Of a stretch of 64,000 bases of DNA, positions 1-64,000 are shown piece by piece. Origin of the DNA: Thauera carbonicopians. Lineage in GTDB: Bacteria; Pseudomonadota; Gammaproteobacteria; Burkholderiales; Rhodocyclaceae. A model generated the notes under the pieces. It did no database searches. It was not told the DNA's origin and saw only the letters and a list, made by a program, of their open reading frames with translations. The stretch spans positions 1 to 64,000 of the forward strand of contig NZ_JANUXN010000012.1 of the NCBI RefSeq assembly GCF_025699485.1, read 5' to 3'. Within the stretch, counting starts at the first letter, position 1, and each line of letters begins with the position of its first letter. The position numbers were made by a program, and so were the translations under genes.

Positions 1-182
1 ATGCATTGATGGAGCCAGCGACGAAGCATGCTTAGAAATGATTCAGCACCGATGAAAGCGATTTATTCAGCGCTTCCTTAAAGCGTGCATGTTCGCCGGG
101 ATAGATCAACCCACGTAATGCAGGCTCGACGCGGAGTTTGGGCGCGCGCGTGCGGCCTGATGATTTTTCCGCTTGATTTTAC
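1..182. other. Left-edge region without an assignable gene
   Basis: No complete gene is visible. The first ~110 bases are visibly more AT-rich than the rest of the window. On the minus strand one frame stays open from about 172 to 37 and ends ...SLSSVLNHF-stop. It has no start codon, because a stop sits just upstream of it, so it could be the decayed tail of a gene or chance. The right end of the region runs into the acuR promoter. Confidence 0.3.
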
Positions 183-197
183 GAGACGATCGGTTTA
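183..197. promoter_or_regulatory. Putative AcuR operator, copy 1 (upstream of acuR)
   Basis: GAGACGATCGGTTTA lies 11 bases before the acuR start. It matches a second copy at 863-877 (TAGACAGTCGGTCTA) in the pattern NAGACNNTCGGTYTA. Its position suggests autorepression by the TetR-family protein encoded just downstream. Binding is inferred from the repeat and its placement. Confidence 0.55.
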
Positions 198-207
198 ATG
201 TTGTCGC

Positions 208-846
208 ATGGATGTCAAACAACACACCCCTCGTCGCCGCGGCAGGCCGCCCAGGCAGCGTGAGAACCTGACCGAGACGCGCGAGCTGTTGCTGCGCGCG
301 GGTCTGGAAGTGCTCACCGAGAAGGGGTTTTCCGCCACCGGCATCGAGGAGATCCTCGGCCGCGTCGGCGTGCCGAAAGGCTCCTTCTATCATTACTTCG
401 GCAGCAAGGAGGCGTTCGGCCTCGACCTGATCGAGCGCTATGGGCTGTTCTTCGCCCGCAAGCTGGATCGCCATTTCGGCAATCCGTCGCTGGCGCCGCT
501 GGAGCGCCTGCGTTCGTTCGTGGCCGATGCGATGGACGGCATGGCGCGCTACGAATTTCGCCGCGGCTGCCTGATCGGCAATCTCGGCCAGGAGATGGGC
601 GCGCTGCCGGAGAGCTTCCGCGACCGGCTCAAGGAGACGTTCGAGGATTGGCAGGCGCGTCTGGCGGCCTGCCTTCGCGAAGCGCAGCAGGCCGGGGAAA
701 TCGCCCCGGATGCCGACACCGAACAGCTCGCGGTCGTGTTCTGGATCGGCTGGGAGGGCGCGGTGTTGCGTGCCAAGCTCGAGCGCAGTGCGAAGCCGCT
801 CGAAGTGTTTGCAGGGTTTTTCTTCGCCAGCCTGGCAGCAGGCTGA
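208..846 (+). CDS. acuR: TetR-family repressor, AcuR-like
   Basis: This 212-residue protein is a dimeric TetR-family DNA-binding repressor. A basic RRRGRPPR stretch precedes the helix-turn-helix (about residues 43-64, ending GSFYHYFGSKE), and the C-terminal half would be the ligand-binding and dimerisation domain. It sits directly upstream of an acuI-type acryloyl-CoA reductase gene, the arrangement of the acrylate/DMSP-responsive acuR-acuI operons of proteobacteria. In that family AcuR is released from DNA by acrylate. Two matching inverted-repeat sites, one before this gene and one before acuI, fit control of both genes by this protein. Identity as AcuR rests on this context; a generic TetR regulator is the alternative. 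Confidence 0.8.
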   Translation: MDVKQHTPRRRGRPPRQRENLTETRELLLRAGLEVLTEKGFSATGIEEILGRVGVPKGSFYHYFGSKEAFGLDLIERYGLFFARKLDRHFGNPSLAPLERLRSFVADAMDGMARYEFRRGCLIGNLGQEMGALPESFRDRLKETFEDWQARLAACLREAQQAGEIAPDADTEQLAVVFWIGWEGAVLRAKLERSAKPLEVFAGFFFASLAAG

Positions 847-862
847 TTTTTTCGACCATCAC

Positions 863-877
863 TAGACAGTCGGTCTA
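863..877. promoter_or_regulatory. Putative AcuR operator, copy 2 (upstream of acuI)
   Basis: TAGAC-AGTCG-GTCTA is an inverted repeat with perfect 5-base arms. It lies between the acuR stop and the acuI ribosome-binding site. It shares the core AGACNNTCGGT with the site at 183-197. Lying 17 bases before the acuI start, it could block transcription or serve as a repressor site for acuI. Confidence 0.55.
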
Positions 878-893
878 AATGGAGGAGGATGAC

Positions 894-1877
894 ATGTTCA
901 AGGGCATCTTGATCGAGCGGGACGAAGCCGGTTATCGCGCCGGCGTGAAGGACATCGACGAAGCGCAACTGCCCGAGGGCAACGTCACGGTGCGGGTCAG
1001 CCATTCGACGATCAACTACAAGGACGGCCTGGCGATCACCGGCAAGGGGCCGGTGGTGCGCAAGTTCCCGATGGTGCCGGGCATCGACCTGGCCGGCGTG
1101 GTCGAGGACAGCAGCCACCCGGACTACAAGGCCGGCGAGGCGGTGGTGCTCAATGGCTGGGGTGTTGGTGAGACCCACTGGGGCGGGCTGGCGCAGAAGG
1201 CGCGGCTGAACGGCGACTGGCTTGTGCCGCTGCCCTCGTCCTTCACGCCGCAGCAGGCGATGGCGATCGGCACCGCGGGTTATACCGCGATGCTGTGCGT
1301 GCTGGCGCTGGAGCGGCACGGCGTGAAGCCGGCGGATGGCGAGATCCTCGTCACCGGCGCGGCGGGCGGCGTCGGCAGCGTCGCCGTCGCGGTGCTGGCG
1401 AAGCTGGGCTACACGGTGGTGGCGATGACCGGCCGGCCGAACGATGCCGACTACCTGAAGGCGCTCGGTGCCACCGAGGTGATCGACCGCGCCGACTATG
1501 CCGCGCCCGGCAAGCCGCTGGGCCGCGAGCGCTGGGCCGGTGCGGTCGACGTTGCCGGCAGCCATGTGCTGGCCAACGTCTGCGCGACGACGAAGTACCG
1601 CGGCGTGGTGGCGGCCTGCGGCCTGGCGGCGGGCATGGACCTGCCGGCGAGCGTCGCGCCCTTCATCCTGCGCGGCGTGACCCTGGCGGGCGTCGACAGC
1701 GTGATGTGCCCGCGTGCCGACCGCCTGGTGGCGTGGCAGCGCCTGGGCAGCGACCTGGACGTGACCAAGCTCGGCCAGATCAGCCGTGAAGTCGGCCTTG
1801 CCGAAGCGATCCCGCTGGCCGAAAGCATCCTGAAGGGCGAAGTGCGCGGCCGCGTCGTCGTGGACGTCAATCGATAA
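894..1877 (+). CDS. acuI: Acryloyl-CoA reductase (NADPH), AcuI/YhdH family
   Basis: A 327-residue medium-chain dehydrogenase/reductase of the YhdH/AcuI group, which reduces toxic acryloyl-CoA to propionyl-CoA with NADPH in the cytoplasm. Visible marks are the NYKDGL motif (41-46), the nucleotide-binding glycine motif GAAGGVGS (155-162), and the absence of the structural-zinc cysteine cluster, as in this subfamily. An in-frame ATG at 879 exists, but GGAGGAGG at 881-888 is correctly placed for the ATG at 894, so that start is used. The gene follows the AcuR-like repressor and an operator-like repeat, so induction by acrylate is likely. Confidence 0.88.
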
Positions 1878-1924
1878 AAACCTGCAGCGCCCGAAATCTG
1901 CCTCATCACTCGAAGGAGAAGTAC

Positions 1925-2503
1925 ATGACTCAAGCACAACAGGCCGCAGTGAGCCGTTTCCCGGTCCCCGCACTCGAGGACATGCCCGAGGACATCCGCG
2001 AGCGGATCGTTGCCGTCCAGGAAAAAGCCGGTTTCGTTCCCAACGTGTTCCTGACCCTGGCCCACCGCCCGGACGAGTTCCGCGCTTTCTTCGCCTACCA
2101 CGATGCCCTGATGGAAAAGCCCGGCAACCTGAGCAAGGCCGAGCGGGAGATGATCGTGGTGGCGACCAGCGCGGTGAACCAGTGCCAGTACTGCGTGATC
2201 GCGCACGGTGCCATCCTGCGTATCCGCGCGAAGAATCCGCTGATCGCCGACCAGGTTGCGACCAACTACCGCAAGGCCGACATCAGCGAGCGGCAGAAGG
2301 CGATGCTCGATTTCGGCATGAAGGTGTCGCAGGCGGCCCAGCTGGTCGGCGAGGCCGACTTCGAGGCGCTGAAGGCGCACGGCTTCACCGATGACGACAT
2401 CTGGGACATCGCCGGTATCGCGGCCTTCTTCGGCATGTCCAATCGTATCGCCAACGTCACCAGCATGCGGCCCAACGCAGAGTTCTACTCGATGGGGCGC
2501 TAA
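1925..2503 (+). CDS. Peroxidase-related carboxymuconolactone decarboxylase-family protein
   Basis: A 192-residue all-helical protein of the AhpD-like/carboxymuconolactone decarboxylase fold, closest in length and motif to the uncharacterised 'peroxidase-related' subgroup. The redox motif is C87-Q-Y-C90-x-x-x-H94, the CXXC...H arrangement that gives AhpD-like proteins thiol-dependent peroxidase activity. A GAAGGAGA ribosome-binding site precedes the ATG. It lies 47 bases after acuI and may be co-transcribed, perhaps protecting against reactive by-products of the same pathway. The substrate is unknown. Confidence 0.8.
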   Translation: MTQAQQAAVSRFPVPALEDMPEDIRERIVAVQEKAGFVPNVFLTLAHRPDEFRAFFAYHDALMEKPGNLSKAEREMIVVATSAVNQCQYCVIAHGAILRIRAKNPLIADQVATNYRKADISERQKAMLDFGMKVSQAAQLVGEADFEALKAHGFTDDDIWDIAGIAAFFGMSNRIANVTSMRPNAEFYSMGR

Positions 2504-2512
2504 ACTCCGGGG

Positions 2513-2531
2513 CCGGCGCGTTCAGCGCCGG
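2513..2531 (+). repeat. Intercistronic hairpin
   Basis: CCGGCGC-GTTCA-GCGCCGG is a perfect 7-bp stem with a 5-base loop, 10 bases after the AhpD-like gene and 21 bases before the DUF169 start. No T-run follows, so it is at best a weak terminator or an RNA-processing or stability element. Confidence 0.4.
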
Positions 2532-2552
2532 TCATCGCTTTGGGGAGGCAGG

Positions 2553-3314
2553 ATGAGCGTCGATTGGAAAAGCAGGGCTGCGGAGCTGGAGCAGTTGCTC
2601 AAGCTCCGCAGCTTCGTCTTCGGCATGAAGCTGTACGAAAGCCGGGCCGAGATGGAGGCCATCCCCAAGATCCGGCGTCCAGCGTCAGTGCACAACCTCG
2701 ATCAACTCGTCGCGCAGGCCGCCAGGCTGGGCTGGACGGTCGGTGTCACCGCGGAGAATCTCTACGGCCCGCAGTGCCGTTCGGTCGTCGGCCTGGGCAA
2801 TGCCAAGGATGCCGAATGGCGCAGCGGCGAGTTCATGGTCGGCCACTGGTTCAAGACGGCTGCGGATGCAGCCGCGCACCAGGCGGCGATGCACTGCGTG
2901 GAGGACGGCAAGTACGAGGCGCTGGCGATTTCGCCGCTTGCCGGCGGCCGGCTCGACCCGCCCGACATCGTGCTGTTCTACGCCACGCCGGGGGCGATGA
3001 TGTACTTCATCAATGGCTTGCAATGGAGCGGCTACCGGAAGTTCGACTGGTCGGTGGTGGGGGAATCCGCCTGTGCGGACTCCTGGGGGCGCGCGCTGAG
3101 AACCCGCGAACCGAGCCTGTCGATTCCCTGTTTCGCCGAGCGGCGCTATGGCGGCGTGCTGGACGATGAAATGCTGATGGCGCTGCCGCCGGATCATCTG
3201 GACAAGGCCATCGAGGGCATGAAGGCGCTTGCGCGCAACGGCTTCCGCTATCCGTTCCCGCAGTACGGGATCCAGCAGGACGTGCGTGCCGGCATGGGGG
3301 CGAGTTACGCCTGA
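2553..3314 (+). CDS. DUF169-family protein
   Basis: A 253-residue soluble protein recognised as DUF169. It has the conserved blocks RSFVFGMKLY, a cysteine in NLYGPQCRSVVGL, and the segment beginning FYATPGAMMYFINGLQW. The family's biochemical role is not established. GGGGAGG at 2542-2548 supports the ATG at 2553 over the upstream in-frame ATG. Its TGA overlaps the ATG of the downstream permease gene by one base, so the two are translationally coupled and likely act together. Confidence 0.8.
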   Translation: MSVDWKSRAAELEQLLKLRSFVFGMKLYESRAEMEAIPKIRRPASVHNLDQLVAQAARLGWTVGVTAENLYGPQCRSVVGLGNAKDAEWRSGEFMVGHWFKTAADAAAHQAAMHCVEDGKYEALAISPLAGGRLDPPDIVLFYATPGAMMYFINGLQWSGYRKFDWSVVGESACADSWGRALRTREPSLSIPCFAERRYGGVLDDEMLMALPPDHLDKAIEGMKALARNGFRYPFPQYGIQQDVRAGMGASYA

Positions 3315-4225
3315 TGAGCGACATCCTCTTTTCGCTGTGGCCGCTCTTCGTCCTGATCGTGATCGGCCACCTGATGCAGCGCTCCGGTTTTCCCGGCGCA
3401 GGATTCTGGCCGGGCGCGGAGCGCTTCAACTACTTCGTGCTGTTTCCCGCGCTGCTCTTCAGCAGCCTCAGCGGCGCGCCGCTGAACAGCCCGGCGCTGC
3501 CGCGCCTGCTCGTCGTGCTGGTGATCGTGCTGGGCGTGGTCACGGCCGGCCTGCTCGTCGCCCGCCGCATCAGGCAGTGGCCGGCAGCCCGCTTCGGTGT
3601 CCAACTCCAGGGCCTGCTGCGCTTCAACACCTATCTCGGCATTGCGGCCGTCAGCGGGCTGTACGGCAAGGAAGGCATGGTGTTCGCCGCGGTGATCCTG
3701 GCGGTGCTGGTGCCGGCGGTGAACGTGTTGTCGGTGCTGGCGCTGTCGGCCGACAAGAGCGGGAGCGTGATGTCGCTGCTGGTGCCGGTGATCAGGAATC
3801 CGCTGATCCTGGCCTGCCTGGCAGGAGCGCTGTTCAATCTTTCCGGGCTGGAGCTGAAATGGGGCACGGACAGGCTGCTGACCCTGCTGGCGAACACCAG
3901 CCTGCCGCTGGGCCTGCTGTGCGTGGGGGCGGCGTTGAAGCTCGAGGAACTGCGCGGGCAGGGTGGCGCGCTGCTCGGCAACAGCCTGATCCGGCTGCTC
4001 GTGGTGCCGGCGGTCGCATTCCTGAGTGCCAGGGTTCTGGCGCTGCCCGCAATCGAAACCGCCGTCGTCGTGTTGTTCTTTGCCTTGCCCACCGCCCCGT
4101 CGGCCTACGTGCTCACGCGGCAGCTAGGGGGTGACAGCCACCTGATGGCCGGCCTCATCACCTTTCAGACCTTGCTGTCCGCAATCAGCCTGCTGCTGGT
4201 GATGGCGGCGCTTGCGCAGATGTAG
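3314..4225 (+). CDS. AEC-family (auxin efflux carrier-like) permease
   Basis: A 303-residue inner-membrane transporter made almost entirely of hydrophobic segments, about ten helices in the two five-helix repeats expected of the AEC/BASS-like fold. The start (SLWPLFVLIVIGHLMQRSGF) and the C-terminal half (LPTAPSAYVLTRQLGGD) are characteristic of bacterial AEC proteins, which move organic acids such as malonate or malate. The substrate cannot be read from sequence. It overlaps the DUF169 gene by one base. Confidence 0.82.
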   Translation: MSDILFSLWPLFVLIVIGHLMQRSGFPGAGFWPGAERFNYFVLFPALLFSSLSGAPLNSPALPRLLVVLVIVLGVVTAGLLVARRIRQWPAARFGVQLQGLLRFNTYLGIAAVSGLYGKEGMVFAAVILAVLVPAVNVLSVLALSADKSGSVMSLLVPVIRNPLILACLAGALFNLSGLELKWGTDRLLTLLANTSLPLGLLCVGAALKLEELRGQGGALLGNSLIRLLVVPAVAFLSARVLALPAIETAVVVLFFALPTAPSAYVLTRQLGGDSHLMAGLITFQTLLSAISLLLVMAALAQM

Positions 4226-4260
4226 AGCGACCCGATGGGTCTCATGCCAGAGAAAACGAA

Positions 4261-4719
4261 ATGAGCATTGCATTCCAGTATTTCTATGCCGAGAAGTTCA
4301 GCCATTGCTATGGATGTGGCAGGAACAATCCGGCAGGGCATCATCTGAAGAGCCATTGGGATGGCGACGAAACGATTGCCCGCTTCCTGCCGAAGCCCGA
4401 ATACAGCGGCGGCGTTCCGCATCACGTTTATGGCGGCCTGATCGCATCCCTGCTGGATTGCCACGGTGCGGCTTCCGCGGCGGCGTTTGCCCATCGGGCC
4501 CAGAACCGTGAAATGGGGTCGGAAGGCGAGCCCATCCGGTACGTCACCGCATCCCTGAAGGTCGACTTCCGCCGGCCCACGCCGATGGGCACCGAGCTCG
4601 TCATCAAGGGGAAGCTGCGCAGCATGGAAGGCCGAAAGGTGTGGGTGGATCTCACGCTGTCGGCAGATGGCGAGGTGTGCGCAACGGGGGAAATGCTGGC
4701 GGTCCGGTATCAGCAATGA
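4261..4719 (+). CDS. PaaI-like hotdog-fold thioesterase
   Basis: A 152-residue single-domain hotdog protein. It has the HVYGGLIASLLDCHGA helix (about 55-70), with Gly-Gly and Asp66 in the place of the catalytic region of PaaI-type acyl-CoA thioesterases. A C16-Y-G-C19 pair near the N-terminus is typical of a subgroup of these proteins. It probably hydrolyses a short or aromatic acyl-CoA. Its stop overlaps the start of the MFS gene (ATGA). Confidence 0.8.
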   Translation: MSIAFQYFYAEKFSHCYGCGRNNPAGHHLKSHWDGDETIARFLPKPEYSGGVPHHVYGGLIASLLDCHGAASAAAFAHRAQNREMGSEGEPIRYVTASLKVDFRRPTPMGTELVIKGKLRSMEGRKVWVDLTLSADGEVCATGEMLAVRYQQ

Positions 4720-5972
4720 AGCCTTCCTTCGGCTGCTCCATCACGGCTGGACTGCCTTCGTCGGCGCCGTCGCCGCAGGTGATCATCCTTATCGGCCTGG
4801 TCGCGCTGGCGATCGCGATGGGCGTCGGCCGGTTTGCGTTCACGCCGATGATGCCGCTGATGCTGCGCGACGGCAGCCTCGATGCGGTGACGGGCACGGA
4901 GTGGGCCACGGCCAATTACTTCGGCTACCTGCTGGGCGCGCTGAGCGCGTCGTGGTTCGCGGGCAGCCCGCGGCGAGGGCTTCAGATCGGGCTGGTCGGG
5001 GTGGCCGTGACGACGCTCGGGATGGTCTGGGGCGATGCCGGGCTGCCGTGGCTCGGCATGGCGCTTCGGGCCAGCGCGGGCATCTTCAGCGCCTGGGTGC
5101 TGGTCTGCGCCAGTGGCTGGTGCCTGCCCGAACTGAGCCGTCAGCATGCGACCTCGCTCGGCGGATGGATGTATACCGGAGTCGGCCTGGGTATCGCGGG
5201 AACGGGTGTCCTGACCTGGCTGGGCGGCGGGCAGAGCGCCGTGGTGCTTTGGGCAGAACTCGGGCTGCTCGCCGTCCTCGGTGCCGCGTATGTCCTGCGG
5301 AAGCTTCCGGAGTCGTCCACCGCTGCGGCGCCATCGGGTGCCTCCGCTCCGCCAAAGCCGGCGTCGTCGACTGCCGGGCGCGGTAACCTCGGCGTGGTGC
5401 TGTGCTACAGCGCGTTCGGCTTCGGCTACATCATCCCCGCGACTTTCCTGCCGACGATGGCGCGGCAGCTGGTGGCCGACCCGCTCGTCTTCGGGCTCAC
5501 CTGGCCGATCTTCGGCACGGCGGCGGCACTGTCGGTTGCCTTTGCCTCGCGCTGGCTGCATGGCTGGTCGCGCCGGAAGGTCTGGGCGATTGCCCAGGGC
5601 GTGATGGCCGTGGGCACCTTTCTGCCCTTGCTGCAGCAGTCGCTGTGGGTGCTGGCGGGGTCGGCGGTGCTGGTTGGCGGCACCTTCATGGTCACGACCA
5701 TGGCGGGTCTTCAGCTGGCGCGCGAGCGCATGCCCGATAATCCGACGGCTCTTCTCGCGCGCATGACCGCCGGTTTCGCGGCAGGCCAGATCGCCGGCCC
5801 GCTGCTGGTGCGGCTCATCGGCGACTCCCGGATCGCCGGCTGGGATGCCCTGAGCTGGGCCAGCGCCATTGCAACCGTGCTGTTGGCGGGCACGGCGCTA
5901 TCGCTGTGGCTTGGCAGCCGTCACAGCGACCGTCCGGCCATCACGAGCCCCAGCAGCAGGAAGACGCCGTAA
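4716..5972 (+). CDS. YbfB/YjiJ-family MFS transporter
   Basis: A 418-residue polytopic membrane protein of the major facilitator superfamily with about twelve hydrophobic segments. The motif GVGRFAFTPMMPLML and GYLLGAL after the first helix are typical of the YbfB/YjiJ group, whose substrates are not settled. The ATG at 4716 overlaps the preceding TGA by four bases, indicating coupling. An upstream in-frame ATG lies inside the thioesterase gene and is less likely. The 3' end overlaps the convergent TauE/SafE gene by about 52 bases. Confidence 0.82.
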   Translation: MKPSFGCSITAGLPSSAPSPQVIILIGLVALAIAMGVGRFAFTPMMPLMLRDGSLDAVTGTEWATANYFGYLLGALSASWFAGSPRRGLQIGLVGVAVTTLGMVWGDAGLPWLGMALRASAGIFSAWVLVCASGWCLPELSRQHATSLGGWMYTGVGLGIAGTGVLTWLGGGQSAVVLWAELGLLAVLGAAYVLRKLPESSTAAAPSGASAPPKPASSTAGRGNLGVVLCYSAFGFGYIIPATFLPTMARQLVADPLVFGLTWPIFGTAAALSVAFASRWLHGWSRRKVWAIAQGVMAVGTFLPLLQQSLWVLAGSAVLVGGTFMVTTMAGLQLARERMPDNPTALLARMTAGFAAGQIAGPLLVRLIGDSRIAGWDALSWASAIATVLLAGTALSLWLGSRHSDRPAITSPSSRKTP

Positions 5973-6658
5973 AGCACGCGCTGGAACTGCATCGGGTCCA
6001 GGCGACCCCGTAGCCGCGCGCCCGCCCACAGCCCTGCAAAGGCGGCGATGAATGCCGTCGCGCATGCCGGAGCGTTGGCGGTCCAGTCGGCCAGGTTTGC
6101 GCTCCCCAGCCGCAGCATCAAGGCCACGGTCGCCAGCATGAAGCTGATGCCCATCGCCTGGATGAAGGCGTCCCTGGGCAGCTTCAGCGCCTGCAGATAG
6201 GGCACCATGGGGATCACGAAAACGCCGGTCGCGGCGGTCACCAGCCCTGTCGCCGAGCCGGCGACGCCGCCGGCGAGCCGGGCATGGCGCCCGAGCTCGG
6301 GGAGCGCAGGCCGGGCAAGCCCCCAGATGCCGTAGATCACCAGCACGAGCCCGAGGACCAGCGAGGCGCGTGCGCCGGGGATATCGATCGCCGAGATCGG
6401 GCTGAACAGGGCTGCCAGCAGCAGGCCGGCCCACATCGGCCACAACTGGCGCGCAAGCATCGCCCAGTGCGGGCCTGTGCATTGGGCGACGTTCGTCGCC
6501 AGCGAAGGCAGCACCATCAGCATCGCCGCTTCCGCCGGCGGCATCAGCAGGCCGAGCAGCGCCATCGAGACCGTGGGCAGTCCCATGCCCGAAACGCCCT
6601 TGACCGCGCCGGCCGCCAGGAACACTGCGGCAACGATGATGAGAGATGTGGTTTCCAT
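5921..6658 (-). CDS. TauE/SafE-family sulfite/anion exporter
   Basis: A 245-residue inner-membrane permease with about eight hydrophobic helices. It shows the family N-terminus (AAVFLAAGAVKGVSGMGLP) and the internal echo with GSATGLVTAATGVFVIPMVPYLQAL. Members export sulfite, sulfoacetate or other small organic anions. I chose the ATG at 6658 (METTSLII); a GTG at 6697 would add 13 non-membrane residues. It is divergent from the LysR gene, a common arrangement for a regulator and its target. Confidence 0.82.
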   Translation of the reverse strand: METTSLIIVAAVFLAAGAVKGVSGMGLPTVSMALLGLLMPPAEAAMLMVLPSLATNVAQCTGPHWAMLARQLWPMWAGLLLAALFSPISAIDIPGARASLVLGLVLVIYGIWGLARPALPELGRHARLAGGVAGSATGLVTAATGVFVIPMVPYLQALKLPRDAFIQAMGISFMLATVALMLRLGSANLADWTANAPACATAFIAAFAGLWAGARLRGRLDPMQFQRVLYGVFLLLGLVMAGRSL

Positions 6659-6732
6659 GAGGTGATGATCGGAGGCGGGAGGCCTGCTGTCGATCACGCA
6701 TCGGCGATGGTATCTTTCGTCGAAATCGAAGG

Positions 6733-7656
6733 ATGAGGCCGATGATGAAGCGAAGTGGTGTGGCTCCCTATCGCATTTCCACGTTTGATCTTCATCTGTT
6801 TGCCGCTGCCGTCGAGGCAGGATCGATCACGCGCGGCGCCGATGCCATGCACCTTTCGCTGGCGGCGGCCAGCGCGCGCCTGCAGAAGCTGGAACATGCC
6901 CTGGGTACCGCCTTGCTGCATCGTTCCAAGCTCGGTATCCGGATGACCGATGCAGGGCGCACCCTGTTGCGGCATGCTGGCCGTCTCGAGCGCGAACTGG
7001 AGATACTGCATGCGGAGATGGCCGCCCATGCGCACGGCATTCGCAGCACGATACGGCTGGTTTGCAATACCGCGGCGATGACCGAGTATCTGCCGCCGCT
7101 CATCGGGCGCTTTCTCGCCGGGCACGCGGACGTGGATATCGACCTGCGCGAACTCGGCAGCCAGGATGTGCTGCTGGCCATGCGGCAGGAGCAGGCCGAC
7201 ATCGGCATCGTCGCCGATTACGTTGAAACCGAAGGGCTGCATACCCGCATGTTCGTAAAGGACGACCTGGTTGCAGTCTTTCCGTCGGCTGCATCCTGGC
7301 CGGCGGGTGCCGACGTGCACTTCGCCGATCTGCTCGAACATCCTTTCGTCGGCCTGCCGGCCGAGAGCGGCTTGAGCCGCTTCCTGCAGGGACGAGCGCT
7401 GCAGTACGGCAGGGGGCTTCATTACCGGGTCCGGGTGCGTAGTTTCGAAGCGGTGGTCAGCCTGGTCGCGGATGGTGTCGGCATCGCCATCGTGCCGGCC
7501 GCCGCCGCTCGGCGCCTGGCTCATGCCCGCATCGGAATGGCGCGGATCGCGGACGCCTGGGCGGCCAGAAGCTTGCTTCTATGTACTGCGGGCGGGACGA
7601 AACCCGAAGGGCGGGCAGCGCAACTGTTCGACTTCCTTGCCCGGCACGGCGATTGA
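6733..7656 (+). CDS. LysR-family transcriptional regulator
   Basis: A 307-residue LysR-type regulator. The N-terminal winged helix-turn-helix (about 18-75; FDLHLFAAAVEAGSITRGAD...LEHALGTALLHR) is followed by a periplasmic-binding-protein-like effector domain with the usual QADIGIVAD and VSLVADGVGIAIVP segments. It is transcribed away from the TauE/SafE permease, 74 bases apart, so it probably controls that exporter. The effector is unknown. Either ATG at 6733 or 6742 could be the start. Confidence 0.85.
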   Translation: MRPMMKRSGVAPYRISTFDLHLFAAAVEAGSITRGADAMHLSLAAASARLQKLEHALGTALLHRSKLGIRMTDAGRTLLRHAGRLERELEILHAEMAAHAHGIRSTIRLVCNTAAMTEYLPPLIGRFLAGHADVDIDLRELGSQDVLLAMRQEQADIGIVADYVETEGLHTRMFVKDDLVAVFPSAASWPAGADVHFADLLEHPFVGLPAESGLSRFLQGRALQYGRGLHYRVRVRSFEAVVSLVADGVGIAIVPAAAARRLAHARIGMARIADAWAARSLLLCTAGGTKPEGRAAQLFDFLARHGD

Positions 7657-7771
7657 CGGCCGCTGCGCGGATTGCAGCGGATTCGTCCTGCCGTGTTGCC
7701 GCCGGCTGGCATCGCTGGCGGGTGGCCGCTGATGCCCGCGACGCGGTGTCGAGGGCCTCGTCAAAGTGTGT

Positions 7772-8398
7772 TCAGGCCTTTGGCGCCGGCTTGGCAGCCT
7801 CATCCGTCTGCTGCTGCGCTCCGGTTTCGGCAGCCGGCTTCAACCTGGCGGCGAGGAAGTCGTCGAAGCCCTTCGAGACCAGTTCGTAGGTCTTCATGAT
7901 GCCGTTCTCGATGTCGCTGCCGCCGAGCACGCCCAGCCCGTCGAGGATGTCGCGCGCTTCCTTGAAGCCCTTTTCGAAGCCGCCCCGCACCAGGTCGGTG
8001 AAGTTGCGGGCGAGTTCTTCGGGGTCCTTGCCGGGGTGCTGCGCCGCGTAGGCGTCGAAGAAGCCGGTGGCGAAGCTCAGGATGCGTTCGGCGGTGGCCT
8101 CGGGCGAGTTGTCCTGTTCCATCGCCTTGCCGATGACGTCCACGTTCTGCCCCGGCGCCAGCACTTCGTTCAGGTGGTCGATGGCCGAGCGGTAGAGCAG
8201 GGCGAGGGAGTCGTTGCCGGCCTTGATCGAGACCTGCAGCGATGCGGTGATGATCGCGGCGTTCTGTTCGTGGCGTACGGTTTCCGCGCTTGCCATGCGG
8301 CTGCTGCCTTCGCTGCGTTGTGCGCTCTTCGCCGCCTGAGGGGCCTGCGTTGCGCTGCTTGCCGTTGTCTGGTTGATACCGCTGCCTGTCGTTGCCAT
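7772..8398 (-). CDS. DUF5610 domain protein
   Basis: A 208-residue soluble protein. The N-terminal ~50 residues are low-complexity (Gln, Ala, Ser, Thr). The C-terminal part has the block KGFKEARDILDGLGVL...GIMKTYELVSKGFDDF that I associate with DUF5610, a domain of unknown function. It ends in an Ala/Pro/Lys-rich tail. GGAGGAGAG eight to ten bases upstream supports the ATG at 8398 over the longer frame from 8446. It is divergent from the patatin-CHAT-MBL operon; whether the two are linked is unclear. Confidence 0.65.
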   Translation of the reverse strand: MATTGSGINQTTASSATQAPQAAKSAQRSEGSSRMASAETVRHEQNAAIITASLQVSIKAGNDSLALLYRSAIDHLNEVLAPGQNVDVIGKAMEQDNSPEATAERILSFATGFFDAYAAQHPGKDPEELARNFTDLVRGGFEKGFKEARDILDGLGVLGGSDIENGIMKTYELVSKGFDDFLAARLKPAAETGAQQQTDEAAKPAPKA

Positions 8399-8588
8399 GG
8401 TGCTCTCCTCCGTTTGCCTCGGGCGTGACTCCAGCCGTCGCCACACTAAGGGATTAACGGCTGGCTGCAGGGAAACTTTATGCCGCGAAGGCTTGGCTTG
8501 CGATTACCCGGCAGCCTGGGTGCGTTGTGCCTATATTGTGGATACATGCTCGTGAAACTGCATTTGCAATCCAACCGGGAGCGCTGGC

Positions 8589-9704
8589 ATGAATGCGGAG
8601 AACGCACTGAAGATCGGTCTGGCGCTGTCCGGCGGCGGATTCCGGGCAACGCTCTTCGGGCTCGGCAGTTTGTGGCGCCTGAATGAGGCCGGCTTGCTCG
8701 GGGGGCTGGCGCGGGTCACCAGTGTGTCGGGCGGCTCGATTCTGGCGGGGATCCTGGCGCACGGATGGCGTCGGCTCGATTTCAGCGCTGGCCGCGCCGG
8801 CAACTTCGAGGCGGTCGTGGCGCAGCCCGTTCGCCAGTTCTGTAGCCGGTCGATCGACATCAAGACCGCCTTGCTCGGCCATCTCGTGCCGTTCAAGACA
8901 TCCGGCGAGTTTCTCGCCGACCGTTACGCCGATGACCTGTTCGGCGAGACGTTGCTGCGGTCGCTGTCGGATCCGAACCAGGAACAGGCGCCGCGCTTCA
9001 TCTTCTACGCTACCAACATGCAGACCGGGCGCAGTTTCCGCTTCCGCCAGGACTATGTTGCCGACTATTACCTCGGCATGTCCCGCAGCACGGATGTCAG
9101 GCTGGCGGATGCCGTGGCGGCGTCGAGCGCTTTTCCGCCGATCTTTTCTCCGGTGGTCGTGAAGACCGATCCCGGTGCCTGGGAGAAGCCGCAGCACGAG
9201 TTGCCTAATCTGGAAAAGCTGCGCCGGCGCATCGTGCTTGCCGATGGCGGGATCTACGACAACATGGGCCTGGAGGCCTTGCTCGAGGGCCTGGACATCG
9301 TCCTGGTCAGCGATGCCGGGGCGCCGTTCGAGATCGATGAATCGCCCTTCGAGGATGATCTGCTGCAACTGGGCAGGGTGCGCGACATCCTGATCGACCA
9401 GACTCGCGCGCTGCGCAAGCGCTGGCTGGTCGATGACTTCCAGGCCGGGCGGCGGCGAGGCGCTTACTGGGGAATCGGCACCCGGATCGAGGCTTACGGC
9501 GATCCTGGCGCGATCACTGCCGACAACGCAATCACCGCCGTGCTCGAGAAGATCCCGACACGCCTGAAGAAGTTCGAGGCGCGCGAGCAGGGCCGCCTGA
9601 TCAACTGGGGTTATGCACTTGCCGACGTTGCCTTGCGCAGGCGCGCACGCCTGGACGTTGCGGCGGCGCAGGGCTGGCCGGTGCCCGAGTGGCCGCTGAA
9701 CTGA
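8589..9704 (+). CDS. Patatin-like phospholipase
   Basis: A 371-residue patatin-family lipid acyl hydrolase. The oxyanion-hole motif GGGFR (15-19), the nucleophile elbow SVSGGS with Ser47, and the catalytic aspartate motif D219-G-G in LADGGIYDN are all present, so the enzyme should be active as a Ser-Asp dyad lipase. No signal peptide is seen, so it should act in the cytoplasm on inner-membrane lipids. It starts a three-gene operon with a CHAT protease (10-base gap) and an MBL hydrolase. Patatins are common membrane-damaging effectors in anti-phage systems, which makes a conflict role plausible but unproven. Confidence 0.85.
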   Translation: MNAENALKIGLALSGGGFRATLFGLGSLWRLNEAGLLGGLARVTSVSGGSILAGILAHGWRRLDFSAGRAGNFEAVVAQPVRQFCSRSIDIKTALLGHLVPFKTSGEFLADRYADDLFGETLLRSLSDPNQEQAPRFIFYATNMQTGRSFRFRQDYVADYYLGMSRSTDVRLADAVAASSAFPPIFSPVVVKTDPGAWEKPQHELPNLEKLRRRIVLADGGIYDNMGLEALLEGLDIVLVSDAGAPFEIDESPFEDDLLQLGRVRDILIDQTRALRKRWLVDDFQAGRRRGAYWGIGTRIEAYGDPGAITADNAITAVLEKIPTRLKKFEAREQGRLINWGYALADVALRRRARLDVAAAQGWPVPEWPLN

Positions 9705-9714
9705 GGCTGCAGCC

Positions 9715-12678
9715 ATGACCAACCGCCACGGCCTCGCCGCCTGGAGCCTGGAAGTCGACGATGCGCGCTTCGCGCAGGCCTGTGCGGCGCTCGGCATCTT
9801 GAATGCTGCTGCCCGCCGCCAGCGCCGCCGCCGCATCGACCTGCTGGAGCAGCTTGCCGCCAAGCGGACGGAGGTGCATCGAATCGCAGACATCGCAGCC
9901 GTGTTCCGCAGCATGCGCGACGGCGACAAGACCCTGGACTGGGAGATGCCTGCGCTGGCGGGGCTGGCGCGATTTCCATCCGCAAGCGTGCTGGCCGCAG
10001 CGTGGCAGAAGTACGTCGACGACGCGCCCTGGGGCACGCGCATCGCGGTGAAGAGCCGGGGACGCCGCTGGGGTGGGTTGCTGCCCATGTTGCGCACCTT
10101 GCAGCAGGCGCCGGTGGACGCCGGCAGCGTGTTCGTCGCCGATGCCTTCGCCTGGGACGGACAGGTCGATTGGCAGTTGCCATTCAGCTTCGCCGCCTTG
10201 CCGGACGATCCGCTGGCCGATGCCTTCTCGGACTTCCGTACCTATTGGCGGGAGCCGTGGCCGTACCGCTTCTGCGTGGCGGACCGTTCGCAGGCGCGAG
10301 TGGAGATGCTCGTGTTCAGCGGACCGCTGCGGCATGTGGCGGGCCAACTGCTGGCGAAGGGAGTGAGGTGCCGGGCGGCGCTCGTATTGCTGCTGGGTGG
10401 CATCGACGATGATGCCGACGTCGAGGACGTCGCGCGCATCGTGGCCCGCGAATTGTCGGCAGAGGGTGTGGTGTGCGTCACGCCGCCAGCCGAAGCGGAA
10501 CCTGATTGGGAGATGCAGGCGCTGGTGCGCCTGGGTGATGAGCTGACCCATGACCGCCCGCTCGACGTGGCGCTGCCGATGGCTTTCGGGGAGGGCGTGA
10601 TCGCTTTCCTGAGCCGTGACCTCGTTCAGCTCAGCCATCTCTCGAACTCGGTGGACCGGATCGCGGGGCGCCTGAAAGCCTTGCCGCCAGATGCATCGCT
10701 GGTGGTGAGCGAGCGCTCGCTGGATGATCTGATCCATGTTCCCGACTTCGTCGACACCTTGGAAACTGCGGAGCCGAGAGAAGGGCTGGCAGGCGCCAGC
10801 CCTCCGGAAGAGGGAGGCGCGCCGGCCATGGCGGACGCCCTGCGCAAGGTCTCGCCGAAAATACTGGCCAGGAACATCAGCGGATCGCGGGGAGCCTACG
10901 GCTACTACCGCGAGTCCGACGAGGCCTCCTCGCTGACGGAGGTGACCAACGAGGTGAGGAAGCATGAGGCCGCCCGAGCTGCCGAGCAGCCCGAGACGCG
11001 CTACGTGCAGCACAGCTTCTGGCGCACGGAGGCAGGCGAACTGGTCGAGGAGCGTCAGCGCCTGATCGTGGGCACCACGGTGATGCTGCGCGTGCGCATC
11101 GGACCGCCGGACGAACGCTGGCAGGCTGCGCCAGAACCCTTTCCGGCACATGAGCTGCCGCGCAATCGGCGCCGCCACCGCCTGCAGATCGTGTTCCACG
11201 AGCCGACCCAGCTCGACGCGCCGATGGTGGAGGCACTCTGGCTGCCCGGTTCGGGGCCGAGCAGCGTGGCCGAGTTCGTGTTCACGCCCCGCGAGCCCGC
11301 GGCATTCCAGGCCCGGATCGCCGTGCTGCACCGGGGGCGCGTGCTGCAGACGGTATTGATCCATACCCGTGTCGTGCCGCAGGGTGTGCGGGCCGGCGCA
11401 GGGGAGGGCATCACGCAGCGGATCGAGGCGCGGGTGCGCGAGCACTGGAGCGACCTGGGCACCCGGCGCCAGTTCGACGCGTCCTTCGTCCTCAACCAGA
11501 CGAATGCCGAGCGGCCGTTGCTGACCGGCGTTGCCGGCAAGCGGGCCTGGGCCACCGACCTTGGCGGCATCAGGGAGCCGGTCGATACCATCAACCAGTT
11601 GCTGTCGGAGGTCGCCTACAGCGTGGCCGACTACAGCGGAGGCCTGACCCAGGGCGACAACCTGAAGCTGTTCTACAAACTGGCCCGGGTGGGGAGCGAC
11701 CTCTATTCGGTGCTGGTGGCCGACCATCTGCAGCAGTTGCGCAATGGCGGAATGGATGTGGAGGAAGCCACCCATATCCAGATCATCAGCACCCGCGCCG
11801 ACGAAGTGGTGCCTTTCGAGTTCATCTACCAGTATCCGCCGCCGGACGACGAGGGCAGCGTCCGTTTTTGCCCCGACGCGCTCGAAGCGTTGAAGTCTGG
11901 CGCCTGTCCCGGCCATTGCGACGGGCAGCAGGAGCCGGGACGGCATGTGTGCCCGATGGGCTTCTGGGGCTTGCGCAAGGTCATCGAGCGGCACATCTAC
12001 AGTCCGGCGGTCAGCGGCAGGCCCGACGGCGCGGAGTTGATCGTCCAGGCGGAGCCTGCCGGCGACCGGGTGCGTCTGCAGCTCGATCAGCCTGCCCTGG
12101 TGGCTTACAGCAAGGAGGTGAAGCACGGCGAAGTGAGCCCCGTCATCGCAATCCTTGCGGCGCACCTGAACGGGCGCGTGCAGGAGGTGAAGGACTGGGA
12201 CGAATGGAAGGCCACCGTCACCGGAAGCCGTCCGACGCTGCTGGTGGCGTTTCCGCACAACACCGGCGACAAGCAGGACATCGCGCTGGAGATCGGCGGC
12301 AAGGCCTTCAAGACGCTGCGCCTGCCGCGTGAATATGTGCACGTCGACGGCCCGTATCCGCTGGTGATGCTGCTCGGCTGCGACGTGTCCAGCACCGCCC
12401 AGCAGTATGCGAACCATATCCGCTATTTCCGCCAGGCCGGGGCGGCGGTGGTCATCTCGACCATCGCGACCGTGTTCGGGCCACATGCGGTGAAGGTGGG
12501 CGAGAAGCTGATCGAGGGCCTGCTGTCGATCAGCGGGCAGGCGGACGACGCGCCTGGCGCGAATACCGAAACATGCCTTGGCGAAGCCTTGCGGGCGGCC
12601 AAGCGCCAGGCCTTGCTCGACAGCCTGCCGATGGCGCTCTGCGTGGTCGCCTTCGGCGATGCCGATTGGCGGCTTTGA
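9715..12678 (+). CDS. Large CHAT-domain (caspase-like) protease
   Basis: A 987-residue protein whose C-terminal ~200 residues look like a CHAT (caspase HetF-associated) peptidase domain. The His is in LLVAFPHNTG (His848) and the Cys in MLLGCDVSS (Cys889). The ~40-residue spacing and their ends of strands match clan CD proteases. Residues ~200-330 contain a segment ending ELTHDRPLDVALPMAF that resembles the N-terminal half of a second, probably inactive CHAT-like fold. Residues ~420-570 look like a beta-rich spacer domain. No signal peptide or membrane segment is seen. Middle gene of the patatin-CHAT-MBL operon. A role as an activating or executing protease in a defence system is inferred. Confidence 0.75.
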   Translation: MTNRHGLAAWSLEVDDARFAQACAALGILNAAARRQRRRRIDLLEQLAAKRTEVHRIADIAAVFRSMRDGDKTLDWEMPALAGLARFPSASVLAAAWQKYVDDAPWGTRIAVKSRGRRWGGLLPMLRTLQQAPVDAGSVFVADAFAWDGQVDWQLPFSFAALPDDPLADAFSDFRTYWREPWPYRFCVADRSQARVEMLVFSGPLRHVAGQLLAKGVRCRAALVLLLGGIDDDADVEDVARIVARELSAEGVVCVTPPAEAEPDWEMQALVRLGDELTHDRPLDVALPMAFGEGVIAFLSRDLVQLSHLSNSVDRIAGRLKALPPDASLVVSERSLDDLIHVPDFVDTLETAEPREGLAGASPPEEGGAPAMADALRKVSPKILARNISGSRGAYGYYRESDEASSLTEVTNEVRKHEAARAAEQPETRYVQHSFWRTEAGELVEERQRLIVGTTVMLRVRIGPPDERWQAAPEPFPAHELPRNRRRHRLQIVFHEPTQLDAPMVEALWLPGSGPSSVAEFVFTPREPAAFQARIAVLHRGRVLQTVLIHTRVVPQGVRAGAGEGITQRIEARVREHWSDLGTRRQFDASFVLNQTNAERPLLTGVAGKRAWATDLGGIREPVDTINQLLSEVAYSVADYSGGLTQGDNLKLFYKLARVGSDLYSVLVADHLQQLRNGGMDVEEATHIQIISTRADEVVPFEFIYQYPPPDDEGSVRFCPDALEALKSGACPGHCDGQQEPGRHVCPMGFWGLRKVIERHIYSPAVSGRPDGAELIVQAEPAGDRVRLQLDQPALVAYSKEVKHGEVSPVIAILAAHLNGRVQEVKDWDEWKATVTGSRPTLLVAFPHNTGDKQDIALEIGGKAFKTLRLPREYVHVDGPYPLVMLLGCDVSSTAQQYANHIRYFRQAGAAVVISTIATVFGPHAVKVGEKLIEGLLSISGQADDAPGANTETCLGEALRAAKRQALLDSLPMALCVVAFGDADWRL

Positions 12679-12691
12679 AAGGGAGCCATCC

Positions 12692-13801
12692 ATGGCGGAA
12701 CAGGATTTTTTCCGCATCGAACTGCTGCCCGCCCTGCATGGCGACTGCCTGCTGGTGGAGTACGGAAACGCTTCGCGCACACGGCGAATGCTGATCGACG
12801 GCGGCCCGATCGGCGGCTACAAGCACCTCGATGCGCGCCTGAACGCGCTTCCAGCGGGCGACCGCCGGTTCGAACTGGTGGTGATGAGCCATGTGGATAC
12901 CGACCACATCGAGGGTATCGTGCGGCTGTTCGCCAACCTCCCCGTTCCCATCCGCGTGATCGACATCTGGTTCAATGGCTGGAGCCATCTGCAGCCGGGC
13001 AGGCAGGTGCTGGGCGGCAAGCAGGGCGAGTTCCTGAGCGCGCTGATCGTCCGCCGCTTCCGGCTGGACCAGTGGAACCACGCGTTCGGCGGCAAGGCCG
13101 TGGTGGTGCCGGATGACGGACCCTTGCCGGAGCACACGCTCGCCGACGGCATGAAACTGACCCTGCTGTCGCCGACGAACGCAAGGCTGGACAGGATGCG
13201 GACGAAGTGGAAGAAGGATCTCGGCCCGGAAGTGGTGCCCGGCGACCTGGATGCAGCGTGGGCAAGGCTGGCCGCACGCAAGGTCTATCTGCCCGGGCAG
13301 GGGCTGCTGGGCAGCACGCCCGAGCTGGACAAGCTGCTCGAGCGCCAGCTCAAGATCGACGGTGCCGCCCCCAACGGCAGCTCGATCGCTTTCCTGGCCG
13401 AATACGGCGGCAAGTCATGCCTGTTCCTGGCCGATGCCCATCACGAGGTGATCGCGGCTTCGATCACGCGCCTGCTGAAACAACGCAGCCAGAAAACGCT
13501 TCATGTCGACGCGGTGAAGGTGGCGCACCATGGCAGCGCGGGCAACATCAGCGACAAACTGCTCTCCCTGATCGACAGCCCGCGCTTCCTGATCAGCACC
13601 AATGGCGCCCAGTTCGGCCACCCCGATGCCGAGGCCGTGCAGCGCATCATCGCCCGTTCGGTGCATCAGCCGCCCATGCTGTGCTTCAACTATGACTGCG
13701 ACACCACCCGCCCCTGGGCGTCGCCGGAAAAGCAGGCCGAACTCGGCTATGTCGCCGAATACAATCCGGTGCCGGACAAACCTTATGTGATCGAGCTGTG
13801 A
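12692..13801 (+). CDS. MBL-fold hydrolase, ComEC-like
   Basis: A 369-residue metallo-beta-lactamase-fold protein. The metal motif is SH67-V-D69-T-D71-H72, and the distal ligand motif is VKVAHHGSAGN. HxDxDH in place of HxHxDH is typical of the ComEC-like MBL branch, which includes nucleases and stand-alone conflict-system proteins. No transmembrane segments are present, unlike ComEC itself. The ATG at 12692 follows GGGAG by six bases; a longer frame would run back into the CHAT gene. It is the third gene of the patatin-CHAT-MBL operon. Its substrate (nucleic acid, cyclic nucleotide or other) is unknown. Confidence 0.8.
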   Translation: MAEQDFFRIELLPALHGDCLLVEYGNASRTRRMLIDGGPIGGYKHLDARLNALPAGDRRFELVVMSHVDTDHIEGIVRLFANLPVPIRVIDIWFNGWSHLQPGRQVLGGKQGEFLSALIVRRFRLDQWNHAFGGKAVVVPDDGPLPEHTLADGMKLTLLSPTNARLDRMRTKWKKDLGPEVVPGDLDAAWARLAARKVYLPGQGLLGSTPELDKLLERQLKIDGAAPNGSSIAFLAEYGGKSCLFLADAHHEVIAASITRLLKQRSQKTLHVDAVKVAHHGSAGNISDKLLSLIDSPRFLISTNGAQFGHPDAEAVQRIIARSVHQPPMLCFNYDCDTTRPWASPEKQAELGYVAEYNPVPDKPYVIEL

Positions 13802-13936
13802 CCGGGGGGCAGGCGCAGCGCCGGATTTCGTTATCCGCCGGTGGCCGCGGGACGATATTCCGGCCGGCTTCGGCAGTGTGTCAGCGGCGCCGGGAACGGA
13901 GAAGGAATCCGGGGAGAGGGGGGATTTCGCCCATCC

Positions 13937-15010
13937 TCATTTGCGTTCCCGTTGGGCCGGCTCCATGGGGTCTTGTCGCATTTCGCTCGGCGCTGTCCCC
14001 GTCCAGGTCCGGAATGCCCGCGCAAAGCTCTTTTCGCTGTCGAAACCGACCGCGGCGGCGATTTGCTTGATCGGCTTCTTCGTCTGCAGCAGCAGGCGGA
14101 CGGCGTGTTCGCGGCGGGCTTCGTTCTTCAGCCGCTGCAACGACACGCCTTCGTCCTTCAGTTGCCGGTGCAGGGTGCGCACCGACAGGTTGAGCCGGGC
14201 GGCGACATCCTCGGCGGTATGGGCGGCGCCGGGCGCGGCGTTCAGAATCTGCGCGACGCTGTGCACCAGCAGGCGGTCGCGGCGGTATTGCAGCACGGTG
14301 AGCGGCAGCGCGCGCTGCAGCATCGCCTGCAAGGCGCGCTCGTCGCGGCGTACCGGCAGCGACAGGTAGCGGGCGTCGAAGCCGAAGCCGGCGGTGTCGG
14401 CGTCGAAATGCAGTCGGCAGGGGAAGAGGTGGGGGTAGGCGTCGGCATGGCGCGGCGCCGGGAAGGGAAAGCGGGTTTCCGTCAGCGCGATGCGCGAGTC
14501 GATCAGCCAGCTCGCGTAGCCCAGCAGGTAGCGCAGCGTGGTGACCAGGCAGAATTCGCGCAGTTCGCCGAGTTCCACGTTCTCGACGACGCGGACCGCC
14601 GCGGTGCCGCGCTGCTGGCTGCCCGTCTGGCTGAATTCGAACACGATGTCCTCGGTCAGCAGGCGATGGTGGCGGCACCAGCGCTTGAGCGCCACTTCCA
14701 GCGTGGGCGAGGTGAGCGAGGCACGGCACAGCATGCCGTAGCTGCCCCAGGGCAGGCGGCGCGAGAACCAGCCCAGCGCTTCGTCGTCCAGCGCCTGCAT
14801 GGCGATGCCCGAGATGGTTTCCATCTGTGCGGCGGTGACGTGCGCATCGGGGTCGTCGAGCAGACTGGTGGGAATCTGCGCCTGGCGCAGGGCGCTGTCC
14901 GGATCCATCCCCCGGCGCAGGTACGCGGTGACGATCGCGCGGATGAAGGCGGTCGGTGTGGCGGCACGGCCCAGCGTAAGCTCGGCGGGTGAGGGAGTGA
15001 TGATCTTCAT
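13937..15010 (-). CDS. AraC-family regulator with arabinose-binding-type N-terminal domain
   Basis: A 357-residue regulator. Residues ~10-220 match the long effector domain of the OruR/ArgR-like AraC branch (AFIRAIVTAYLRRGMDPDSALRQAQIP...). The C-terminal ~100 residues are the double helix-turn-helix (VAARLNLSVRTLHRQLKDEG...IKQIAAAVGFDSEKSFARAFRTWTGTAPSEMR). The start at 15010 (MKIITPSPAEL) fits the family N-terminus; the longer frame begins inside the liuA leader. It is divergent from isovaleryl-CoA dehydrogenase, so control of branched-chain acyl-CoA breakdown is likely. This would differ from the MerR-type LiuR known elsewhere. Confidence 0.8.
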   Translation of the reverse strand: MKIITPSPAELTLGRAATPTAFIRAIVTAYLRRGMDPDSALRQAQIPTSLLDDPDAHVTAAQMETISGIAMQALDDEALGWFSRRLPWGSYGMLCRASLTSPTLEVALKRWCRHHRLLTEDIVFEFSQTGSQQRGTAAVRVVENVELGELREFCLVTTLRYLLGYASWLIDSRIALTETRFPFPAPRHADAYPHLFPCRLHFDADTAGFGFDARYLSLPVRRDERALQAMLQRALPLTVLQYRRDRLLVHSVAQILNAAPGAAHTAEDVAARLNLSVRTLHRQLKDEGVSLQRLKNEARREHAVRLLLQTKKPIKQIAAAVGFDSEKSFARAFRTWTGTAPSEMRQDPMEPAQRERK

Positions 15011-15168
15011 GACTGGAAATACTAGACAAGGTGGCAGGATCTGCAACCCTGATGGCAGTTGTCGGGCATCGTGAGGGGCTAATCTCGCTTCATCTTCAGG
15101 CGTTCGCCGTCCATCATTGGAACCTGCGGCCAGCCCTGGCGCCAGGACAAATCGAGAAGGAGACACCC

Positions 15169-16350
15169 ATGAACGTGCCCAGCCTTAACTTCAACCTCGG
15201 CGAGACCATCGACGCGCTGCGCGACACGCTGCAGGCTTTCTGTGCGGCCGAGATCGCCCCGCGTGCGGCCGAGATCGACCGCGTCAACGAGTTCCCCGCC
15301 GAGCTGTGGAAGAAACTCGGCGACCTCGGCGTGCACGGCATGACGGTCGGCGAGGAGTACGGCGGCACCGACATGGGTTATCTCGCCCACATCGTCGCGA
15401 TGGAGGAGATCTCGCGTGCGTCGGCCTCGGTGGGCCTGTCCTACGGTGCGCACTCCAACCTGTGCATCAACCAGATCCGCCGCAACGGCACCGAGGAGCA
15501 GAAGCAGAAGTATCTGCCCAGGCTGATTTCCGGCGAGCACGTCGGTGCGCTGGCGATGTCCGAGCCCAATGCCGGCTCCGACGTGGTGTCGATGAAGCTG
15601 CGTGCCGACCGCAAGGGCGACCGCTTCATCCTCAACGGCAGCAAGATGTGGATCACCAACGGCGGCGATGCCGACACCCTGGTGGTCTATGCCAAGACCG
15701 ACGTCAATGCCGGCCCGAAGGGCATCACCGCCTTCATCGTCGAGAAGGACATGAAGGGCTTCTCGTGCGGCACCCACCTCGATAAGCTCGGCATGCGCGG
15801 CTCCAACACCTTTCCGCTGTTCTTCGACGACGTCGAAGTGCCGCTCGACAACGTGCTCGGCGGCGAGGCCAACATCGGCCGCGGCGTGCAGGTGCTGATG
15901 TCAGGTCTCGACTACGAGCGCGCGGTGCTGTCGGGCGGCCCGCTCGGCATCATGGCGGCGTGCATGGACGAGGTCGTGCCCTACATGCACGAACGCAAGC
16001 AGTTCGACACGCCGATCGGCGAATTCCAGCTGATGCAGGGCAAGATCGCCGACATGTATTCCACCTGGTCGGCCTGCCGCGCCTACGCCTACGCTGTCGG
16101 CCAGGCCTGCGACCGCGCCGACCACGCCCGCACGCTGCGCAAGGATGCGGCCGGCGTGATCCTCTACACCGCCGAGAAAGCCACCTGGATGGCGGGCGAG
16201 GCGATCCAGGCGCTGGGTGGCGTCGGCTACACCAACGAATACGCCGTCGGCCGCCTGTGGCGCGACGCCAAGCTGTACGAGATCGGCGCCGGCACCAGCG
16301 AGATCCGCCGCATGCTGATCGGCCGCGAACTGTTCGGCGAAACGCGCTGA
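15169..16350 (+). CDS. liuA: Isovaleryl-CoA dehydrogenase
   Basis: A 393-residue FAD-dependent acyl-CoA dehydrogenase that oxidises isovaleryl-CoA to 3-methylcrotonyl-CoA, passing electrons to ETF. The signatures [21 protein letters not shown] and [15 protein letters not shown] are typical of this member. The catalytic glutamate sits in the isovaleryl-specific position (Glu250, in [14 protein letters not shown]) rather than the usual acyl-CoA dehydrogenase site. GAGAAGGAGA before the ATG at 15169 fixes the start. The rest of the pathway lies 8 kb downstream, beyond the TRAP block. Confidence 0.93.
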
Positions 16351-16366
16351 CAGGGAGGGCCGGAAC

Positions 16367-16969
16367 ATGGCTGAGCCGATCGATTTCTACTTCGACTTCT
16401 CCTCCCCCTACGGCTACTTCATGGCCGAGCAGATCGACGCCCTGGCGGCTGCTCATGGCCGCAGCGTGCGCTGGCGGCCGTTCCTGCTGGGAGCGGTATA
16501 CAAGGTCACGGGCGACGTGCCCCTGCCTTCGAAACCGCTCAAGGGCGATTACTCGAAGCACGACTTCGAGCGCTCGGCCCGCTTCCTCGGTCTGAGCTGC
16601 CGCATTCCCGATGTCTTTCCGATCGGCACCCAGATCGCCGCGCGTGCCTTCTACTGGCTGGAAGACCGTGATGCCGCTGCGGCCCGCCGCTTCGCCCTCG
16701 CAGCCCTGCGCGCCTATTTCGTAGACGGGCGCGACATCTCGCAGCAGGATGCGGTGCTGGACATCGCTGCCGCCCACGGCGCCGACCGTGCGGCGCTGGT
16801 CGAGGCACTTGCCGGCGACGCGATCCGCAACCGTCTCAAGGACGAATGCGCCCAGGCCATTGCCCGTGGCGTGTTCGGCTCACCTTTCGTCATCGTCGAT
16901 GGCGAGCCCTTCTGGGGTGTGGACCGCGTGCCGCAGATAGTGCGCTGGCTGGAAACGGGCGGGTTCTGA
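16367..16969 (+). CDS. 2-Hydroxychromene-2-carboxylate isomerase-like, DsbA/GST-kappa fold
   Basis: A 200-residue thioredoxin-fold protein with the kappa-class signature FDFSSPYGYF near the N-terminus. Ser replaces the DsbA cysteine, as in NahD-type glutathione-dependent isomerases. The conserved cis-proline segment GVFGSPFVIVDGEPFWGVDR is near the C-terminus. Known members isomerise hydroxychromene carboxylates in naphthalene breakdown, but close paralogues often sit beside acyl-CoA dehydrogenase genes with no aromatic pathway nearby, as here. It follows liuA by 16 bases and is probably co-transcribed. Its stop lies only three bases from the convergent SDR gene. Confidence 0.82.
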   Translation: MAEPIDFYFDFSSPYGYFMAEQIDALAAAHGRSVRWRPFLLGAVYKVTGDVPLPSKPLKGDYSKHDFERSARFLGLSCRIPDVFPIGTQIAARAFYWLEDRDAAAARRFALAALRAYFVDGRDISQQDAVLDIAAAHGADRAALVEALAGDAIRNRLKDECAQAIARGVFGSPFVIVDGEPFWGVDRVPQIVRWLETGGF

Positions 16970-16972
16970 CGC

Positions 16973-17749
16973 TCAGATGCGCATCCTGCCGGTCTGTGTC
17001 ATGCCGGCCGCCATGTAGCCGCCGTCGACGGTGAGCGTTTCGCCGTTGACGTAGGATGCTGCGGGTGATGCCAGGTAAGCGATGGCCTCGGCAATGTCCT
17101 GGGGTGTGCCGCGGCGGCGTGCGGGCACCATCGCCAGAATGTTTTCCCAGGTTTCCTCCGAATAGGTGCCCAGCGTCATCGGCGTCTCGATCGCGCCGGG
17201 TGCGATCGCATTCACTGTTACGCCGAGCGGCCCGAGTTCCAGCGCGAACTGGCGGGTCAGGCCGATGATGGCGGCTTTGGAGGTACCGTAAGCAGTGCGT
17301 CCGATGCCGGCGCGCAAGCCGGAAACCGACGTGAGGTTGATGATCCTGCCGTAGCCGCGTTCTGCCATGCCGCGTGCGGCACGCTGGCTGGCAAGAAAGG
17401 TGCCTGTGACATTGACGCGCATGACCCTGTCCCAGCTCTCCGGGGAAAAATCCAGCAGTGGCTCCACCAGCATCAGCCCCGCACTGTTGATGAGGATGTC
17501 GATGCCGCCGAGTGCTGCCTCGGCGCGATCGAAGCCGGCGGCAATCGAGGCCGCGTCGCCAACGTCCATCGCCATGCCGATTGCTTTGGCACCGGCGGCG
17601 GTGATTTCCTGCGCAACCGTGCTGGCCTTGTCCGCGTCCCGGTCGGTCACGGCGAGCCGTGCGCCGCGCTGGGCAAGTGCCAGCGCGGCCGCTCGCCCGA
17701 TGCCCGACCCGCCTCCGGTCACGAGGGCCGTACCGTAATTCTTGGGCAT
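16973..17749 (-). CDS. Short-chain dehydrogenase/reductase (SDR)
   Basis: A 258-residue classical SDR: cofactor motif TGGGSGIG (11-18), NSAG (about 88-91), catalytic Ser141, Tyr154 and Lys158 (YGTSK), and the GETLTVDGGYM C-terminal block. The aspartate after the second strand (TDRDAD) favours NAD(H). AGGAGG nine bases upstream supports the ATG at 17749; the ATG at 17758 abuts the ribosome-binding site. It is the last gene of a minus-strand cluster with a TRAP transporter, acyl-CoA ligase and thiolase, so it is probably a hydroxyacyl-CoA or alcohol dehydrogenase in the same pathway. Confidence 0.87.
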   Translation of the reverse strand: MPKNYGTALVTGGGSGIGRAAALALAQRGARLAVTDRDADKASTVAQEITAAGAKAIGMAMDVGDAASIAAGFDRAEAALGGIDILINSAGLMLVEPLLDFSPESWDRVMRVNVTGTFLASQRAARGMAERGYGRIINLTSVSGLRAGIGRTAYGTSKAAIIGLTRQFALELGPLGVTVNAIAPGAIETPMTLGTYSEETWENILAMVPARRRGTPQDIAEAIAYLASPAASYVNGETLTVDGGYMAAGMTQTGRMRI

Positions 17750-17767
17750 GTTCGTCATCCTCCTGTC

Positions 17768-19084
17768 TCAGCGGCCCATCATGGTGTCGGGCAGCCAGGT
17801 CGTGATCACGGGGAAGGCGAACAGGATGACCACGGTGAACAATTCCATGACGACGAACCATTGCGCGCCACGGAAGATGTCGGTCAGTGAAGTGCTGCGG
17901 TCGATGCCGGCAATGACGAAACAGTTGAGCCCCACCGGCGGTGTCATCAGGCCGATTTCGCACATCTTCACGCACAGGATGCCGAACCAGATCGGATCGA
18001 AGCCGAGGCCGGCGACCGTCGGGAAGACGATTGGCAGCGTGATGACCATCATCGAAAAGGCATCGAGGAACATGCCGAGCGGTATATAGGCCAGCAGCAG
18101 GACCGCAACGATCAGCGTGGGCGAAATGCCACTCTGCACGATCGCTTCCGAGATTGCCTGCGGGATCTGCACCAGCGTCAGGAAGTAGCTGAAGATGCCG
18201 GCGCCGATCATCGTGAACAGAATCATGACCGTGGTCGTTGCCGTGCTGCGGAAGCTGTCGAGCAATCGTGTGCCGAGTGTTGCGCGGGCGACGCGGGAAA
18301 AGAGCAGCATCAGCAGCGCGGCGAATGCCCCGACCGCCCCCGCCTCGGTCGGCGTGATGAGGCCGAGATAGATGCCGCCGAGTACGAGCAAAAACAGAAC
18401 AAGCACTTGCCAGGCCTGCCCGGTCGAGCGGATTCGCTCACTCCACGGCGAACGTGGACTGCGTGCTTCCTTGTTCATGCCTCGTCGGCCGATGAAGGCG
18501 ACGCCGGCCATGAAGACGAGCGTGGTCAGGATGCCGGGCACGAAGCCGGCGATCAGCATCTTGCCCGCCGAAACCTCGGTCAGCGCAGCGTAGAAGATCA
18601 ACAGCACCGACGGCGGAATCAGCACGCCGAGAACGCCGCCCGCAGCGACCGAGCCTGCCGAGAGGCGAGGGTCGTAGCCCGCCTTCTTCATTTCGGGGAG
18701 GGCGACGGCACCGACGGTGGCCGCGGTGGCGACCGATGAACCCGAGGTGGCGGCAAAGCCGGCCGAAGTGAGGATGGTGGCGATGGCCAGCCCTCCGGGC
18801 ATATGGCCGACCCATTTGCGTGCGACGTCGAAGAGCCGCTTGCCGACCTGGGCGTGATGGGCGAAAGCGCCCATCAGGATGAAGAGGGGGATGACGGTCA
18901 GCGTGTAGCTTGCCGTGGTCGAAAAGGGCAGGGATTTCATCCGGTTGAGAAGGAAGTCGAGGTTTTCGACCATGACGATGCCGAACGCGCCCGACAGCGC
19001 GAGAGCGGCAAATACCGGCGTGCCGAGGGCCATGAGCAGAAGGATCAGCCCGACGGCGATAGTGGTGATGAGGGTGACGTCCAT
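17768..19084 (-). CDS. dctM: TRAP transporter large permease (DctM)
   Basis: A 438-residue inner-membrane protein with about twelve hydrophobic segments, the ion-coupled channel subunit of a tripartite periplasmic transporter. Typical DctM segments are visible: GFAATSGSSVATAATVGAVALPEMKKAGYD, GGVLGVLIPPSVLLIFYAALTE, and the C-terminal MTPPVGLNCFV. It works with the small permease and solute-binding protein encoded just upstream, importing a carboxylate driven by a sodium or proton gradient. A strong hairpin separates it from dctQ. Confidence 0.93.
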   Translation of the reverse strand: MDVTLITTIAVGLILLLMALGTPVFAALALSGAFGIVMVENLDFLLNRMKSLPFSTTASYTLTVIPLFILMGAFAHHAQVGKRLFDVARKWVGHMPGGLAIATILTSAGFAATSGSSVATAATVGAVALPEMKKAGYDPRLSAGSVAAGGVLGVLIPPSVLLIFYAALTEVSAGKMLIAGFVPGILTTLVFMAGVAFIGRRGMNKEARSPRSPWSERIRSTGQAWQVLVLFLLVLGGIYLGLITPTEAGAVGAFAALLMLLFSRVARATLGTRLLDSFRSTATTTVMILFTMIGAGIFSYFLTLVQIPQAISEAIVQSGISPTLIVAVLLLAYIPLGMFLDAFSMMVITLPIVFPTVAGLGFDPIWFGILCVKMCEIGLMTPPVGLNCFVIAGIDRSTSLTDIFRGAQWFVVMELFTVVILFAFPVITTWLPDTMMGR

Positions 19085-19128
19085 GACGGTTCCTGGGGGG
19101 TGATGCCACCGGAATGTGGGTGCGGCGG

Positions 19129-19157
19129 GGGCACGGGACCCTTGGGATCCCGTGCCC
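19129..19157 (-). repeat. Hairpin between dctQ and dctM
   Basis: GGGCACGGGA and TCCCGTGCCC form a perfect 10-bp stem around a 9-base loop in the 78-base gap between dctQ and dctM. There is no T-run on either side, so it is more likely an mRNA-processing or stability element, or a partial attenuator, than a terminator. It could set different amounts of the two permease subunits. Confidence 0.55.
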
Positions 19158-19162
19158 GCCGT

Positions 19163-19687
19163 TCAGTGGGTGACGGAGGTGACGCTCACGCGGCGCTGCG
19201 GGGGCAGGCGGTCGAGCGCGATGAGGGCGGCGTGGATGAGCGCCTGCAGCGCGGCGAACCAGAGTCCGACGGCGACGATGACCTTGGCCCACCAGACGGG
19301 CATTTGCACGGCGCCCCAGCGGAACTCGAAGATCGAAACCGAATAGGCGGCTTCTTTCGTCGCAGGCCATGCGAGCAGGGCGAAGGTCAGTCCCGCGAAG
19401 ACCCAGCCGAGTGCGGTGAATTGACGGCCAAGGGGCTGCGGCAGCCGCTCGGTCAGCAGGGTCACGCGGATATGCCCGTCGTCGAGCAGGGTCGCGCCCA
19501 GCCCCATGAACACGACCATTGCCATCGACAGCTCCGAGAGCTCGAAGAGTCCCGGAACCGTGCGCCCGCTGAAGGCGCGGGCAAAGACATCGATGGTGAT
19601 GGCCAGCATCATGAAGGCGAGGAAGGCGAGCGCCACCCAGCTCATCGCGTGCGCGATGCGCGTCAGCAGGCGGTCGAGGGCGGACAT
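19163..19687 (-). CDS. dctQ: TRAP transporter small permease (DctQ)
   Basis: A 174-residue membrane protein with four hydrophobic segments, the DctQ pattern. The block LAFMMLAITIDVFARAF and the segment ELSMAMVVFMGLGATLLDDGHIRV are characteristic. The ATG at 19687 lies immediately after the dctP stop (three bases), so the two genes are coupled; the longer frame overlaps dctP and is rejected. It forms the membrane complex with DctM. Confidence 0.9.
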   Translation of the reverse strand: MSALDRLLTRIAHAMSWVALAFLAFMMLAITIDVFARAFSGRTVPGLFELSELSMAMVVFMGLGATLLDDGHIRVTLLTERLPQPLGRQFTALGWVFAGLTFALLAWPATKEAAYSVSIFEFRWGAVQMPVWWAKVIVAVGLWFAALQALIHAALIALDRLPPQRRVSVTSVTH

Positions 19688-19689
19688 GT

Positions 19690-20772
19690 TTACAGGCTCG
19701 CCGCGATTTCGATCGGCCGCTTGAGCTTGCCCGAGGGCGCATGCCTGGCGATCGCCTGCTCGATCACGTCCTGCATGGCCTTGCCATCGATGCGATTGGG
19801 TCTGGCAACCTCGTCGACCCACTTGTCGACCTGGGCAGGCTGGACGATGGCTCGTGCGTGCTCTTTCTCGGCATCGGGAAGCGAAGTGAACTTCACCCCT
19901 TCGGCCAGCGCCTTCTTGACGTAATCGGTCAGCACACCTTCATAGATCTCGGCGAACTTGCCGGCGTAGAGTTCGTTGGCGAGATCGGTGCAGATCTGCT
20001 GGTTGGCCGGGGACAGCTTCTCCCATGTCCGCTTGTTCATCACCGTGAGTGCGGGAGCATGAGCGCCGTCGCCGATGTCGTAGAAGTTGGGCGCGATTTC
20101 ATGCAGCTTGTACGCCACTGCAGTGACGAAGTCGAAACCGTAAACGCCGTCGAGCACGCCGCGCTCGAGCGATTGGTAAACCTCGCCTGCGGTCATCGGT
20201 ACCGCAATGCCGCCGAGCCGCTCGATGACGTCGGTGGCAACGCCGTAGGCGCGGATCTTCTTGCCCTTCAGGTCGGCCAGCGACGAGATCGGCCTGCGCA
20301 TCACCAGCGGCGCATAGTTCCAGTTGGTCCAGTACAGCACCTTGCACTTGTGGCGCTGTTCCCATTCCTGGCGCAGCGGCTCGAAGTTGTCGTAGGTGTC
20401 GCGGCAGACCTGCTGCAGGGTGTCGGCGCGATCGACGCGGAAGTACCATTCGAGCCCCCGCGTCACCGGCATCTCGGCCTGGTAGTAGCCCGGCGAGATG
20501 ATGGTGATTTCCGAGGTGCCGTCACGCACGGCGCCGAGATGCTCGCCGGCCTTGTTGAGGCTGCCGGCCCAGTAATATCTCACCGAGATCTCGCCCTGGG
20601 AGCGCTTCTGGAGTTCTTCGAGGAACCAGCGGTCGATCCACGAGGGCCCCGCGCTCTCGGTGACATAGCTGTCGAACTTCATCGAGGTACGGGCCTGGGC
20701 CAGGCCCGGCAGGCCCAGCATGCCGGCGCCGGCAAGCGCGCCGCCGGTCTTCAGAAAATCACGTCTTTTCAT
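19690..20772 (-). CDS. dctP: TRAP transporter solute-binding protein (DctP)
   Basis: A 360-residue periplasmic binding protein. The N-terminus is a Tat-like signal (MKRRDFLKTGG followed by a hydrophobic run ending near ALA QA), so it is probably exported folded. The DctP body is seen in LKGKKIRAYGVATDVIERLGG and YQSLERGVLDGVYGF; the arginine in this region normally salt-bridges a substrate carboxylate. It follows the acyl-CoA ligase gene, so the imported substrate is probably a carboxylic acid that is then activated to its CoA ester. Confidence 0.92.
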   Translation of the reverse strand: MKRRDFLKTGGALAGAGMLGLPGLAQARTSMKFDSYVTESAGPSWIDRWFLEELQKRSQGEISVRYYWAGSLNKAGEHLGAVRDGTSEITIISPGYYQAEMPVTRGLEWYFRVDRADTLQQVCRDTYDNFEPLRQEWEQRHKCKVLYWTNWNYAPLVMRRPISSLADLKGKKIRAYGVATDVIERLGGIAVPMTAGEVYQSLERGVLDGVYGFDFVTAVAYKLHEIAPNFYDIGDGAHAPALTVMNKRTWEKLSPANQQICTDLANELYAGKFAEIYEGVLTDYVKKALAEGVKFTSLPDAEKEHARAIVQPAQVDKWVDEVARPNRIDGKAMQDVIEQAIARHAPSGKLKRPIEIAASL

Positions 20773-20820
20773 GGTCTCCTCCTTGGTTTTTGCTGCGGGT
20801 GTCTTTCCCGTCGGTCGTTG

Positions 20821-22326
20821 TCAACGTGTGGTGCGAAGGGCTGCGTGCCGCAATTCGGTCTTCAGGATCTTGCCGTAGCTGTTCTTGGGCAGTTCGGTGG
20901 CGAAGACATAGCGCTTCGGCCGCTTGAACGAGGCGATCTGCTGCCGGCACCAGCTGTCCAGCTCCGCTTCGGTCACGTGCAGGCCCGGCTGCGGCACGAC
21001 GTGGGCGACCACCTGTTCGCCCCATTCCGGTTCCGGTTCGCCGATCACGGCAACCTCGAAGACGGCCGGATGGCGCAGGAGCGCTTCTTCCACCTCGCGC
21101 GGATAGATGTTGGTGCCGCCGGAGATGATCAGATCCTTGGAACGGTCGGTCAGGTACAGGAAGCCGTCTTCGTCGAAATGGCCGAGGTCGCCGGTGTGCA
21201 GCCAGCCGTCGTGCAGGGTTTCCGCGCTCGCTTCGGGGTTCTGCCAGTAGCCGAGCATCACCGTCGGCCCCTGCACGCAGATTTCGCCGGTATGGCCCGC
21301 GGGCAGTTCGGCGCCGTCCGGGCCGAGGATCGCGAGCCTCACGCAGCCTGCGGCATGGCCCACGGAGTTCCGGCGGGCGCGCCAGCGCGAATGGCTCTGG
21401 TCCGCGACCAGCTTGCGCGGCAGGACCGAGATCGTCATCGGGCTTTCGCCCTGGCCATAGATCTGCACGAAACGCGGCCCGAACACCTCCAGCGCCTCGT
21501 CGATGTCATTGGCGTACATCGGGCCGCCGCCGTAGGTGATCGTGCGGATGCCGGAGCCGTCGTAACCCGTCGCCCGGGCCGCGGCGATGAGGCGCTTGAT
21601 CATGGTGGGCGCGGCGAAGAACACGAGATTGCCCTTGCTCTGGGCGAGCTGGATGATCTCGGCGCAGTCGAAACCCCGCGATGCGGGCACCAGATGCGCT
21701 CCGGCCGCGCGGATCTGCGCGAACATGTAGAGCCCCGCGCCGTGCGACATCGGCGCAGCATAGAGCATGTGGTCGCCGGGGGCGGGCGTATCGACGTCCA
21801 GGCTGTAGCACAGAGTCATGTTCCGCAGGTTCTCATGGCTGAGCATGACGCCCTTGGGTTTGCCGGTCGTGCCCGAGGTGTAGAACAGCCAGGCGATGTC
21901 CTTGTCGCCGGCCGGGCGTGGCGCCGTCACCGGCGCGCCTTTGGCGACGGGGGCCGAGAGCGCCTCCTCGACGAAACCGGCGTGGCCGGAAAAGGCATTG
22001 CCCTGGTCGGTGAGGACGAGACGTGCGCCCGCGTTGGAGATGATCCATTCGGCCTCGGCCGGATGCAGCTTGTAGTTGACCGGCACCACGACCGCACCGA
22101 TCCACCAGCAGGCGTGCAGCACCTCGATGTATTCCGGCGCGTTCTGGCTGAAGAGCGCGACTCTGTCTCCGGGGCCGATGCCGTGCCGGTCGGCAAAATG
22201 GCGCGCGCGGTCGCAAACCGCCTTGAGCAGTCCCGCGTAGTTGTGGGTCAGGCGGACGCCGTCGAAAATCGCGGGGTTGTGCGGCCAGGCAAGCGCTGCC
22301 TGATGAAGCCAGTTGGCGATGTTCAT
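20821..22326 (-). CDS. AMP-forming acyl-CoA synthetase
   Basis: A 501-residue adenylate-forming ligase. The P-loop YTSGTTGKPKGV, the A5-like motif IYGQGESPMT, the hinge region TGDLGHFDEDGFLYLTDRSKD, and the C-terminal catalytic lysine (Lys in PKNSYGKILK) are all present. It probably activates the acid imported by the adjacent TRAP system. In the A5 motif, Gly-Glu-Ser replaces the common Thr-Glu, as in one branch of the family. The ATG at 22326 lies seven bases after the thiolase stop. The specific acid is not evident. Confidence 0.88.
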   Translation of the reverse strand: MNIANWLHQAALAWPHNPAIFDGVRLTHNYAGLLKAVCDRARHFADRHGIGPGDRVALFSQNAPEYIEVLHACWWIGAVVVPVNYKLHPAEAEWIISNAGARLVLTDQGNAFSGHAGFVEEALSAPVAKGAPVTAPRPAGDKDIAWLFYTSGTTGKPKGVMLSHENLRNMTLCYSLDVDTPAPGDHMLYAAPMSHGAGLYMFAQIRAAGAHLVPASRGFDCAEIIQLAQSKGNLVFFAAPTMIKRLIAAARATGYDGSGIRTITYGGGPMYANDIDEALEVFGPRFVQIYGQGESPMTISVLPRKLVADQSHSRWRARRNSVGHAAGCVRLAILGPDGAELPAGHTGEICVQGPTVMLGYWQNPEASAETLHDGWLHTGDLGHFDEDGFLYLTDRSKDLIISGGTNIYPREVEEALLRHPAVFEVAVIGEPEPEWGEQVVAHVVPQPGLHVTEAELDSWCRQQIASFKRPKRYVFATELPKNSYGKILKTELRHAALRTTR

Positions 22327-22333
22327 GCGAGCC

Positions 22334-23506
22334 TCAGGCGCGATCGGCATTCAGCAGCGAGGCGTAGTTCGCCACCGCCGTGCCGCCCATGTTGAAGGCC
22401 AGGCCCCATTGCGCGCCCTTGCGCTGCATGGCGCCGGCCTGCCCGGTGAGCTGGCGGAAGGCAAGGGCGTGCATCGATACCCCCGTGGCGCCCACCGGAT
22501 GCCCCTTGGCCTTGAGCCCTCCCGACAGGTTCACCGGGGTGCGGCCGTCGGCGAACACCGTGCCCTCTTCGAGCGCCCGCGCGCCCTGGCCTTGCGGCAC
22601 GAGTCCCATGGCCTCGTACGTCAGCAGCTCGGCAGGAGTGAAGCAGTCGTGCACTTCGGCGAAATCGAGATCGTCCACGCCGATTCCCGCTGCCGCGTAG
22701 GCTTGTGCGATCGCACGCCGGGGGCCTTCGAAGGCGAGGAAGTCGCGCCGCGACATCGGCAGGAAGTCCGAGACGTGCTCGGCGGCGGCGATGCGCACGC
22801 GACGCTTCGCGCTCGCCGCTGCATCGGCGGAAGACAGCACGATCGCCGCCGCGCCGTCCGAGATCAGCGAGCAGTCGGACAGCCGCAGGGGCGGTGCGAT
22901 GAGCGGGTTCTTGTCGCTCACTTCGCGGCAGAACTCGTAGGGCACGGCCTTGCGCATCTGCGCGAGGGGATTGTTCAGCGCGTTGGCGTGGTTCTTTGCC
23001 GAGATGCGTGCCATGGCATCGAGCGGATCGCAGTAGCGCTCGGCGTAGGCTTTCGCGGCGATGGCGAAAACCTGCGGAAAGCTCAGTGCCGCTTCCGCGG
23101 GATCGTTCTGGTAGCCGGCGCCGGCCAGCGCCGTGGTGACGTCGCCGGTCGACCGGTGGGTCATTTTCTCCGCGCCGACGACGAGCACCTGCCGCGCCCG
23201 GCCGGCGCGGATCATGTGCAGCGCGGCGTGGATTGCCGCCGAGCCCGAGGCGCAGGCGTTCTCGCAGCGCATCGCGGGAGTGAAGCGCAGCGCGGGGTCG
23301 GCCTGATGGATCAGCGATGAGGCGAAGCCGTCGGGCACCAGCGCCGAGTTGAAGTGTCCCAGAAAAACCGCATCGATTTCCGATGCAGCGATCGCGGCCT
23401 CCGACAAGGCCTCCTGCGCGGCCTCGACGATCAGTTCTTCCAGAGTCTGTTCCAGCCGGCCGAAACGGGTATGGCCCGAGCCTGTGATGTAGATGTCAGG
23501 TGTCAT
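22334..23506 (-). CDS. Thiolase, SCP-x/acetyl-CoA acetyltransferase-like
   Basis: A 390-residue thiolase of the lipid-transfer/SCP-x type. The nucleophilic cysteine is Cys85 (ENACASGS). The HDCFT motif and the C-terminal GGLKAKGHPVGATG replace the classical biosynthetic-thiolase motifs, as expected for this branch. It would cleave a 3-ketoacyl-CoA made from the acid activated by the neighbouring ligase. GGAGGAGAG just upstream supports the ATG at 23506. First gene of the minus-strand TRAP operon. Confidence 0.87.
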   Translation of the reverse strand: MTPDIYITGSGHTRFGRLEQTLEELIVEAAQEALSEAAIAASEIDAVFLGHFNSALVPDGFASSLIHQADPALRFTPAMRCENACASGSAAIHAALHMIRAGRARQVLVVGAEKMTHRSTGDVTTALAGAGYQNDPAEAALSFPQVFAIAAKAYAERYCDPLDAMARISAKNHANALNNPLAQMRKAVPYEFCREVSDKNPLIAPPLRLSDCSLISDGAAAIVLSSADAAASAKRRVRIAAAEHVSDFLPMSRRDFLAFEGPRRAIAQAYAAAGIGVDDLDFAEVHDCFTPAELLTYEAMGLVPQGQGARALEEGTVFADGRTPVNLSGGLKAKGHPVGATGVSMHALAFRQLTGQAGAMQRKGAQWGLAFNMGGTAVANYASLLNADRA

Positions 23507-23519
23507 GTCTCTCCTCCTG

Positions 23520-23596
23520 CCAAACAGTTTGGCTTTTGCGAGGGGCTGGCGCCTATGCGTCAAACTACGTAGATTTATACGTAGAAATTACTTAGA
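23520..23596. promoter_or_regulatory. Regulatory region with a palindrome and three tandem TACGTAGA-like repeats
   Basis: The divergent gap between the thiolase operon and the PAS-LuxR gene holds CCAAAC-A-GTTTGG (23520-23532), a perfect 6+1+6 palindrome. It also holds three direct repeats: TACGTAGA (23566-23573), TACGTAGA (23578-23585) and TACTTAGA (23589-23596). They start 12 and 11 bases apart, about one helical turn. This is the expected layout for cooperative binding of a LuxR-type regulator, most likely the neighbouring one. The stretch is markedly AT-rich for this genome. Confidence 0.55.
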
Positions 23597-23613
23597 TGCG
23601 CCCAGGACGCGGC

Positions 23614-24180
23614 ATGAGCTACAACAATCTTCCGGACGAGACCCTGAATCTGACCGGCTTCATGGATGCGCCGGTCGGCATCATGGTGACGTCCAACCGA
23701 ACCATCCTGAAGGTGAACACCGAGATCGAACTGCTGTTCGGCTGGAACCGGGTGGATCTTGAAGGGCAATCGACCCGCCTGCTGTACCCTTCGCACATCG
23801 ACTTCGAGAAGACCGGTTCACGCTGGAGCCGCTGGCTCCTCAACTGCCCGCGCTACGAAGACGAACGCTTCATGCAGCGCAAGAACGGCGAGATCATCTG
23901 GGTTCGCGCGCGCGGCCGCACGCTGGTGGCGGCAGAGCCTTTCCTGCTGATGGTGTGGACCTTCGAGCACCTGAAGGACCGGGCCCCGAGTTCTTCGGCC
24001 TTGACGCCGAAGGAGCGCGAGGTCGCGCGCCATATCGTCAATGGCCATACGAGCAAGGAGATCGGACTGGCGATGGGGATATCTCCACGGACGGTCGAGG
24101 TGCACCGTGCGGCGATCATGCGCAAGCTGGGGGTTCATAATGCTGCCGAGCTCGTGACGCGGATGATCATCGCCCGCTAG
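23614..24180 (+). CDS. PAS-domain LuxR-family regulator
   Basis: A 188-residue regulator. An N-terminal PAS sensor (about 12-115; AP VGIMVTSNRTILKVN, LFGW, FMQRKNGEIIWVRARG) is joined to a C-terminal LuxR/FixJ-type helix-turn-helix (about 125-185; LTPKEREVARHIVNGHTSKEIG...SPRTVEVHRAAIMRKLGV). PAS domains of this type bind small ligands or flavin/haem. It is divergent from the TRAP/ligase/thiolase operon and next to triple direct repeats, so it probably activates that operon. The upstream ATG at 23596 overlaps the third repeat, so 23614 is preferred. Confidence 0.83.
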   Translation: MSYNNLPDETLNLTGFMDAPVGIMVTSNRTILKVNTEIELLFGWNRVDLEGQSTRLLYPSHIDFEKTGSRWSRWLLNCPRYEDERFMQRKNGEIIWVRARGRTLVAAEPFLLMVWTFEHLKDRAPSSSALTPKEREVARHIVNGHTSKEIGLAMGISPRTVEVHRAAIMRKLGVHNAAELVTRMIIAR

Positions 24181-24446
24181 GCAGATCCCTGGCCGGATCG
24201 ATTCCCCGTACGGCTCGCCTGTCGGCGGTCGGATTCATGTGCGCAGGCATGGCGCTGCATAGGACGCGAGCGGAGCGGGTGGCGCTGGCCGCCGGATTTC
24301 CGCAATGCATCGCTCCGCCCGGTGATGGCATGAATTGCGACCTTCTTGGCACTCGCGGCACAGCCTGCGGCGCTAGTCTTGCGCAGTGTGCTGGCTGCGG
24401 CGTCTGATAGATAAATAAGATAGACAAGACACGAGGACGAGGGGAC

Positions 24447-26054
<1,608 letters not shown>

Positions 26055-26072
26055 GCAACGGGGGCCAGAAAG

Positions 26073-26870
26073 ATGGACTACGAAACCCTGGAGATCCAGT
26101 GCGACGGCGGCGTGGCGACGATCTGGATGAACCGCCCGGATGTGCATAACGCCTTCAACGCCCGATTGATCGCCGATCTCACCGCGGCCTGCCGGGCGCT
26201 GGACGCCGACGAGGCGGTGCGGGTGGTGGTGCTGGCCGGTCGCGGCAAGAGCTTTTCCGCCGGCGCCGACCTGAACTGGATGAAGGCCGCCGGCGAGGCG
26301 AGCGAAGCGGAAAACTTCGCCGACGCGATGAAGCTGGCCGGCATGCTGCGCACGCTGGCGGGGATGGCCAAGCCGACCATCGCCCGCGTGCATGGCGCGG
26401 CGCTGGGCGGCGGCATGGGGCTGGCGAGCGCCTGCGACATCTGCATCGCCGGCGACAAGGCGGTGTTCGCCACATCCGAAGTCCGCTTCGGCATCATCCC
26501 GTCGGCGATCAGTCCCTATGTGATCCGCGCCATCGGCGAGCGCCAGGCCTATCGCTACTTCCAGACCGCCGAGCGCATCGACGCCCGGCGCGCGGCCGAG
26601 CTGGGGCTGGCGCACGAGGCGGTGGCCGGCGACGAACTGGATGCGAAAGTGCAGGCCATCGTTACCGCGCTGCTGCAGGGCGGGCCGAAATCGCAGGCCG
26701 CGGGCAAGGACCTGATCCGCGCGGTGGCGAACAAGCCGGTGGATGACGCGGTGGTGCAGGATACCGCACGCCGCATCGCCAGCCTGCGCGTCACGCCGGA
26801 GGCGCGCGAAGGCCTGGACGCCTTCCTGTCCAAGCGGCCGGCGGCCTGGGTGCCGCCAGCGCAGGACTGA
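26073..26870 (+). CDS. liuC: 3-Methylglutaconyl-CoA hydratase (enoyl-CoA hydratase family)
   Basis: A 265-residue crotonase-fold protein. The oxyanion-hole motifs GKSFSAGADLNWM and HGAALGGGMGLASACD and the catalytic-glutamate region SEVRFGIIP are in place. GADLNWM is typical of methylglutaconyl-CoA hydratases. It converts 3-methylglutaconyl-CoA to HMG-CoA. Its position between the two carboxylase subunit genes fixes its role in the liu pathway. Confidence 0.9.
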   Translation: MDYETLEIQCDGGVATIWMNRPDVHNAFNARLIADLTAACRALDADEAVRVVVLAGRGKSFSAGADLNWMKAAGEASEAENFADAMKLAGMLRTLAGMAKPTIARVHGAALGGGMGLASACDICIAGDKAVFATSEVRFGIIPSAISPYVIRAIGERQAYRYFQTAERIDARRAAELGLAHEAVAGDELDAKVQAIVTALLQGGPKSQAAGKDLIRAVANKPVDDAVVQDTARRIASLRVTPEAREGLDAFLSKRPAAWVPPAQD

Positions 26871-26886
26871 ACCGCGCCTGAGGGCG

Positions 26887-27558
26887 ATGAACATGGATAC
26901 CCTGGCCGAATGGTTCGCCGGGCTGGGCAGCCTGACGCCGCTGCTGGACTGGAGCGGGCTGCCGTTGGACCTCGCCTCGCTGGCGGTGCTGGCTGCCGGT
27001 GTGGGCTGGGCGAGCGGCCTGCGGCTCTATGCGCTGGTGTTCGTGCTGGGCGCGCTGGGCCGCTGGGGCGGCGTGCATCTGCCGGGCGTGCTGGAAGTGC
27101 TGACCAATCCCTGGGTGCTCGGCCTGTCCGGACTGATGCTGTTCACCGAATTCTTCGCCGACAAGCTGCCCTGGCTCGATTCGCTGTGGGATTCGCTGCA
27201 CACCTTCATCCGCATTCCGGCCGGCGCGGCGCTGGCCGCCGGCGTGATGGGCGACCAGGGTGCCGGGCTGCAGCTTGCCGGCGCCTTGCTGGGCGGTTCG
27301 CTGGCGGCCAGCACCCATTTCGCCAAGGCGGGTGCGCGGGCGGCGCTCAACACTTCGCCGGAGCCGGTGAGCAACCTGCTGGCGTCCTTCGGCGAGGACG
27401 GGATTTTCATCGGCGGCCTGTGGCTGATGTTCAACCAGCCGCTGTGGTTCGCCTTCGGCCTGGTGGTGTTCGTGCTGTGCGCCATCGTCCTCATCGTGCT
27501 GCTGTGGCGTTTCCTCAAACGCATTTTCCGGCCGCGTCCACGACCGACCGCAGTGTGA
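26887..27558 (+). CDS. DUF4126 membrane protein
   Basis: A 223-residue integral membrane protein with five or six hydrophobic segments and a basic C-terminal tail (RFLKRIFRPRPRP). The block AAGVGWASGLRLYALVFVLG and EFFADKLPWLDSLWDSLHTFIRIPAGA match DUF4126, whose function is not known. The ATG at 26887 follows liuC by 16 bases; longer in-frame starts lie inside liuC. Its place between liuC and liuD, co-directional and tightly spaced, implies co-transcription with leucine catabolism, yet no step of that pathway needs a membrane protein. Confidence 0.78.
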   Translation: MNMDTLAEWFAGLGSLTPLLDWSGLPLDLASLAVLAAGVGWASGLRLYALVFVLGALGRWGGVHLPGVLEVLTNPWVLGLSGLMLFTEFFADKLPWLDSLWDSLHTFIRIPAGAALAAGVMGDQGAGLQLAGALLGGSLAASTHFAKAGARAALNTSPEPVSNLLASFGEDGIFIGGLWLMFNQPLWFAFGLVVFVLCAIVLIVLLWRFLKRIFRPRPRPTAV

Positions 27559-27598
27559 CCGAACGCGACAAGATTGACCCAAACCTGGGGGAGACAAG

Positions 27599-29602
<2,004 letters not shown>

Positions 29603-29636
29603 GATTCTGAAACCAGGGGAGTATCGAGCGCTGCCA

Positions 29637-29657
29637 GCCGGCCGTCCAAGAGCCGGC
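29637..29657 (+). repeat. Small hairpin between liuD and the acyl-CoA synthetase gene
   Basis: Two copies of the self-complementary GCCGGC (29637-29642 and 29652-29657) are separated by nine bases and can pair as a 6-bp stem in the 84-base gap. No T-run follows. Possibly an mRNA-processing element, or chance in GC-rich DNA. Confidence 0.3.
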
Positions 29658-29686
29658 TCAGCCGTGAGGATGCAAAGGAGACGAAG

Positions 29687-31381
29687 ATGTCGAGCAATAT
29701 CCCGAGTTACGTGCACGGTTCGACCGGCAAGGAACTGATCGGCCTGACCATCGGCCGCTATTTCGACGAGGCCTGCGCCCGCCACGCCGAGCGCGAAGCG
29801 CTGGTGGTGCGCCACCAGAACGTGCGCCTGACTTATGCGCAGTTGCACAGCCGCGTCGATGCGCTGGCCTGCGGCCTGAGGCGGCTCGGCCTCGCGCCGG
29901 GCGAACGCATCGGCATCTGGTCGCAGAACAACCTCGAATGGGCGCTGACCCAGTTCGCCACCGCCAAGGCCGGCCTGACGCTGGTCAACATCAACCCTGC
30001 CTACCGCCGCTCCGAACTGGAGTACGCGCTGAACAAGGTCGGCTGCCGCGCGCTGATCCTGGCGCCGGCGTTCAAGACCAGCAACTACCTGGAGATGATC
30101 ACCGACCTCGCGCCCGAACTGGGCCACTGCGAGCCGGGCCTGCTGCGCAGCCATCGCCTTTCGTCGCTGGAGATGGTGATCCGCATGGGCGGCGACAAGT
30201 CTCCCGGCATGATCAACTTCGACGATCTGCTGACGCAGCCGACCAAGGAGGAACTGGGCGAGCTGGAACTGCTGGGCGAGCGGCTGCAGTTCGACGATCC
30301 GATCAACATCCAGTTCACCTCGGGCACCACCGGCCGTCCCAAGGGCGCGACGCTGTCGCACCACAACATTCTCAACAACGGCTTCTTCATCGGCGAGACG
30401 ATCAGGCTCGTGCCCGGCGACCGTATCTGCATTCCGGTGCCGCTGTACCACTGCTTCGGCATGGTGATCGGCAATCTCGCCTGCCTGACGCACGGCGCCA
30501 CGATGGTGTATCCGGCCGAGGCCTTCGAGCCGCTGGCGGTGCTGGAAACGGTCGCCGAAGAGAAATGCACCGCCCTTTACGGCGTGCCGACGATGTTCAT
30601 CGCCGAACTCGACCATCCGCGCTTCGCCGAATTCGACCTCTCCAGCCTGCGCACCGGCATCATGGCCGGCAGCCCCTGCCCGATCGAGGTCATGAAGCGC
30701 GTCATCGGCAAGATGAACATGGGCGAGGTGACGATCGCCTATGGCATGACCGAAACCTCGCCGGTCAGCTTCCAGAGCGGCACCGACGATCCGATCGACC
30801 GCCGGGTGTCCACCGTCGGCCGCGTCCAGCCGCATCTTGAAGTCAAGGTCGTCGATACCGAAGGCCGTATCGTGCCGCGCGGCACGCGGGGCGAGCTATG
30901 CACCCGCGGCTACTCGGTGATGCTCGGCTACTGGGACGACGAAACCAAGACCCGCGAGGCGATCGACGCCGCCGGCTGGATGCACACCGGCGACCTGGCG
31001 GTGATCGACGACGAGGGTTTCTGCAACATCGTCGGCCGCATCAAGGACCTAGTGATCCGCGGCGGCGAGAACATCTACCCGCGCGAGATCGAAGAGTTCC
31101 TCTACTCCCATCCGAAGATTCTCGACGTCCAGGTCGTCGGCGTGCCCGACAAGAAATACGGCGAGGAGCTGTGCGCCTGGATCATTCTGCGCGAGGAAGG
31201 CTCGATCACCGAGGACGACGTGCGTGCCTTCTGCCAGGGCCAGATCGCGCACTACAAGATCCCGCGCTACATCCAGTTCGTCGACAGTTTCCCGATGACG
31301 GTGACGGGCAAGATCCAGAAATTCCTGATCCGCCAGAAGGTGACCGAAGCGCTCGGACTCGAGGAAGCGAAAACCGCCTGA
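29687..31381 (+). CDS. Fatty acyl-CoA synthetase, AcsF2-like
   Basis: A 564-residue AMP-forming ligase with the P-loop [12 protein letters not shown], the A5 motif AYGMTETSP, the hinge [21 protein letters not shown], and the catalytic lysine segment [10 protein letters not shown]. Proteins of this type often accompany liu genes and are thought to activate isovalerate or medium-chain acids to CoA esters that feed isovaleryl-CoA dehydrogenase. AAAGGAGA before the ATG supports the start. The exact substrate is inferred from context. Confidence 0.88.
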
Positions 31382-31397
31382 ACGGACGGAGTGATCC

Positions 31398-32336
31398 ATG
31401 ACGACCAGCAAGACCCTGCCTGCCGCCGTCCGCATCGTCGAGATGGGGCCGCGCGACGGGCTGCAGAACGAAAAGCGGCTGGTGTCCGCCGACACCAAGG
31501 TCGAACTCGTCCGCCGCCTGGAGGCGGCCGGGCTGAAGGCGATCGAAACGACCTCCTTCGTGTCGCCCAAGTGGGTGCCGCAGATGGGCGACAACACCGA
31601 GGTGCTGGGCCGCGTGCTGGCTGCCGCCGCGCCGGGCGTCGCCTATCCGGTGCTGACGCCCAACCTGAAGGGCTTCGAGGCCGCGCTGGCCGCCGGCGCG
31701 ACCGAAGTCGCGGTGTTCGGCGCGGCTTCGGAGTCCTTTAGCCGCAAGAACATCAACTGCTCGATCGCCGAGTCGCTCGAGCGCTTCCGCCCCGTCACCG
31801 AGGCGGCGCGGGCGGCGGGTGTCAGGGTGCGCGGCTACGTCTCCTGCGTGGCCGGCTGTCCCTATGAAGGCGAGGTGGCGCCGCAGGCGGTGGCCGAGGT
31901 GGCGGCGACGCTGATCGAGATGGGCTGCTACGAGATCTCGCTGGGCGACACCATCGGCACCGGCAACCCGGCCAGCATCTCGCGCATGCTCGAAGCGGTG
32001 ATGCGGCGGGTGCCGGCCGAGCGCCTGGCGGGCCACTACCACGACACCTACGGCATGGCGATCGCCAACATCCACGCCTCGCTGCAGATGGGCGTGGCGG
32101 TGTTCGATGCCTCGGTCGGCGGCCTGGGCGGCTGCCCGTATGCGGCGGGTGCGTCGGGGAACGTCGCCACCGAGGACGTGGTCTGGCTGTTGAACGGGCT
32201 GGGCATCACCACCGGCATCGACCTCGATGCGCTGGTGGATGTGGCGGCCTGGATCAGCGCGCAACTGGAGCGCGAACCGGCCTCGCGGGTGGCGCGCGCG
32301 GTGCTGGCCAAGCGGGCGAAGGCCGGCTGCATGTAG
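31398..32336 (+). CDS. liuE: Hydroxymethylglutaryl-CoA lyase
   Basis: A 312-residue TIM-barrel lyase of the HMGL-like family that splits HMG-CoA to acetoacetate and acetyl-CoA, the last step of leucine degradation. Visible marks are the metal/substrate motif GPRDGLQNE, the metal-binding HYHDTYG, and the signature loop [15 protein letters not shown] with the catalytic cysteine. It follows the acyl-CoA synthetase gene by 16 bases and closes the liu cluster. Also called mvaB in many genomes. Confidence 0.94.
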
Positions 32337-32348
32337 CACGTGGCAGCA

Positions 32349-32375
32349 CGCCCCCACCCCCTGTGGGAGAGGGCG
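32349..32375. repeat. Imperfect palindrome after liuE
   Basis: CGCCC...GGGCG bracket a C-rich left arm and a G-rich right arm (GGGAGAGGGCG) just after the liuE stop. The sequence resembles the GGGAGAGGG-type intergenic repeats scattered through many proteobacterial genomes and may also act as a terminator-like structure. Only one clear copy lies in this window, so repeat status is not shown. The rest of 32337-32546 holds no gene that I can see. Confidence 0.3.
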
Positions 32376-32546
32376 TCCGGTGAGGGGGCCCGGGATACCC
32401 GATGCAGAGGCATCCGTTCAGCGCCGGGGGAAGGGGGCCGCGACGGCGTTTCGGCCCGGCCTGCGCCGACTCGGTCATAATCCGGCCTGCCACCAACGAG
32501 ACGGTGCACACGCATGCGCCGTCCGCGCCCCACCGAGAGAGTCGCC

Positions 32547-32747
32547 ATGAATCCTGCTTCGCCCTGTATCAACGTCTGCCGCATGAGTCCGGAAACGGGC
32601 TGGTGCGAAGGCTGCCAGCGCACGATCGAGGAGATCGTGCGCTGGGGCAGTACTACGGATGAGGACCGCCGGTCCATTCTCGCCGCCGTGGCCGAGCGCC
32701 GCGTCTGGCTGGAGGAGGCCGGCCAGCCGGTGGAGGTGCGCGAATGA
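32547..32747 (+). CDS. DUF1289 small cysteine-rich protein
   Basis: A 66-residue protein matching DUF1289, with Cys7, Cys11, Cys20 and Cys23 (SPCINVCRMSPETGWCEGC), probably a metal-binding knuckle. Function is unknown. GAGAGAG upstream supports the ATG at 32547. It overlaps the next, related gene by four bases and heads a three-gene operon ending in an MBL hydrolase. Confidence 0.82.
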   Translation: MNPASPCINVCRMSPETGWCEGCQRTIEEIVRWGSTTDEDRRSILAAVAERRVWLEEAGQPVEVRE

Positions 32748-32953
32748 GCGGCGATGCACTGTGTGTCGGTGTCTGCATGATGGACTGGGAGGCGGGCGTC
32801 TGCCTGGGCTGCGGCCGCACGGCCGACGAGATCTACGGCACGACGGAGACGTCCGAGGCCGAGCCGCCGGCCGAGTCCCAGGCCGGATTGCCGGCAAGCG
32901 AAGGCGCGCCCGCGCCCGGCGCTGCCGGACAAGCCGGAAAGGACGAGGCTTGA
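32744..32953 (+). CDS. Second DUF1289-like small cysteine-rich protein
   Basis: A 69-residue protein whose four cysteines fall at exactly the same positions as in the preceding gene (7, 11, 20, 23: ALCVGVCMMDWEAGVCLGC). This is a tandem duplicate that has since gained an acidic, Ala/Pro/Glu-rich C-terminal tail. It overlaps the upstream gene by four bases and the downstream TTG start by four bases. Function is unknown; a metal-binding accessory role to the MBL hydrolase is a guess from coupling. Confidence 0.72.
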   Translation: MSGDALCVGVCMMDWEAGVCLGCGRTADEIYGTTETSEAEPPAESQAGLPASEGAPAPGAAGQAGKDEA

Positions 32954-33870
32954 GCACACCGCCGCGCCTGCCCGACACGCTGCGTGTGCTCGAACGCGGC
33001 TGGCTGTCGGCCAACAACGTGCTGCTGTTCGACGGCGACGAAGCCACGCTGGTCGATAGCGGCTACGTCACGCACGCGGAACAGACCGTGGCGCTGCTGC
33101 ATGCCGCGCTCGAAGGGCGCCATCTCGGCAGCCTGATCAACACCCATTCGCACTCCGACCACATCGGCGGCAATGCCGCCGTGCAGCGTGCTTTCGGCTG
33201 CAGCATCACGGTGCCGAAGGGCGTTGCACCGGCGGTGGAAAGCTGGGACGAGGCTGCGCTGCTGCTCAGCGTCATCGACCAGGCGGGCGAACCTTTCAAG
33301 GCCGACGCCACGCTCGATGCCGGCGACCGCTTCGTCGCCGGCGAGCTGGAATGGCAGGCCATCGCCACGCCCGGCCACGACATGGACGCGCTGGCCTACT
33401 ACAACGCCGAGCGCCGCATCCTGATGTCGGGCGATGCACTGTGGCGCGACGGCTTCGGCATCCTGTTCGGCCACGTGCTCGGTACCGGCGATGCGCTCGG
33501 CGAGGCCCGCCGCACGCTCGAAACCATCGGCCGCCTGGCGGTGGATGTGGTCCTTCCCGGCCACGGCGCGCCCTTTGCCGAATTCGACGATGCGCTCGAA
33601 CGCGCTTTTGCCCGCCTGCGTGCCTTCGAGGCCGACGGCGCGCGCATGGCGCGCAACGCGATCCGTGCCTGCATCACCTTCAGGCTGCTCGACGTACGCA
33701 GCATGGCGCTCGACGAACTGCCGCGCCACCTCGACGAAACACCGCTGTACCGCGCGGCCAACCAGCGCTTCCTCGGCCTCGATCCCGATGCGCTGGCCGC
33801 CTGGCTGGTCAAGGAGCTGGAGCGGGCCGGCGTGGCGCGGCGGGAGCACGGCGCGCTGGTCGCAAGCTGA
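32950..33870 (+). CDS. MBL-fold metallo-hydrolase, glyoxalase II-like
   Basis: A 306-residue metallo-beta-lactamase-fold hydrolase. The dinuclear metal motif is THSHSDHIGG (His66, His68, Asp70, His71), and further ligands lie in TPGHDMDA and MSGDALW. The C-terminal ~100 residues look like an extra helical domain. The start is a TTG at 32950 that overlaps the stop of the DUF1289-like gene, with AAGGACGAG upstream; the longer frame from 32659 overlaps both DUF1289 genes. It probably hydrolyses a thioester or related ester. Confidence 0.82.
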   Translation: MSTPPRLPDTLRVLERGWLSANNVLLFDGDEATLVDSGYVTHAEQTVALLHAALEGRHLGSLINTHSHSDHIGGNAAVQRAFGCSITVPKGVAPAVESWDEAALLLSVIDQAGEPFKADATLDAGDRFVAGELEWQAIATPGHDMDALAYYNAERRILMSGDALWRDGFGILFGHVLGTGDALGEARRTLETIGRLAVDVVLPGHGAPFAEFDDALERAFARLRAFEADGARMARNAIRACITFRLLDVRSMALDELPRHLDETPLYRAANQRFLGLDPDALAAWLVKELERAGVARREHGALVAS

Positions 33871-34036
33871 ATCATGCGGCGGCTTGAGGGCGATGTGCCA
33901 GAACTCTAGCGCGCGAAACTGGCGACCTGCAACCATAAGCCGCTGTACCAGGGGCACTGCACCTGCTAACCGGCCCGCACGGTGTCGAAATTAAGGCGCA
34001 TAGGTGCTCGGTTCGCGCCAGAGGCTTCCGCGCTGA

Positions 34037-35059
34037 TCAGTGCCCCGGCGTGATGGAAATACAGGATGTCTTGCGCAATGTCGCAGATGGCAGTTCGCCA
34101 AACAAAGCTTTGTAATAGGCGGAAAACATCCCCATGTGCCAGAATCCCCACTTACAAGCTATTCCATTTACCGAGCCCTCGGGACCCGCCATCAGCAGAT
34201 CCTTTCTCGCTCCATGAAGCCTGACGTAGCGCAAAAAGGTGACAACGTTGATGCCCAGCACGTTCATGAAGGCATGATGCAACCCCCGCCGACTCATTTT
34301 GAGCCAAGCACTCAGTTCAGTGACCGTCGGCGGACTCTGCCTGTTGGCAAGAACGTACTGTCGGGCGCGCTCGACGATTGCGCGCTGCACGAAATGGCTG
34401 CTGCGCGCCACCTCACTTTCGGCCGAGCGTGCCAACACTGCATGTAACGCAGCGCCCAAGATGGTCTCGACCATCGCCTTCATTGAGTTCTCATGCTCCA
34501 ACACTTCCGGCGTCGATACTGCTGACGATAGAACTTCCTTCAACGACATCCGCAAAGGACGGATCATTGCTTCCGGAAGCTCGCGTGTATGTGAACCAGC
34601 AATCGGCAATGGTGTATCCCGTCCAGTGGTATCGCGCGCGAAAGCGTCAAACACGTTAGAGTCGATGACCACGACCAGAATCGTCGACTTCTTCGGCGTG
34701 CGGAAATGCAGTTCCTCGTTGGGGCGCAGCAGCATTAGCGAATCACGTACCACGTGATGGCCCTGCCAGTAGCCGCCTTCCCCCATGCACACCGGCACGC
34801 CGACCGTGTAGCTGTTGCGCCGCGGATTTGCCTTTTCGTCCACGCACTGCCAAATCGTTTCGCGGAAGATTTGAATCGGCCCGATCGTCGTTTCGATGAT
34901 TTCGCCGAAAAAGCGTCCTGCCGATAGCTGCAGGTAGTCCTGCGTCCAGTCCCGAAGGCTGGCCGCATGCACACAGGGGTCGTCGGTGGGGATGACGGAA
35001 CATCGCTCGGTCGACCGGCGCGATGCCGCCTGGCCCAGGGGCAGGCCAGTGTTCATCAT
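34037..35059 (-). CDS. qhpR: AraC-family regulator of QHNDH cluster 1 (QhpR-like)
   Basis: A 340-residue AraC-type activator. The N-terminal ~200 residues are an FeaR-like effector domain (LQLSAGRFFGEIIETTIGPIQIFRETIWQCV). The C-terminal domain carries the double helix-turn-helix (VTELSAWLKMSRRGLHHAFMNVLGI...ACKWGFWHMGMFSAYYKALFGELPS). GAGGAG ten bases upstream supports the ATG at 35059. It is divergent from the ubiV/ubiU-like genes. A pair of direct repeats in the gap, found again before qhpA, probably binds this protein. Base composition is lower in GC than that of the structural qhp genes. Confidence 0.82.
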   Translation of the reverse strand: MMNTGLPLGQAASRRSTERCSVIPTDDPCVHAASLRDWTQDYLQLSAGRFFGEIIETTIGPIQIFRETIWQCVDEKANPRRNSYTVGVPVCMGEGGYWQGHHVVRDSLMLLRPNEELHFRTPKKSTILVVVIDSNVFDAFARDTTGRDTPLPIAGSHTRELPEAMIRPLRMSLKEVLSSAVSTPEVLEHENSMKAMVETILGAALHAVLARSAESEVARSSHFVQRAIVERARQYVLANRQSPPTVTELSAWLKMSRRGLHHAFMNVLGINVVTFLRYVRLHGARKDLLMAGPEGSVNGIACKWGFWHMGMFSAYYKALFGELPSATLRKTSCISITPGH

Positions 35060-35208
35060 CTGGATTCGTCTCCTCAAGCGCCGCCGCATGGATGCGGCCT
35101 CCGGTACGCACGTTCACTCGCCAGGGGGCGGTTAATTCCGCCGGCTCCGTTAAGATTAGGTTGGTAACACTGCTGTCGCAAGAGCAGGCGCCACCCCGCT
35201 TCGGCGTC

Positions 35209-35284
35209 TGGCCGATTCTTGATAACTCCAGCCAGATGCTGTGGCCGTTTCACGATACTCCCCACTCGTCCTCCGCCCTAAGAT
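35209..35284 (+). promoter_or_regulatory. Putative QhpR operator pair and promoter, site A
   Basis: Two 16-base direct repeats, TGGCCGATTCTTGATA (35209-35224) and TGGCCGTTTCACGATA (35242-35257), are followed by a -10-like TAAGAT (35279-35284) and the ubiV-like start at 35395. The same pair, with the same 21-base gap between the second repeat and the -10, occurs at 39130-39204. AraC-type activators bind such paired sites, the proximal one covering the -35. The rest of the 335-base gap holds no gene. Confidence 0.68.
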
Positions 35285-35394
35285 GTCATTCAGACTTTGC
35301 ATCGCAGTTGGATGTGCTGGCCCCATCGACTGGCCCTTTTCCACCAACAATGATTCGGCCCGCATTGCACGTGCCGGCACCGGGGGAGACAAGC

Positions 35395-36306
35395 GTGACT
35401 GCAACAACACCGTTCGCCAAAAATGTCGGGCCGCAAAGATTTGGAGGTGACTCACTCGAGCTTGCGGTATCGATGGTCAATCCAATGTCGCTTTCCGAAG
35501 CCGACGACTCCGCCACCAGGTATGCCTGGTGGCGGAACGCGCTGGGTGACCACGAGTTGGCCTCATGGCTCGCGAATTTCACACCCACTCATTTGTATGT
35601 CGGTAGCGAGTTCTGCGAACACCTTCTGCCCGGGCTGCGGACCTGGGAGAAAGCGATTGCCCATGCACAGACAGTGCAATGCCGCGTGTCTCTGCTCACA
35701 CCGATCGCTTCACCACAGCTCATCCGGGATCTTGGCAAGCTGCTTCCATCCCTCACGGATGGGAGCGAGGTGATTGTCAACGACTGGGGTACGGCGCATT
35801 TCATCCATGAACGTTTTCCGGCGCTCCACCTGATCGCAGGGCGACTGCTATGCCGCATGATGAAGGATCCACGGCTTGACCTGGCCGCCCAAACCGCCGC
35901 ATTCAGATTCGATCCGCGTCCCTTGCGGGCGATATTCGCCCGACTGGGTATTCGTCGCATGGAAATCGATGTGCCACTCTCTTCCGATGTCGACACTTTT
36001 TTCACATTACCGCTACCGGCTGGTGTCCATGTTCCATTTGCCTGCGTTGCCAAGGGAAGAATGTGCCGGATCGGGTCGAGTTCGATTCGTGGTCCGGAAC
36101 GGTTCGCTGTCGGGCGCAAATGCAGGAAAGAATGTCTGAAAGTCAGCGCCCAACTCGAACGGCCCGGCTTCCGCGACACACGAGATGTATATCAGATCGG
36201 TAACTCCATCATCAGCAAGCATTCGGCAACGATGTTCGAGGTCGTGAGAAACGCAATCGAGCGAGGTTTCATCAGTCGGATCGTCGTGCCGGGAGAGCCG
36301 ATATGA
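35395..36306 (+). CDS. U32-family UbiV-like Fe-S protein, cluster 1
   Basis: A 303-residue protein of peptidase family U32 that resembles UbiV, which with UbiU hydroxylates the ubiquinone ring without O2. Four cysteines match a UbiV-type [4Fe-4S] site: Cys74 (SEFCEHL), Cys224 (GRMC), and Cys243/Cys247 (RKCRKEC, the CX3C pair). The start is taken as GTG at 35395, five bases after GGGGGAG; longer frames run into the regulatory region. It overlaps the UbiU-like gene by four bases (ATGA). Another copy of this pair accompanies QHNDH cluster 2. Hence the role is probably linked to amine dehydrogenase maturation rather than to ubiquinone. Confidence 0.8.
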   Translation: MTATTPFAKNVGPQRFGGDSLELAVSMVNPMSLSEADDSATRYAWWRNALGDHELASWLANFTPTHLYVGSEFCEHLLPGLRTWEKAIAHAQTVQCRVSLLTPIASPQLIRDLGKLLPSLTDGSEVIVNDWGTAHFIHERFPALHLIAGRLLCRMMKDPRLDLAAQTAAFRFDPRPLRAIFARLGIRRMEIDVPLSSDVDTFFTLPLPAGVHVPFACVAKGRMCRIGSSSIRGPERFAVGRKCRKECLKVSAQLERPGFRDTRDVYQIGNSIISKHSATMFEVVRNAIERGFISRIVVPGEPI

Positions 36307-37307
36307 AGATCGTCGCACCCATTGCCAGCGTGGAGGAGGCTGAAGCACTGGCACGTGCCGGGGCCCGGGAATTCTATTGCGGCTTCGCCCCGGATGAATG
36401 GATCGGCAGGTTCCGTGCAGTGAGTACCAACCGGCGGCCATCAGGCAATTTCCGTGATCGTGCCGAACTCCATCGCGCGGTCGACGTCGTTCATCGACAC
36501 CGGGGTTCGATCTCTCTGGTCTTGAATGCGCAGACCTATACTGACGAACAGATCGCCGCCACCATCACGATCGCCGAGTTTTTTCTGGGCATCGGGGGAG
36601 ACTCACTAATCGTTTCCGACCTCGGGCTGGTCGGCGAATTGTTCCAGCACGTGCCGCTGTCGCGCATCCACGTCAGCTCCGTGGCAACCTGTCGCAACGG
36701 CAGTGCTGCCCGGCTTTGCAAGGAACTGGGCGCGTCACGGATGATCCTGCCGCGCGACGTGACGGTGGGCGAGGCCTGCGAAATCGCCACCGAAGTGCCA
36801 GGTATCGAAATCGAAGCTTTCATCCTCAACGATGGCTGCGTATTCGAAGAAGGCGCCTGCGCCACGCTCCATCTACCGCAGAGCCTGGGCGGCCCGATCT
36901 GCTTGGATAATCATACCGCTCACTATAGGCGGCGTGGCAGCGGGACGCTGGACGGCCCTGCCCTCGACAAGCTTCGGGACAATGACGAGGAATACCGGAA
37001 ATGGCTCTGGTATCGCTTCTCCTGCGGATTCACGACGAATGCGGAGGGGATGCCCTTTGGTCCCTGCGGGCTGTGTGCGTTGCCTAGCCTGCTAAGAGGC
37101 GGAATCGCTGCCGTGAAGATCGCCGGCAGGGAGGCCCCCACAGCCAGGAAGCTTGCCAGCGTGCGCATGGTCAGAGCAGTTCTCGACCGGATCGAGGCGG
37201 GCGAAGACGATGAACACATCATGCAGTTTGCGCAGGCATTGAGACCCTCCGAGGAGCACTGCCGAACGGGATACATGTGCTACTACCCAGAGGTACTCGG
37301 GCATTAG
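36303..37307 (+). CDS. U32-family UbiU-like Fe-S protein, cluster 1
   Basis: A 334-residue U32-family protein. Cys179 and Cys186 in NDGCVFEEGAC have the same CX6C spacing as the UbiU cluster ligands, with Cys200 (GGPIC) and the pair Cys255/Cys258 (GPCGLC) as further ligands. U32 proteins such as UbiU, RlhA and TrhP carry out prephenate-dependent, O2-independent hydroxylations. It is coupled to the UbiV-like gene by a four-base overlap and followed by an aldehyde dehydrogenase gene. Hydroxylation of the QhpC tryptophan is a hypothesis; another aromatic substrate is possible. Confidence 0.8.
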   Translation: MKIVAPIASVEEAEALARAGAREFYCGFAPDEWIGRFRAVSTNRRPSGNFRDRAELHRAVDVVHRHRGSISLVLNAQTYTDEQIAATITIAEFFLGIGGDSLIVSDLGLVGELFQHVPLSRIHVSSVATCRNGSAARLCKELGASRMILPRDVTVGEACEIATEVPGIEIEAFILNDGCVFEEGACATLHLPQSLGGPICLDNHTAHYRRRGSGTLDGPALDKLRDNDEEYRKWLWYRFSCGFTTNAEGMPFGPCGLCALPSLLRGGIAAVKIAGREAPTARKLASVRMVRAVLDRIEAGEDDEHIMQFAQALRPSEEHCRTGYMCYYPEVLGH

Positions 37308-37416
37308 ATGCCGGTAGCCCTCCCGATCGTTTCCAGCACCCCGTGAAGATGGAACGGGGACTGCGACGCGGACACTTGTCCAATCACCACCATCACTTCC
37401 ATCAGGAGACATCGAG

Positions 37417-38937
<1,521 letters not shown>

Positions 38938-39012
38938 TGAATTGGGCCCCACGCCGCTGCAGGGCGGCGCGGGTGCCGGCGTTCTCCCCCATCTCACGAA
39001 AGTGAGTCTTCA

Positions 39013-39037
39013 GGCGGCCTACGGGCCGTCTTTTTTT
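39013..39037 (+). terminator. Rho-independent terminator after exaC
   Basis: GGCGGCC-TACG-GGCCGTC is a 7-bp GC-rich stem with a tetraloop and one G-T pair. Seven T residues follow (39031-39037), 75 bases after the exaC stop. It separates the ubiV-ubiU-exaC transcript from the qhpA operon, which has its own operator and promoter. Confidence 0.85.
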
Positions 39038-39129
39038 GCCTGCCCGCCGCGCATCCGCCGATTCCGCCACCGCGCGCGGCGGGGCGTTTCCGCACCCGGC
39101 GGCCCTCGCCCCCCCGGGATGTAAACACG

Positions 39130-39204
39130 TGGCCGATTCTTGATACGGCCGCCGCTGCCTCTGGCCGTTTCCCGATAAGCCCCTGGGGCCTTCCCTCCTA
39201 TAGT
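39130..39204 (+). promoter_or_regulatory. Putative QhpR operator pair and promoter, site B (qhpA)
   Basis: TGGCCGATTCTTGATA (39130-39145) and TGGCCGTTTCCCGATA (39162-39177) repeat site A at 35209-35257. The first copy is identical over 16 bases. A -10-like TATAGT (39199-39204) follows, and the qhpA start is at 39305. The spacing between the second repeat and the -10 (21 bases) equals that of site A, so both transcripts of cluster 1 are probably switched on together by the AraC-type protein encoded at 34037-35059. Confidence 0.7.
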
Positions 39205-39304
39205 CGTTTCGCGGCGCCCGGTATGGGCCGCGCCACCATCCGATATCGAAGCCGCCCGCTCATGCGCGGCCACGCCAATCCAGATTCACGAAGGAGACAA
39301 CTCG

Positions 39305-40924
39305 ATGGAGAAAGTACACGGGAGAAAACCCCGCATGCTCGCGCTGGCCGCGAGCCTGGCGGTACCGCTTCTCACCCCCCCGGCACAGGCCGCGACGCAG
39401 GGCGAAACCCTGGTCAACAGCAAGTGCATCACCTGCCACGCGCCGGCCGAAGACGGGCAACTGGCCCGCATCGGCGACAGCCGCCGTACCCCCGAAGGCT
39501 GGGACATGACGGTGGCGCGGATGATCATCAGCCACGGCGTGAAGCTGAGCGCCGACGAGCGCGCCGCGGTCGTCAAGTACCTGGCCGACACGCGCGGCCT
39601 GGCGCCCGAGGAGACCGACAGCTACCGCTATCTGATCGAGCGCGACTTCAACCGGGTCGAGCGCGTGCAGGGCGAAGCCCAGCTAGCCTTCGACACGTGT
39701 GCGCGCTGCCACTCCTATGGTCGCATCGCGCTGCAGCGCCGCACTGAGTCCGACTGGGCCAAGCTGCCCCACTACCACGTGGGCCAGTACCCGGTGATCG
39801 AGATCCAGGCCGGCGGCCGCGACCGCAACTGGTGGGAGCTGGCGACGACGCAGGTGCCGGCAATTCTCGGCAAGCTGTACCCCAACGACAGCGGCGCCTG
39901 GCAGCAGTGGCAGCAGCGCGAGCGGGTCAGCGCCGCCGGCACCTGGCGCTTCGCCGGCCACCGCCCCGGCCGCGGCGCCTATGAAGGCGTGGCGACGATC
40001 GAGGCCGACCGCGCCGGCACCGACCGCTACAAGGTGAAGTTCCAGTTCGACTATGCCGACGGCCAGCGCGAGACCGCTGAAGGCGAAGCCATCGTCTACA
40101 CAGGCTACGAATGGCGCGCTTCCGTCAAGCAGGGCAGCATGGACGTGCGGCAGGTGTTCACGCTGTCGCCCGACGGCCAGACGCTGTCCGGCCGCTGGTA
40201 CGAGAACGGCATCGACGCGATCGGCGGCCGCCTGCTCGCCGCCCGCAGCGGCAAAGGCTCGGCCGAGCGCCTGCTGGCGGTCGAGCCGACCCACATCAAG
40301 GCCGGCACGACCCAGCACGTCACTCTCTACGGCAACGGCCTGTCGGGCGACGTGAATCTGGGCGACGGCATCACGGTCGCCAGGGTGGTCGAGCGCTCCG
40401 CCGGCAAGGTGGTGGTCGAAGCGCGGGCCGACGGTGCGGGCAAGGACGGCGTGCGCGCCGCCGCGGTCGGCAACGCCCGGCTGCAGCAGGGGCTCGCGCT
40501 CTACCGGAACGTCGATTACGTGGCTGTCGAACCGGAGCAGGCGATGGCCGTGGTCGGCGGCGGCAAGGGTCCGCTGCCGAAAGTGCCGGTCCAGTTCGAG
40601 AGCGTGGGCTACGCCTTCGGCCCCGACGGCAAGCAGGGCACGGCCGACGACATCCGCTTGGGCTATTTTCCCGCCACCTGGTCGATGATCAACGCCAACG
40701 CCTTCGCCGAAGAGATGCAGGACACGGCCTATGCCGGCACCCTGCGTGCGGACGGCCTGTTCATCCCCGGCGATGCCGGCCCCAACCCCAAGCGCCGGTT
40801 CGGCACCAACAATGCCGGCGAACTGGCGGTGACGGCGACCGTGGATGACGCCGGACGCAAGCTCAGCGCCAGCAAGCACCTGATCGTGACCCTGCAGCGC
40901 TGGAACGATCCGCCGCTGCGCTGA
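39305..40924 (+). CDS. qhpA: Quinohemoprotein amine dehydrogenase alpha subunit (diheme), cluster 1
   Basis: A 539-residue periplasmic subunit. A signal peptide (basic start, hydrophobic core, cleavage near AQA) precedes a diheme cytochrome c domain with CITCH (41-45) and CARCH (132-136), followed by the beta-rich domains typical of the family. The haems pass electrons from the CTQ cofactor of the gamma subunit to an external cytochrome or azurin. AAGGAGAC upstream supports the ATG. First gene of the cluster 1 structural operon qhpA-qhpD-qhpC-qhpB-ccmF-like. Confidence 0.93.
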   Translation: MEKVHGRKPRMLALAASLAVPLLTPPAQAATQGETLVNSKCITCHAPAEDGQLARIGDSRRTPEGWDMTVARMIISHGVKLSADERAAVVKYLADTRGLAPEETDSYRYLIERDFNRVERVQGEAQLAFDTCARCHSYGRIALQRRTESDWAKLPHYHVGQYPVIEIQAGGRDRNWWELATTQVPAILGKLYPNDSGAWQQWQQRERVSAAGTWRFAGHRPGRGAYEGVATIEADRAGTDRYKVKFQFDYADGQRETAEGEAIVYTGYEWRASVKQGSMDVRQVFTLSPDGQTLSGRWYENGIDAIGGRLLAARSGKGSAERLLAVEPTHIKAGTTQHVTLYGNGLSGDVNLGDGITVARVVERSAGKVVVEARADGAGKDGVRAAAVGNARLQQGLALYRNVDYVAVEPEQAMAVVGGGKGPLPKVPVQFESVGYAFGPDGKQGTADDIRLGYFPATWSMINANAFAEEMQDTAYAGTLRADGLFIPGDAGPNPKRRFGTNNAGELAVTATVDDAGRKLSASKHLIVTLQRWNDPPLR

Positions 40925-40946
40925 GACGCGCAAAGGAGCCGACCCC

Positions 40947-42380
40947 ATGACCACCTTGTTCGTCAACCGCCACAGCTTCCACGACGTGAAGCTGCCCGAG
41001 CGGCGGATGCTGTTCCACATCCCGTCCAGCGGCCTGTTCGAGCTGGACGAGGTGGGCGGCTCGCTGCTCGACTTCCTGAAGGAAAACGATCGCGTCTCGC
41101 TGGATGGCGTGCGCGAGCGCTTCGACGGCCGTGTCACGGCCTCCGACCTGGCACAGACCTTCGAAAACTTCCGCGAGCTGTCGATCCTGTGCGACGCCCC
41201 CGCCGGGCCCGACTTGGGCCTGCGCACGGAGATTCGTTCCTTTCCGATCAGCACCGTGGTGCTGAACGTCAACACCGGCTGCAACCTGAGCTGTACCTAT
41301 TGCTACAAGGAGGATCTGGACGTCCCGTCCAAGGGACGCCGAATGAACTTCGACACCGCCCGCAAGAGCATCGAACTGCTGCTCGCCGAGGGTGCCGTCC
41401 ACGACCGTATCAACGTCATCTTCTTCGGTGGCGAGCCGCTGACCAACCTGGCGCTGATCGAGCAAGTGGTGGACTACACCGAACGGCGCTGCGCCGAGGA
41501 AGGCAAGCACGTCGATTTCTCGATGACCACCAACGCCACGCTGCTGACCGAGGAGATCGTCGACTACCTCGACCGCCACCGCTTCGGCCTGTCGATCAGC
41601 ATGGACGGCCCCGAGGCGGTGCACAACCGCCGCCGGCTCACCGTCGGCGGCAAGGGCACCTACTCGGTGGTGGCCTCCAAGGCGCGGATGCTGCTGGCGC
41701 GCTACCGCTCCAAGCCGGTCGGCGTGCGCGTGACGATGACTGCGGGCTACACCGACGTGTCCGCCATCCACCAGCACCTGAAGGGCGAGCTGGGCTTCTT
41801 CGAGGTGGGGTTCGCGCCCGCCACCTCGGGGCCGCTGACGGCGTTCAACCTCGACGCGGACGAGTTGCAGGCGGTCTTCGACGGCATGAAGGCGCTCGGC
41901 CGCGCCTACCGCGACGCGGCGCTGCGCGGGGAGAACAACGGCTTCTCCAACATGCACCAACTGATGAGCGATCTGTACGAGGGACGCAAGAAGGCGCTGC
42001 CCTGCGGCGCCGGCGTCGGCCTGCTGGCGGTGGACCACCAGGGCGACCTGAATCTGTGCCACCGCTTCACCGGCTCGGACATGCCGCGCTTCGGCAACGT
42101 CGGCGAAGGCATCGCCAAGGAGGCGCTGGGCGCCTTCCTGGAGAAGGCCACCGACCGCGCCGGCAAGGGCTGCGCCACCTGCCGCATCCGCAACCTGTGC
42201 GCCGGCGGCTGCTACCACGAGTCCTACGCCCACTTCGGCGACCCCTTGTCGCCGACCTACCACTACTGCGACCTGATGCGCGACTGGGTGGACTTCGGCA
42301 TCGAGATCTACACCGAGATTCTGGTCAAGAACCCGGGCTTTTTCAGACAACACCTGAGCACGAGGAGTATCCAGCTATGA
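40947..42380 (+). CDS. qhpD: Radical SAM maturase QhpD, cluster 1
   Basis: A 477-residue radical SAM/SPASM enzyme. The SAM-cluster cysteines are Cys112, Cys116 and Cys119 (CNLSCTYC). The C-terminal auxiliary-cluster cysteines are in [14 protein letters not shown] and YHYC. QhpD binds the QhpC precursor in the cytoplasm and forms its three intrapeptide Cys-to-Asp/Glu thioether bridges. The N-terminal ~90 residues resemble a peptide-recognition domain. AAGGAG precedes the start. It overlaps qhpC by four bases. Confidence 0.94.
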
Positions 42381-42700
42381 AGCACATGAAAGCGATGAAC
42401 GCGAAGGCCCACCAGGTCGAGGTGGCGATCGGCAAGGGCGGGGGCGAGGCCGAGGAAGTGATGGCGATGCAGACCGTCGTCGGCTGCGCCACGACCTTCG
42501 ACCCGGGCTGGGAAGTCGACGCCTTCCTCGGCGTCGCCGGCTTGTGCCAGCCGATGGAGGCCGACCTCTACGGCTGCGCCGACCCCTGCTGGTGGCCCGC
42601 GCAGGTGCCCGACACCCTGCACAACTACACCGACTGGGCCGCCGGCAAGGATGCCGCCGTGCAGGACTGGACCAAGCTGCAGTCGGTCTACCCCAAGTAG
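42377..42700 (+). CDS. qhpC: Amine dehydrogenase gamma subunit precursor (CTQ), cluster 1
   Basis: A 107-residue precursor with a ~30-residue leader and a mature core carrying every residue of the known QHNDH gamma subunit. Thioether pairs would be Cys37-Glu46, Cys57-Asp63 and Cys71-Asp79, and the CTQ cofactor Cys67-Trp73. The active-site aspartates (Asp42 and Asp63) are also kept. The spacing is identical to the Paracoccus/Pseudomonas proteins (7/16, 27/33, 41/49, 37/43). The leader is removed by QhpE after cross-linking and export. ATGA overlap with qhpD couples it to its maturase. Confidence 0.95.
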
Positions 42701-42731
42701 GACCCGGTCGACGAATCCCGCCAATGCATTA

Positions 42732-42756
42732 GGCGCGGCGGCGCCGCCGCCGCGCC
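42732..42756 (+). repeat. Strong hairpin between qhpC and qhpB
   Basis: Perfect 12-base arms (GGCGCGGCGGCG and CGCCGCCGCGCC) with a one-base centre make a near-continuous palindrome 31 bases after qhpC and just before the qhpB ribosome-binding site. No T-run follows. It could protect the short qhpC message from 3' decay or lower qhpB translation, setting subunit ratios. Cluster 2 has no counterpart at this junction. Confidence 0.5.
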
Positions 42757-42770
42757 AGGAGACTCCCACA

Positions 42771-43883
42771 ATGAAAAACAAGCAGCAATCCACCCTGCGC
42801 AAGGCATTCGCGCTCGGCATCGTCGGCCTCGGCATGAGCCTGCTCAGCCAGGCCAGCCTGGCCGCCAAGGACTATCTCGTCACCGCGGTGCGCCCCAACA
42901 AGCTGGTCGTCGTCGATGCCCAGGCGCGCCAGGTGGTCAAGACCCACGAGATCCCCAACACTGCGCCGGGCAACAGCGTCGCCGGCATCGCGGTGTCGCG
43001 GGACGGCAAGGTCGCCTACGCCATCCACAACCGCTGGGAAAGCGTGTCCGGCATCGACCTGGAAACCGGCAAGGAGGTCTTCCGCGCCGAGCTGTCCTCG
43101 CCCGACATCCGCGCCAAGGCGCATTTCGCCATCGACGTCAGCCCGGACGGCAAGGAACTGGCGGTGTACGTCAATCCGACCCGCCTGAAGCCGGGCGAAT
43201 ACGAGGTGCTGGACCCTTACATCGCCATCTACGATACCGCCGCCGGCATCCATGCCCAGCCGGTGCGCAAGCTGCCCGCCCCCCGCCGGGCCACCACGCT
43301 GGCCTATTCGCCCGACTACAAGCGCCTGTATACCTTCACCTGGGACATGCTGGTGCTCGATCCGAAGACCGGCGAGCAGATCGGCTCGCACCCGTGGAAG
43401 AGCTGGAAGCGCGAAGGCTACGGCGAACCGGACTCGCTGTCGGTGTCGCCGCAGTTCGAGCAGACCAACGAGTTCGCCACGCCCTACTTCATCCAGCACA
43501 AGGACAAGGACGGCAAGGAGTCGCTGCGGGCCGGCATCTGGGCGCTGGACATCGAGAAGGACACCGTGCGCTTCTCCGAATTCGAGGACGCGACGGTGAT
43601 GTTCTTCTCCACCGCCATCAACCCGGTGCGCCGCAACGAAGCCTACACGGTGTACACCCAGCTCACCAAGACCGACCTCGACACCAACACGCTGCTCAAG
43701 CGGGTGGACCTCGACCACACCTTCTACACCGTCAACGTGTCGTCCGACGGCAAGGAGCTGTACATCGGCGGCACCATCAACGAGATCGCCGTCCATGACA
43801 GCGACACGCTGGAGAAGAAGGGCACCATCATCGTCGGCCGCGGCGACCAGGTGCTCAGCTCGATGCGCCTGGTGCGCCGCTGA
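42771..43883 (+). CDS. qhpB: Amine dehydrogenase beta subunit (beta-propeller), cluster 1
   Basis: A 370-residue periplasmic protein. An N-terminal signal peptide ending near SLAAK precedes a seven-bladed beta-propeller (repeating blocks such as VVVDAQARQVV, GIDLETGKEVF, LVLDPKTGEQI, IAVHDSDTLEKKG). It packs against the gamma subunit and helps form the substrate pocket. CCAGGAGA supports the ATG at 42771; the longer frame overlaps qhpC. Confidence 0.92.
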   Translation: MKNKQQSTLRKAFALGIVGLGMSLLSQASLAAKDYLVTAVRPNKLVVVDAQARQVVKTHEIPNTAPGNSVAGIAVSRDGKVAYAIHNRWESVSGIDLETGKEVFRAELSSPDIRAKAHFAIDVSPDGKELAVYVNPTRLKPGEYEVLDPYIAIYDTAAGIHAQPVRKLPAPRRATTLAYSPDYKRLYTFTWDMLVLDPKTGEQIGSHPWKSWKREGYGEPDSLSVSPQFEQTNEFATPYFIQHKDKDGKESLRAGIWALDIEKDTVRFSEFEDATVMFFSTAINPVRRNEAYTVYTQLTKTDLDTNTLLKRVDLDHTFYTVNVSSDGKELYIGGTINEIAVHDSDTLEKKGTIIVGRGDQVLSSMRLVRR

Positions 43884-43918
43884 AGCCGGCCGGCGCCATG
43901 CAAGCCCATGCCGCACAT

Positions 43919-43941
43919 GGCGCCGCGCCGGGCGCGGCGCC
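43919..43941 (+). repeat. Hairpin between qhpB and the ccmF-like gene
   Basis: GGCGCCGCGC-CGG-GCGCGGCGCC is a perfect 10-bp stem with a 3-base loop, 35 bases after qhpB and ahead of the CGGAG ribosome-binding site of the next gene. No T-run follows. It is probably an mRNA-processing or stability element that lowers expression of the membrane protein relative to the structural subunits. Confidence 0.5.
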
Positions 43942-43958
43942 CCTTCCGGAGCCAAGCC

Positions 43959-46145
43959 ATGCATGAACACCGAACGGACGCCCGCCCGGCGGTCTGGCTC
44001 GTCCTGCCGGCCGCCGCGCTGTCGTGCGCCGCGCTGCCCGCCGCCGGCAACCTGGCGGTGCTGGGCGCCGGCCTTTGCGCGCTTGCCGCCGGCCTGCGGC
44101 CAATCGGCCGCTCGGCCTGGGCACGGGCCGCGGCGGCGCTGCTGTGGGGCGCACTGCTCGGGCTAGCCCTGCTATTGCTCGGCGACCGTTTCGAGGTGCG
44201 CTACGTCTGGCTGTACAGCGGCGCCGAACTGCCGCCGCACCTGAAGCTGGGCAACCTGTGGGGCGGCGACGAAGGCACGACGCTGCTGCTGGCGGCCTTC
44301 TGCGCCAGCCTCGCGGCACGCGGCCGCAGTCAGTCCGTGCGCGTCGATGCCACAGCGCTCATTGCCGCCGCCATCGCGCTGCTCGCCGCCTGGCTGAGGC
44401 CGTTCTCCGCCACGCCCGCCGAGCTGCTGGCGCAGGCGGCGTCTCAGGGCATGAACGCCCACCTGATGAAGATCTGGATGCTGCTGCATGCACCGCTGGT
44501 GCTGGCGGCCTACGCGTGGATACTGGCGCTTGCCGCGCCGGCCCTGGCCGCGCTTGGCGGCCACGCCGCGCAGTGGCCGCACGATGCGCAGATGTGCGCG
44601 CGCCGCGCCTGGATGCTGCTCACCGGCGGCATCGGCTTCGGCATGGTGTGGGCCTTCGAGGATGCGATGTATGGCCTGGTCTGGCACTGGGACCCGGTGC
44701 AGACGGCGGTCTTCGCTGTCTGGTGCCTGCTCGGCGCCCACCTGCACGGCATCCCCGGCTGGCGGGCGGGACGGCCGGCGTGGCGCTGGATGCCGGCCAC
44801 CGCGCTATGCGCGGCCGCGCTCACCCTGGTCGCCATGGGTGTGACGCGGTATGAGGCGCTTGCCAGTTCGCACCGCTACGTCGGCGCGGCCAGCGCGCCG
44901 GTGTACTTCGCCCTCGCCGCGCTGCTCGCCGCCGCCGGCGCGGCAATGGGATGGCGCGGGTGGCGCGGGCGCACCCGCGTCGCGCCTGCGCCGCTGCGCC
45001 AGGGCTTCGCCGCGTGGGGGCTGCGCCTCACCCAGTATGCCTTCGCCTTCATTGCGGCCGCCTCCGCAGGACATCTCGCCTGGGCCTTCCTTGCCAGCGC
45101 CCAGGAACTGCCGCGGCCGGACGACCTGAAGCCCTTTTTCGCCACGCTGGCCAACTGGGCGCACGGCAGCGAGCTGCCGGCACTGAGGGCGGCCTTCTCG
45201 CAGTGGGACGTGAACGGCTACGCGCTGGCACGGGCGGCGCTGTATCCGCTGATCCTCATCGGCCTGCTCGGCGGCTGGTTCTTCATGCGCCGCCTGTCGC
45301 CGCGGCTGGGCTGGACGTCGCTGGCGCTGGCGGCGCTCGCCTGCGGCGGCGTCTGGCTCGAAGGCGGCCTGCTGACACGCGAATACACCGGCACCGGGGT
45401 GCTGTCGCAGCGGATCGTCGCGGTACTGCCGCGCATCGACGCCAGCCTCGCGGCGGGCGCCTACCTGGCCCTGGCAGCGAGCGCCTGGAGCATCCGAACG
45501 GCGGCGAGGACGGCCGCCGGAGGCCATGCCCTCGCCGTCGGGCTGGTGCATGTGGGATCGATGCTCGCGCTGTGGGGAGCCCTGCTGTCGACGGCCCTCA
45601 ACGGCTACTCGCAGCACGTGGTCGCCCTGTCGGACGACTGGCGGCACGACCATCACGGCTACGCCTTCCGCGTCACCGGCGTCGATGTCGAGCGCACGGC
45701 CGACGGTGGCCGCGCGGACGGCGACGCAGGCTTTCGCGCCTTCGCCCGCATCGAGTTGCTGACGCCGTCGCAGCGCCTGGCCAGCGGCCAGACCCTGTAC
45801 CGCGACGGCCGCAGCGCCGTCGAAGGCTACGACGGCCCGATGCGCGAGATCTGCGAGATTCTCGACTACCGCTACGCGCGCTACGCCGATTCGCCGGGAT
45901 ACGTGCTGCACCCCTTCATTGAGCGCGGCTGGGCGCGTGACGTACAACTGTGGGTCTCCCCCGCCGCCGCCGTGGCCGCGCTCGAAGGCGGTCCACAAAC
46001 GCCGCAGGCGACGGTGGTGCTGCGCTACTTCCCGTTCATCTCGCTGCTCTGGCTCGGCCTGATGCTGACTGCGGCGGGCGCGCTGTGGCTCGCATTCGCG
46101 CCGCAACGTGCCCGCCGGGGAAAGTCCGTACAAAGCCGCACGTAG
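43959..46145 (+). CDS. CcmF/CcsA-superfamily haem-handling membrane protein, cluster 1
   Basis: A 728-residue polytopic inner-membrane protein of the cytochrome c assembly family. CcmF-like marks are visible: WGGDEGTTLLLAAF (compare WGxxEGSLLLW), the conserved His in HLMKIWMLLHAPLV, a WWD-type motif VWHWDPVQTAVF, and SSHRYVG. A periplasmic domain precedes the last helix. CcmF is the haem lyase of System I. A copy inside each QHNDH operon suggests a dedicated lyase for the diheme alpha subunit, comparable to NrfE for NrfA, though the alpha-subunit motifs are ordinary CXXCH. Some other haem or quinol role is possible. Confidence 0.82.
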   Translation: MHEHRTDARPAVWLVLPAAALSCAALPAAGNLAVLGAGLCALAAGLRPIGRSAWARAAAALLWGALLGLALLLLGDRFEVRYVWLYSGAELPPHLKLGNLWGGDEGTTLLLAAFCASLAARGRSQSVRVDATALIAAAIALLAAWLRPFSATPAELLAQAASQGMNAHLMKIWMLLHAPLVLAAYAWILALAAPALAALGGHAAQWPHDAQMCARRAWMLLTGGIGFGMVWAFEDAMYGLVWHWDPVQTAVFAVWCLLGAHLHGIPGWRAGRPAWRWMPATALCAAALTLVAMGVTRYEALASSHRYVGAASAPVYFALAALLAAAGAAMGWRGWRGRTRVAPAPLRQGFAAWGLRLTQYAFAFIAAASAGHLAWAFLASAQELPRPDDLKPFFATLANWAHGSELPALRAAFSQWDVNGYALARAALYPLILIGLLGGWFFMRRLSPRLGWTSLALAALACGGVWLEGGLLTREYTGTGVLSQRIVAVLPRIDASLAAGAYLALAASAWSIRTAARTAAGGHALAVGLVHVGSMLALWGALLSTALNGYSQHVVALSDDWRHDHHGYAFRVTGVDVERTADGGRADGDAGFRAFARIELLTPSQRLASGQTLYRDGRSAVEGYDGPMREICEILDYRYARYADSPGYVLHPFIERGWARDVQLWVSPAAAVAALEGGPQTPQATVVLRYFPFISLLWLGLMLTAAGALWLAFAPQRARRGKSVQSRT

Positions 46146-46309
46146 CCTCCGCTGCCAGGCTTGCGCGAGCCCCGGGGCGCCTGTAAGCAAGACGCCGGGG
46201 GCGTGCGCATCCGTATGCCGCGCCCCGGCGTGACCGCAGGCGTGCAACCCGGCGCTCCCCAGCGCCTAGAACCGGCGCCGCCGGCCCATGACTCAAGGAG
46301 ACATCCGAA

Positions 46310-47098
46310 GTGAAGCGATACATCAAACGCACGGCCCTGAACACCTTGCTCGCAAGCCTGCTGGCCGCTGCCTCCGCCGTGCATGCCAGCGACACAGCCA
46401 CACCGCCCTTTGCCCTCGGCGCGAACGTCAGCCTGGTTTCGCAGTACGTGTTCCGGGGCGTTTCGTATTCCCAGGAAAGGCCCGCCATGCAGGGCGGCTT
46501 CGACCTGGCGCATGGCAGCGGACTCTACCTCGGCGTGTGGGGCACCAGCGTCAGCGACGACGCGCTCAACGACGCATCGGGTGAAATCGACGTCTATGGC
46601 GGCTACGCGAACACCATCGGTGACTTCGGCTACGACATCGGCCTGCTGCAGTTCATCTTTCCCGGCGGCAGGATCGACGGCACGCGCGAAAAGTACGACA
46701 CGCTGGAACTCTACGCCGGCATCACGTGGAAATTCCTGAGCCTCAAGTACTCGCACACCCTGGGCGACTACTTCGGCTTCAACGACAAATCCTTCGGCCT
46801 GGGGAGGGGAGACTCGAAGGGCTCGTACTACGTCGAGGCCAATCTGGCGCATGAATTCCTGCCCGGCTGGACCGTCAGTGCCCACGTCGGCCACCAGTAC
46901 GTGCGCAACTATGGCGAATACAACTTCACCGACTGGAAGATCGGCCTGGAGAAGAGCTTCGACGGCGGCTGGCAGGCGGGACTCGCCTGGGTCGACACCG
47001 ACGCCGACAAGCCACTCTACACCGTGTGCGACGATGGCCGGCACTGCAAGAACACGGCGTCGGGCAAGTGGCTGGTCCACCTGACGCGCAGCTTCTGA
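46310..47098 (+). CDS. TorF-family putative porin, cluster 1
   Basis: A 262-residue outer-membrane protein. A signal peptide ending near VHA precedes about twelve amphipathic strands and a C-terminal Phe (LTRSF). The opening GANVSLVSQYVFRGVSYSQERPAMQGGFDL is typical of the TorF (TIGR02001) family. The GTG start at 46310 is preceded by AAGGAGAC. It probably lets the amine substrate cross the outer membrane; no channel activity has been shown for the family that I know of. Confidence 0.82.
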   Translation: MKRYIKRTALNTLLASLLAAASAVHASDTATPPFALGANVSLVSQYVFRGVSYSQERPAMQGGFDLAHGSGLYLGVWGTSVSDDALNDASGEIDVYGGYANTIGDFGYDIGLLQFIFPGGRIDGTREKYDTLELYAGITWKFLSLKYSHTLGDYFGFNDKSFGLGRGDSKGSYYVEANLAHEFLPGWTVSAHVGHQYVRNYGEYNFTDWKIGLEKSFDGGWQAGLAWVDTDADKPLYTVCDDGRHCKNTASGKWLVHLTRSF

Positions 47099-47546
47099 CT
47101 CCCCAGGCGCGGCGCCCGCCTGCGTGGCCCGTCCCGCAAAATCGGCCGCCGCAGCCTGGAAGCGCTTCGCCAGTCCACGGCCGCCGTCCCTCCTGGCCTT
47201 TGATGTGTATCCAGGTGGGTGAGCGTCCATGGCTCGCGGCTTAGTGCCAGCCGGTCGTTGCGCTGATGTCAGCGATGAGTTTATCTATTGTTTAGAAACC
47301 GGTTGACATGCATGCTGACCCCCTCACGCGCTTCGGAAAGCACCACGATGAGTCTGCTTCACCCTATATCGATAGTCACCGAATTAACCTGGAGTTTGGG
47401 TGGTGAGAAGGGTGCAAGGACCTGCAAGTGCTCGCCAGCCTCTCCTCGGGCTTGACCTTGGTGATTTGGTTAATCGGAGAGATGGAACGGGTCAAGGCAG
47501 TCCGCCGGTCGCGAGGATGGGTCATGCAACTGCTGGAGGGTGTTCC
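47099..47546. other. Non-coding gap before qhpF
   Basis: No gene is seen in this 448-base stretch. It contains CGCTGA-TG-TCAGCG (47261-47274), a perfect 6+2+6 inverted repeat that could be an operator. An AT-rich run (about 47278-47300) follows, with a TTGACA -35-like hexamer at 47304-47309 but no good -10 at the usual spacing. The gap probably holds the promoter of the qhpF-qhpE-qhpG operon, which would let these shared genes be controlled separately from cluster 1. Confidence 0.4.
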
Positions 47547-49295
47547 GTGCTGAGCCGCCTGGTCCATAGCGAGCGGCCGGACGAACTGCGCCGCGGTCTG
47601 CGCTGGCTGTACGGCTTCGTGCGGCCGCAGCGGCGTGCGATCGCCGGGCTGCTGTCCCTTTCGCTGTGCGCCACCCTGCTGGTGCTGCTGCAGCCGTGGC
47701 TGACCAAGATGCTGATCGACGACGGCCTGATCGCGCGCGATTACCCGACCCTGGTGGCGGTCGCCTGCGGCATGATCCTGGCCGGCATCACCGGCACCGT
47801 GCTGGCGGGCGTCAACCGGCAGCTGCATACGCGCCTGTCCGGCCGCATCCTGTTCGCGCTGCGCAGCGATCTCTACCGCCACCTGCAGACCCTGTCGCCG
47901 GCTTTTTACGGCCGCCAGCGCATGGGCGACCTGATGTCGCGGCTCGACGGCGACGTGGCGGAGATCCAGCGCTTCGCCGTCGACAGCCTGTTCGCCGCGG
48001 TCAGCAGCGTCATCGGCCTGGTCGGCGCGCTGGTGCTGATGCTGAGCCTGTCCTGGCAGTTGTCGCTGCTGGTGCTGGTATTGGTGCCGCTCGAGGCGGC
48101 CTGGTTGCGCTGGATGCGGCGCAAGGTGGAAGCGCGCACGCGCACGGTGCGTGAGCGCGCAGCGGACGTGTCGAGCTTCCTGGTCGAGACGCTGCCGGCG
48201 ATGAAGTTCATCCAGGCCTCGCGGCGCGAAGCCGACGAGCGCGCGCGGCTCGACCGCCTGGGCGAGCGCTACCTCGGCGACCTGCTGCGGCTGCAGCGCA
48301 CCGAGTTCTTCACCCAGGCCGTGCCATCGACGCTGACCTCGCTGACGCGTGCCGCGGCTTTCCTGATCGGCGGCTGGTGGGTGATCGAAGGCAGCTGGCA
48401 GCTCGGCGCCCTGATTGCGTTCTCCACCTACCTGGGCATGGCGACCGGCCCGGTCAACAGCCTGCTTGGGCTGTACGTCGCCATCCAGCGCATGAGCGTG
48501 AGCCTGATGCGGGTCAGCGAGCTGCGCGAGGCGCCGGCCGAGGTCGTCGACGAGGGCGATGAAGGCGCCGCCGAGTCGCGGCCCGCCGTGCAGCCGGCGC
48601 CGCGTTCATGGCACGGCGCGATCGAATTCGACGAGGTGGTGTTCCGCCATGCGGAACGGCCCGACGCGGTGCTCGACGGCGCCAGCCTGTCGATCCCGGC
48701 CGGCGCGAAAGTGGCGCTGACCGGCGCCTCGGGCGCCGGCAAATCGACGCTGATCGACCTGCTGCATCGGCACTACGATCCGGGTGCAGGCGCGATCCGG
48801 CTCGACGGCACCGATCTGCGCCGGATCGGGCTTGGTGAATTGCGGCGCGCGGTGGCGGTGGTCAGCCAGGACATCGTGCTGTTCCGCGGCACCCTCGCCG
48901 ACAACATCCGCTACGCCGCGCCGCAGGCCGACGATGCGGCGGTGCGCGAGGCTGCGCAGCGGGCGCGGCTGGACGAACTCGTCGAACGCCTGCCGCAGGG
49001 GCTGGACACGCCGCTGGGCGAGCGTGGCCAGCAGCTTTCCGGCGGCCAGCGCCAGCGCATCGCGATCGCTCGCGCGCTGCTGCAGCAGCCCTGCGTGCTG
49101 GTGCTCGACGAAGCCACGTCGGCCGTGGATGAGGCGACCGAGGCCGGCATCATCGCCGAGGTGGATGCGCTGTTCGCCGGCCGTACCCGCATCCTCATCA
49201 GCCATCGCCCGGCGACGCTGGCCGGCTGCGATCTGCGAGTGTGCTTGCAGGCAGGGCGATTGAGCGTGCTGCCGGACAGTGGAGAGGCCGTCTAG
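47547..49295 (+). CDS. qhpF: ABC transporter QhpF (peptide exporter)
   Basis: A 582-residue half-transporter with six N-terminal transmembrane helices fused to an ATPase: Walker A (GASGAGKS, 393-400), signature LSGGQRQ (497-503), and Walker B ending Asp521-Glu522 (CVLVLDEATS). In the known qhp system this protein exports the cross-linked gamma subunit to the periplasm. The start is placed at GTG 47547, six bases after GGAGGG. An ATG at 47517 or the frame from 47400 is possible but lacks the family N-terminus. Only one copy serves both clusters. Confidence 0.85.
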   Translation: MLSRLVHSERPDELRRGLRWLYGFVRPQRRAIAGLLSLSLCATLLVLLQPWLTKMLIDDGLIARDYPTLVAVACGMILAGITGTVLAGVNRQLHTRLSGRILFALRSDLYRHLQTLSPAFYGRQRMGDLMSRLDGDVAEIQRFAVDSLFAAVSSVIGLVGALVLMLSLSWQLSLLVLVLVPLEAAWLRWMRRKVEARTRTVRERAADVSSFLVETLPAMKFIQASRREADERARLDRLGERYLGDLLRLQRTEFFTQAVPSTLTSLTRAAAFLIGGWWVIEGSWQLGALIAFSTYLGMATGPVNSLLGLYVAIQRMSVSLMRVSELREAPAEVVDEGDEGAAESRPAVQPAPRSWHGAIEFDEVVFRHAERPDAVLDGASLSIPAGAKVALTGASGAGKSTLIDLLHRHYDPGAGAIRLDGTDLRRIGLGELRRAVAVVSQDIVLFRGTLADNIRYAAPQADDAAVREAAQRARLDELVERLPQGLDTPLGERGQQLSGGQRQRIAIARALLQQPCVLVLDEATSAVDEATEAGIIAEVDALFAGRTRILISHRPATLAGCDLRVCLQAGRLSVLPDSGEAV

Positions 49296-50003
49296 ATGAG
49301 CGCGCGGATACGCATCGGGGTGGTCGATAGCGGACATGCGGCCGCGCAGGTGCCGCACGTAGCCGCATCCGCCGCCTTCGTGCTCGACGGCGGCGAACTG
49401 CGCTGCATGCCTGCAGAAGTGGACAAGCTCGGGCACGGCAGCCGCGTCGCTGAAGCTTTGCTGCATTGTCTGCCGCAGGCCGAACTGCTGGTCGCTCAGG
49501 TGTTCCGCGACCGCCTGGCGACGTCTGCCGCACAGGTGGCGGCGGCGATCGACTGGCTGGTGGACAAGGATGCGCTGCTGATCAACCTGAGCCTGGGCCT
49601 GCGCGAGCCGCGGCCGGTGCTGGCGGCCGCCTGCGCGCGTGCGCTGGCGGCGGGCGTGGTGCTGTGCGCGTCGGCGCCGGCGCGCGGCCAGCCGGTCTAT
49701 CCATCCGGTTTCCCCGGCGTGCTGCGGGTGACGGGCGATGCGCGCTGTGCCGCAGCCGGCGAGATCGCCGCGCTCGGCGCCGCACATGCCGATTACGGCG
49801 CCTGCGTGCGGCCGCTGGACGGCAGCCTGGAAGGTGCAGGGGCCAGCATGGCCTGTGCCTGGCTCAGCGGCATGGCCGCAAGCCATCTGGCGGCCGGTGG
49901 CAGCGCGGCCTCGCTGTCCGGCTGGCTGGCGGCACAGGCGCGCTACCACGGGGTGGAAGATCTGGAGAGCCTGAAACGGGAGAAGCTGAGACATGGCCGC
50001 TGA
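49296..50003 (+). CDS. qhpE: Subtilisin-like leader peptidase QhpE
   Basis: A 235-residue, minimal S8-family serine protease with the catalytic triad Asp11 (VVDSGH), His47 (GHGSRV) and Ser184 (GAGASMA). It has no signal peptide or propeptide. QhpE cleaves the leader from the cross-linked QhpC in the cytoplasm. It starts directly after the qhpF stop and overlaps qhpG by 11 bases, so the three are co-translated. It is shorter than typical subtilisins, as expected for this dedicated enzyme. Confidence 0.88.
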   Translation: MSARIRIGVVDSGHAAAQVPHVAASAAFVLDGGELRCMPAEVDKLGHGSRVAEALLHCLPQAELLVAQVFRDRLATSAAQVAAAIDWLVDKDALLINLSLGLREPRPVLAAACARALAAGVVLCASAPARGQPVYPSGFPGVLRVTGDARCAAAGEIAALGAAHADYGACVRPLDGSLEGAGASMACAWLSGMAASHLAAGGSAASLSGWLAAQARYHGVEDLESLKREKLRHGR

Positions 50004-51321
50004 CGGAATCGTCGTGATTGGCGCCGGGCCGGCGGGTGCGGCGGCGGCAATCGGGCTGGCGCGCATGGGCGAGCCGGTCACGCTGGTGGGCGAACCGCGC
50101 CGTTTCGCTGCGGTGGAAGGCGTGTCGGCGCGTGTGCTCGGAGCCTTGCGCGGGCTGGGGCTGGAGCAGGCCATGGGCGCGTTCGCGCCGCCGTCGCCGC
50201 GCCGCGCGCAGTGGAACGGCACGCTGTCCGAGGCCAATCAGGAGAGCCTCGTCGATCGCCAGCTTTTCGACCGCGGCGTGCTGGACGACCTCGAGCGCCT
50301 GGGCGTGAGGGTGGTGCGCGGCCACGTCGCCGAAGTCGTCTCCGCGCCGGGCCGCCACGAGATCCGGGTCGAGACGGCAGGCGGCATGCGGACCTTGTCG
50401 GCGGATTTCATCGTCGAGGCCCGCGGCCGCGCGGCGCCGGGCGGCGGGCTGCCGCGCGTGCGCGGCGCCGAAACGGTGTCGCTGCTGCAGTACTGGCAGG
50501 GGCCACCCGGCAGTGCGCACTCGGCGGTGCAGAGCTGCGAGGACGGCTGGGCATGGATGGCGGCGCTGGCCGATGGCCGGCGCTACCTGCAACTGACACT
50601 GGACGTGCGCAGTGCCGCGCTGCCGCCGAAAAAGGCGCTGGCTGGCTATTGCGCCGCGCGCCTGCGCGGCATCGATGCCGCCGCGCCTTTCCTGCGGGAT
50701 GCCGAGCCGGTTGGCGAGCCCCATGCGCGAACCAGTACGCCGGTGCTCAACGAAGTGCTGGCCGGCGACGACTGGATTCGCGTCGGCGATGCGGCGATGG
50801 CGGTCGATCCCCTGTCGGGCAACGGCATCTTCCAGGCCTTGTCGTCGGCGCTGCAGGCGCCGGCGGTGGTGGCGACGCTGCGCCACGACCCCGCGCGCGC
50901 GGCCCTGGCGCGCCGCTTCCACCAGCAGCGCATCGAGCACCTGTTCTATCGTTTTGCCCGCATCGGGCGTGATTTCTACGCCCAGGAAACGGGCTGGACG
51001 CAAGAACCGTTCTGGGCGGCGCGGCGGGACTGGCCCGATCGGGCACCGCTGCACGCCGAGGTCAAGCCCGGTATGGCGGTGGCTGCACGCCGGCCAGTGG
51101 TCCGCGATGGCAGGATCGTCGAGGAGGAGGTGGTCGTCACGCCCGACCAGCCGCTGGGCGTGTGGCATCTGGATGGCGTGCCGCTGGCGCCCTTGCTGAA
51201 GGCAGTGCAGGCGGCGCCGGGCAGGCCGGCCGAAGCGGTATTGCAGGCGATGGAGGGCCTGGATGCTGATGTTGCGGTGCGAATCGCCGCCTGGATGCGA
51301 GCTCAGGGGTGGATTTGCTGA
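49993..51321 (+). CDS. qhpG: FAD-dependent monooxygenase QhpG
   Basis: A 442-residue flavoprotein monooxygenase. The FAD motif GAGPAG (10-15) and the second FAD motif GDAAMAVDPLSGNG (from Gly265) are present. QhpG is known to dihydroxylate the tryptophan of cross-linked QhpC with O2 before CTQ forms. The C-terminal ~100 residues form an extra domain. It overlaps qhpE by 11 bases and is convergent with the second AraC-type gene. There is one QhpG for two gamma subunits, while each cluster has its own U32 pair. Confidence 0.88.
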   Translation: MAADGIVVIGAGPAGAAAAIGLARMGEPVTLVGEPRRFAAVEGVSARVLGALRGLGLEQAMGAFAPPSPRRAQWNGTLSEANQESLVDRQLFDRGVLDDLERLGVRVVRGHVAEVVSAPGRHEIRVETAGGMRTLSADFIVEARGRAAPGGGLPRVRGAETVSLLQYWQGPPGSAHSAVQSCEDGWAWMAALADGRRYLQLTLDVRSAALPPKKALAGYCAARLRGIDAAAPFLRDAEPVGEPHARTSTPVLNEVLAGDDWIRVGDAAMAVDPLSGNGIFQALSSALQAPAVVATLRHDPARAALARRFHQQRIEHLFYRFARIGRDFYAQETGWTQEPFWAARRDWPDRAPLHAEVKPGMAVAARRPVVRDGRIVEEEVVVTPDQPLGVWHLDGVPLAPLLKAVQAAPGRPAEAVLQAMEGLDADVAVRIAAWMRAQGWIC

Positions 51322-51368
51322 AGCCCGGATTGCCGATTTGGGCTAATGGGCGAATAAATTATTTGTAT

Positions 51369-52388
51369 TTAGCTGCCGCGGCGCAGGGTTTCCGACGGTA
51401 GCTCGCCGAACATGGCCTTGTATTCGGCCGAAAAGTGCGACAGGTGCCAGAATCCCCAGCATGCCGCGATGTCGGCGACGGTGGCGCGTTCGCTGCCGCC
51501 GGCCTGCTTCAGGGCGCGGCGCACGGCATTGAGGCGGATCGCGCGCAGGAATTTCACCGGGTTCAGGTCGAGCACGTCCTGGAAGCTGTATTGCAGGGTG
51601 CGGCGCGAGACGCCGAGTTCGGTGCATAGGTCGGCGACGCTGATCGGCTCGTCGATGTGCGTTTCCATGTATTCGCGTGCTCGCGCGACGATGAGTTGGC
51701 GGGTTCTACAGGATGGCGCCAGGATAGCCGGCGCGGGGGGCAGCGTGCCGAGCAGGGTGGCGAACAGCGCCTGCTCCATCGCCGCGCGCATCTGCGGGTG
51801 GCGCAGCAGGTCCGGGGTGGCGCGCAGGCTGGCCATCATGGTCGCCAGCAGGCTGCCGAAAGCTTCCATCTGCTGGGGGCTGGCGGGGATGAGCGTATGC
51901 CCGGCAAGCTCTGCTTCGAGGTCGCGGTGCTCCACCTGCAGTGCATAGGTGTTGAGCGCGGCCGCGTCTGCCGTACAGGCGAGGATTTCGAGCCGGCGCG
52001 GCGTGCGGAAGTCGAGTTCGTCGCCGTCGCCGAGCGTCAGCATCGAGTGCCGGGAATAGGTCTCGCCGCAAAACCAGCCCGTGCCGTCGATGATCGTCGG
52101 CACCGCCACGGTGCGCGAGCCCGGCCAGGCGATGCCGGCCTGGTGCACGGACTGGTTGAGCGTTTCCCGGAACAGCTGCACCTTGCCGAAGCAGAACTCC
52201 TCGAATTCCCCGGCGAAGAGGCCGGCGCTGAGCTGGTCGTACTGCTGCTGCCAGTTGCTCAGGCAGGCGGCATGCTCGTCGGCGTCCAGCGTGTCGCGCA
52301 GCGTGTAGGAGAAAGGGGCCGTGGTGCCGGGAGCAGCGGTGCCTGCGATCGGGCCGCCCGCATCCATAGGCTTGGCGACCGCGCTCAT
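51369..52388 (-). CDS. qhpR: AraC-family regulator of QHNDH cluster 2 (QhpR-like)
   Basis: A 339-residue AraC-type regulator related to the one at 34037-35059. Its FeaR-like effector domain includes QLSAGLFAGEFEEFCFGKVQLFRETLNQSVHQ. The C-terminal helix-turn-helix pair (VADLCTELGVSRRTLQYSFQDVLDLNP...AACWGFWHLSHFSAEYKAMFGELPSE) shares GFWH...FSxxYKAxFGELPS with the paralogue. The ATG at 52388 is preferred to the longer frame. It is divergent from qhpA of cluster 2 and convergent with qhpG. Confidence 0.83.
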   Translation of the reverse strand: MSAVAKPMDAGGPIAGTAAPGTTAPFSYTLRDTLDADEHAACLSNWQQQYDQLSAGLFAGEFEEFCFGKVQLFRETLNQSVHQAGIAWPGSRTVAVPTIIDGTGWFCGETYSRHSMLTLGDGDELDFRTPRRLEILACTADAAALNTYALQVEHRDLEAELAGHTLIPASPQQMEAFGSLLATMMASLRATPDLLRHPQMRAAMEQALFATLLGTLPPAPAILAPSCRTRQLIVARAREYMETHIDEPISVADLCTELGVSRRTLQYSFQDVLDLNPVKFLRAIRLNAVRRALKQAGGSERATVADIAACWGFWHLSHFSAEYKAMFGELPSETLRRGS

Positions 52389-52511
52389 TGCCCTCGCCTT
52401 TCGGGCGTGTGCAGCGTGGCGAACATGTCTCGTCCTCACTCGATCGATGGGCGATCGTTCTTGTCGTTATGCGCCCCTGGCTGCGGGGCGTAAGGACGGG
52501 CGCGATTCATC

Positions 52512-52594
52512 GCTTGCCCGTCTTTCAGGCCAGCATGGCACGCGGGGGCCGCTTGTGCAAGCCGGTAGCGTGCCGGTGGCTTGCCGTTTTCGGC
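52512..52594 (+). promoter_or_regulatory. Putative operator repeats upstream of qhpA, cluster 2
   Basis: GCTTGCCCGTCTTTCAGGC (52512-52530) and GCTTGCCGTTTTCGGC (52579-52594) form an imperfect direct repeat, 67 bases apart. The second, extended to TTGCCGTTTTCGGCTA, matches 12 of 16 positions of the cluster 1 repeat TGGCCGTTTCCCGATA. No clear -10 is found at the cluster 1 spacing. The rest of 52389-52880 has no gene that I can see; a CGCCCC/GGGGCG hairpin lies at 52472-52490. Confidence 0.42.
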
Positions 52595-52880
52595 TAACGC
52601 CGATCGCCTTGCATTTGTCCAGCCTCCGCGTGACTCCGGCAGCGACCGGGGCAGGCGGGTGGTAGATGTCGATGTTGCGCAGGCCCTCGCAGAAGGGCTG
52701 GAGGCCGGCCCCGTGCCGCGCCCCGGTGGAGAAAGGAGATGCAGGATCGGCTCGCCCGCCGCGAGCCGGCCGGTGTTTGTCCTCGGCCCGCGCAGCGTTG
52801 CGGTGTCCTTCGTATGGCGAACGGCCTGGCCGCGCTGCCGGAGGATGCTTCATCCACGGGTACCAAGAGGAGATCCGGTC

Positions 52881-54470
52881 TTGAAGATCAAAAAAATTGC
52901 CGCCGCGATGAGCGGCGTGGTTGCAGTCGGCCTTGCGCTGGCATCCTCGCCGGCAGTGGCCGCCGCTTCAGCCGAGGCCCTGCTGCGCGCAAAGTGCCTG
53001 GCCTGTCACACCGAAACCGATGCGGGCTTCAGCCGCATCGCCGACCAGCGCAAGTCGCCCGAAGGCTGGCTGATGTCGATCGCCCGCATGCAGATCGTGC
53101 ATGGCCTGAAGATCACCGACGAGGAGCGCCGCGCGGTCGTCAAGCATCTGGCCGATACCCAGGGCTTGGCGCCGTCCGAAACCGAAGGGTCGCGCTATGC
53201 GCTCGAACGCCGGCTGAACACCATGGAGGCCTTCGAATCCGAGCAGTTCACGCAGATGTGCGCGCGCTGCCACTCGGGTGCACGGGTGCTGCTGCAGCGC
53301 CGCCCGGCGTCGGAATGGGAGCACCTGGTGCATTTCCACCTCGGCCAGTACCCCACCGCCGAGTTCCAGGCCTTCGGCCGCGACCGCGACTGGCTGGGGA
53401 TTGCGCTCAAGGAAGTGGTGCCCGATCTGGCCGGCAAGCTGCCGCTGGAGTCGGAAGCCTGGAAAGCCTGGCAGGCGCGCGCGCCGCAGGCGGTCGATGG
53501 CGAATGGAGCCTGAGCGGCCACATGACCGGCCGCGGCGGCTTCTCCGGCGTCATGAAGGTATCGGCCGGCAAGGCCCAGGATCTCCATGCGCTGAGCTTC
53601 GAGGGCCGCTGGGACGACGGCAAGCCGATGGCGGGCAAGGGCCAGGCGCTGATCTACACCGGCTACGAATGGCGTGCCGACCTCGTCGTCGATGGCACGC
53701 CGATGCGCCAGGTGTTCGCGCTGGAGGACGGCGTGCTGCGCGGGCGGATGTTCCTGCGCGACCACGACGAAGTCGGTGCCGACGTCGTCGCCAGCCTGCA
53801 GCGCGACGGCAACGCGCGCGTGCTGGCCGTGCATCCCGCCTACCTGAAGGCGGGCGACGAAGGCGAACTGCGTATCGTCGGCTCGAAGCTCGAAGGAGAA
53901 GTCGGCCTGCCGCAAGGCGTGAGTCTGCTGGAAACCGTCCGCCGCTCGGCCAGCGAAGTGGTGCTGCGCGTGCGTGCGGAGGCGGCGGCGCGCGGCGTGC
54001 ATCCGGTGACGGTGGGTGCGGCCAGCGGCGGCAGCCTGGCGGTGTACGAGCGCATCGGCGAGCTCAAGGTACTGCCCGCCTATGCCGTCGCCCGCATCGG
54101 CGGCAACGGCACGCCGACCGCCAAGGTCGAGGCCCGCTTCGACGCCGAGGCCTGGGATGCGGGGCCGGACGGTCAACCCGGTACCAGCGACGACTTCCGC
54201 ATCGGCGTGGTGCCGGCCAGGTGGTCGGTGGAGCCGTTCGACGAGGTTGCGGTGCGCGACGAGGACGTGAAGTTCGCCGGCCTGATGGACGAGGCTTCGG
54301 GCGTCTTCGTGCCCGGTGGTGCAGGCCCCAATCCCTTGAGGCGGATGTCTGCGAACAACGTCGGCAACCTGAAGGTGGTGGCCGAAGTGCAGCAGGGCGG
54401 CACGCCGGTGCGCGGCGAAGGGCAGTTGATCGTGGCGCCGCAGCGCTGGAACAACCCGCCGATTCCGTGA
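52881..54470 (+). CDS. qhpA: Quinohemoprotein amine dehydrogenase alpha subunit (diheme), cluster 2
   Basis: A 529-residue periplasmic diheme subunit with a signal peptide ending near AVAAA, haem motifs CLACH (39-43) and CARCH (127-131), and the same C-terminal beta-rich domains as the cluster 1 protein. The translation start is a TTG at 52881 (giving MKIKKIAAAMSG), preceded by AGAGGAGA; the longer frame from 52581 lacks a signal peptide at its start. The two alpha subunits are clearly homologous but diverged throughout. Confidence 0.92.
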   Translation: MKIKKIAAAMSGVVAVGLALASSPAVAAASAEALLRAKCLACHTETDAGFSRIADQRKSPEGWLMSIARMQIVHGLKITDEERRAVVKHLADTQGLAPSETEGSRYALERRLNTMEAFESEQFTQMCARCHSGARVLLQRRPASEWEHLVHFHLGQYPTAEFQAFGRDRDWLGIALKEVVPDLAGKLPLESEAWKAWQARAPQAVDGEWSLSGHMTGRGGFSGVMKVSAGKAQDLHALSFEGRWDDGKPMAGKGQALIYTGYEWRADLVVDGTPMRQVFALEDGVLRGRMFLRDHDEVGADVVASLQRDGNARVLAVHPAYLKAGDEGELRIVGSKLEGEVGLPQGVSLLETVRRSASEVVLRVRAEAAARGVHPVTVGAASGGSLAVYERIGELKVLPAYAVARIGGNGTPTAKVEARFDAEAWDAGPDGQPGTSDDFRIGVVPARWSVEPFDEVAVRDEDVKFAGLMDEASGVFVPGGAGPNPLRRMSANNVGNLKVVAEVQQGGTPVRGEGQLIVAPQRWNNPPIP

Positions 54471-54546
54471 GCGGCCGCGTGCCGTGTTCCGCGTCCCGGC
54501 GGGCGATGTCCCGCCGCCCACGATCCCGATGATTGAGGAGGCTCCG

Positions 54547-55977
54547 ATGGGTGCCGTCTTGAACCTGGTGCAGCACAACCTGCACGAGCTGCGCGTCGAC
54601 GACACGCGCATGCTGTTCCACATTCCGAGCAGTTCGCTGTTCGCGCTCGATCCGCTGACCGAAGCCTTGATCGACCGTATCCGCCGCCAGAGCCTGACCG
54701 CCGAGGCGCTGATCGATGGCCTGCGCACCGAGTTCGACGCCGACGACGTCGCCGGCGCGATCCGCGACCTGGTTGCGCTCGAGCTGGTCGACGACGGCCA
54801 CCCGGCCGGCAGCGCGGCGGCCGCGCACGTGTTCGAGCGCTTTCCGCTGACGACGGTAGTGCTCAACGTCAATACCGGCTGCAACCTGAGCTGCACCTAT
54901 TGCTACAAGGAGGATCTCGACAAGCCCTCGGCCGGCCGCAAGATGGCTTTCGACACCGCGCGCGATTCGATCGAGATGCTGCTGCGCGAATCGCCCGACG
55001 AGCCGCGCTACAACGTGGTCTTCTTCGGTGGCGAGCCGCTCAGCAACCTGCCGCTGATCAAGGAGGTGGTGGCCTACTGCGAGGAACGCTTCGCCGGCCT
55101 GGGCAAGCAGGTCGATTTCGTCATGACGACGAACGCCACGCTGCTCTCCAACGACACCATCGACTGGCTCAACGCCCACCGCTTCGGCCTGTCGATCAGC
55201 ATCGACGGCCCAAAGGCGATCCACGACCGCAACCGGCTCACGGTCGGCGGCCAGGGCACCTACGAAACCGTGCGGCGCAAGGCCGAGCGGCTGCTGTCGC
55301 GCTATACCGCGCGGCCGGTCGGCGCACGGGTGACGTTGACCCACGGCACGACCGAGGTCGAGCGCATCTGGGACCACCTGTTCAACGAGCTGGGCTTCGC
55401 CGAAGTCGGCTTCGCGCCGGTGACCTCGGGCGACATCAGCACCTTCAACCTGAGCAACGAGGAAGTGGCCGAGGTCTTCGCCGGCATGAAGCAGCTCGGC
55501 CGGCGCTACCTGGAGGCGGCGCTGGAGGGGCGCAACATCGGCTTCTCGAACATGCACCAGTTGATCACCGACATGCACGAAGGGCACAAGAAGCTGCTGC
55601 CCTGCGGCGCCGGGCTGAAGATGCTGGCGGTCGACTACAAGGGCGAGCTGAACCTGTGCCACCGCTTCACCGGCTCCGAGCTGCCGACCTTCGGCAACGT
55701 CAAGGACGGCATCGAGCGCGAGCAGCTGGGCGATTTCCTGTCGCAGCGCCTGGACCGCAGCGACACCGGCTGCGCGAGCTGCCGCATCCGCAACCTGTGC
55801 TCGGGCGGCTGCTACCACGAGAGCTATGCGCGCTACGGCGACGCCACGCACCCCACCTACCACTACTGCGATCTGATGCGCGACTGGGTGGATTTCGGCA
55901 TCGAAGTCTACAGCCGCATCATGGCCGGCAACCCGGCCTTCATCGAACAGCACATTTCCCCGAGGAGGGCGTCATGA
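54547..55977 (+). CDS. qhpD: Radical SAM maturase QhpD, cluster 2
   Basis: A 476-residue radical SAM/SPASM maturase. The SAM-cluster cysteines Cys112, Cys116 and Cys119 are at the same positions as in the cluster 1 enzyme. The auxiliary-cluster motifs [14 protein letters not shown] and YHYC are kept. GAGGAG six bases upstream fixes the ATG at 54547. The N-terminal ~95 residues diverge more than the barrel, as expected if each maturase recognises its own leader. It overlaps qhpC by four bases. Confidence 0.94.
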
Positions 55978-56300
55978 AACATCTGAAGGCAATCAACAAC
56001 AAGGCGAAGCTGCTGGAGCAGGCCGTCGGCGAGGACCGCGTCGAGGAAGTGGTGGCGATGAGTGCGATCGCCGGCTGCACGGCGACGGTGGACCCCGGCT
56101 GGGAAGTCGACGCCTTCGGCGGCGTGGCCTCGCTGTGCCAGCCGATGGAGTCCGACCTCTACGGCTGCGCCGACCCCTGCTGGTGGCCCGCCCAGGTGCC
56201 GGACACGATGATCACCTATCCGGACTGGAACAAGGATGCGGCCAACACCCGCGAAGACTGGCGCAACCTCGGCTCGGTGTTCCCGGGCGACAAGCTGTAA
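55974..56300 (+). CDS. qhpC: Amine dehydrogenase gamma subunit precursor (CTQ), cluster 2
   Basis: A 108-residue precursor with a ~28-residue leader. Cross-link partners are Cys35-Glu44, Cys55-Asp61 and Cys69-Asp77, with CTQ at Cys65-Trp71, spaced exactly as in the known gamma subunit. The leader begins [12 protein letters not shown], similar to [12 protein letters not shown] in cluster 1, pointing to a shared recognition element for QhpD, QhpE or QhpF. It starts inside the qhpD stop (ATGA). Confidence 0.95.
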
Positions 56301-56310
56301 GGGGGCAGAC

Positions 56311-57456
56311 ATGAAGAACACGATGATCGGCGGCGCGCTGCGCCGCAGTGCACGCGCCGCCGCCGTGGCGGCCTGTGTCGCCGGCAGCGCGATGCCGGCC
56401 GCCGCGGCCAACGAGTCGCTGGCGCTGCAGCCGGGCAGCGAGTACCTGATGGTGGCGAACTACCCGAACAACCTGAACGTGGTCGATGTGGCGACCGCCA
56501 GCGTCTACAAGACCTGCACGCTGCCGGATGCCTTCGGTCCGGGCCTGACGCAGATCTCGCCCGACCGGCGCACCGCATACATCCTGAACAACCGCTTCGG
56601 CACCATCTACGGGATTGAACTGGACTCCTGCAAGGTGACGTTCCGCGCCGAGATGTCGCTGGCCGACAACGAACGGGCGAAGTCCATCGCGTCCTTCACG
56701 ATCAGCGCCGACGGCAAGGAGCTGTACGCGGTGCAGAACCCGACGACGATCAACCGCGACCATTACCGCGTCGGCGAACCGCGCTTCGTGGTCTATGACA
56801 GCAGTGCCGGGCTCGATGCCCGCCCGGTGCGCACGTTCCCGGCGCCGCGCCAGTCCACCATCATGCAGGCGGCGCCCGACGGCACCCTCTACCTTGCCGG
56901 CCAGAACCTGTACGAGGTCGATGTGAAGACCGGCGAGATGAAGGTGAAGCTGCCGATCCGCGACTGGAACCGCAGCACCCACGCGCCGCTGGACGTGCTG
57001 TACATCTGGCCGGTGCAGACGCCGCAGCGGGACTTCACGATCCTCTACACCACGGCCGAATATCAGGACGACAAGCAGGACATGGAGACGGCCGAGTTCC
57101 AGTACGGCTATCTCAACGTCAACCTGCTGACGGGCGAGGCCGAGGCGCGCGAGTTCGGGCCGCTGACCGAGATCTACTTCACCGGACTGCGTTCGCCGAA
57201 GGACCGCAACATCATCTACGGCCTGCTGCATCGGCTGACCAAGTACGACATCGCCGAAGGCAAGCTGCTGCAGGCGGTGGAACTGGAGCATACCTACTAC
57301 ACCTTGCTGACCAACCATGACGGCAGCCGGCTCTATCTCACCGGTACCTTCAACGACATCGCCATCTACGACGCCGATTCGCTGACCAAGCTGGGCAACG
57401 TGCAACTGCCGGGCGGCGACATGTCCCTCGGCACCGGACAGGTCTTCGTGCGCTGA
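56311..57456 (+). CDS. qhpB: Amine dehydrogenase beta subunit (beta-propeller), cluster 2
   Basis: A 381-residue periplasmic protein with a signal peptide ending near PAAAA and seven propeller-type repeats (VVDVATASVYKTC, GIELDSCKVTF, YEVDVKTGEMK, AIYDADSLTKLG). It lies 10 bases after qhpC with GGGGG before the ATG. It forms the substrate pocket with the gamma subunit. Its blades differ in length from cluster 1, consistent with another amine range. Confidence 0.92.
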   Translation: MKNTMIGGALRRSARAAAVAACVAGSAMPAAAANESLALQPGSEYLMVANYPNNLNVVDVATASVYKTCTLPDAFGPGLTQISPDRRTAYILNNRFGTIYGIELDSCKVTFRAEMSLADNERAKSIASFTISADGKELYAVQNPTTINRDHYRVGEPRFVVYDSSAGLDARPVRTFPAPRQSTIMQAAPDGTLYLAGQNLYEVDVKTGEMKVKLPIRDWNRSTHAPLDVLYIWPVQTPQRDFTILYTTAEYQDDKQDMETAEFQYGYLNVNLLTGEAEAREFGPLTEIYFTGLRSPKDRNIIYGLLHRLTKYDIAEGKLLQAVELEHTYYTLLTNHDGSRLYLTGTFNDIAIYDADSLTKLGNVQLPGGDMSLGTGQVFVR

Positions 57457-57464
57457 GGTCGAAA

Positions 57465-57488
57465 CCCTGTCCCGTCGACGGGACAGGG
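57465..57488 (+). repeat. Hairpin between qhpB and the porin gene, cluster 2
   Basis: CCCTGTCCCG-TCGA-CGGGACAGGG is a perfect 10-bp stem with a TCGA centre, eight bases after qhpB. The T-run of a terminator is missing. It probably limits read-through or stabilises the upstream mRNA, so the downstream porin gene is less expressed than the dehydrogenase subunits. Confidence 0.55.
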
Positions 57489-57552
57489 CCCGTGCGGCCT
57501 GAGCTGCCGCGCGGATGCAGCACCAGAAAAACATCATCGAGGAGACGACGGA

Positions 57553-58872
57553 ATGCGCATTCGAACGAAGGTGGTGGCCGCACTGGCCGCCGGACTGACG
57601 GGCCTGGGGCCGGCACAGGCGCTGGACCTCTATCAGGGCGAGCGGGGCTCGCTGGGCCTGAGCGTGGACGGCATGGCGGGCGCCTTTTCCACCCGCGAAG
57701 ACTATCTGGGCGAAGGTGGCAAGAAGTGGCGCGAGGCCTTCATCCACGGTGTGCTGACCGGCAGCACGCGTGCCGGCGAAGGCGAACTGTACGGCGGCCT
57801 GGGCGCCATCGCGCAGGGTACCTGGGGCGACGGCGATGCCGGCGGCTACACCACCGGGCGCGAGCGCGACGTCGATCTCGAGGATGCCTACCTCGGCTGG
57901 CGCAGCGCGGGCGGGGTGTTCGACTTCTCCTTCGGCCGCCAGCAGTTCCAGCTCGGCGACGGCTTCCTGATCGCCGCCGACCGCGTCAACCTCGGCAAGG
58001 GGCTCGACGTGCTCGGCGTCGATGTGGACCGTGGCGGCGCCTACTATCTCGCGGCGAAGAAGAGCTTCGGCAACACCGCGATCCTGCGCATCGACCCCGC
58101 GGGACCGTGGCGCGGCGACGTGTTCTGGCTCAAGTCGAACAACCCCTACCAGCAGGACACCGAGCTGGGCGGGCTGAACCTGGAGTACGTGTCCGAAACC
58201 TACGGCACGCTCGGCCTGAGCTGGATGAAGGTGCTCGGCGTCGACAAGGGCGCCGGGCTGGGTATCTTCGACCATCGCGACGGCATGCGCATCGCCAACC
58301 TGCGCGGCCAGGGCAGCCTGGGCGTCGACAACCTGTTCGTGGCCTTCGAGTACGTCGACCAGCGCGGCGGCGACACCGCGGTGAAGAACGACGCCGACGC
58401 CTGGTTCGTCGAAGGCGGCTGGACCTTCGCCGACGTCGCCTGGAGCCCGACGCTGAACTACCGCCATGCGCGCTTCTCGGCCGACAAGGCCTCGACCACC
58501 CGCAACGAGGCCTTCGATCCGCTGTTCTTCGGCCTCAGCCGCGGCCTGGGCACCTGGTTCCAGGGCGAAGTCGCCGCCAACTACGCCGGGCCGGCCAACA
58601 GCGGCAACAAGGTCGACCGGCTGGAGCTGACGCTGACGCCGCGCGAGGATCTGGCGGTCACGCTGCAGTACTGGGACATCCGCTCGATCGGCGATGCGGC
58701 CGATCTGGACGGACGCGAGATCGACCTGTTCGCCTTCTGGCAGATCAACGACAAGTTCACCTTCGTACCGCTGATCGGCATCTACGAGCCGCGCGGCAAG
58801 GACGTGAAGAGCCTGCAGGGCAACGACAGGCGCAACGTCTATCTGCAGGCGGTGCTGCTGTTCAATTTCTGA
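57553..58872 (+). CDS. Outer-membrane beta-barrel protein, alginate-export/porin-like, cluster 2
   Basis: A 439-residue secreted protein. A signal peptide ending near AQA precedes many amphipathic strands with aromatic girdles (EDAYLGWRSAGGVFDFSFGRQQFQLGDGFLI, WFVEGGWTFADVAWSPTLNYRHARF). It ends in Phe (VLLFNF), the mark of BAM-inserted barrels. It resembles the alginate-export-type porins but is not related to the TorF-type protein of cluster 1. GAGGAGAC precedes the ATG. It is likely the uptake channel for the cluster 2 amine. Confidence 0.75.
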   Translation: MRIRTKVVAALAAGLTGLGPAQALDLYQGERGSLGLSVDGMAGAFSTREDYLGEGGKKWREAFIHGVLTGSTRAGEGELYGGLGAIAQGTWGDGDAGGYTTGRERDVDLEDAYLGWRSAGGVFDFSFGRQQFQLGDGFLIAADRVNLGKGLDVLGVDVDRGGAYYLAAKKSFGNTAILRIDPAGPWRGDVFWLKSNNPYQQDTELGGLNLEYVSETYGTLGLSWMKVLGVDKGAGLGIFDHRDGMRIANLRGQGSLGVDNLFVAFEYVDQRGGDTAVKNDADAWFVEGGWTFADVAWSPTLNYRHARFSADKASTTRNEAFDPLFFGLSRGLGTWFQGEVAANYAGPANSGNKVDRLELTLTPREDLAVTLQYWDIRSIGDAADLDGREIDLFAFWQINDKFTFVPLIGIYEPRGKDVKSLQGNDRRNVYLQAVLLFNF

Positions 58873-58929
58873 CGCTACTGTTTCGGCTGGATTTCACCGA
58901 TACCCAATGCACATATACGGAGACAGGAC

Positions 58930-60432
58930 ATGGATGCACATACGAGTGCGCTGCTGAATGAGAACACACGCCGCTTCGTGGCGAAGCCCAAGCGCCTGCT
59001 GATCGGCGGCGCTTGGGTGGAGGCGAGCGAGGGCGGCACGCTGGACGTGTTCGACCCGGCCACCGGCCAGGCCTTCGCCAAGGTGCCGGCCGGCGGCAAG
59101 GCCGACATCGACCGTGCGGTGGCCGCCGCGCGCCAGGCCTTCGACGGCGGCGACTGGGCGGTCATGCGCCCGGTCGACCGCGAGCGCCTGCTGATGAAGC
59201 TGGCCGACCTGGTCGAAGCCAACGCCCAGGAACTGGCCGAGCTCGAAGCGCTGGACAACGGCAAGCCGGTGACGGTGGCGCGCTTCGCCGACGTCGCGCT
59301 GGTGGTCGACTCGCTGCGCTACATGGCCGGCTGGGCGACCAAGCTCGGCGGCGAGACCATGCAGCCCTCGGTGCCGATCATCCGCGAGCGCGAGTTCTGG
59401 GGCTTCACCCGGCGCGAACCGGTCGGCGTGGTCGGCGCCATCATCCCGTGGAACTTCCCGCTGCTGATGGCGGCGTGGAAGATGGGGCCGGCGCTGGCCA
59501 GCGGCTGCACGATGGTGCTGAAGCCGGCCGAGGAAACCCCGCTGAGCGCGCTGCGCCTGGCCGAACTGGTGCAGGAAGCGGGCTACCCGGCCGGGGTGTT
59601 CAACGTCGTCACCGGCCTGGGCCATGTCGCCGGTGCGGCGCTGTCCTCGCACCCGCACATCGACAAGCTCGCCTTCACCGGCTCGACCGAGATCGGCAAG
59701 CTGGTGGGCAAGGCCGCGCTCGACAACATGACGCGCATCTCGCTCGAGCTCGGCGGCAAGAGCCCGATGATCGTGCTCGACGACGCCGACGTCGACGCGG
59801 TGGCGGCCGGCGCGGCGCACGGCATCTTCTTCAACTCCGGCCAGGTCTGCACCGCCGGCTCGCGCCTGTTCGTGCACAAGAAGAAGTTCGACCAGGTGGT
59901 CGAAGGGCTGTCGAACATCGCCGCCGGCATGAAGGTCGGCGCCGGGCTCGATCCCGACACCCAGCTCGGCCCGCTGGTCTCGGCGGTGCAGCAGGAACGG
60001 GTGATGGGCTACATCCGCAGCGGCTTCGATGAAGGGGCGCGTGCCGCGGTCGGCGGCGAGGCGGGTGCGGGCGGCGGCTACTTCGTCAAGCCGACGGTGC
60101 TGGTCGATGCGCGCGACGACATGCGGGTGGTGCGCGAGGAGATCTTCGGCCCGGTGGTGGTGGCGATGCCGTACGACGACCTGGACGAAGTCGCCCGCCG
60201 CGCCAACGACACGCCCTACGGGCTGGCGGCGAGCATCTGGTCGAACGACCTGACGCGGGTGCATCGGCTGATTCCGCGGATCAAGGCCGGCACGGTGTGG
60301 GTGAACTGCCATACGGTGCTGGACAACTCGATGCCGTTCGGCGGCTTCAAGCAGTCGGGCATCGGCCGCGAGATGGGACGCGCGGTGTTCGACCAATACA
60401 CCGAACTCAAGTCGGTGCTGATGGCCTTGTGA
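58930..60432 (+). CDS. Aldehyde dehydrogenase, phenylacetaldehyde dehydrogenase-like
   Basis: A 500-residue NAD-dependent aldehyde dehydrogenase with catalytic Cys307 (FNSGQVCTAGSR) and Glu273 (LELGGKSP). The sequence fits the PadA/FeaB/PeaE branch, which oxidises phenylacetaldehyde or related aromatic aldehydes from phenethylamine. It differs from the ExaC-type enzyme of cluster 1. GGAGAC before the ATG supports the start. The implied pathway is phenethylamine-type amine to aldehyde (QHNDH) to acid. Confidence 0.87.
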   Translation: MDAHTSALLNENTRRFVAKPKRLLIGGAWVEASEGGTLDVFDPATGQAFAKVPAGGKADIDRAVAAARQAFDGGDWAVMRPVDRERLLMKLADLVEANAQELAELEALDNGKPVTVARFADVALVVDSLRYMAGWATKLGGETMQPSVPIIREREFWGFTRREPVGVVGAIIPWNFPLLMAAWKMGPALASGCTMVLKPAEETPLSALRLAELVQEAGYPAGVFNVVTGLGHVAGAALSSHPHIDKLAFTGSTEIGKLVGKAALDNMTRISLELGGKSPMIVLDDADVDAVAAGAAHGIFFNSGQVCTAGSRLFVHKKKFDQVVEGLSNIAAGMKVGAGLDPDTQLGPLVSAVQQERVMGYIRSGFDEGARAAVGGEAGAGGGYFVKPTVLVDARDDMRVVREEIFGPVVVAMPYDDLDEVARRANDTPYGLAASIWSNDLTRVHRLIPRIKAGTVWVNCHTVLDNSMPFGGFKQSGIGREMGRAVFDQYTELKSVLMAL

Positions 60433-60519
60433 GTGCCGTGCGCGCTGCTGCAGGCCGGCAGCGCGCCGGTTCTTCCGATGCGGTCTGTGCGCGGCCCGGG
60501 GCCGCAAGGACGAAACGGA

Positions 60520-61386
60520 ATGGATACCCCCGAGCTGGCGGTGACGGCAACCCGTCCCATCGCCCTCGACTGGACTGCAGCAGTGCCCGCCGTGCGCGAA
60601 CAGCACTGGCGGCGCGTCCATGGCGATGCGTCGCTGGCCGCCTGGCTCGCCCCGCTGGCGCCGACGCATCTGCACTTCGGTAGCGAGTTCTGCGAGCATC
60701 TGCTGCCGTCGCCGCGTGTCTTGCGCGAAGCCGTGCGCCAGGCCAGCGAGCGCGGCCTGCGTTTCGCCCTGCTCACGCCGGTCGCTTCGCCCGGCGTGAT
60801 CGAGCGGCTCGATGCCTTGTTGCCGCTGCTGCCGGACGGCATGGAGGTGGTGGCCAACGACTGGGGCGTGGCCCACTTGGTGGCGACGCGCTTTCCGTCC
60901 CTCGGGCTGGTGGCGGGCCGGGTGCTGTGCCGCATGACCAAGGACCCGCGCCTCGATGCGGGCTGGGCCGGTCGCTGCGGTCATGCGCTGGCGGCGCCGG
61001 CGATGCGTGCGCTGTTCGAGCGCCTCGGCATCCGCCGGCTGGAACTCGACATGCCGGTCTTTCCCGGCGAGGAAGCGCTCGACGGCCTGCCGCTGCCGGC
61101 GGGCGTGCATCTGCCCTTCGTGTATGTGGCCAAGGGGAGGATGTGCCGCGTGGGAAGCCTGTCGATGACGGGACCGGAGCGCTTCGCCGTCGGCCGCCGC
61201 TGCAAGAAGGAGTGCCTGCGCATGTCGGCGGCGGCCTCGCGGCCGGGGCGGGAGGATGCCTGCAGCGCGGTGCAGCTCGGCAACACCTTGTTCAGCCGCC
61301 ATTCCGATGCGATGGCGCATTCCCTGAGGCATGCGGTCGGCATGGGCCGGGTCGCGCGCCTGGTCGTTGCGGGAGAGTCCTTGTGA
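60520..61386 (+). CDS. U32-family UbiV-like Fe-S protein, cluster 2
   Basis: A 288-residue UbiV-like protein with the four cluster cysteines Cys58 (SEFCEHL), Cys209 (GRMC), Cys228 and Cys232 (RRCKKEC). It is clearly homologous to the protein at 35395-36306. The ATG at 60520 follows AAGGA. It sits between the aldehyde dehydrogenase gene and the UbiU-like gene and overlaps the latter by four bases. Confidence 0.82.
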   Translation: MDTPELAVTATRPIALDWTAAVPAVREQHWRRVHGDASLAAWLAPLAPTHLHFGSEFCEHLLPSPRVLREAVRQASERGLRFALLTPVASPGVIERLDALLPLLPDGMEVVANDWGVAHLVATRFPSLGLVAGRVLCRMTKDPRLDAGWAGRCGHALAAPAMRALFERLGIRRLELDMPVFPGEEALDGLPLPAGVHLPFVYVAKGRMCRVGSLSMTGPERFAVGRRCKKECLRMSAAASRPGREDACSAVQLGNTLFSRHSDAMAHSLRHAVGMGRVARLVVAGESL

Positions 61387-62396
61387 GAATCGTCGCCCCG
61401 GTGTCCCGCTTGTCCGAGATCGGCCTGCTGGCGCAGGCCGGCGCCAGCGAATTCTATTGCGGCCTGGTGCCGCCGGAATGGCTCGGCCGCTTCCATGCCC
61501 TGAGCGCCAACCGGCGGCCGTCCGGCAACCTGAAGAGCTACGAGGATCTGGCCGCTGCCGTCGAGCTGGCCCACGCCCACGGCGCCATGCTGTCGCTGGT
61601 GCTGAATGCACAGAACTACCCGGCCGCACAGGCCGAGGCGGCGGTGGAAATCGCGCAGCGCTTTGCCGGCATCGGCGGCGATGCGCTGATCGTCAGCGAT
61701 CTCGGCCTGGTCCATGTGCTTGCGGCGCGCTTTCCCGCCCTGCGCGTGCATGTCAGCTCGGTGGCGACCTGCCGCAACGCGGCAGCGGCGCGCTTGTGCC
61801 TCGAGCTGGGTGCGCGCCGGCTGATCCTGCCGCGCGACGTGACCATCGACGAAGCCGCCGGCATCGCCGCCGAAGTGCCGGACATCGAGATCGAGGCTTT
61901 CGTCCTCAACGACGGCTGCGTCTTCGAGGAGGGCGCCTGCCATACGATCCATCTGCCGGGGCAGATGGGCGGGCCGATCTGCCTCGACCGCTACCGGTAC
62001 AGCTACCGCCGCCGGGATGGCGGCGAACTGCCGCCGCATCTGGCGGCGCGCCTGCGGGAGAACGACGAGGCCTACGAGCGCTGGCTCTGGTACCGCTTCT
62101 CCTGCGGTTTCAGCACCACGCCGGAAGGCCTGCCTTACGGGCCTTGCGGCCTGTGTGCCATTCCCGCGCTGCGGCGCGGCAAAGTGGCGGCGATCAAGAT
62201 CGCCGGGCGCGAGGCGCCGACGGCACGCAAGCTGGCGAGCGTGCGCATGGTGAAGTCGGTCGTCGACCGCGTGGGCGGCGGCGCGGACGATGCGGCGGTG
62301 CGGGATTTCGCCATGGCCTTGAGACCCTCCGAAGCGCACTGCGCCACCGGCTTCATGTGCTACTACCCGGAAGTGCTGCGGGTGGAGGCGAACTGA
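61383..62396 (+). CDS. U32-family UbiU-like Fe-S protein, cluster 2
   Basis: A 337-residue UbiU-like protein. Cys179, Cys186, Cys200, Cys255 and Cys258 fall at exactly the same residue numbers as in the cluster 1 protein. It starts with GTG at 61383 inside the stop of the UbiV-like gene (GTGA), with GGGAGAG upstream; the long frame from 60927 overlaps that gene. It is coupled to the UbiV-like protein, as UbiU and UbiV form a complex. It is followed by a CcmF-like gene in the same operon. Confidence 0.82.
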   Translation: MRIVAPVSRLSEIGLLAQAGASEFYCGLVPPEWLGRFHALSANRRPSGNLKSYEDLAAAVELAHAHGAMLSLVLNAQNYPAAQAEAAVEIAQRFAGIGGDALIVSDLGLVHVLAARFPALRVHVSSVATCRNAAAARLCLELGARRLILPRDVTIDEAAGIAAEVPDIEIEAFVLNDGCVFEEGACHTIHLPGQMGGPICLDRYRYSYRRRDGGELPPHLAARLRENDEAYERWLWYRFSCGFSTTPEGLPYGPCGLCAIPALRRGKVAAIKIAGREAPTARKLASVRMVKSVVDRVGGGADDAAVRDFAMALRPSEAHCATGFMCYYPEVLRVEAN

Positions 62397-62397
62397 A

Positions 62398-64000
62398 ATG
62401 GGCGCGTCGTTTCGTGCCGTGCCGGCCTGGGCGATTGCCGTGGCTGCCGCGGCGCTGGCGGCCGGCTGGGCAGCGGCGGGGCAGGCCATGCTCGTGGTCG
62501 CGGCCGTGCTGGCGCTGCATGCGGCGTTCAGGCCGGCCGGGCGTCCGCGCGTGCTGTCGCTGGCCGCGGCGCTGGCCTGGGGATGCGTGCTGGCGCTGGG
62601 CTGGCATTTCGCCGCGGACGGCTTCGCGCTGCGCTACGTCTGGCTGTACAGCAGCGCCGAGCTGCCGCTGCATCTGAAGCTGGCCAATGTGTGGGGGGGC
62701 GATGAAGGCACGACGCTGCTGCTGGCGGCCTGCTGCCTGAGCCTGGCCGCGAGCGGCGTGCGCGCCGGGGCGGATGCGGGCCGCTGGTCCGTCGCCGCGG
62801 CGATCGCCGCCTGGTATGCGCTGACCGCGGTCTGGCTGGCGCCGTTCGCGGCGACGCCGGCCAAATGGCTGGCGCAAGCGCCGTCGCAGGGCATGAACGC
62901 CCATCTGATGAAGATCTGGATGCTGTTCCATGCGCCGCTGGTGGTGCTGGCCTATGCCTGGACGCTGTCGCTGGCGGCGCCCGCGCTGGCCGCCCTGCGC
63001 GGTGCACAGCCGGCCTGGCCCGGCCTCGCCCGCGCACGGGCGCGGCGGGCCTGGGCGGTACTGACCGCCGGCATCGGCTTCGGCATGGTGTGGGCTTTCG
63101 AGGATGCGATGTACGGCCAGGTGTGGCACTGGGACCCGGTGCAGACCGCGGCCTTCTGCCTGTGGTGCTTTCTCAGCGCCCATCTGCATGGTGTCGCCGG
63201 CTGGGCGCCCGGGCGCAAGCGCGGCTGGGCCGTGCCCTGGGCGGCCTTGCTTGCCGCGCTGATGGCGCCGCTGGCGATGGCGGTGACGCGCAATCCGATG
63301 CTCGCCAGCTCGCACCGCTACGTGGGGGCGGATTCGTGGATCGTCCATCTCGCGCTCGCCATCGTGCTGCTGCTGGCCGGGCTGGGGTGTGCGCTGGCCC
63401 GGCGCGATCGCAGAAGCGTGCCGGGGCGGCCGGCGTCGGGCATCGGGCTGTGGCTGGCGCAGCTCGGCTTCCTGGCGGCCGGCGTCGCGGCGCTGGCGCA
63501 GTTGGCTTTCGCTTTCGGTGCGGAAGCCAGGGGGATGCCGCGCCCGGACGAGTACAAGCCCTTTCTCGCCATGCTGGTCAACCTGATGCCCGGCGGCAGC
63601 GAACTGGACGCCTTGCGCCGGGCCTTCGATCAATGGGACGTGGATGGCTACGTGCTGGCCCGTCTGCTGCTGGCACCGCTGGTGGTGCTCGGCGGCGTCG
63701 GCGGCTGGTATTTTTTCCGCCGGCTGTCGAAGCGCACGAGCTGGGTGACGCTGGTGCTGGCGGCAGCGCTCGCGATGCTGGGGGCCGAGTCCGGCGGCCT
63801 GTTGACGCGTGGTTATGCAGGCATGGGCATCCTGTCGCAGAACATCGTTGCGCTGCTGCCGCTGCTCGACGCCAGCCTGGTCGCAGGGGCCTATCTGGCG
63901 GCGGGCTGCCTGGTCTGGGCCGGCGTGACGGCATGGCGCCTGGGCTGGAAAGGCGTGTCGGTGTCGGTGCCGCTGGCGGCGATCCATGCCGGCGTGGTGC
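62398..64000 (+). CDS. CcmF/CcsA-superfamily haem-handling membrane protein, cluster 2 (cut by window end)
   Basis: The open frame runs from the ATG at 62398 through the last base with no stop, giving at least 534 residues. It shares the CcmF-like marks of the cluster 1 protein: WGGDEGTTLLLAAC, HLMKIWMLFHAPLV, VWHWDPVQTAAF and SSHRYVGA. The start is one base after the ubiU-like stop. A second copy in the second QHNDH cluster makes the association with amine dehydrogenase firm within this genome. The C-terminal periplasmic domain lies outside the window. Confidence 0.82.
   Translation, partial: MGASFRAVPAWAIAVAAAALAAGWAAAGQAMLVVAAVLALHAAFRPAGRPRVLSLAAALAWGCVLALGWHFAADGFALRYVWLYSSAELPLHLKLANVWGGDEGTTLLLAACCLSLAASGVRAGADAGRWSVAAAIAAWYALTAVWLAPFAATPAKWLAQAPSQGMNAHLMKIWMLFHAPLVVLAYAWTLSLAAPALAALRGAQPAWPGLARARARRAWAVLTAGIGFGMVWAFEDAMYGQVWHWDPVQTAAFCLWCFLSAHLHGVAGWAPGRKRGWAVPWAALLAALMAPLAMAVTRNPMLASSHRYVGADSWIVHLALAIVLLLAGLGCALARRDRRSVPGRPASGIGLWLAQLGFLAAGVAALAQLAFAFGAEARGMPRPDEYKPFLAMLVNLMPGGSELDALRRAFDQWDVDGYVLARLLLAPLVVLGGVGGWYFFRRLSKRTSWVTLVLAAALAMLGAESGGLLTRGYAGMGILSQNIVALLPLLDASLVAGAYLAAGCLVWAGVTAWRLGWKGVSVSVPLAAIHAGVV

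Follow-up and report, generated by a model that had tools for sequence, protein, structure and literature searches.

The 64-kb stretch of Thauera carbonicopians DNA analysed here, hereafter the window, contains two quinohemoprotein amine dehydrogenase (QHNDH, qhp) clusters, each with its own overlapping pair of U32 genes. What do these pairs do there? According to PMC7876137, the two oxygen atoms that QhpG inserts to form CTQ both come from O2, and each gene of the qhp system is reported to be required. U32 proteins include Fe-S, O2-independent hydroxylases (excerpts of PMC6747719 and PMC11574389). In ubiquinone synthesis, U32 hydroxylation is presented as using prephenate-derived oxygen, direct evidence for the prephenate reaction still being lacking according to the same excerpt (PMC11574389). 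A sequence-only reading of this DNA had proposed that the pairs could make CTQ under anoxia. Throughout the text we call the V-like and U-like proteins QhpV and QhpU, names coined here.

The order of cluster 1 is AraC (minus strand), V1, U1, aldehyde dehydrogenase, qhpA, qhpD, qhpC, qhpB, CcmF-like gene, porin, qhpF, qhpE and qhpG; coordinates below refer to the plus strand unless stated otherwise. The AraC-family regulator (34037–35089, minus strand; Pfam HTH_18) is divergent from pair 1 and shares its low GC content. QhpV-1 (35395–36306) has a GTG start and carries the four invariant cysteines C74, C224, C243 and C247. QhpU-1 (36303–37307) has an ATG start and overlaps QhpV-1 by the four bases ATGA. 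An aldehyde dehydrogenase of the ExaC type follows (37417–38937; NF050026, 957 bits for a cut-off of 900), then the alpha subunit gene qhpA-1 (39305–40924; TIGR03908, 663 bits) and the radical SAM maturase gene qhpD-1 (40947–42380; TIGR03906, 738 bits). The coordinates of the gamma subunit gene qhpC-1 (42377–42700), whose product bears the CTQ motif CADPCWW, were derived from its stop at 42700 and its ATGA overlap with qhpD-1. The beta subunit gene qhpB-1 (42651–43883; TIGR03907, 434 bits) probably has its true start inside this frame. Downstream are a CcmF/NrfE-like haem lyase-type protein (43908–46145; Pfam Cytochrom_C_asm, NrfE matches under cut-off), the ABC exporter gene qhpF (47400–49295), the subtilisin-like protease gene qhpE (49296–50003; NF049966, 264 bits) and qhpG, encoding the O2-dependent flavoprotein dihydroxylase (49993–51321; NF049967, 552 bits for a cut-off of 240).

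Cluster 2 is arranged as AraC (minus strand), qhpA, qhpD, qhpC, qhpB, porin-like gene, aldehyde dehydrogenase, V2 and U2. Its AraC-family regulator (51369–52439, minus strand) is QhpR-like by position in addition to its family match. It is followed by qhpA-2 (52581–54470; TIGR03908, 705 bits), qhpD-2 (54484–55977; TIGR03906, 748 bits), qhpC-2 with the same CTQ motif CADPCWW (55974–56300, from its stop and its overlap with qhpD-2) and qhpB-2 (56236–57456; TIGR03907, 484 bits; true start probably inside). The aldehyde dehydrogenase (58930–60432) resembles phenylacetaldehyde dehydrogenase (NF045735, 720 bits, under the cut-off of 850). QhpV-2 (60520–61386) overlaps by the four bases GTGA with QhpU-2 (61383–62396, GTG start). 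All members of the qhp system (qhpA, B, C, D, E, F and G) were thus found in the window, qhpF by its position and by matches to ABC exporter families that were all under cut-off among those listed. The genes qhpA, D, C and B are present twice, with a single qhpF-E-G set in between, so that one qhpG was seen for two clusters. The coordinates, the four-base overlaps and the qhp gene matches confirm the earlier claim of one translationally coupled U32 pair per cluster (35395–37307 and 60520–62396).

The reading frames of the U32 pairs are open and under purifying selection, with dN/dS of 0.10–0.28 in six comparisons with Thauera relatives. GC3 amounts to 0.62–0.71 in pair 1 and its AraC regulator (0.69 for the regulator itself) compared with 0.81–0.93 in the 17 further cluster genes for which it was determined, including those of pair 2. 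Because pair 1 and its regulator lie below the other cluster genes in GC3, this piece was probably acquired apart from them. An Rfam search of the window gave no match, a tRNA scan of the window found none, and a plasmid search with QhpU-1 was also negative.

Both U-like proteins belong to Peptidase_U32 (PF01136; 129 and 132 bits, gathering cut-off 22.4). The V-like proteins matched no Pfam or NCBIfam model; they are linked to U32 by their cysteine ligands and by matches in profile and fold that are both weak, the PF01136 cut-off not being reached. Against the UbiU model NF047963, the two QhpU proteins scored 76.9 and 81.4 bits for a cut-off of 440. QhpU and UbiU are 24–25% identical and are related in a profile comparison (E 3e-25), and the profile alignment of QhpV with UbiV is weak (26% identity, E 7e-4). 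The window's genome has six PF01136 matches, including QhpU-1 and QhpU-2. One of these proteins exceeds the UbiU cut-off and has a UbiV neighbour, and two further ones are probably TrhP and RlhA, because both were placed with the E. coli proteins in a U32 tree.

This tree comprised 74 rows, including 33 QhpU, two UbiU and two UbiV rows. A branch (94/91) separates the 33 QhpU rows from the rest, and another (100/98) sets them, joined by four distant relatives, apart from UbiU, TrhP and RlhA. QhpV rows and one distant relative were separated (100/99) from the two UbiV rows, with long branches; several long branches meet at the deeper joins of the tree, which are therefore unsure. The QhpU structure model (pLDDT 83.7, pTM 0.83) had the U32 protein 5d88 as its best PDB match (E 5.8e-7), followed by other barrels. 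For the QhpV model (pLDDT 84.9, pTM 0.85), 5d88 came second (E 3e-4), among unrelated barrels. The QhpU profile matched no chain among PDB sequences. As judged from their sequences, QhpU and QhpV are a separate U32 group and not UbiU/UbiV. The label UbiU/UbiV-like given by the sequence-only reading thus holds for the architecture and fails for the subfamily, where the cut-off was missed and the tree groups are separate. Clustering with true UbiU/UbiV, which had been named beforehand as refuting the proposal, was not seen in scores or tree. True UbiU/UbiV identity was rejected on the 77–81 bits against 440, the separate placement and the presence of the genome's own UbiU.

UbiU and UbiV have been shown to be Fe-S proteins, and other U32 proteins with four cysteines have been suggested to be so; the cluster ligands are C39, C180, C193 and C197 in UbiV and C169, C176, C193 and C232 in UbiU (excerpt of PMC6747719). 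In QhpV exactly four cysteines are invariant in 28/28 aligned rows (C...C...CX3C). They align onto the four UbiV ligands in the profile alignment with a longer spacer before CX3C, and QhpV conforms to the UbiV pattern CXnCX12CX3C. The claim of UbiV-type ligands (CX3C plus two Cys) is therefore borne out. QhpU has seven cysteines invariant in 33/33 rows, three of which, CX6C plus one, match the first three ligands of UbiU. At the position nearest the fourth ligand (pattern CX6CX16CX38C), cysteine occupies 26 of the 33 rows and asparagine the others, and neither of the two aligned UbiU sequences has a cysteine opposite the invariant C255, C258, C320 and C326. The corresponding claim of UbiU-type ligands (CX6C plus further Cys) holds for the CX6C core and the third cysteine; a strictly conserved fourth UbiU ligand is lacking, and four additional cysteines are invariant. 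QhpU may have an altered fourth ligand or a second cluster.

A scan of the collection with the two U-like proteins found 50 loci in 49 genomes (Thauera butanivorans twice). Five genomes with distant U-like proteins (L050–L054, 29–40% identity) were set aside, leaving 44, and QhpD was over cut-off in 42 of these; the remaining two are metagenome-assembled genomes with U32 contigs of less than 6 kb. By comparison, QhpD exceeded its cut-off in 10 of 397 genomes sampled across the phylum, the window's included. The family sample comprised 295 genomes, again with the window's included, and QhpU was accepted up to E 1e-60, at most seven first-look candidates being scored per genome. It was found in 33 of them, 32 belonging to the 48 with QhpD. 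In the 33rd (G644), a QhpD-like gene of divergent sequence lies 2.4 kb from QhpU; its match (335 bits, E 3.6e-100) falls just past the E-value limit of the family QhpD search, and the surrounding qhp cluster, likewise divergent, includes a QhpC of CTQ type. QhpU was not found among the candidates scored, up to seven per genome, in the 246 family genomes other than G644 and the 48 with QhpD. Chance neighbourhood was rejected, as QhpU was found with QhpD or a QhpD-like gene in 42 of the 44 U32-found genomes and in all 33 family genomes. We also observed a divergent qhp lineage with the pair (L050, L132), and related U32 pairs beside radical SAM genes in a delta-proteobacterial metagenome-assembled genome (L052) and in a Lachnospiraceae genome (L054).

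The sequence-only reading had proposed a survey of the co-occurrence of the pairs with QhpG, or of its replacement by them. We surveyed 59 QhpD genomes besides the window's (10 from the phylum, 47 from the family and 2 from the class samples), which were not chosen for U32; one (G422) was under the QhpD cut-off. QhpG over cut-off was present in 36, its absence referring to the 24 candidates scored per genome (24–28 first-look candidates at most overall). QhpU was present in 32 with 486–568 bits, the other U32 matches listed reaching at most 98 bits save for 129 bits in G588. This close relative of the window's genome was counted as lacking QhpU; it contains a truncated U-like frame (46% identity over 277 aligned codons), located between the regulator of pair 1 and the start of the aldehyde dehydrogenase, and a V-like gene is absent there. 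QhpU was found in 22 of the 23 QhpG-less genomes versus 10 of the 36 that bear QhpG (Fisher p = 1.3e-7 over the 59 genomes, kinship ignored), as had been predicted. Genomes assembled as one contig account for three of the 22 (G564, G650 and G673), and the only QhpG-less genome in which QhpU was not found (G713) is a draft of 680 contigs. Ten survey genomes carry both proteins. Kinship limits the statistical case for replacement: among seven independent pairs on well-supported branches of the QhpD tree, U32 changed opposite to QhpG in 2.8 on average, in the same direction in 0.5 and without difference in 3.6, which is the right direction but not significant (median p = 0.625).

Within about 9 kb and the limits of the stretches examined, 64 QhpD operons comprised 23 with QhpG only, 21 with the pair only, four with both and 16 with neither. 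QhpG over cut-off was missing from 34 of the 49 U32-found genomes (29 of 44 once the five with distant U-like proteins are set aside), in a set that was selected by U32 and overlaps the QhpD survey. Among the 34, G030 carries fragments of 139 and 124 bits on separate contigs, which may together represent a split QhpG. QhpG-like matches of lower score (170–181 bits, about positions 1–305) occurred in eight survey genomes. They look like a paralogue, because QhpG over cut-off coexists with them in seven of the eight; the match stands alone in G527.

Of the 50 U32 loci, 22 have the V-U pair immediately after qhpE. Among 72 loci from the QhpD survey, 11 have qhpE next to qhpG, the two genes overlapping in L086 and L087, and 13 further loci have a CcmF-like gene between them. 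In two closed QhpG-less genomes of the Aromatoleum type (L060 and L061), the searched qhp set is A-D-B-F-E-V-U, with qhpC confirmed. A plain peptidase function was rejected, as UbiU and UbiV are Fe-S proteins, other U32 proteins with four cysteines are suggested to be so, and the system has its own protease, qhpE, beside the pair in those 22 loci. QhpC keeps the CTQ cysteine and tryptophan (CxxxCWWP) in 44/44 qhpD loci examined, and the positions of its three other cross-links are likewise kept in 44/44. The set consists of the window plus 43 further loci, with one contig entered twice (as L021 and L068) and L080–L131 lying outside it. The cross-links are as described in an excerpt of PMC7876137. 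Since the CTQ motif and the cross-link positions are conserved, CTQ is presumably still made in strains devoid of QhpG, and by elimination the pair becomes a candidate for the missing hydroxylation.

Genomes with QhpU are rich in markers of anoxic life. True UbiU over the NCBIfam cut-off was found in 32/32 QhpU survey genomes versus 19/27 without QhpU (p = 0.001) and is also encoded by the window's genome, while NosZ, with sub-cut-off matches counted, was found in 29/32 versus 13/27 (p = 0.0005); both p-values ignore kinship. Twelve genomes have NosZ and QhpG with no full-length QhpU, which indicates that denitrifiers can manage without the pair. One genome (G532), which we take to be Aromatoleum aromaticum EbN1, has two QhpD genes, one in a cluster with QhpG and a divergent pair and the other in a cluster with the pair only. 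EbN1 reportedly makes QHNDH anaerobically. In a 2019 study, Schmitt et al. reportedly found that QHNDHs start anaerobic amine degradation in a denitrifier and that CTQ maturation needs no O2. A search for Fnr-type boxes upstream of the V genes of 47 loci, in which the best site of each region was compared with those of 200 shuffles, revealed nothing general; in L014, L016, L018 and L051, three or fewer of the 200 shuffles had a site as good. The window has 15 Fnr-like sites with at most two mismatches for 7.3 expected, a number reached by 0/100 shuffles, and none of them is just upstream of a U32 pair.

We consider it likely that the U32 pair dihydroxylates the QhpC tryptophan in an O2-independent, Fe-S-dependent reaction and is the anoxic counterpart of QhpG. 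The pairing itself, the conserved cysteines, the restriction to qhp-bearing genomes within our samples, the presence without QhpG and the retention of the CTQ residues all argue for this reading. QhpV and QhpU would form a heterodimer with Fe-S clusters and act on QhpC, presumably after its cross-linking by QhpD. The heterodimer would then add two hydroxyls to the CTQ-precursor tryptophan without O2. The oxygen donor would probably be prephenate, by analogy with ubiquinone synthesis by UbiU/UbiV, and oxidation and bonding to the nearby cysteine would yield CTQ. The proposal that the pair makes CTQ under anoxia thus gains from the distribution, the slot after qhpE and the separate clade, its mechanism being deduced. 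The window's organism, with qhpG and the pairs, could make CTQ with or without O2, and the coexistence of both systems in some genomes fits a division of labour in which QhpG works under oxic and the pair under anoxic conditions.

Compared with known systems, the pair resembles UbiU/UbiV in its adjacent U and V genes of U32 type, in cysteines aligned with all four UbiV and three of the four UbiU ligands, and in the O2-independent aromatic hydroxylation deduced for it. It differs in the low identity of its U protein, a V protein that matches no family model, the separate clades and the four extra invariant cysteines of QhpU. In addition, the KIEGR motif of UbiU is mostly KIAGR in QhpU, and the pair is tied to qhp, its deduced substrate being a protein tryptophan. 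With QhpG it would share the reaction and the place in the pathway, and it shares the slot after qhpE in many loci; however, the protein family is another one, QhpG relying on FAD and O2 and the pair putatively on Fe-S and an organic oxygen donor. RlhA and TrhP have in common with it the U32 family, the CX6C core and O2-independent hydroxylation, the latter deduced for the pair, but they are single proteins acting on RNA bases, and the window's genome has its own copies according to tree placement. QhpU and QhpV are a new U32 group with a probable new class of substrate. It is conceivable, more tentatively, that they are the first members of a U32 class that hydroxylates side chains of proteins or peptides alongside radical SAM maturases and has an additional Fe-S site formed by the four added cysteines; its products would include CTQ, and the pairs of L052 and L054 may act on other peptides.

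Three other roles were weighed against dihydroxylation of QhpC. The remote homology and common cluster ligands would suit a duplicated UbiU/UbiV serving anaerobic ubiquinone synthesis, but the coexistence of true UbiU with QhpU in all 32 survey genomes and in the window's, the distance and separate grouping of the two proteins and the occurrence of QhpU in the family sample only with QhpD or a QhpD-like gene make this very improbable. The pair might instead modify something else in amine use, such as the amine, the aldehyde or acid, or the quinone acceptor, its link to qhp then reflecting anaerobic amine catabolism. Both pairs of the window do lie beside an aldehyde dehydrogenase, and QhpU genomes are richer in anaerobic markers. 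We nevertheless find this role unlikely: it leaves unexplained why QhpG tends to be absent where the pair is present and why the pair comes after qhpE in 22/50 loci, and the divergent qhp lineage (L050, L132) carries the pair too. Furthermore, at L010 (second copy L102), L021, L022 and L025, the pair accompanies qhp genes in a stretch that contains nothing related to either aldehyde dehydrogenase of the window.

A role elsewhere in QhpC maturation, as a chaperone, an electron donor or a catalyst of an extra modification or of dihydroxy-tryptophan oxidation, would call for another enzyme to hydroxylate tryptophan in QhpG-less strains. The mono-oxygenase relatives found under the QhpG cut-off in eight survey genomes (170–181 bits) could be proposed; yet seven of these genomes have QhpG over cut-off as well, G527 being the exception, and a mono-oxygenase would need O2. 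As the L060 and L061 operons, moreover, show the searched set with V-U at its end and a confirmed qhpC, we hold this role to be quite unlikely.

Our literature search, which left most subscription journals outside, found nothing linking U32 proteins or UbiU/UbiV to quinohemoproteins or tryptophylquinones. The literature searched offered no explanation for tryptophan hydroxylation in anaerobic QHNDH users, for which the pair is a specific candidate. If the proposed role is true, it would explain how some bacteria use QHNDH without air, by means of a U32 enzyme that hydroxylates a protein side chain without O2. The small class of U32 hydroxylases would then extend from lipids and RNA to proteins, and genome sequences would predict which bacteria use amines by the QHNDH route without air.

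Two divergent QHNDH clusters, L050 and L132, encode a QhpD radical SAM maturase scoring below the cut-off (314 and 336 bits, respectively). Both contain a CTQ-type QhpC and a U32 pair in line with the cluster genes, and QhpG was not found in the fetched stretches of either locus. A delta-proteobacterial MAG (L052) and a Lachnospiraceae genome (L054), both devoid of a QhpD above the cut-off, also carry related U32 pairs next to radical SAM genes; the U-like proteins of these pairs have in common with QhpU, wholly or partly, the regions of the extra cysteines, i.e. the four invariant cysteines without a cysteine counterpart in the two aligned UbiU sequences. In three Aromatoleum-type genomes (L071, L072 and L073), the fetched stretch yielded no qhp gene other than qhpG (67% to the qhpG of the window), and the U32 pair sits at the qhp operon, which is located elsewhere.

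A CcmF/NrfE-like protein is encoded in cluster 1 (43908-46145) and a second homologue (57%), spanning at least 62527-63870, lies directly 3' of pair 2. They possibly represent a haem lyase acting on the dihaem QhpA subunit. Fnr-like sites with up to two mismatches were counted across the window: 15 were found against 7.3 expected, a count reached by none of 100 shuffles. One such site, with a single mismatch (47200-47213), is located about 190 bases upstream of the reading frame of the exporter gene qhpF (47400-49295, forward strand).

The place of pair 1 was also inspected in G588, a close relative of the window's genome that carries QhpG. At this position (L137, 2871-5183 of G588:C140), the pair-1 regulator is present (92%), the V-like gene is absent and the U-like frame is shortened and divergent (277 codons aligned, 46%), which may reflect decay of the pair. 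In the window, the regulator and pair 1 form a low-GC block (34037-37307) with a GC3 of 0.62-0.71, compared to 0.81-0.93 for the 17 other cluster genes measured. This difference suggests that the regulator and pair 1 were acquired separately from the remaining cluster genes.
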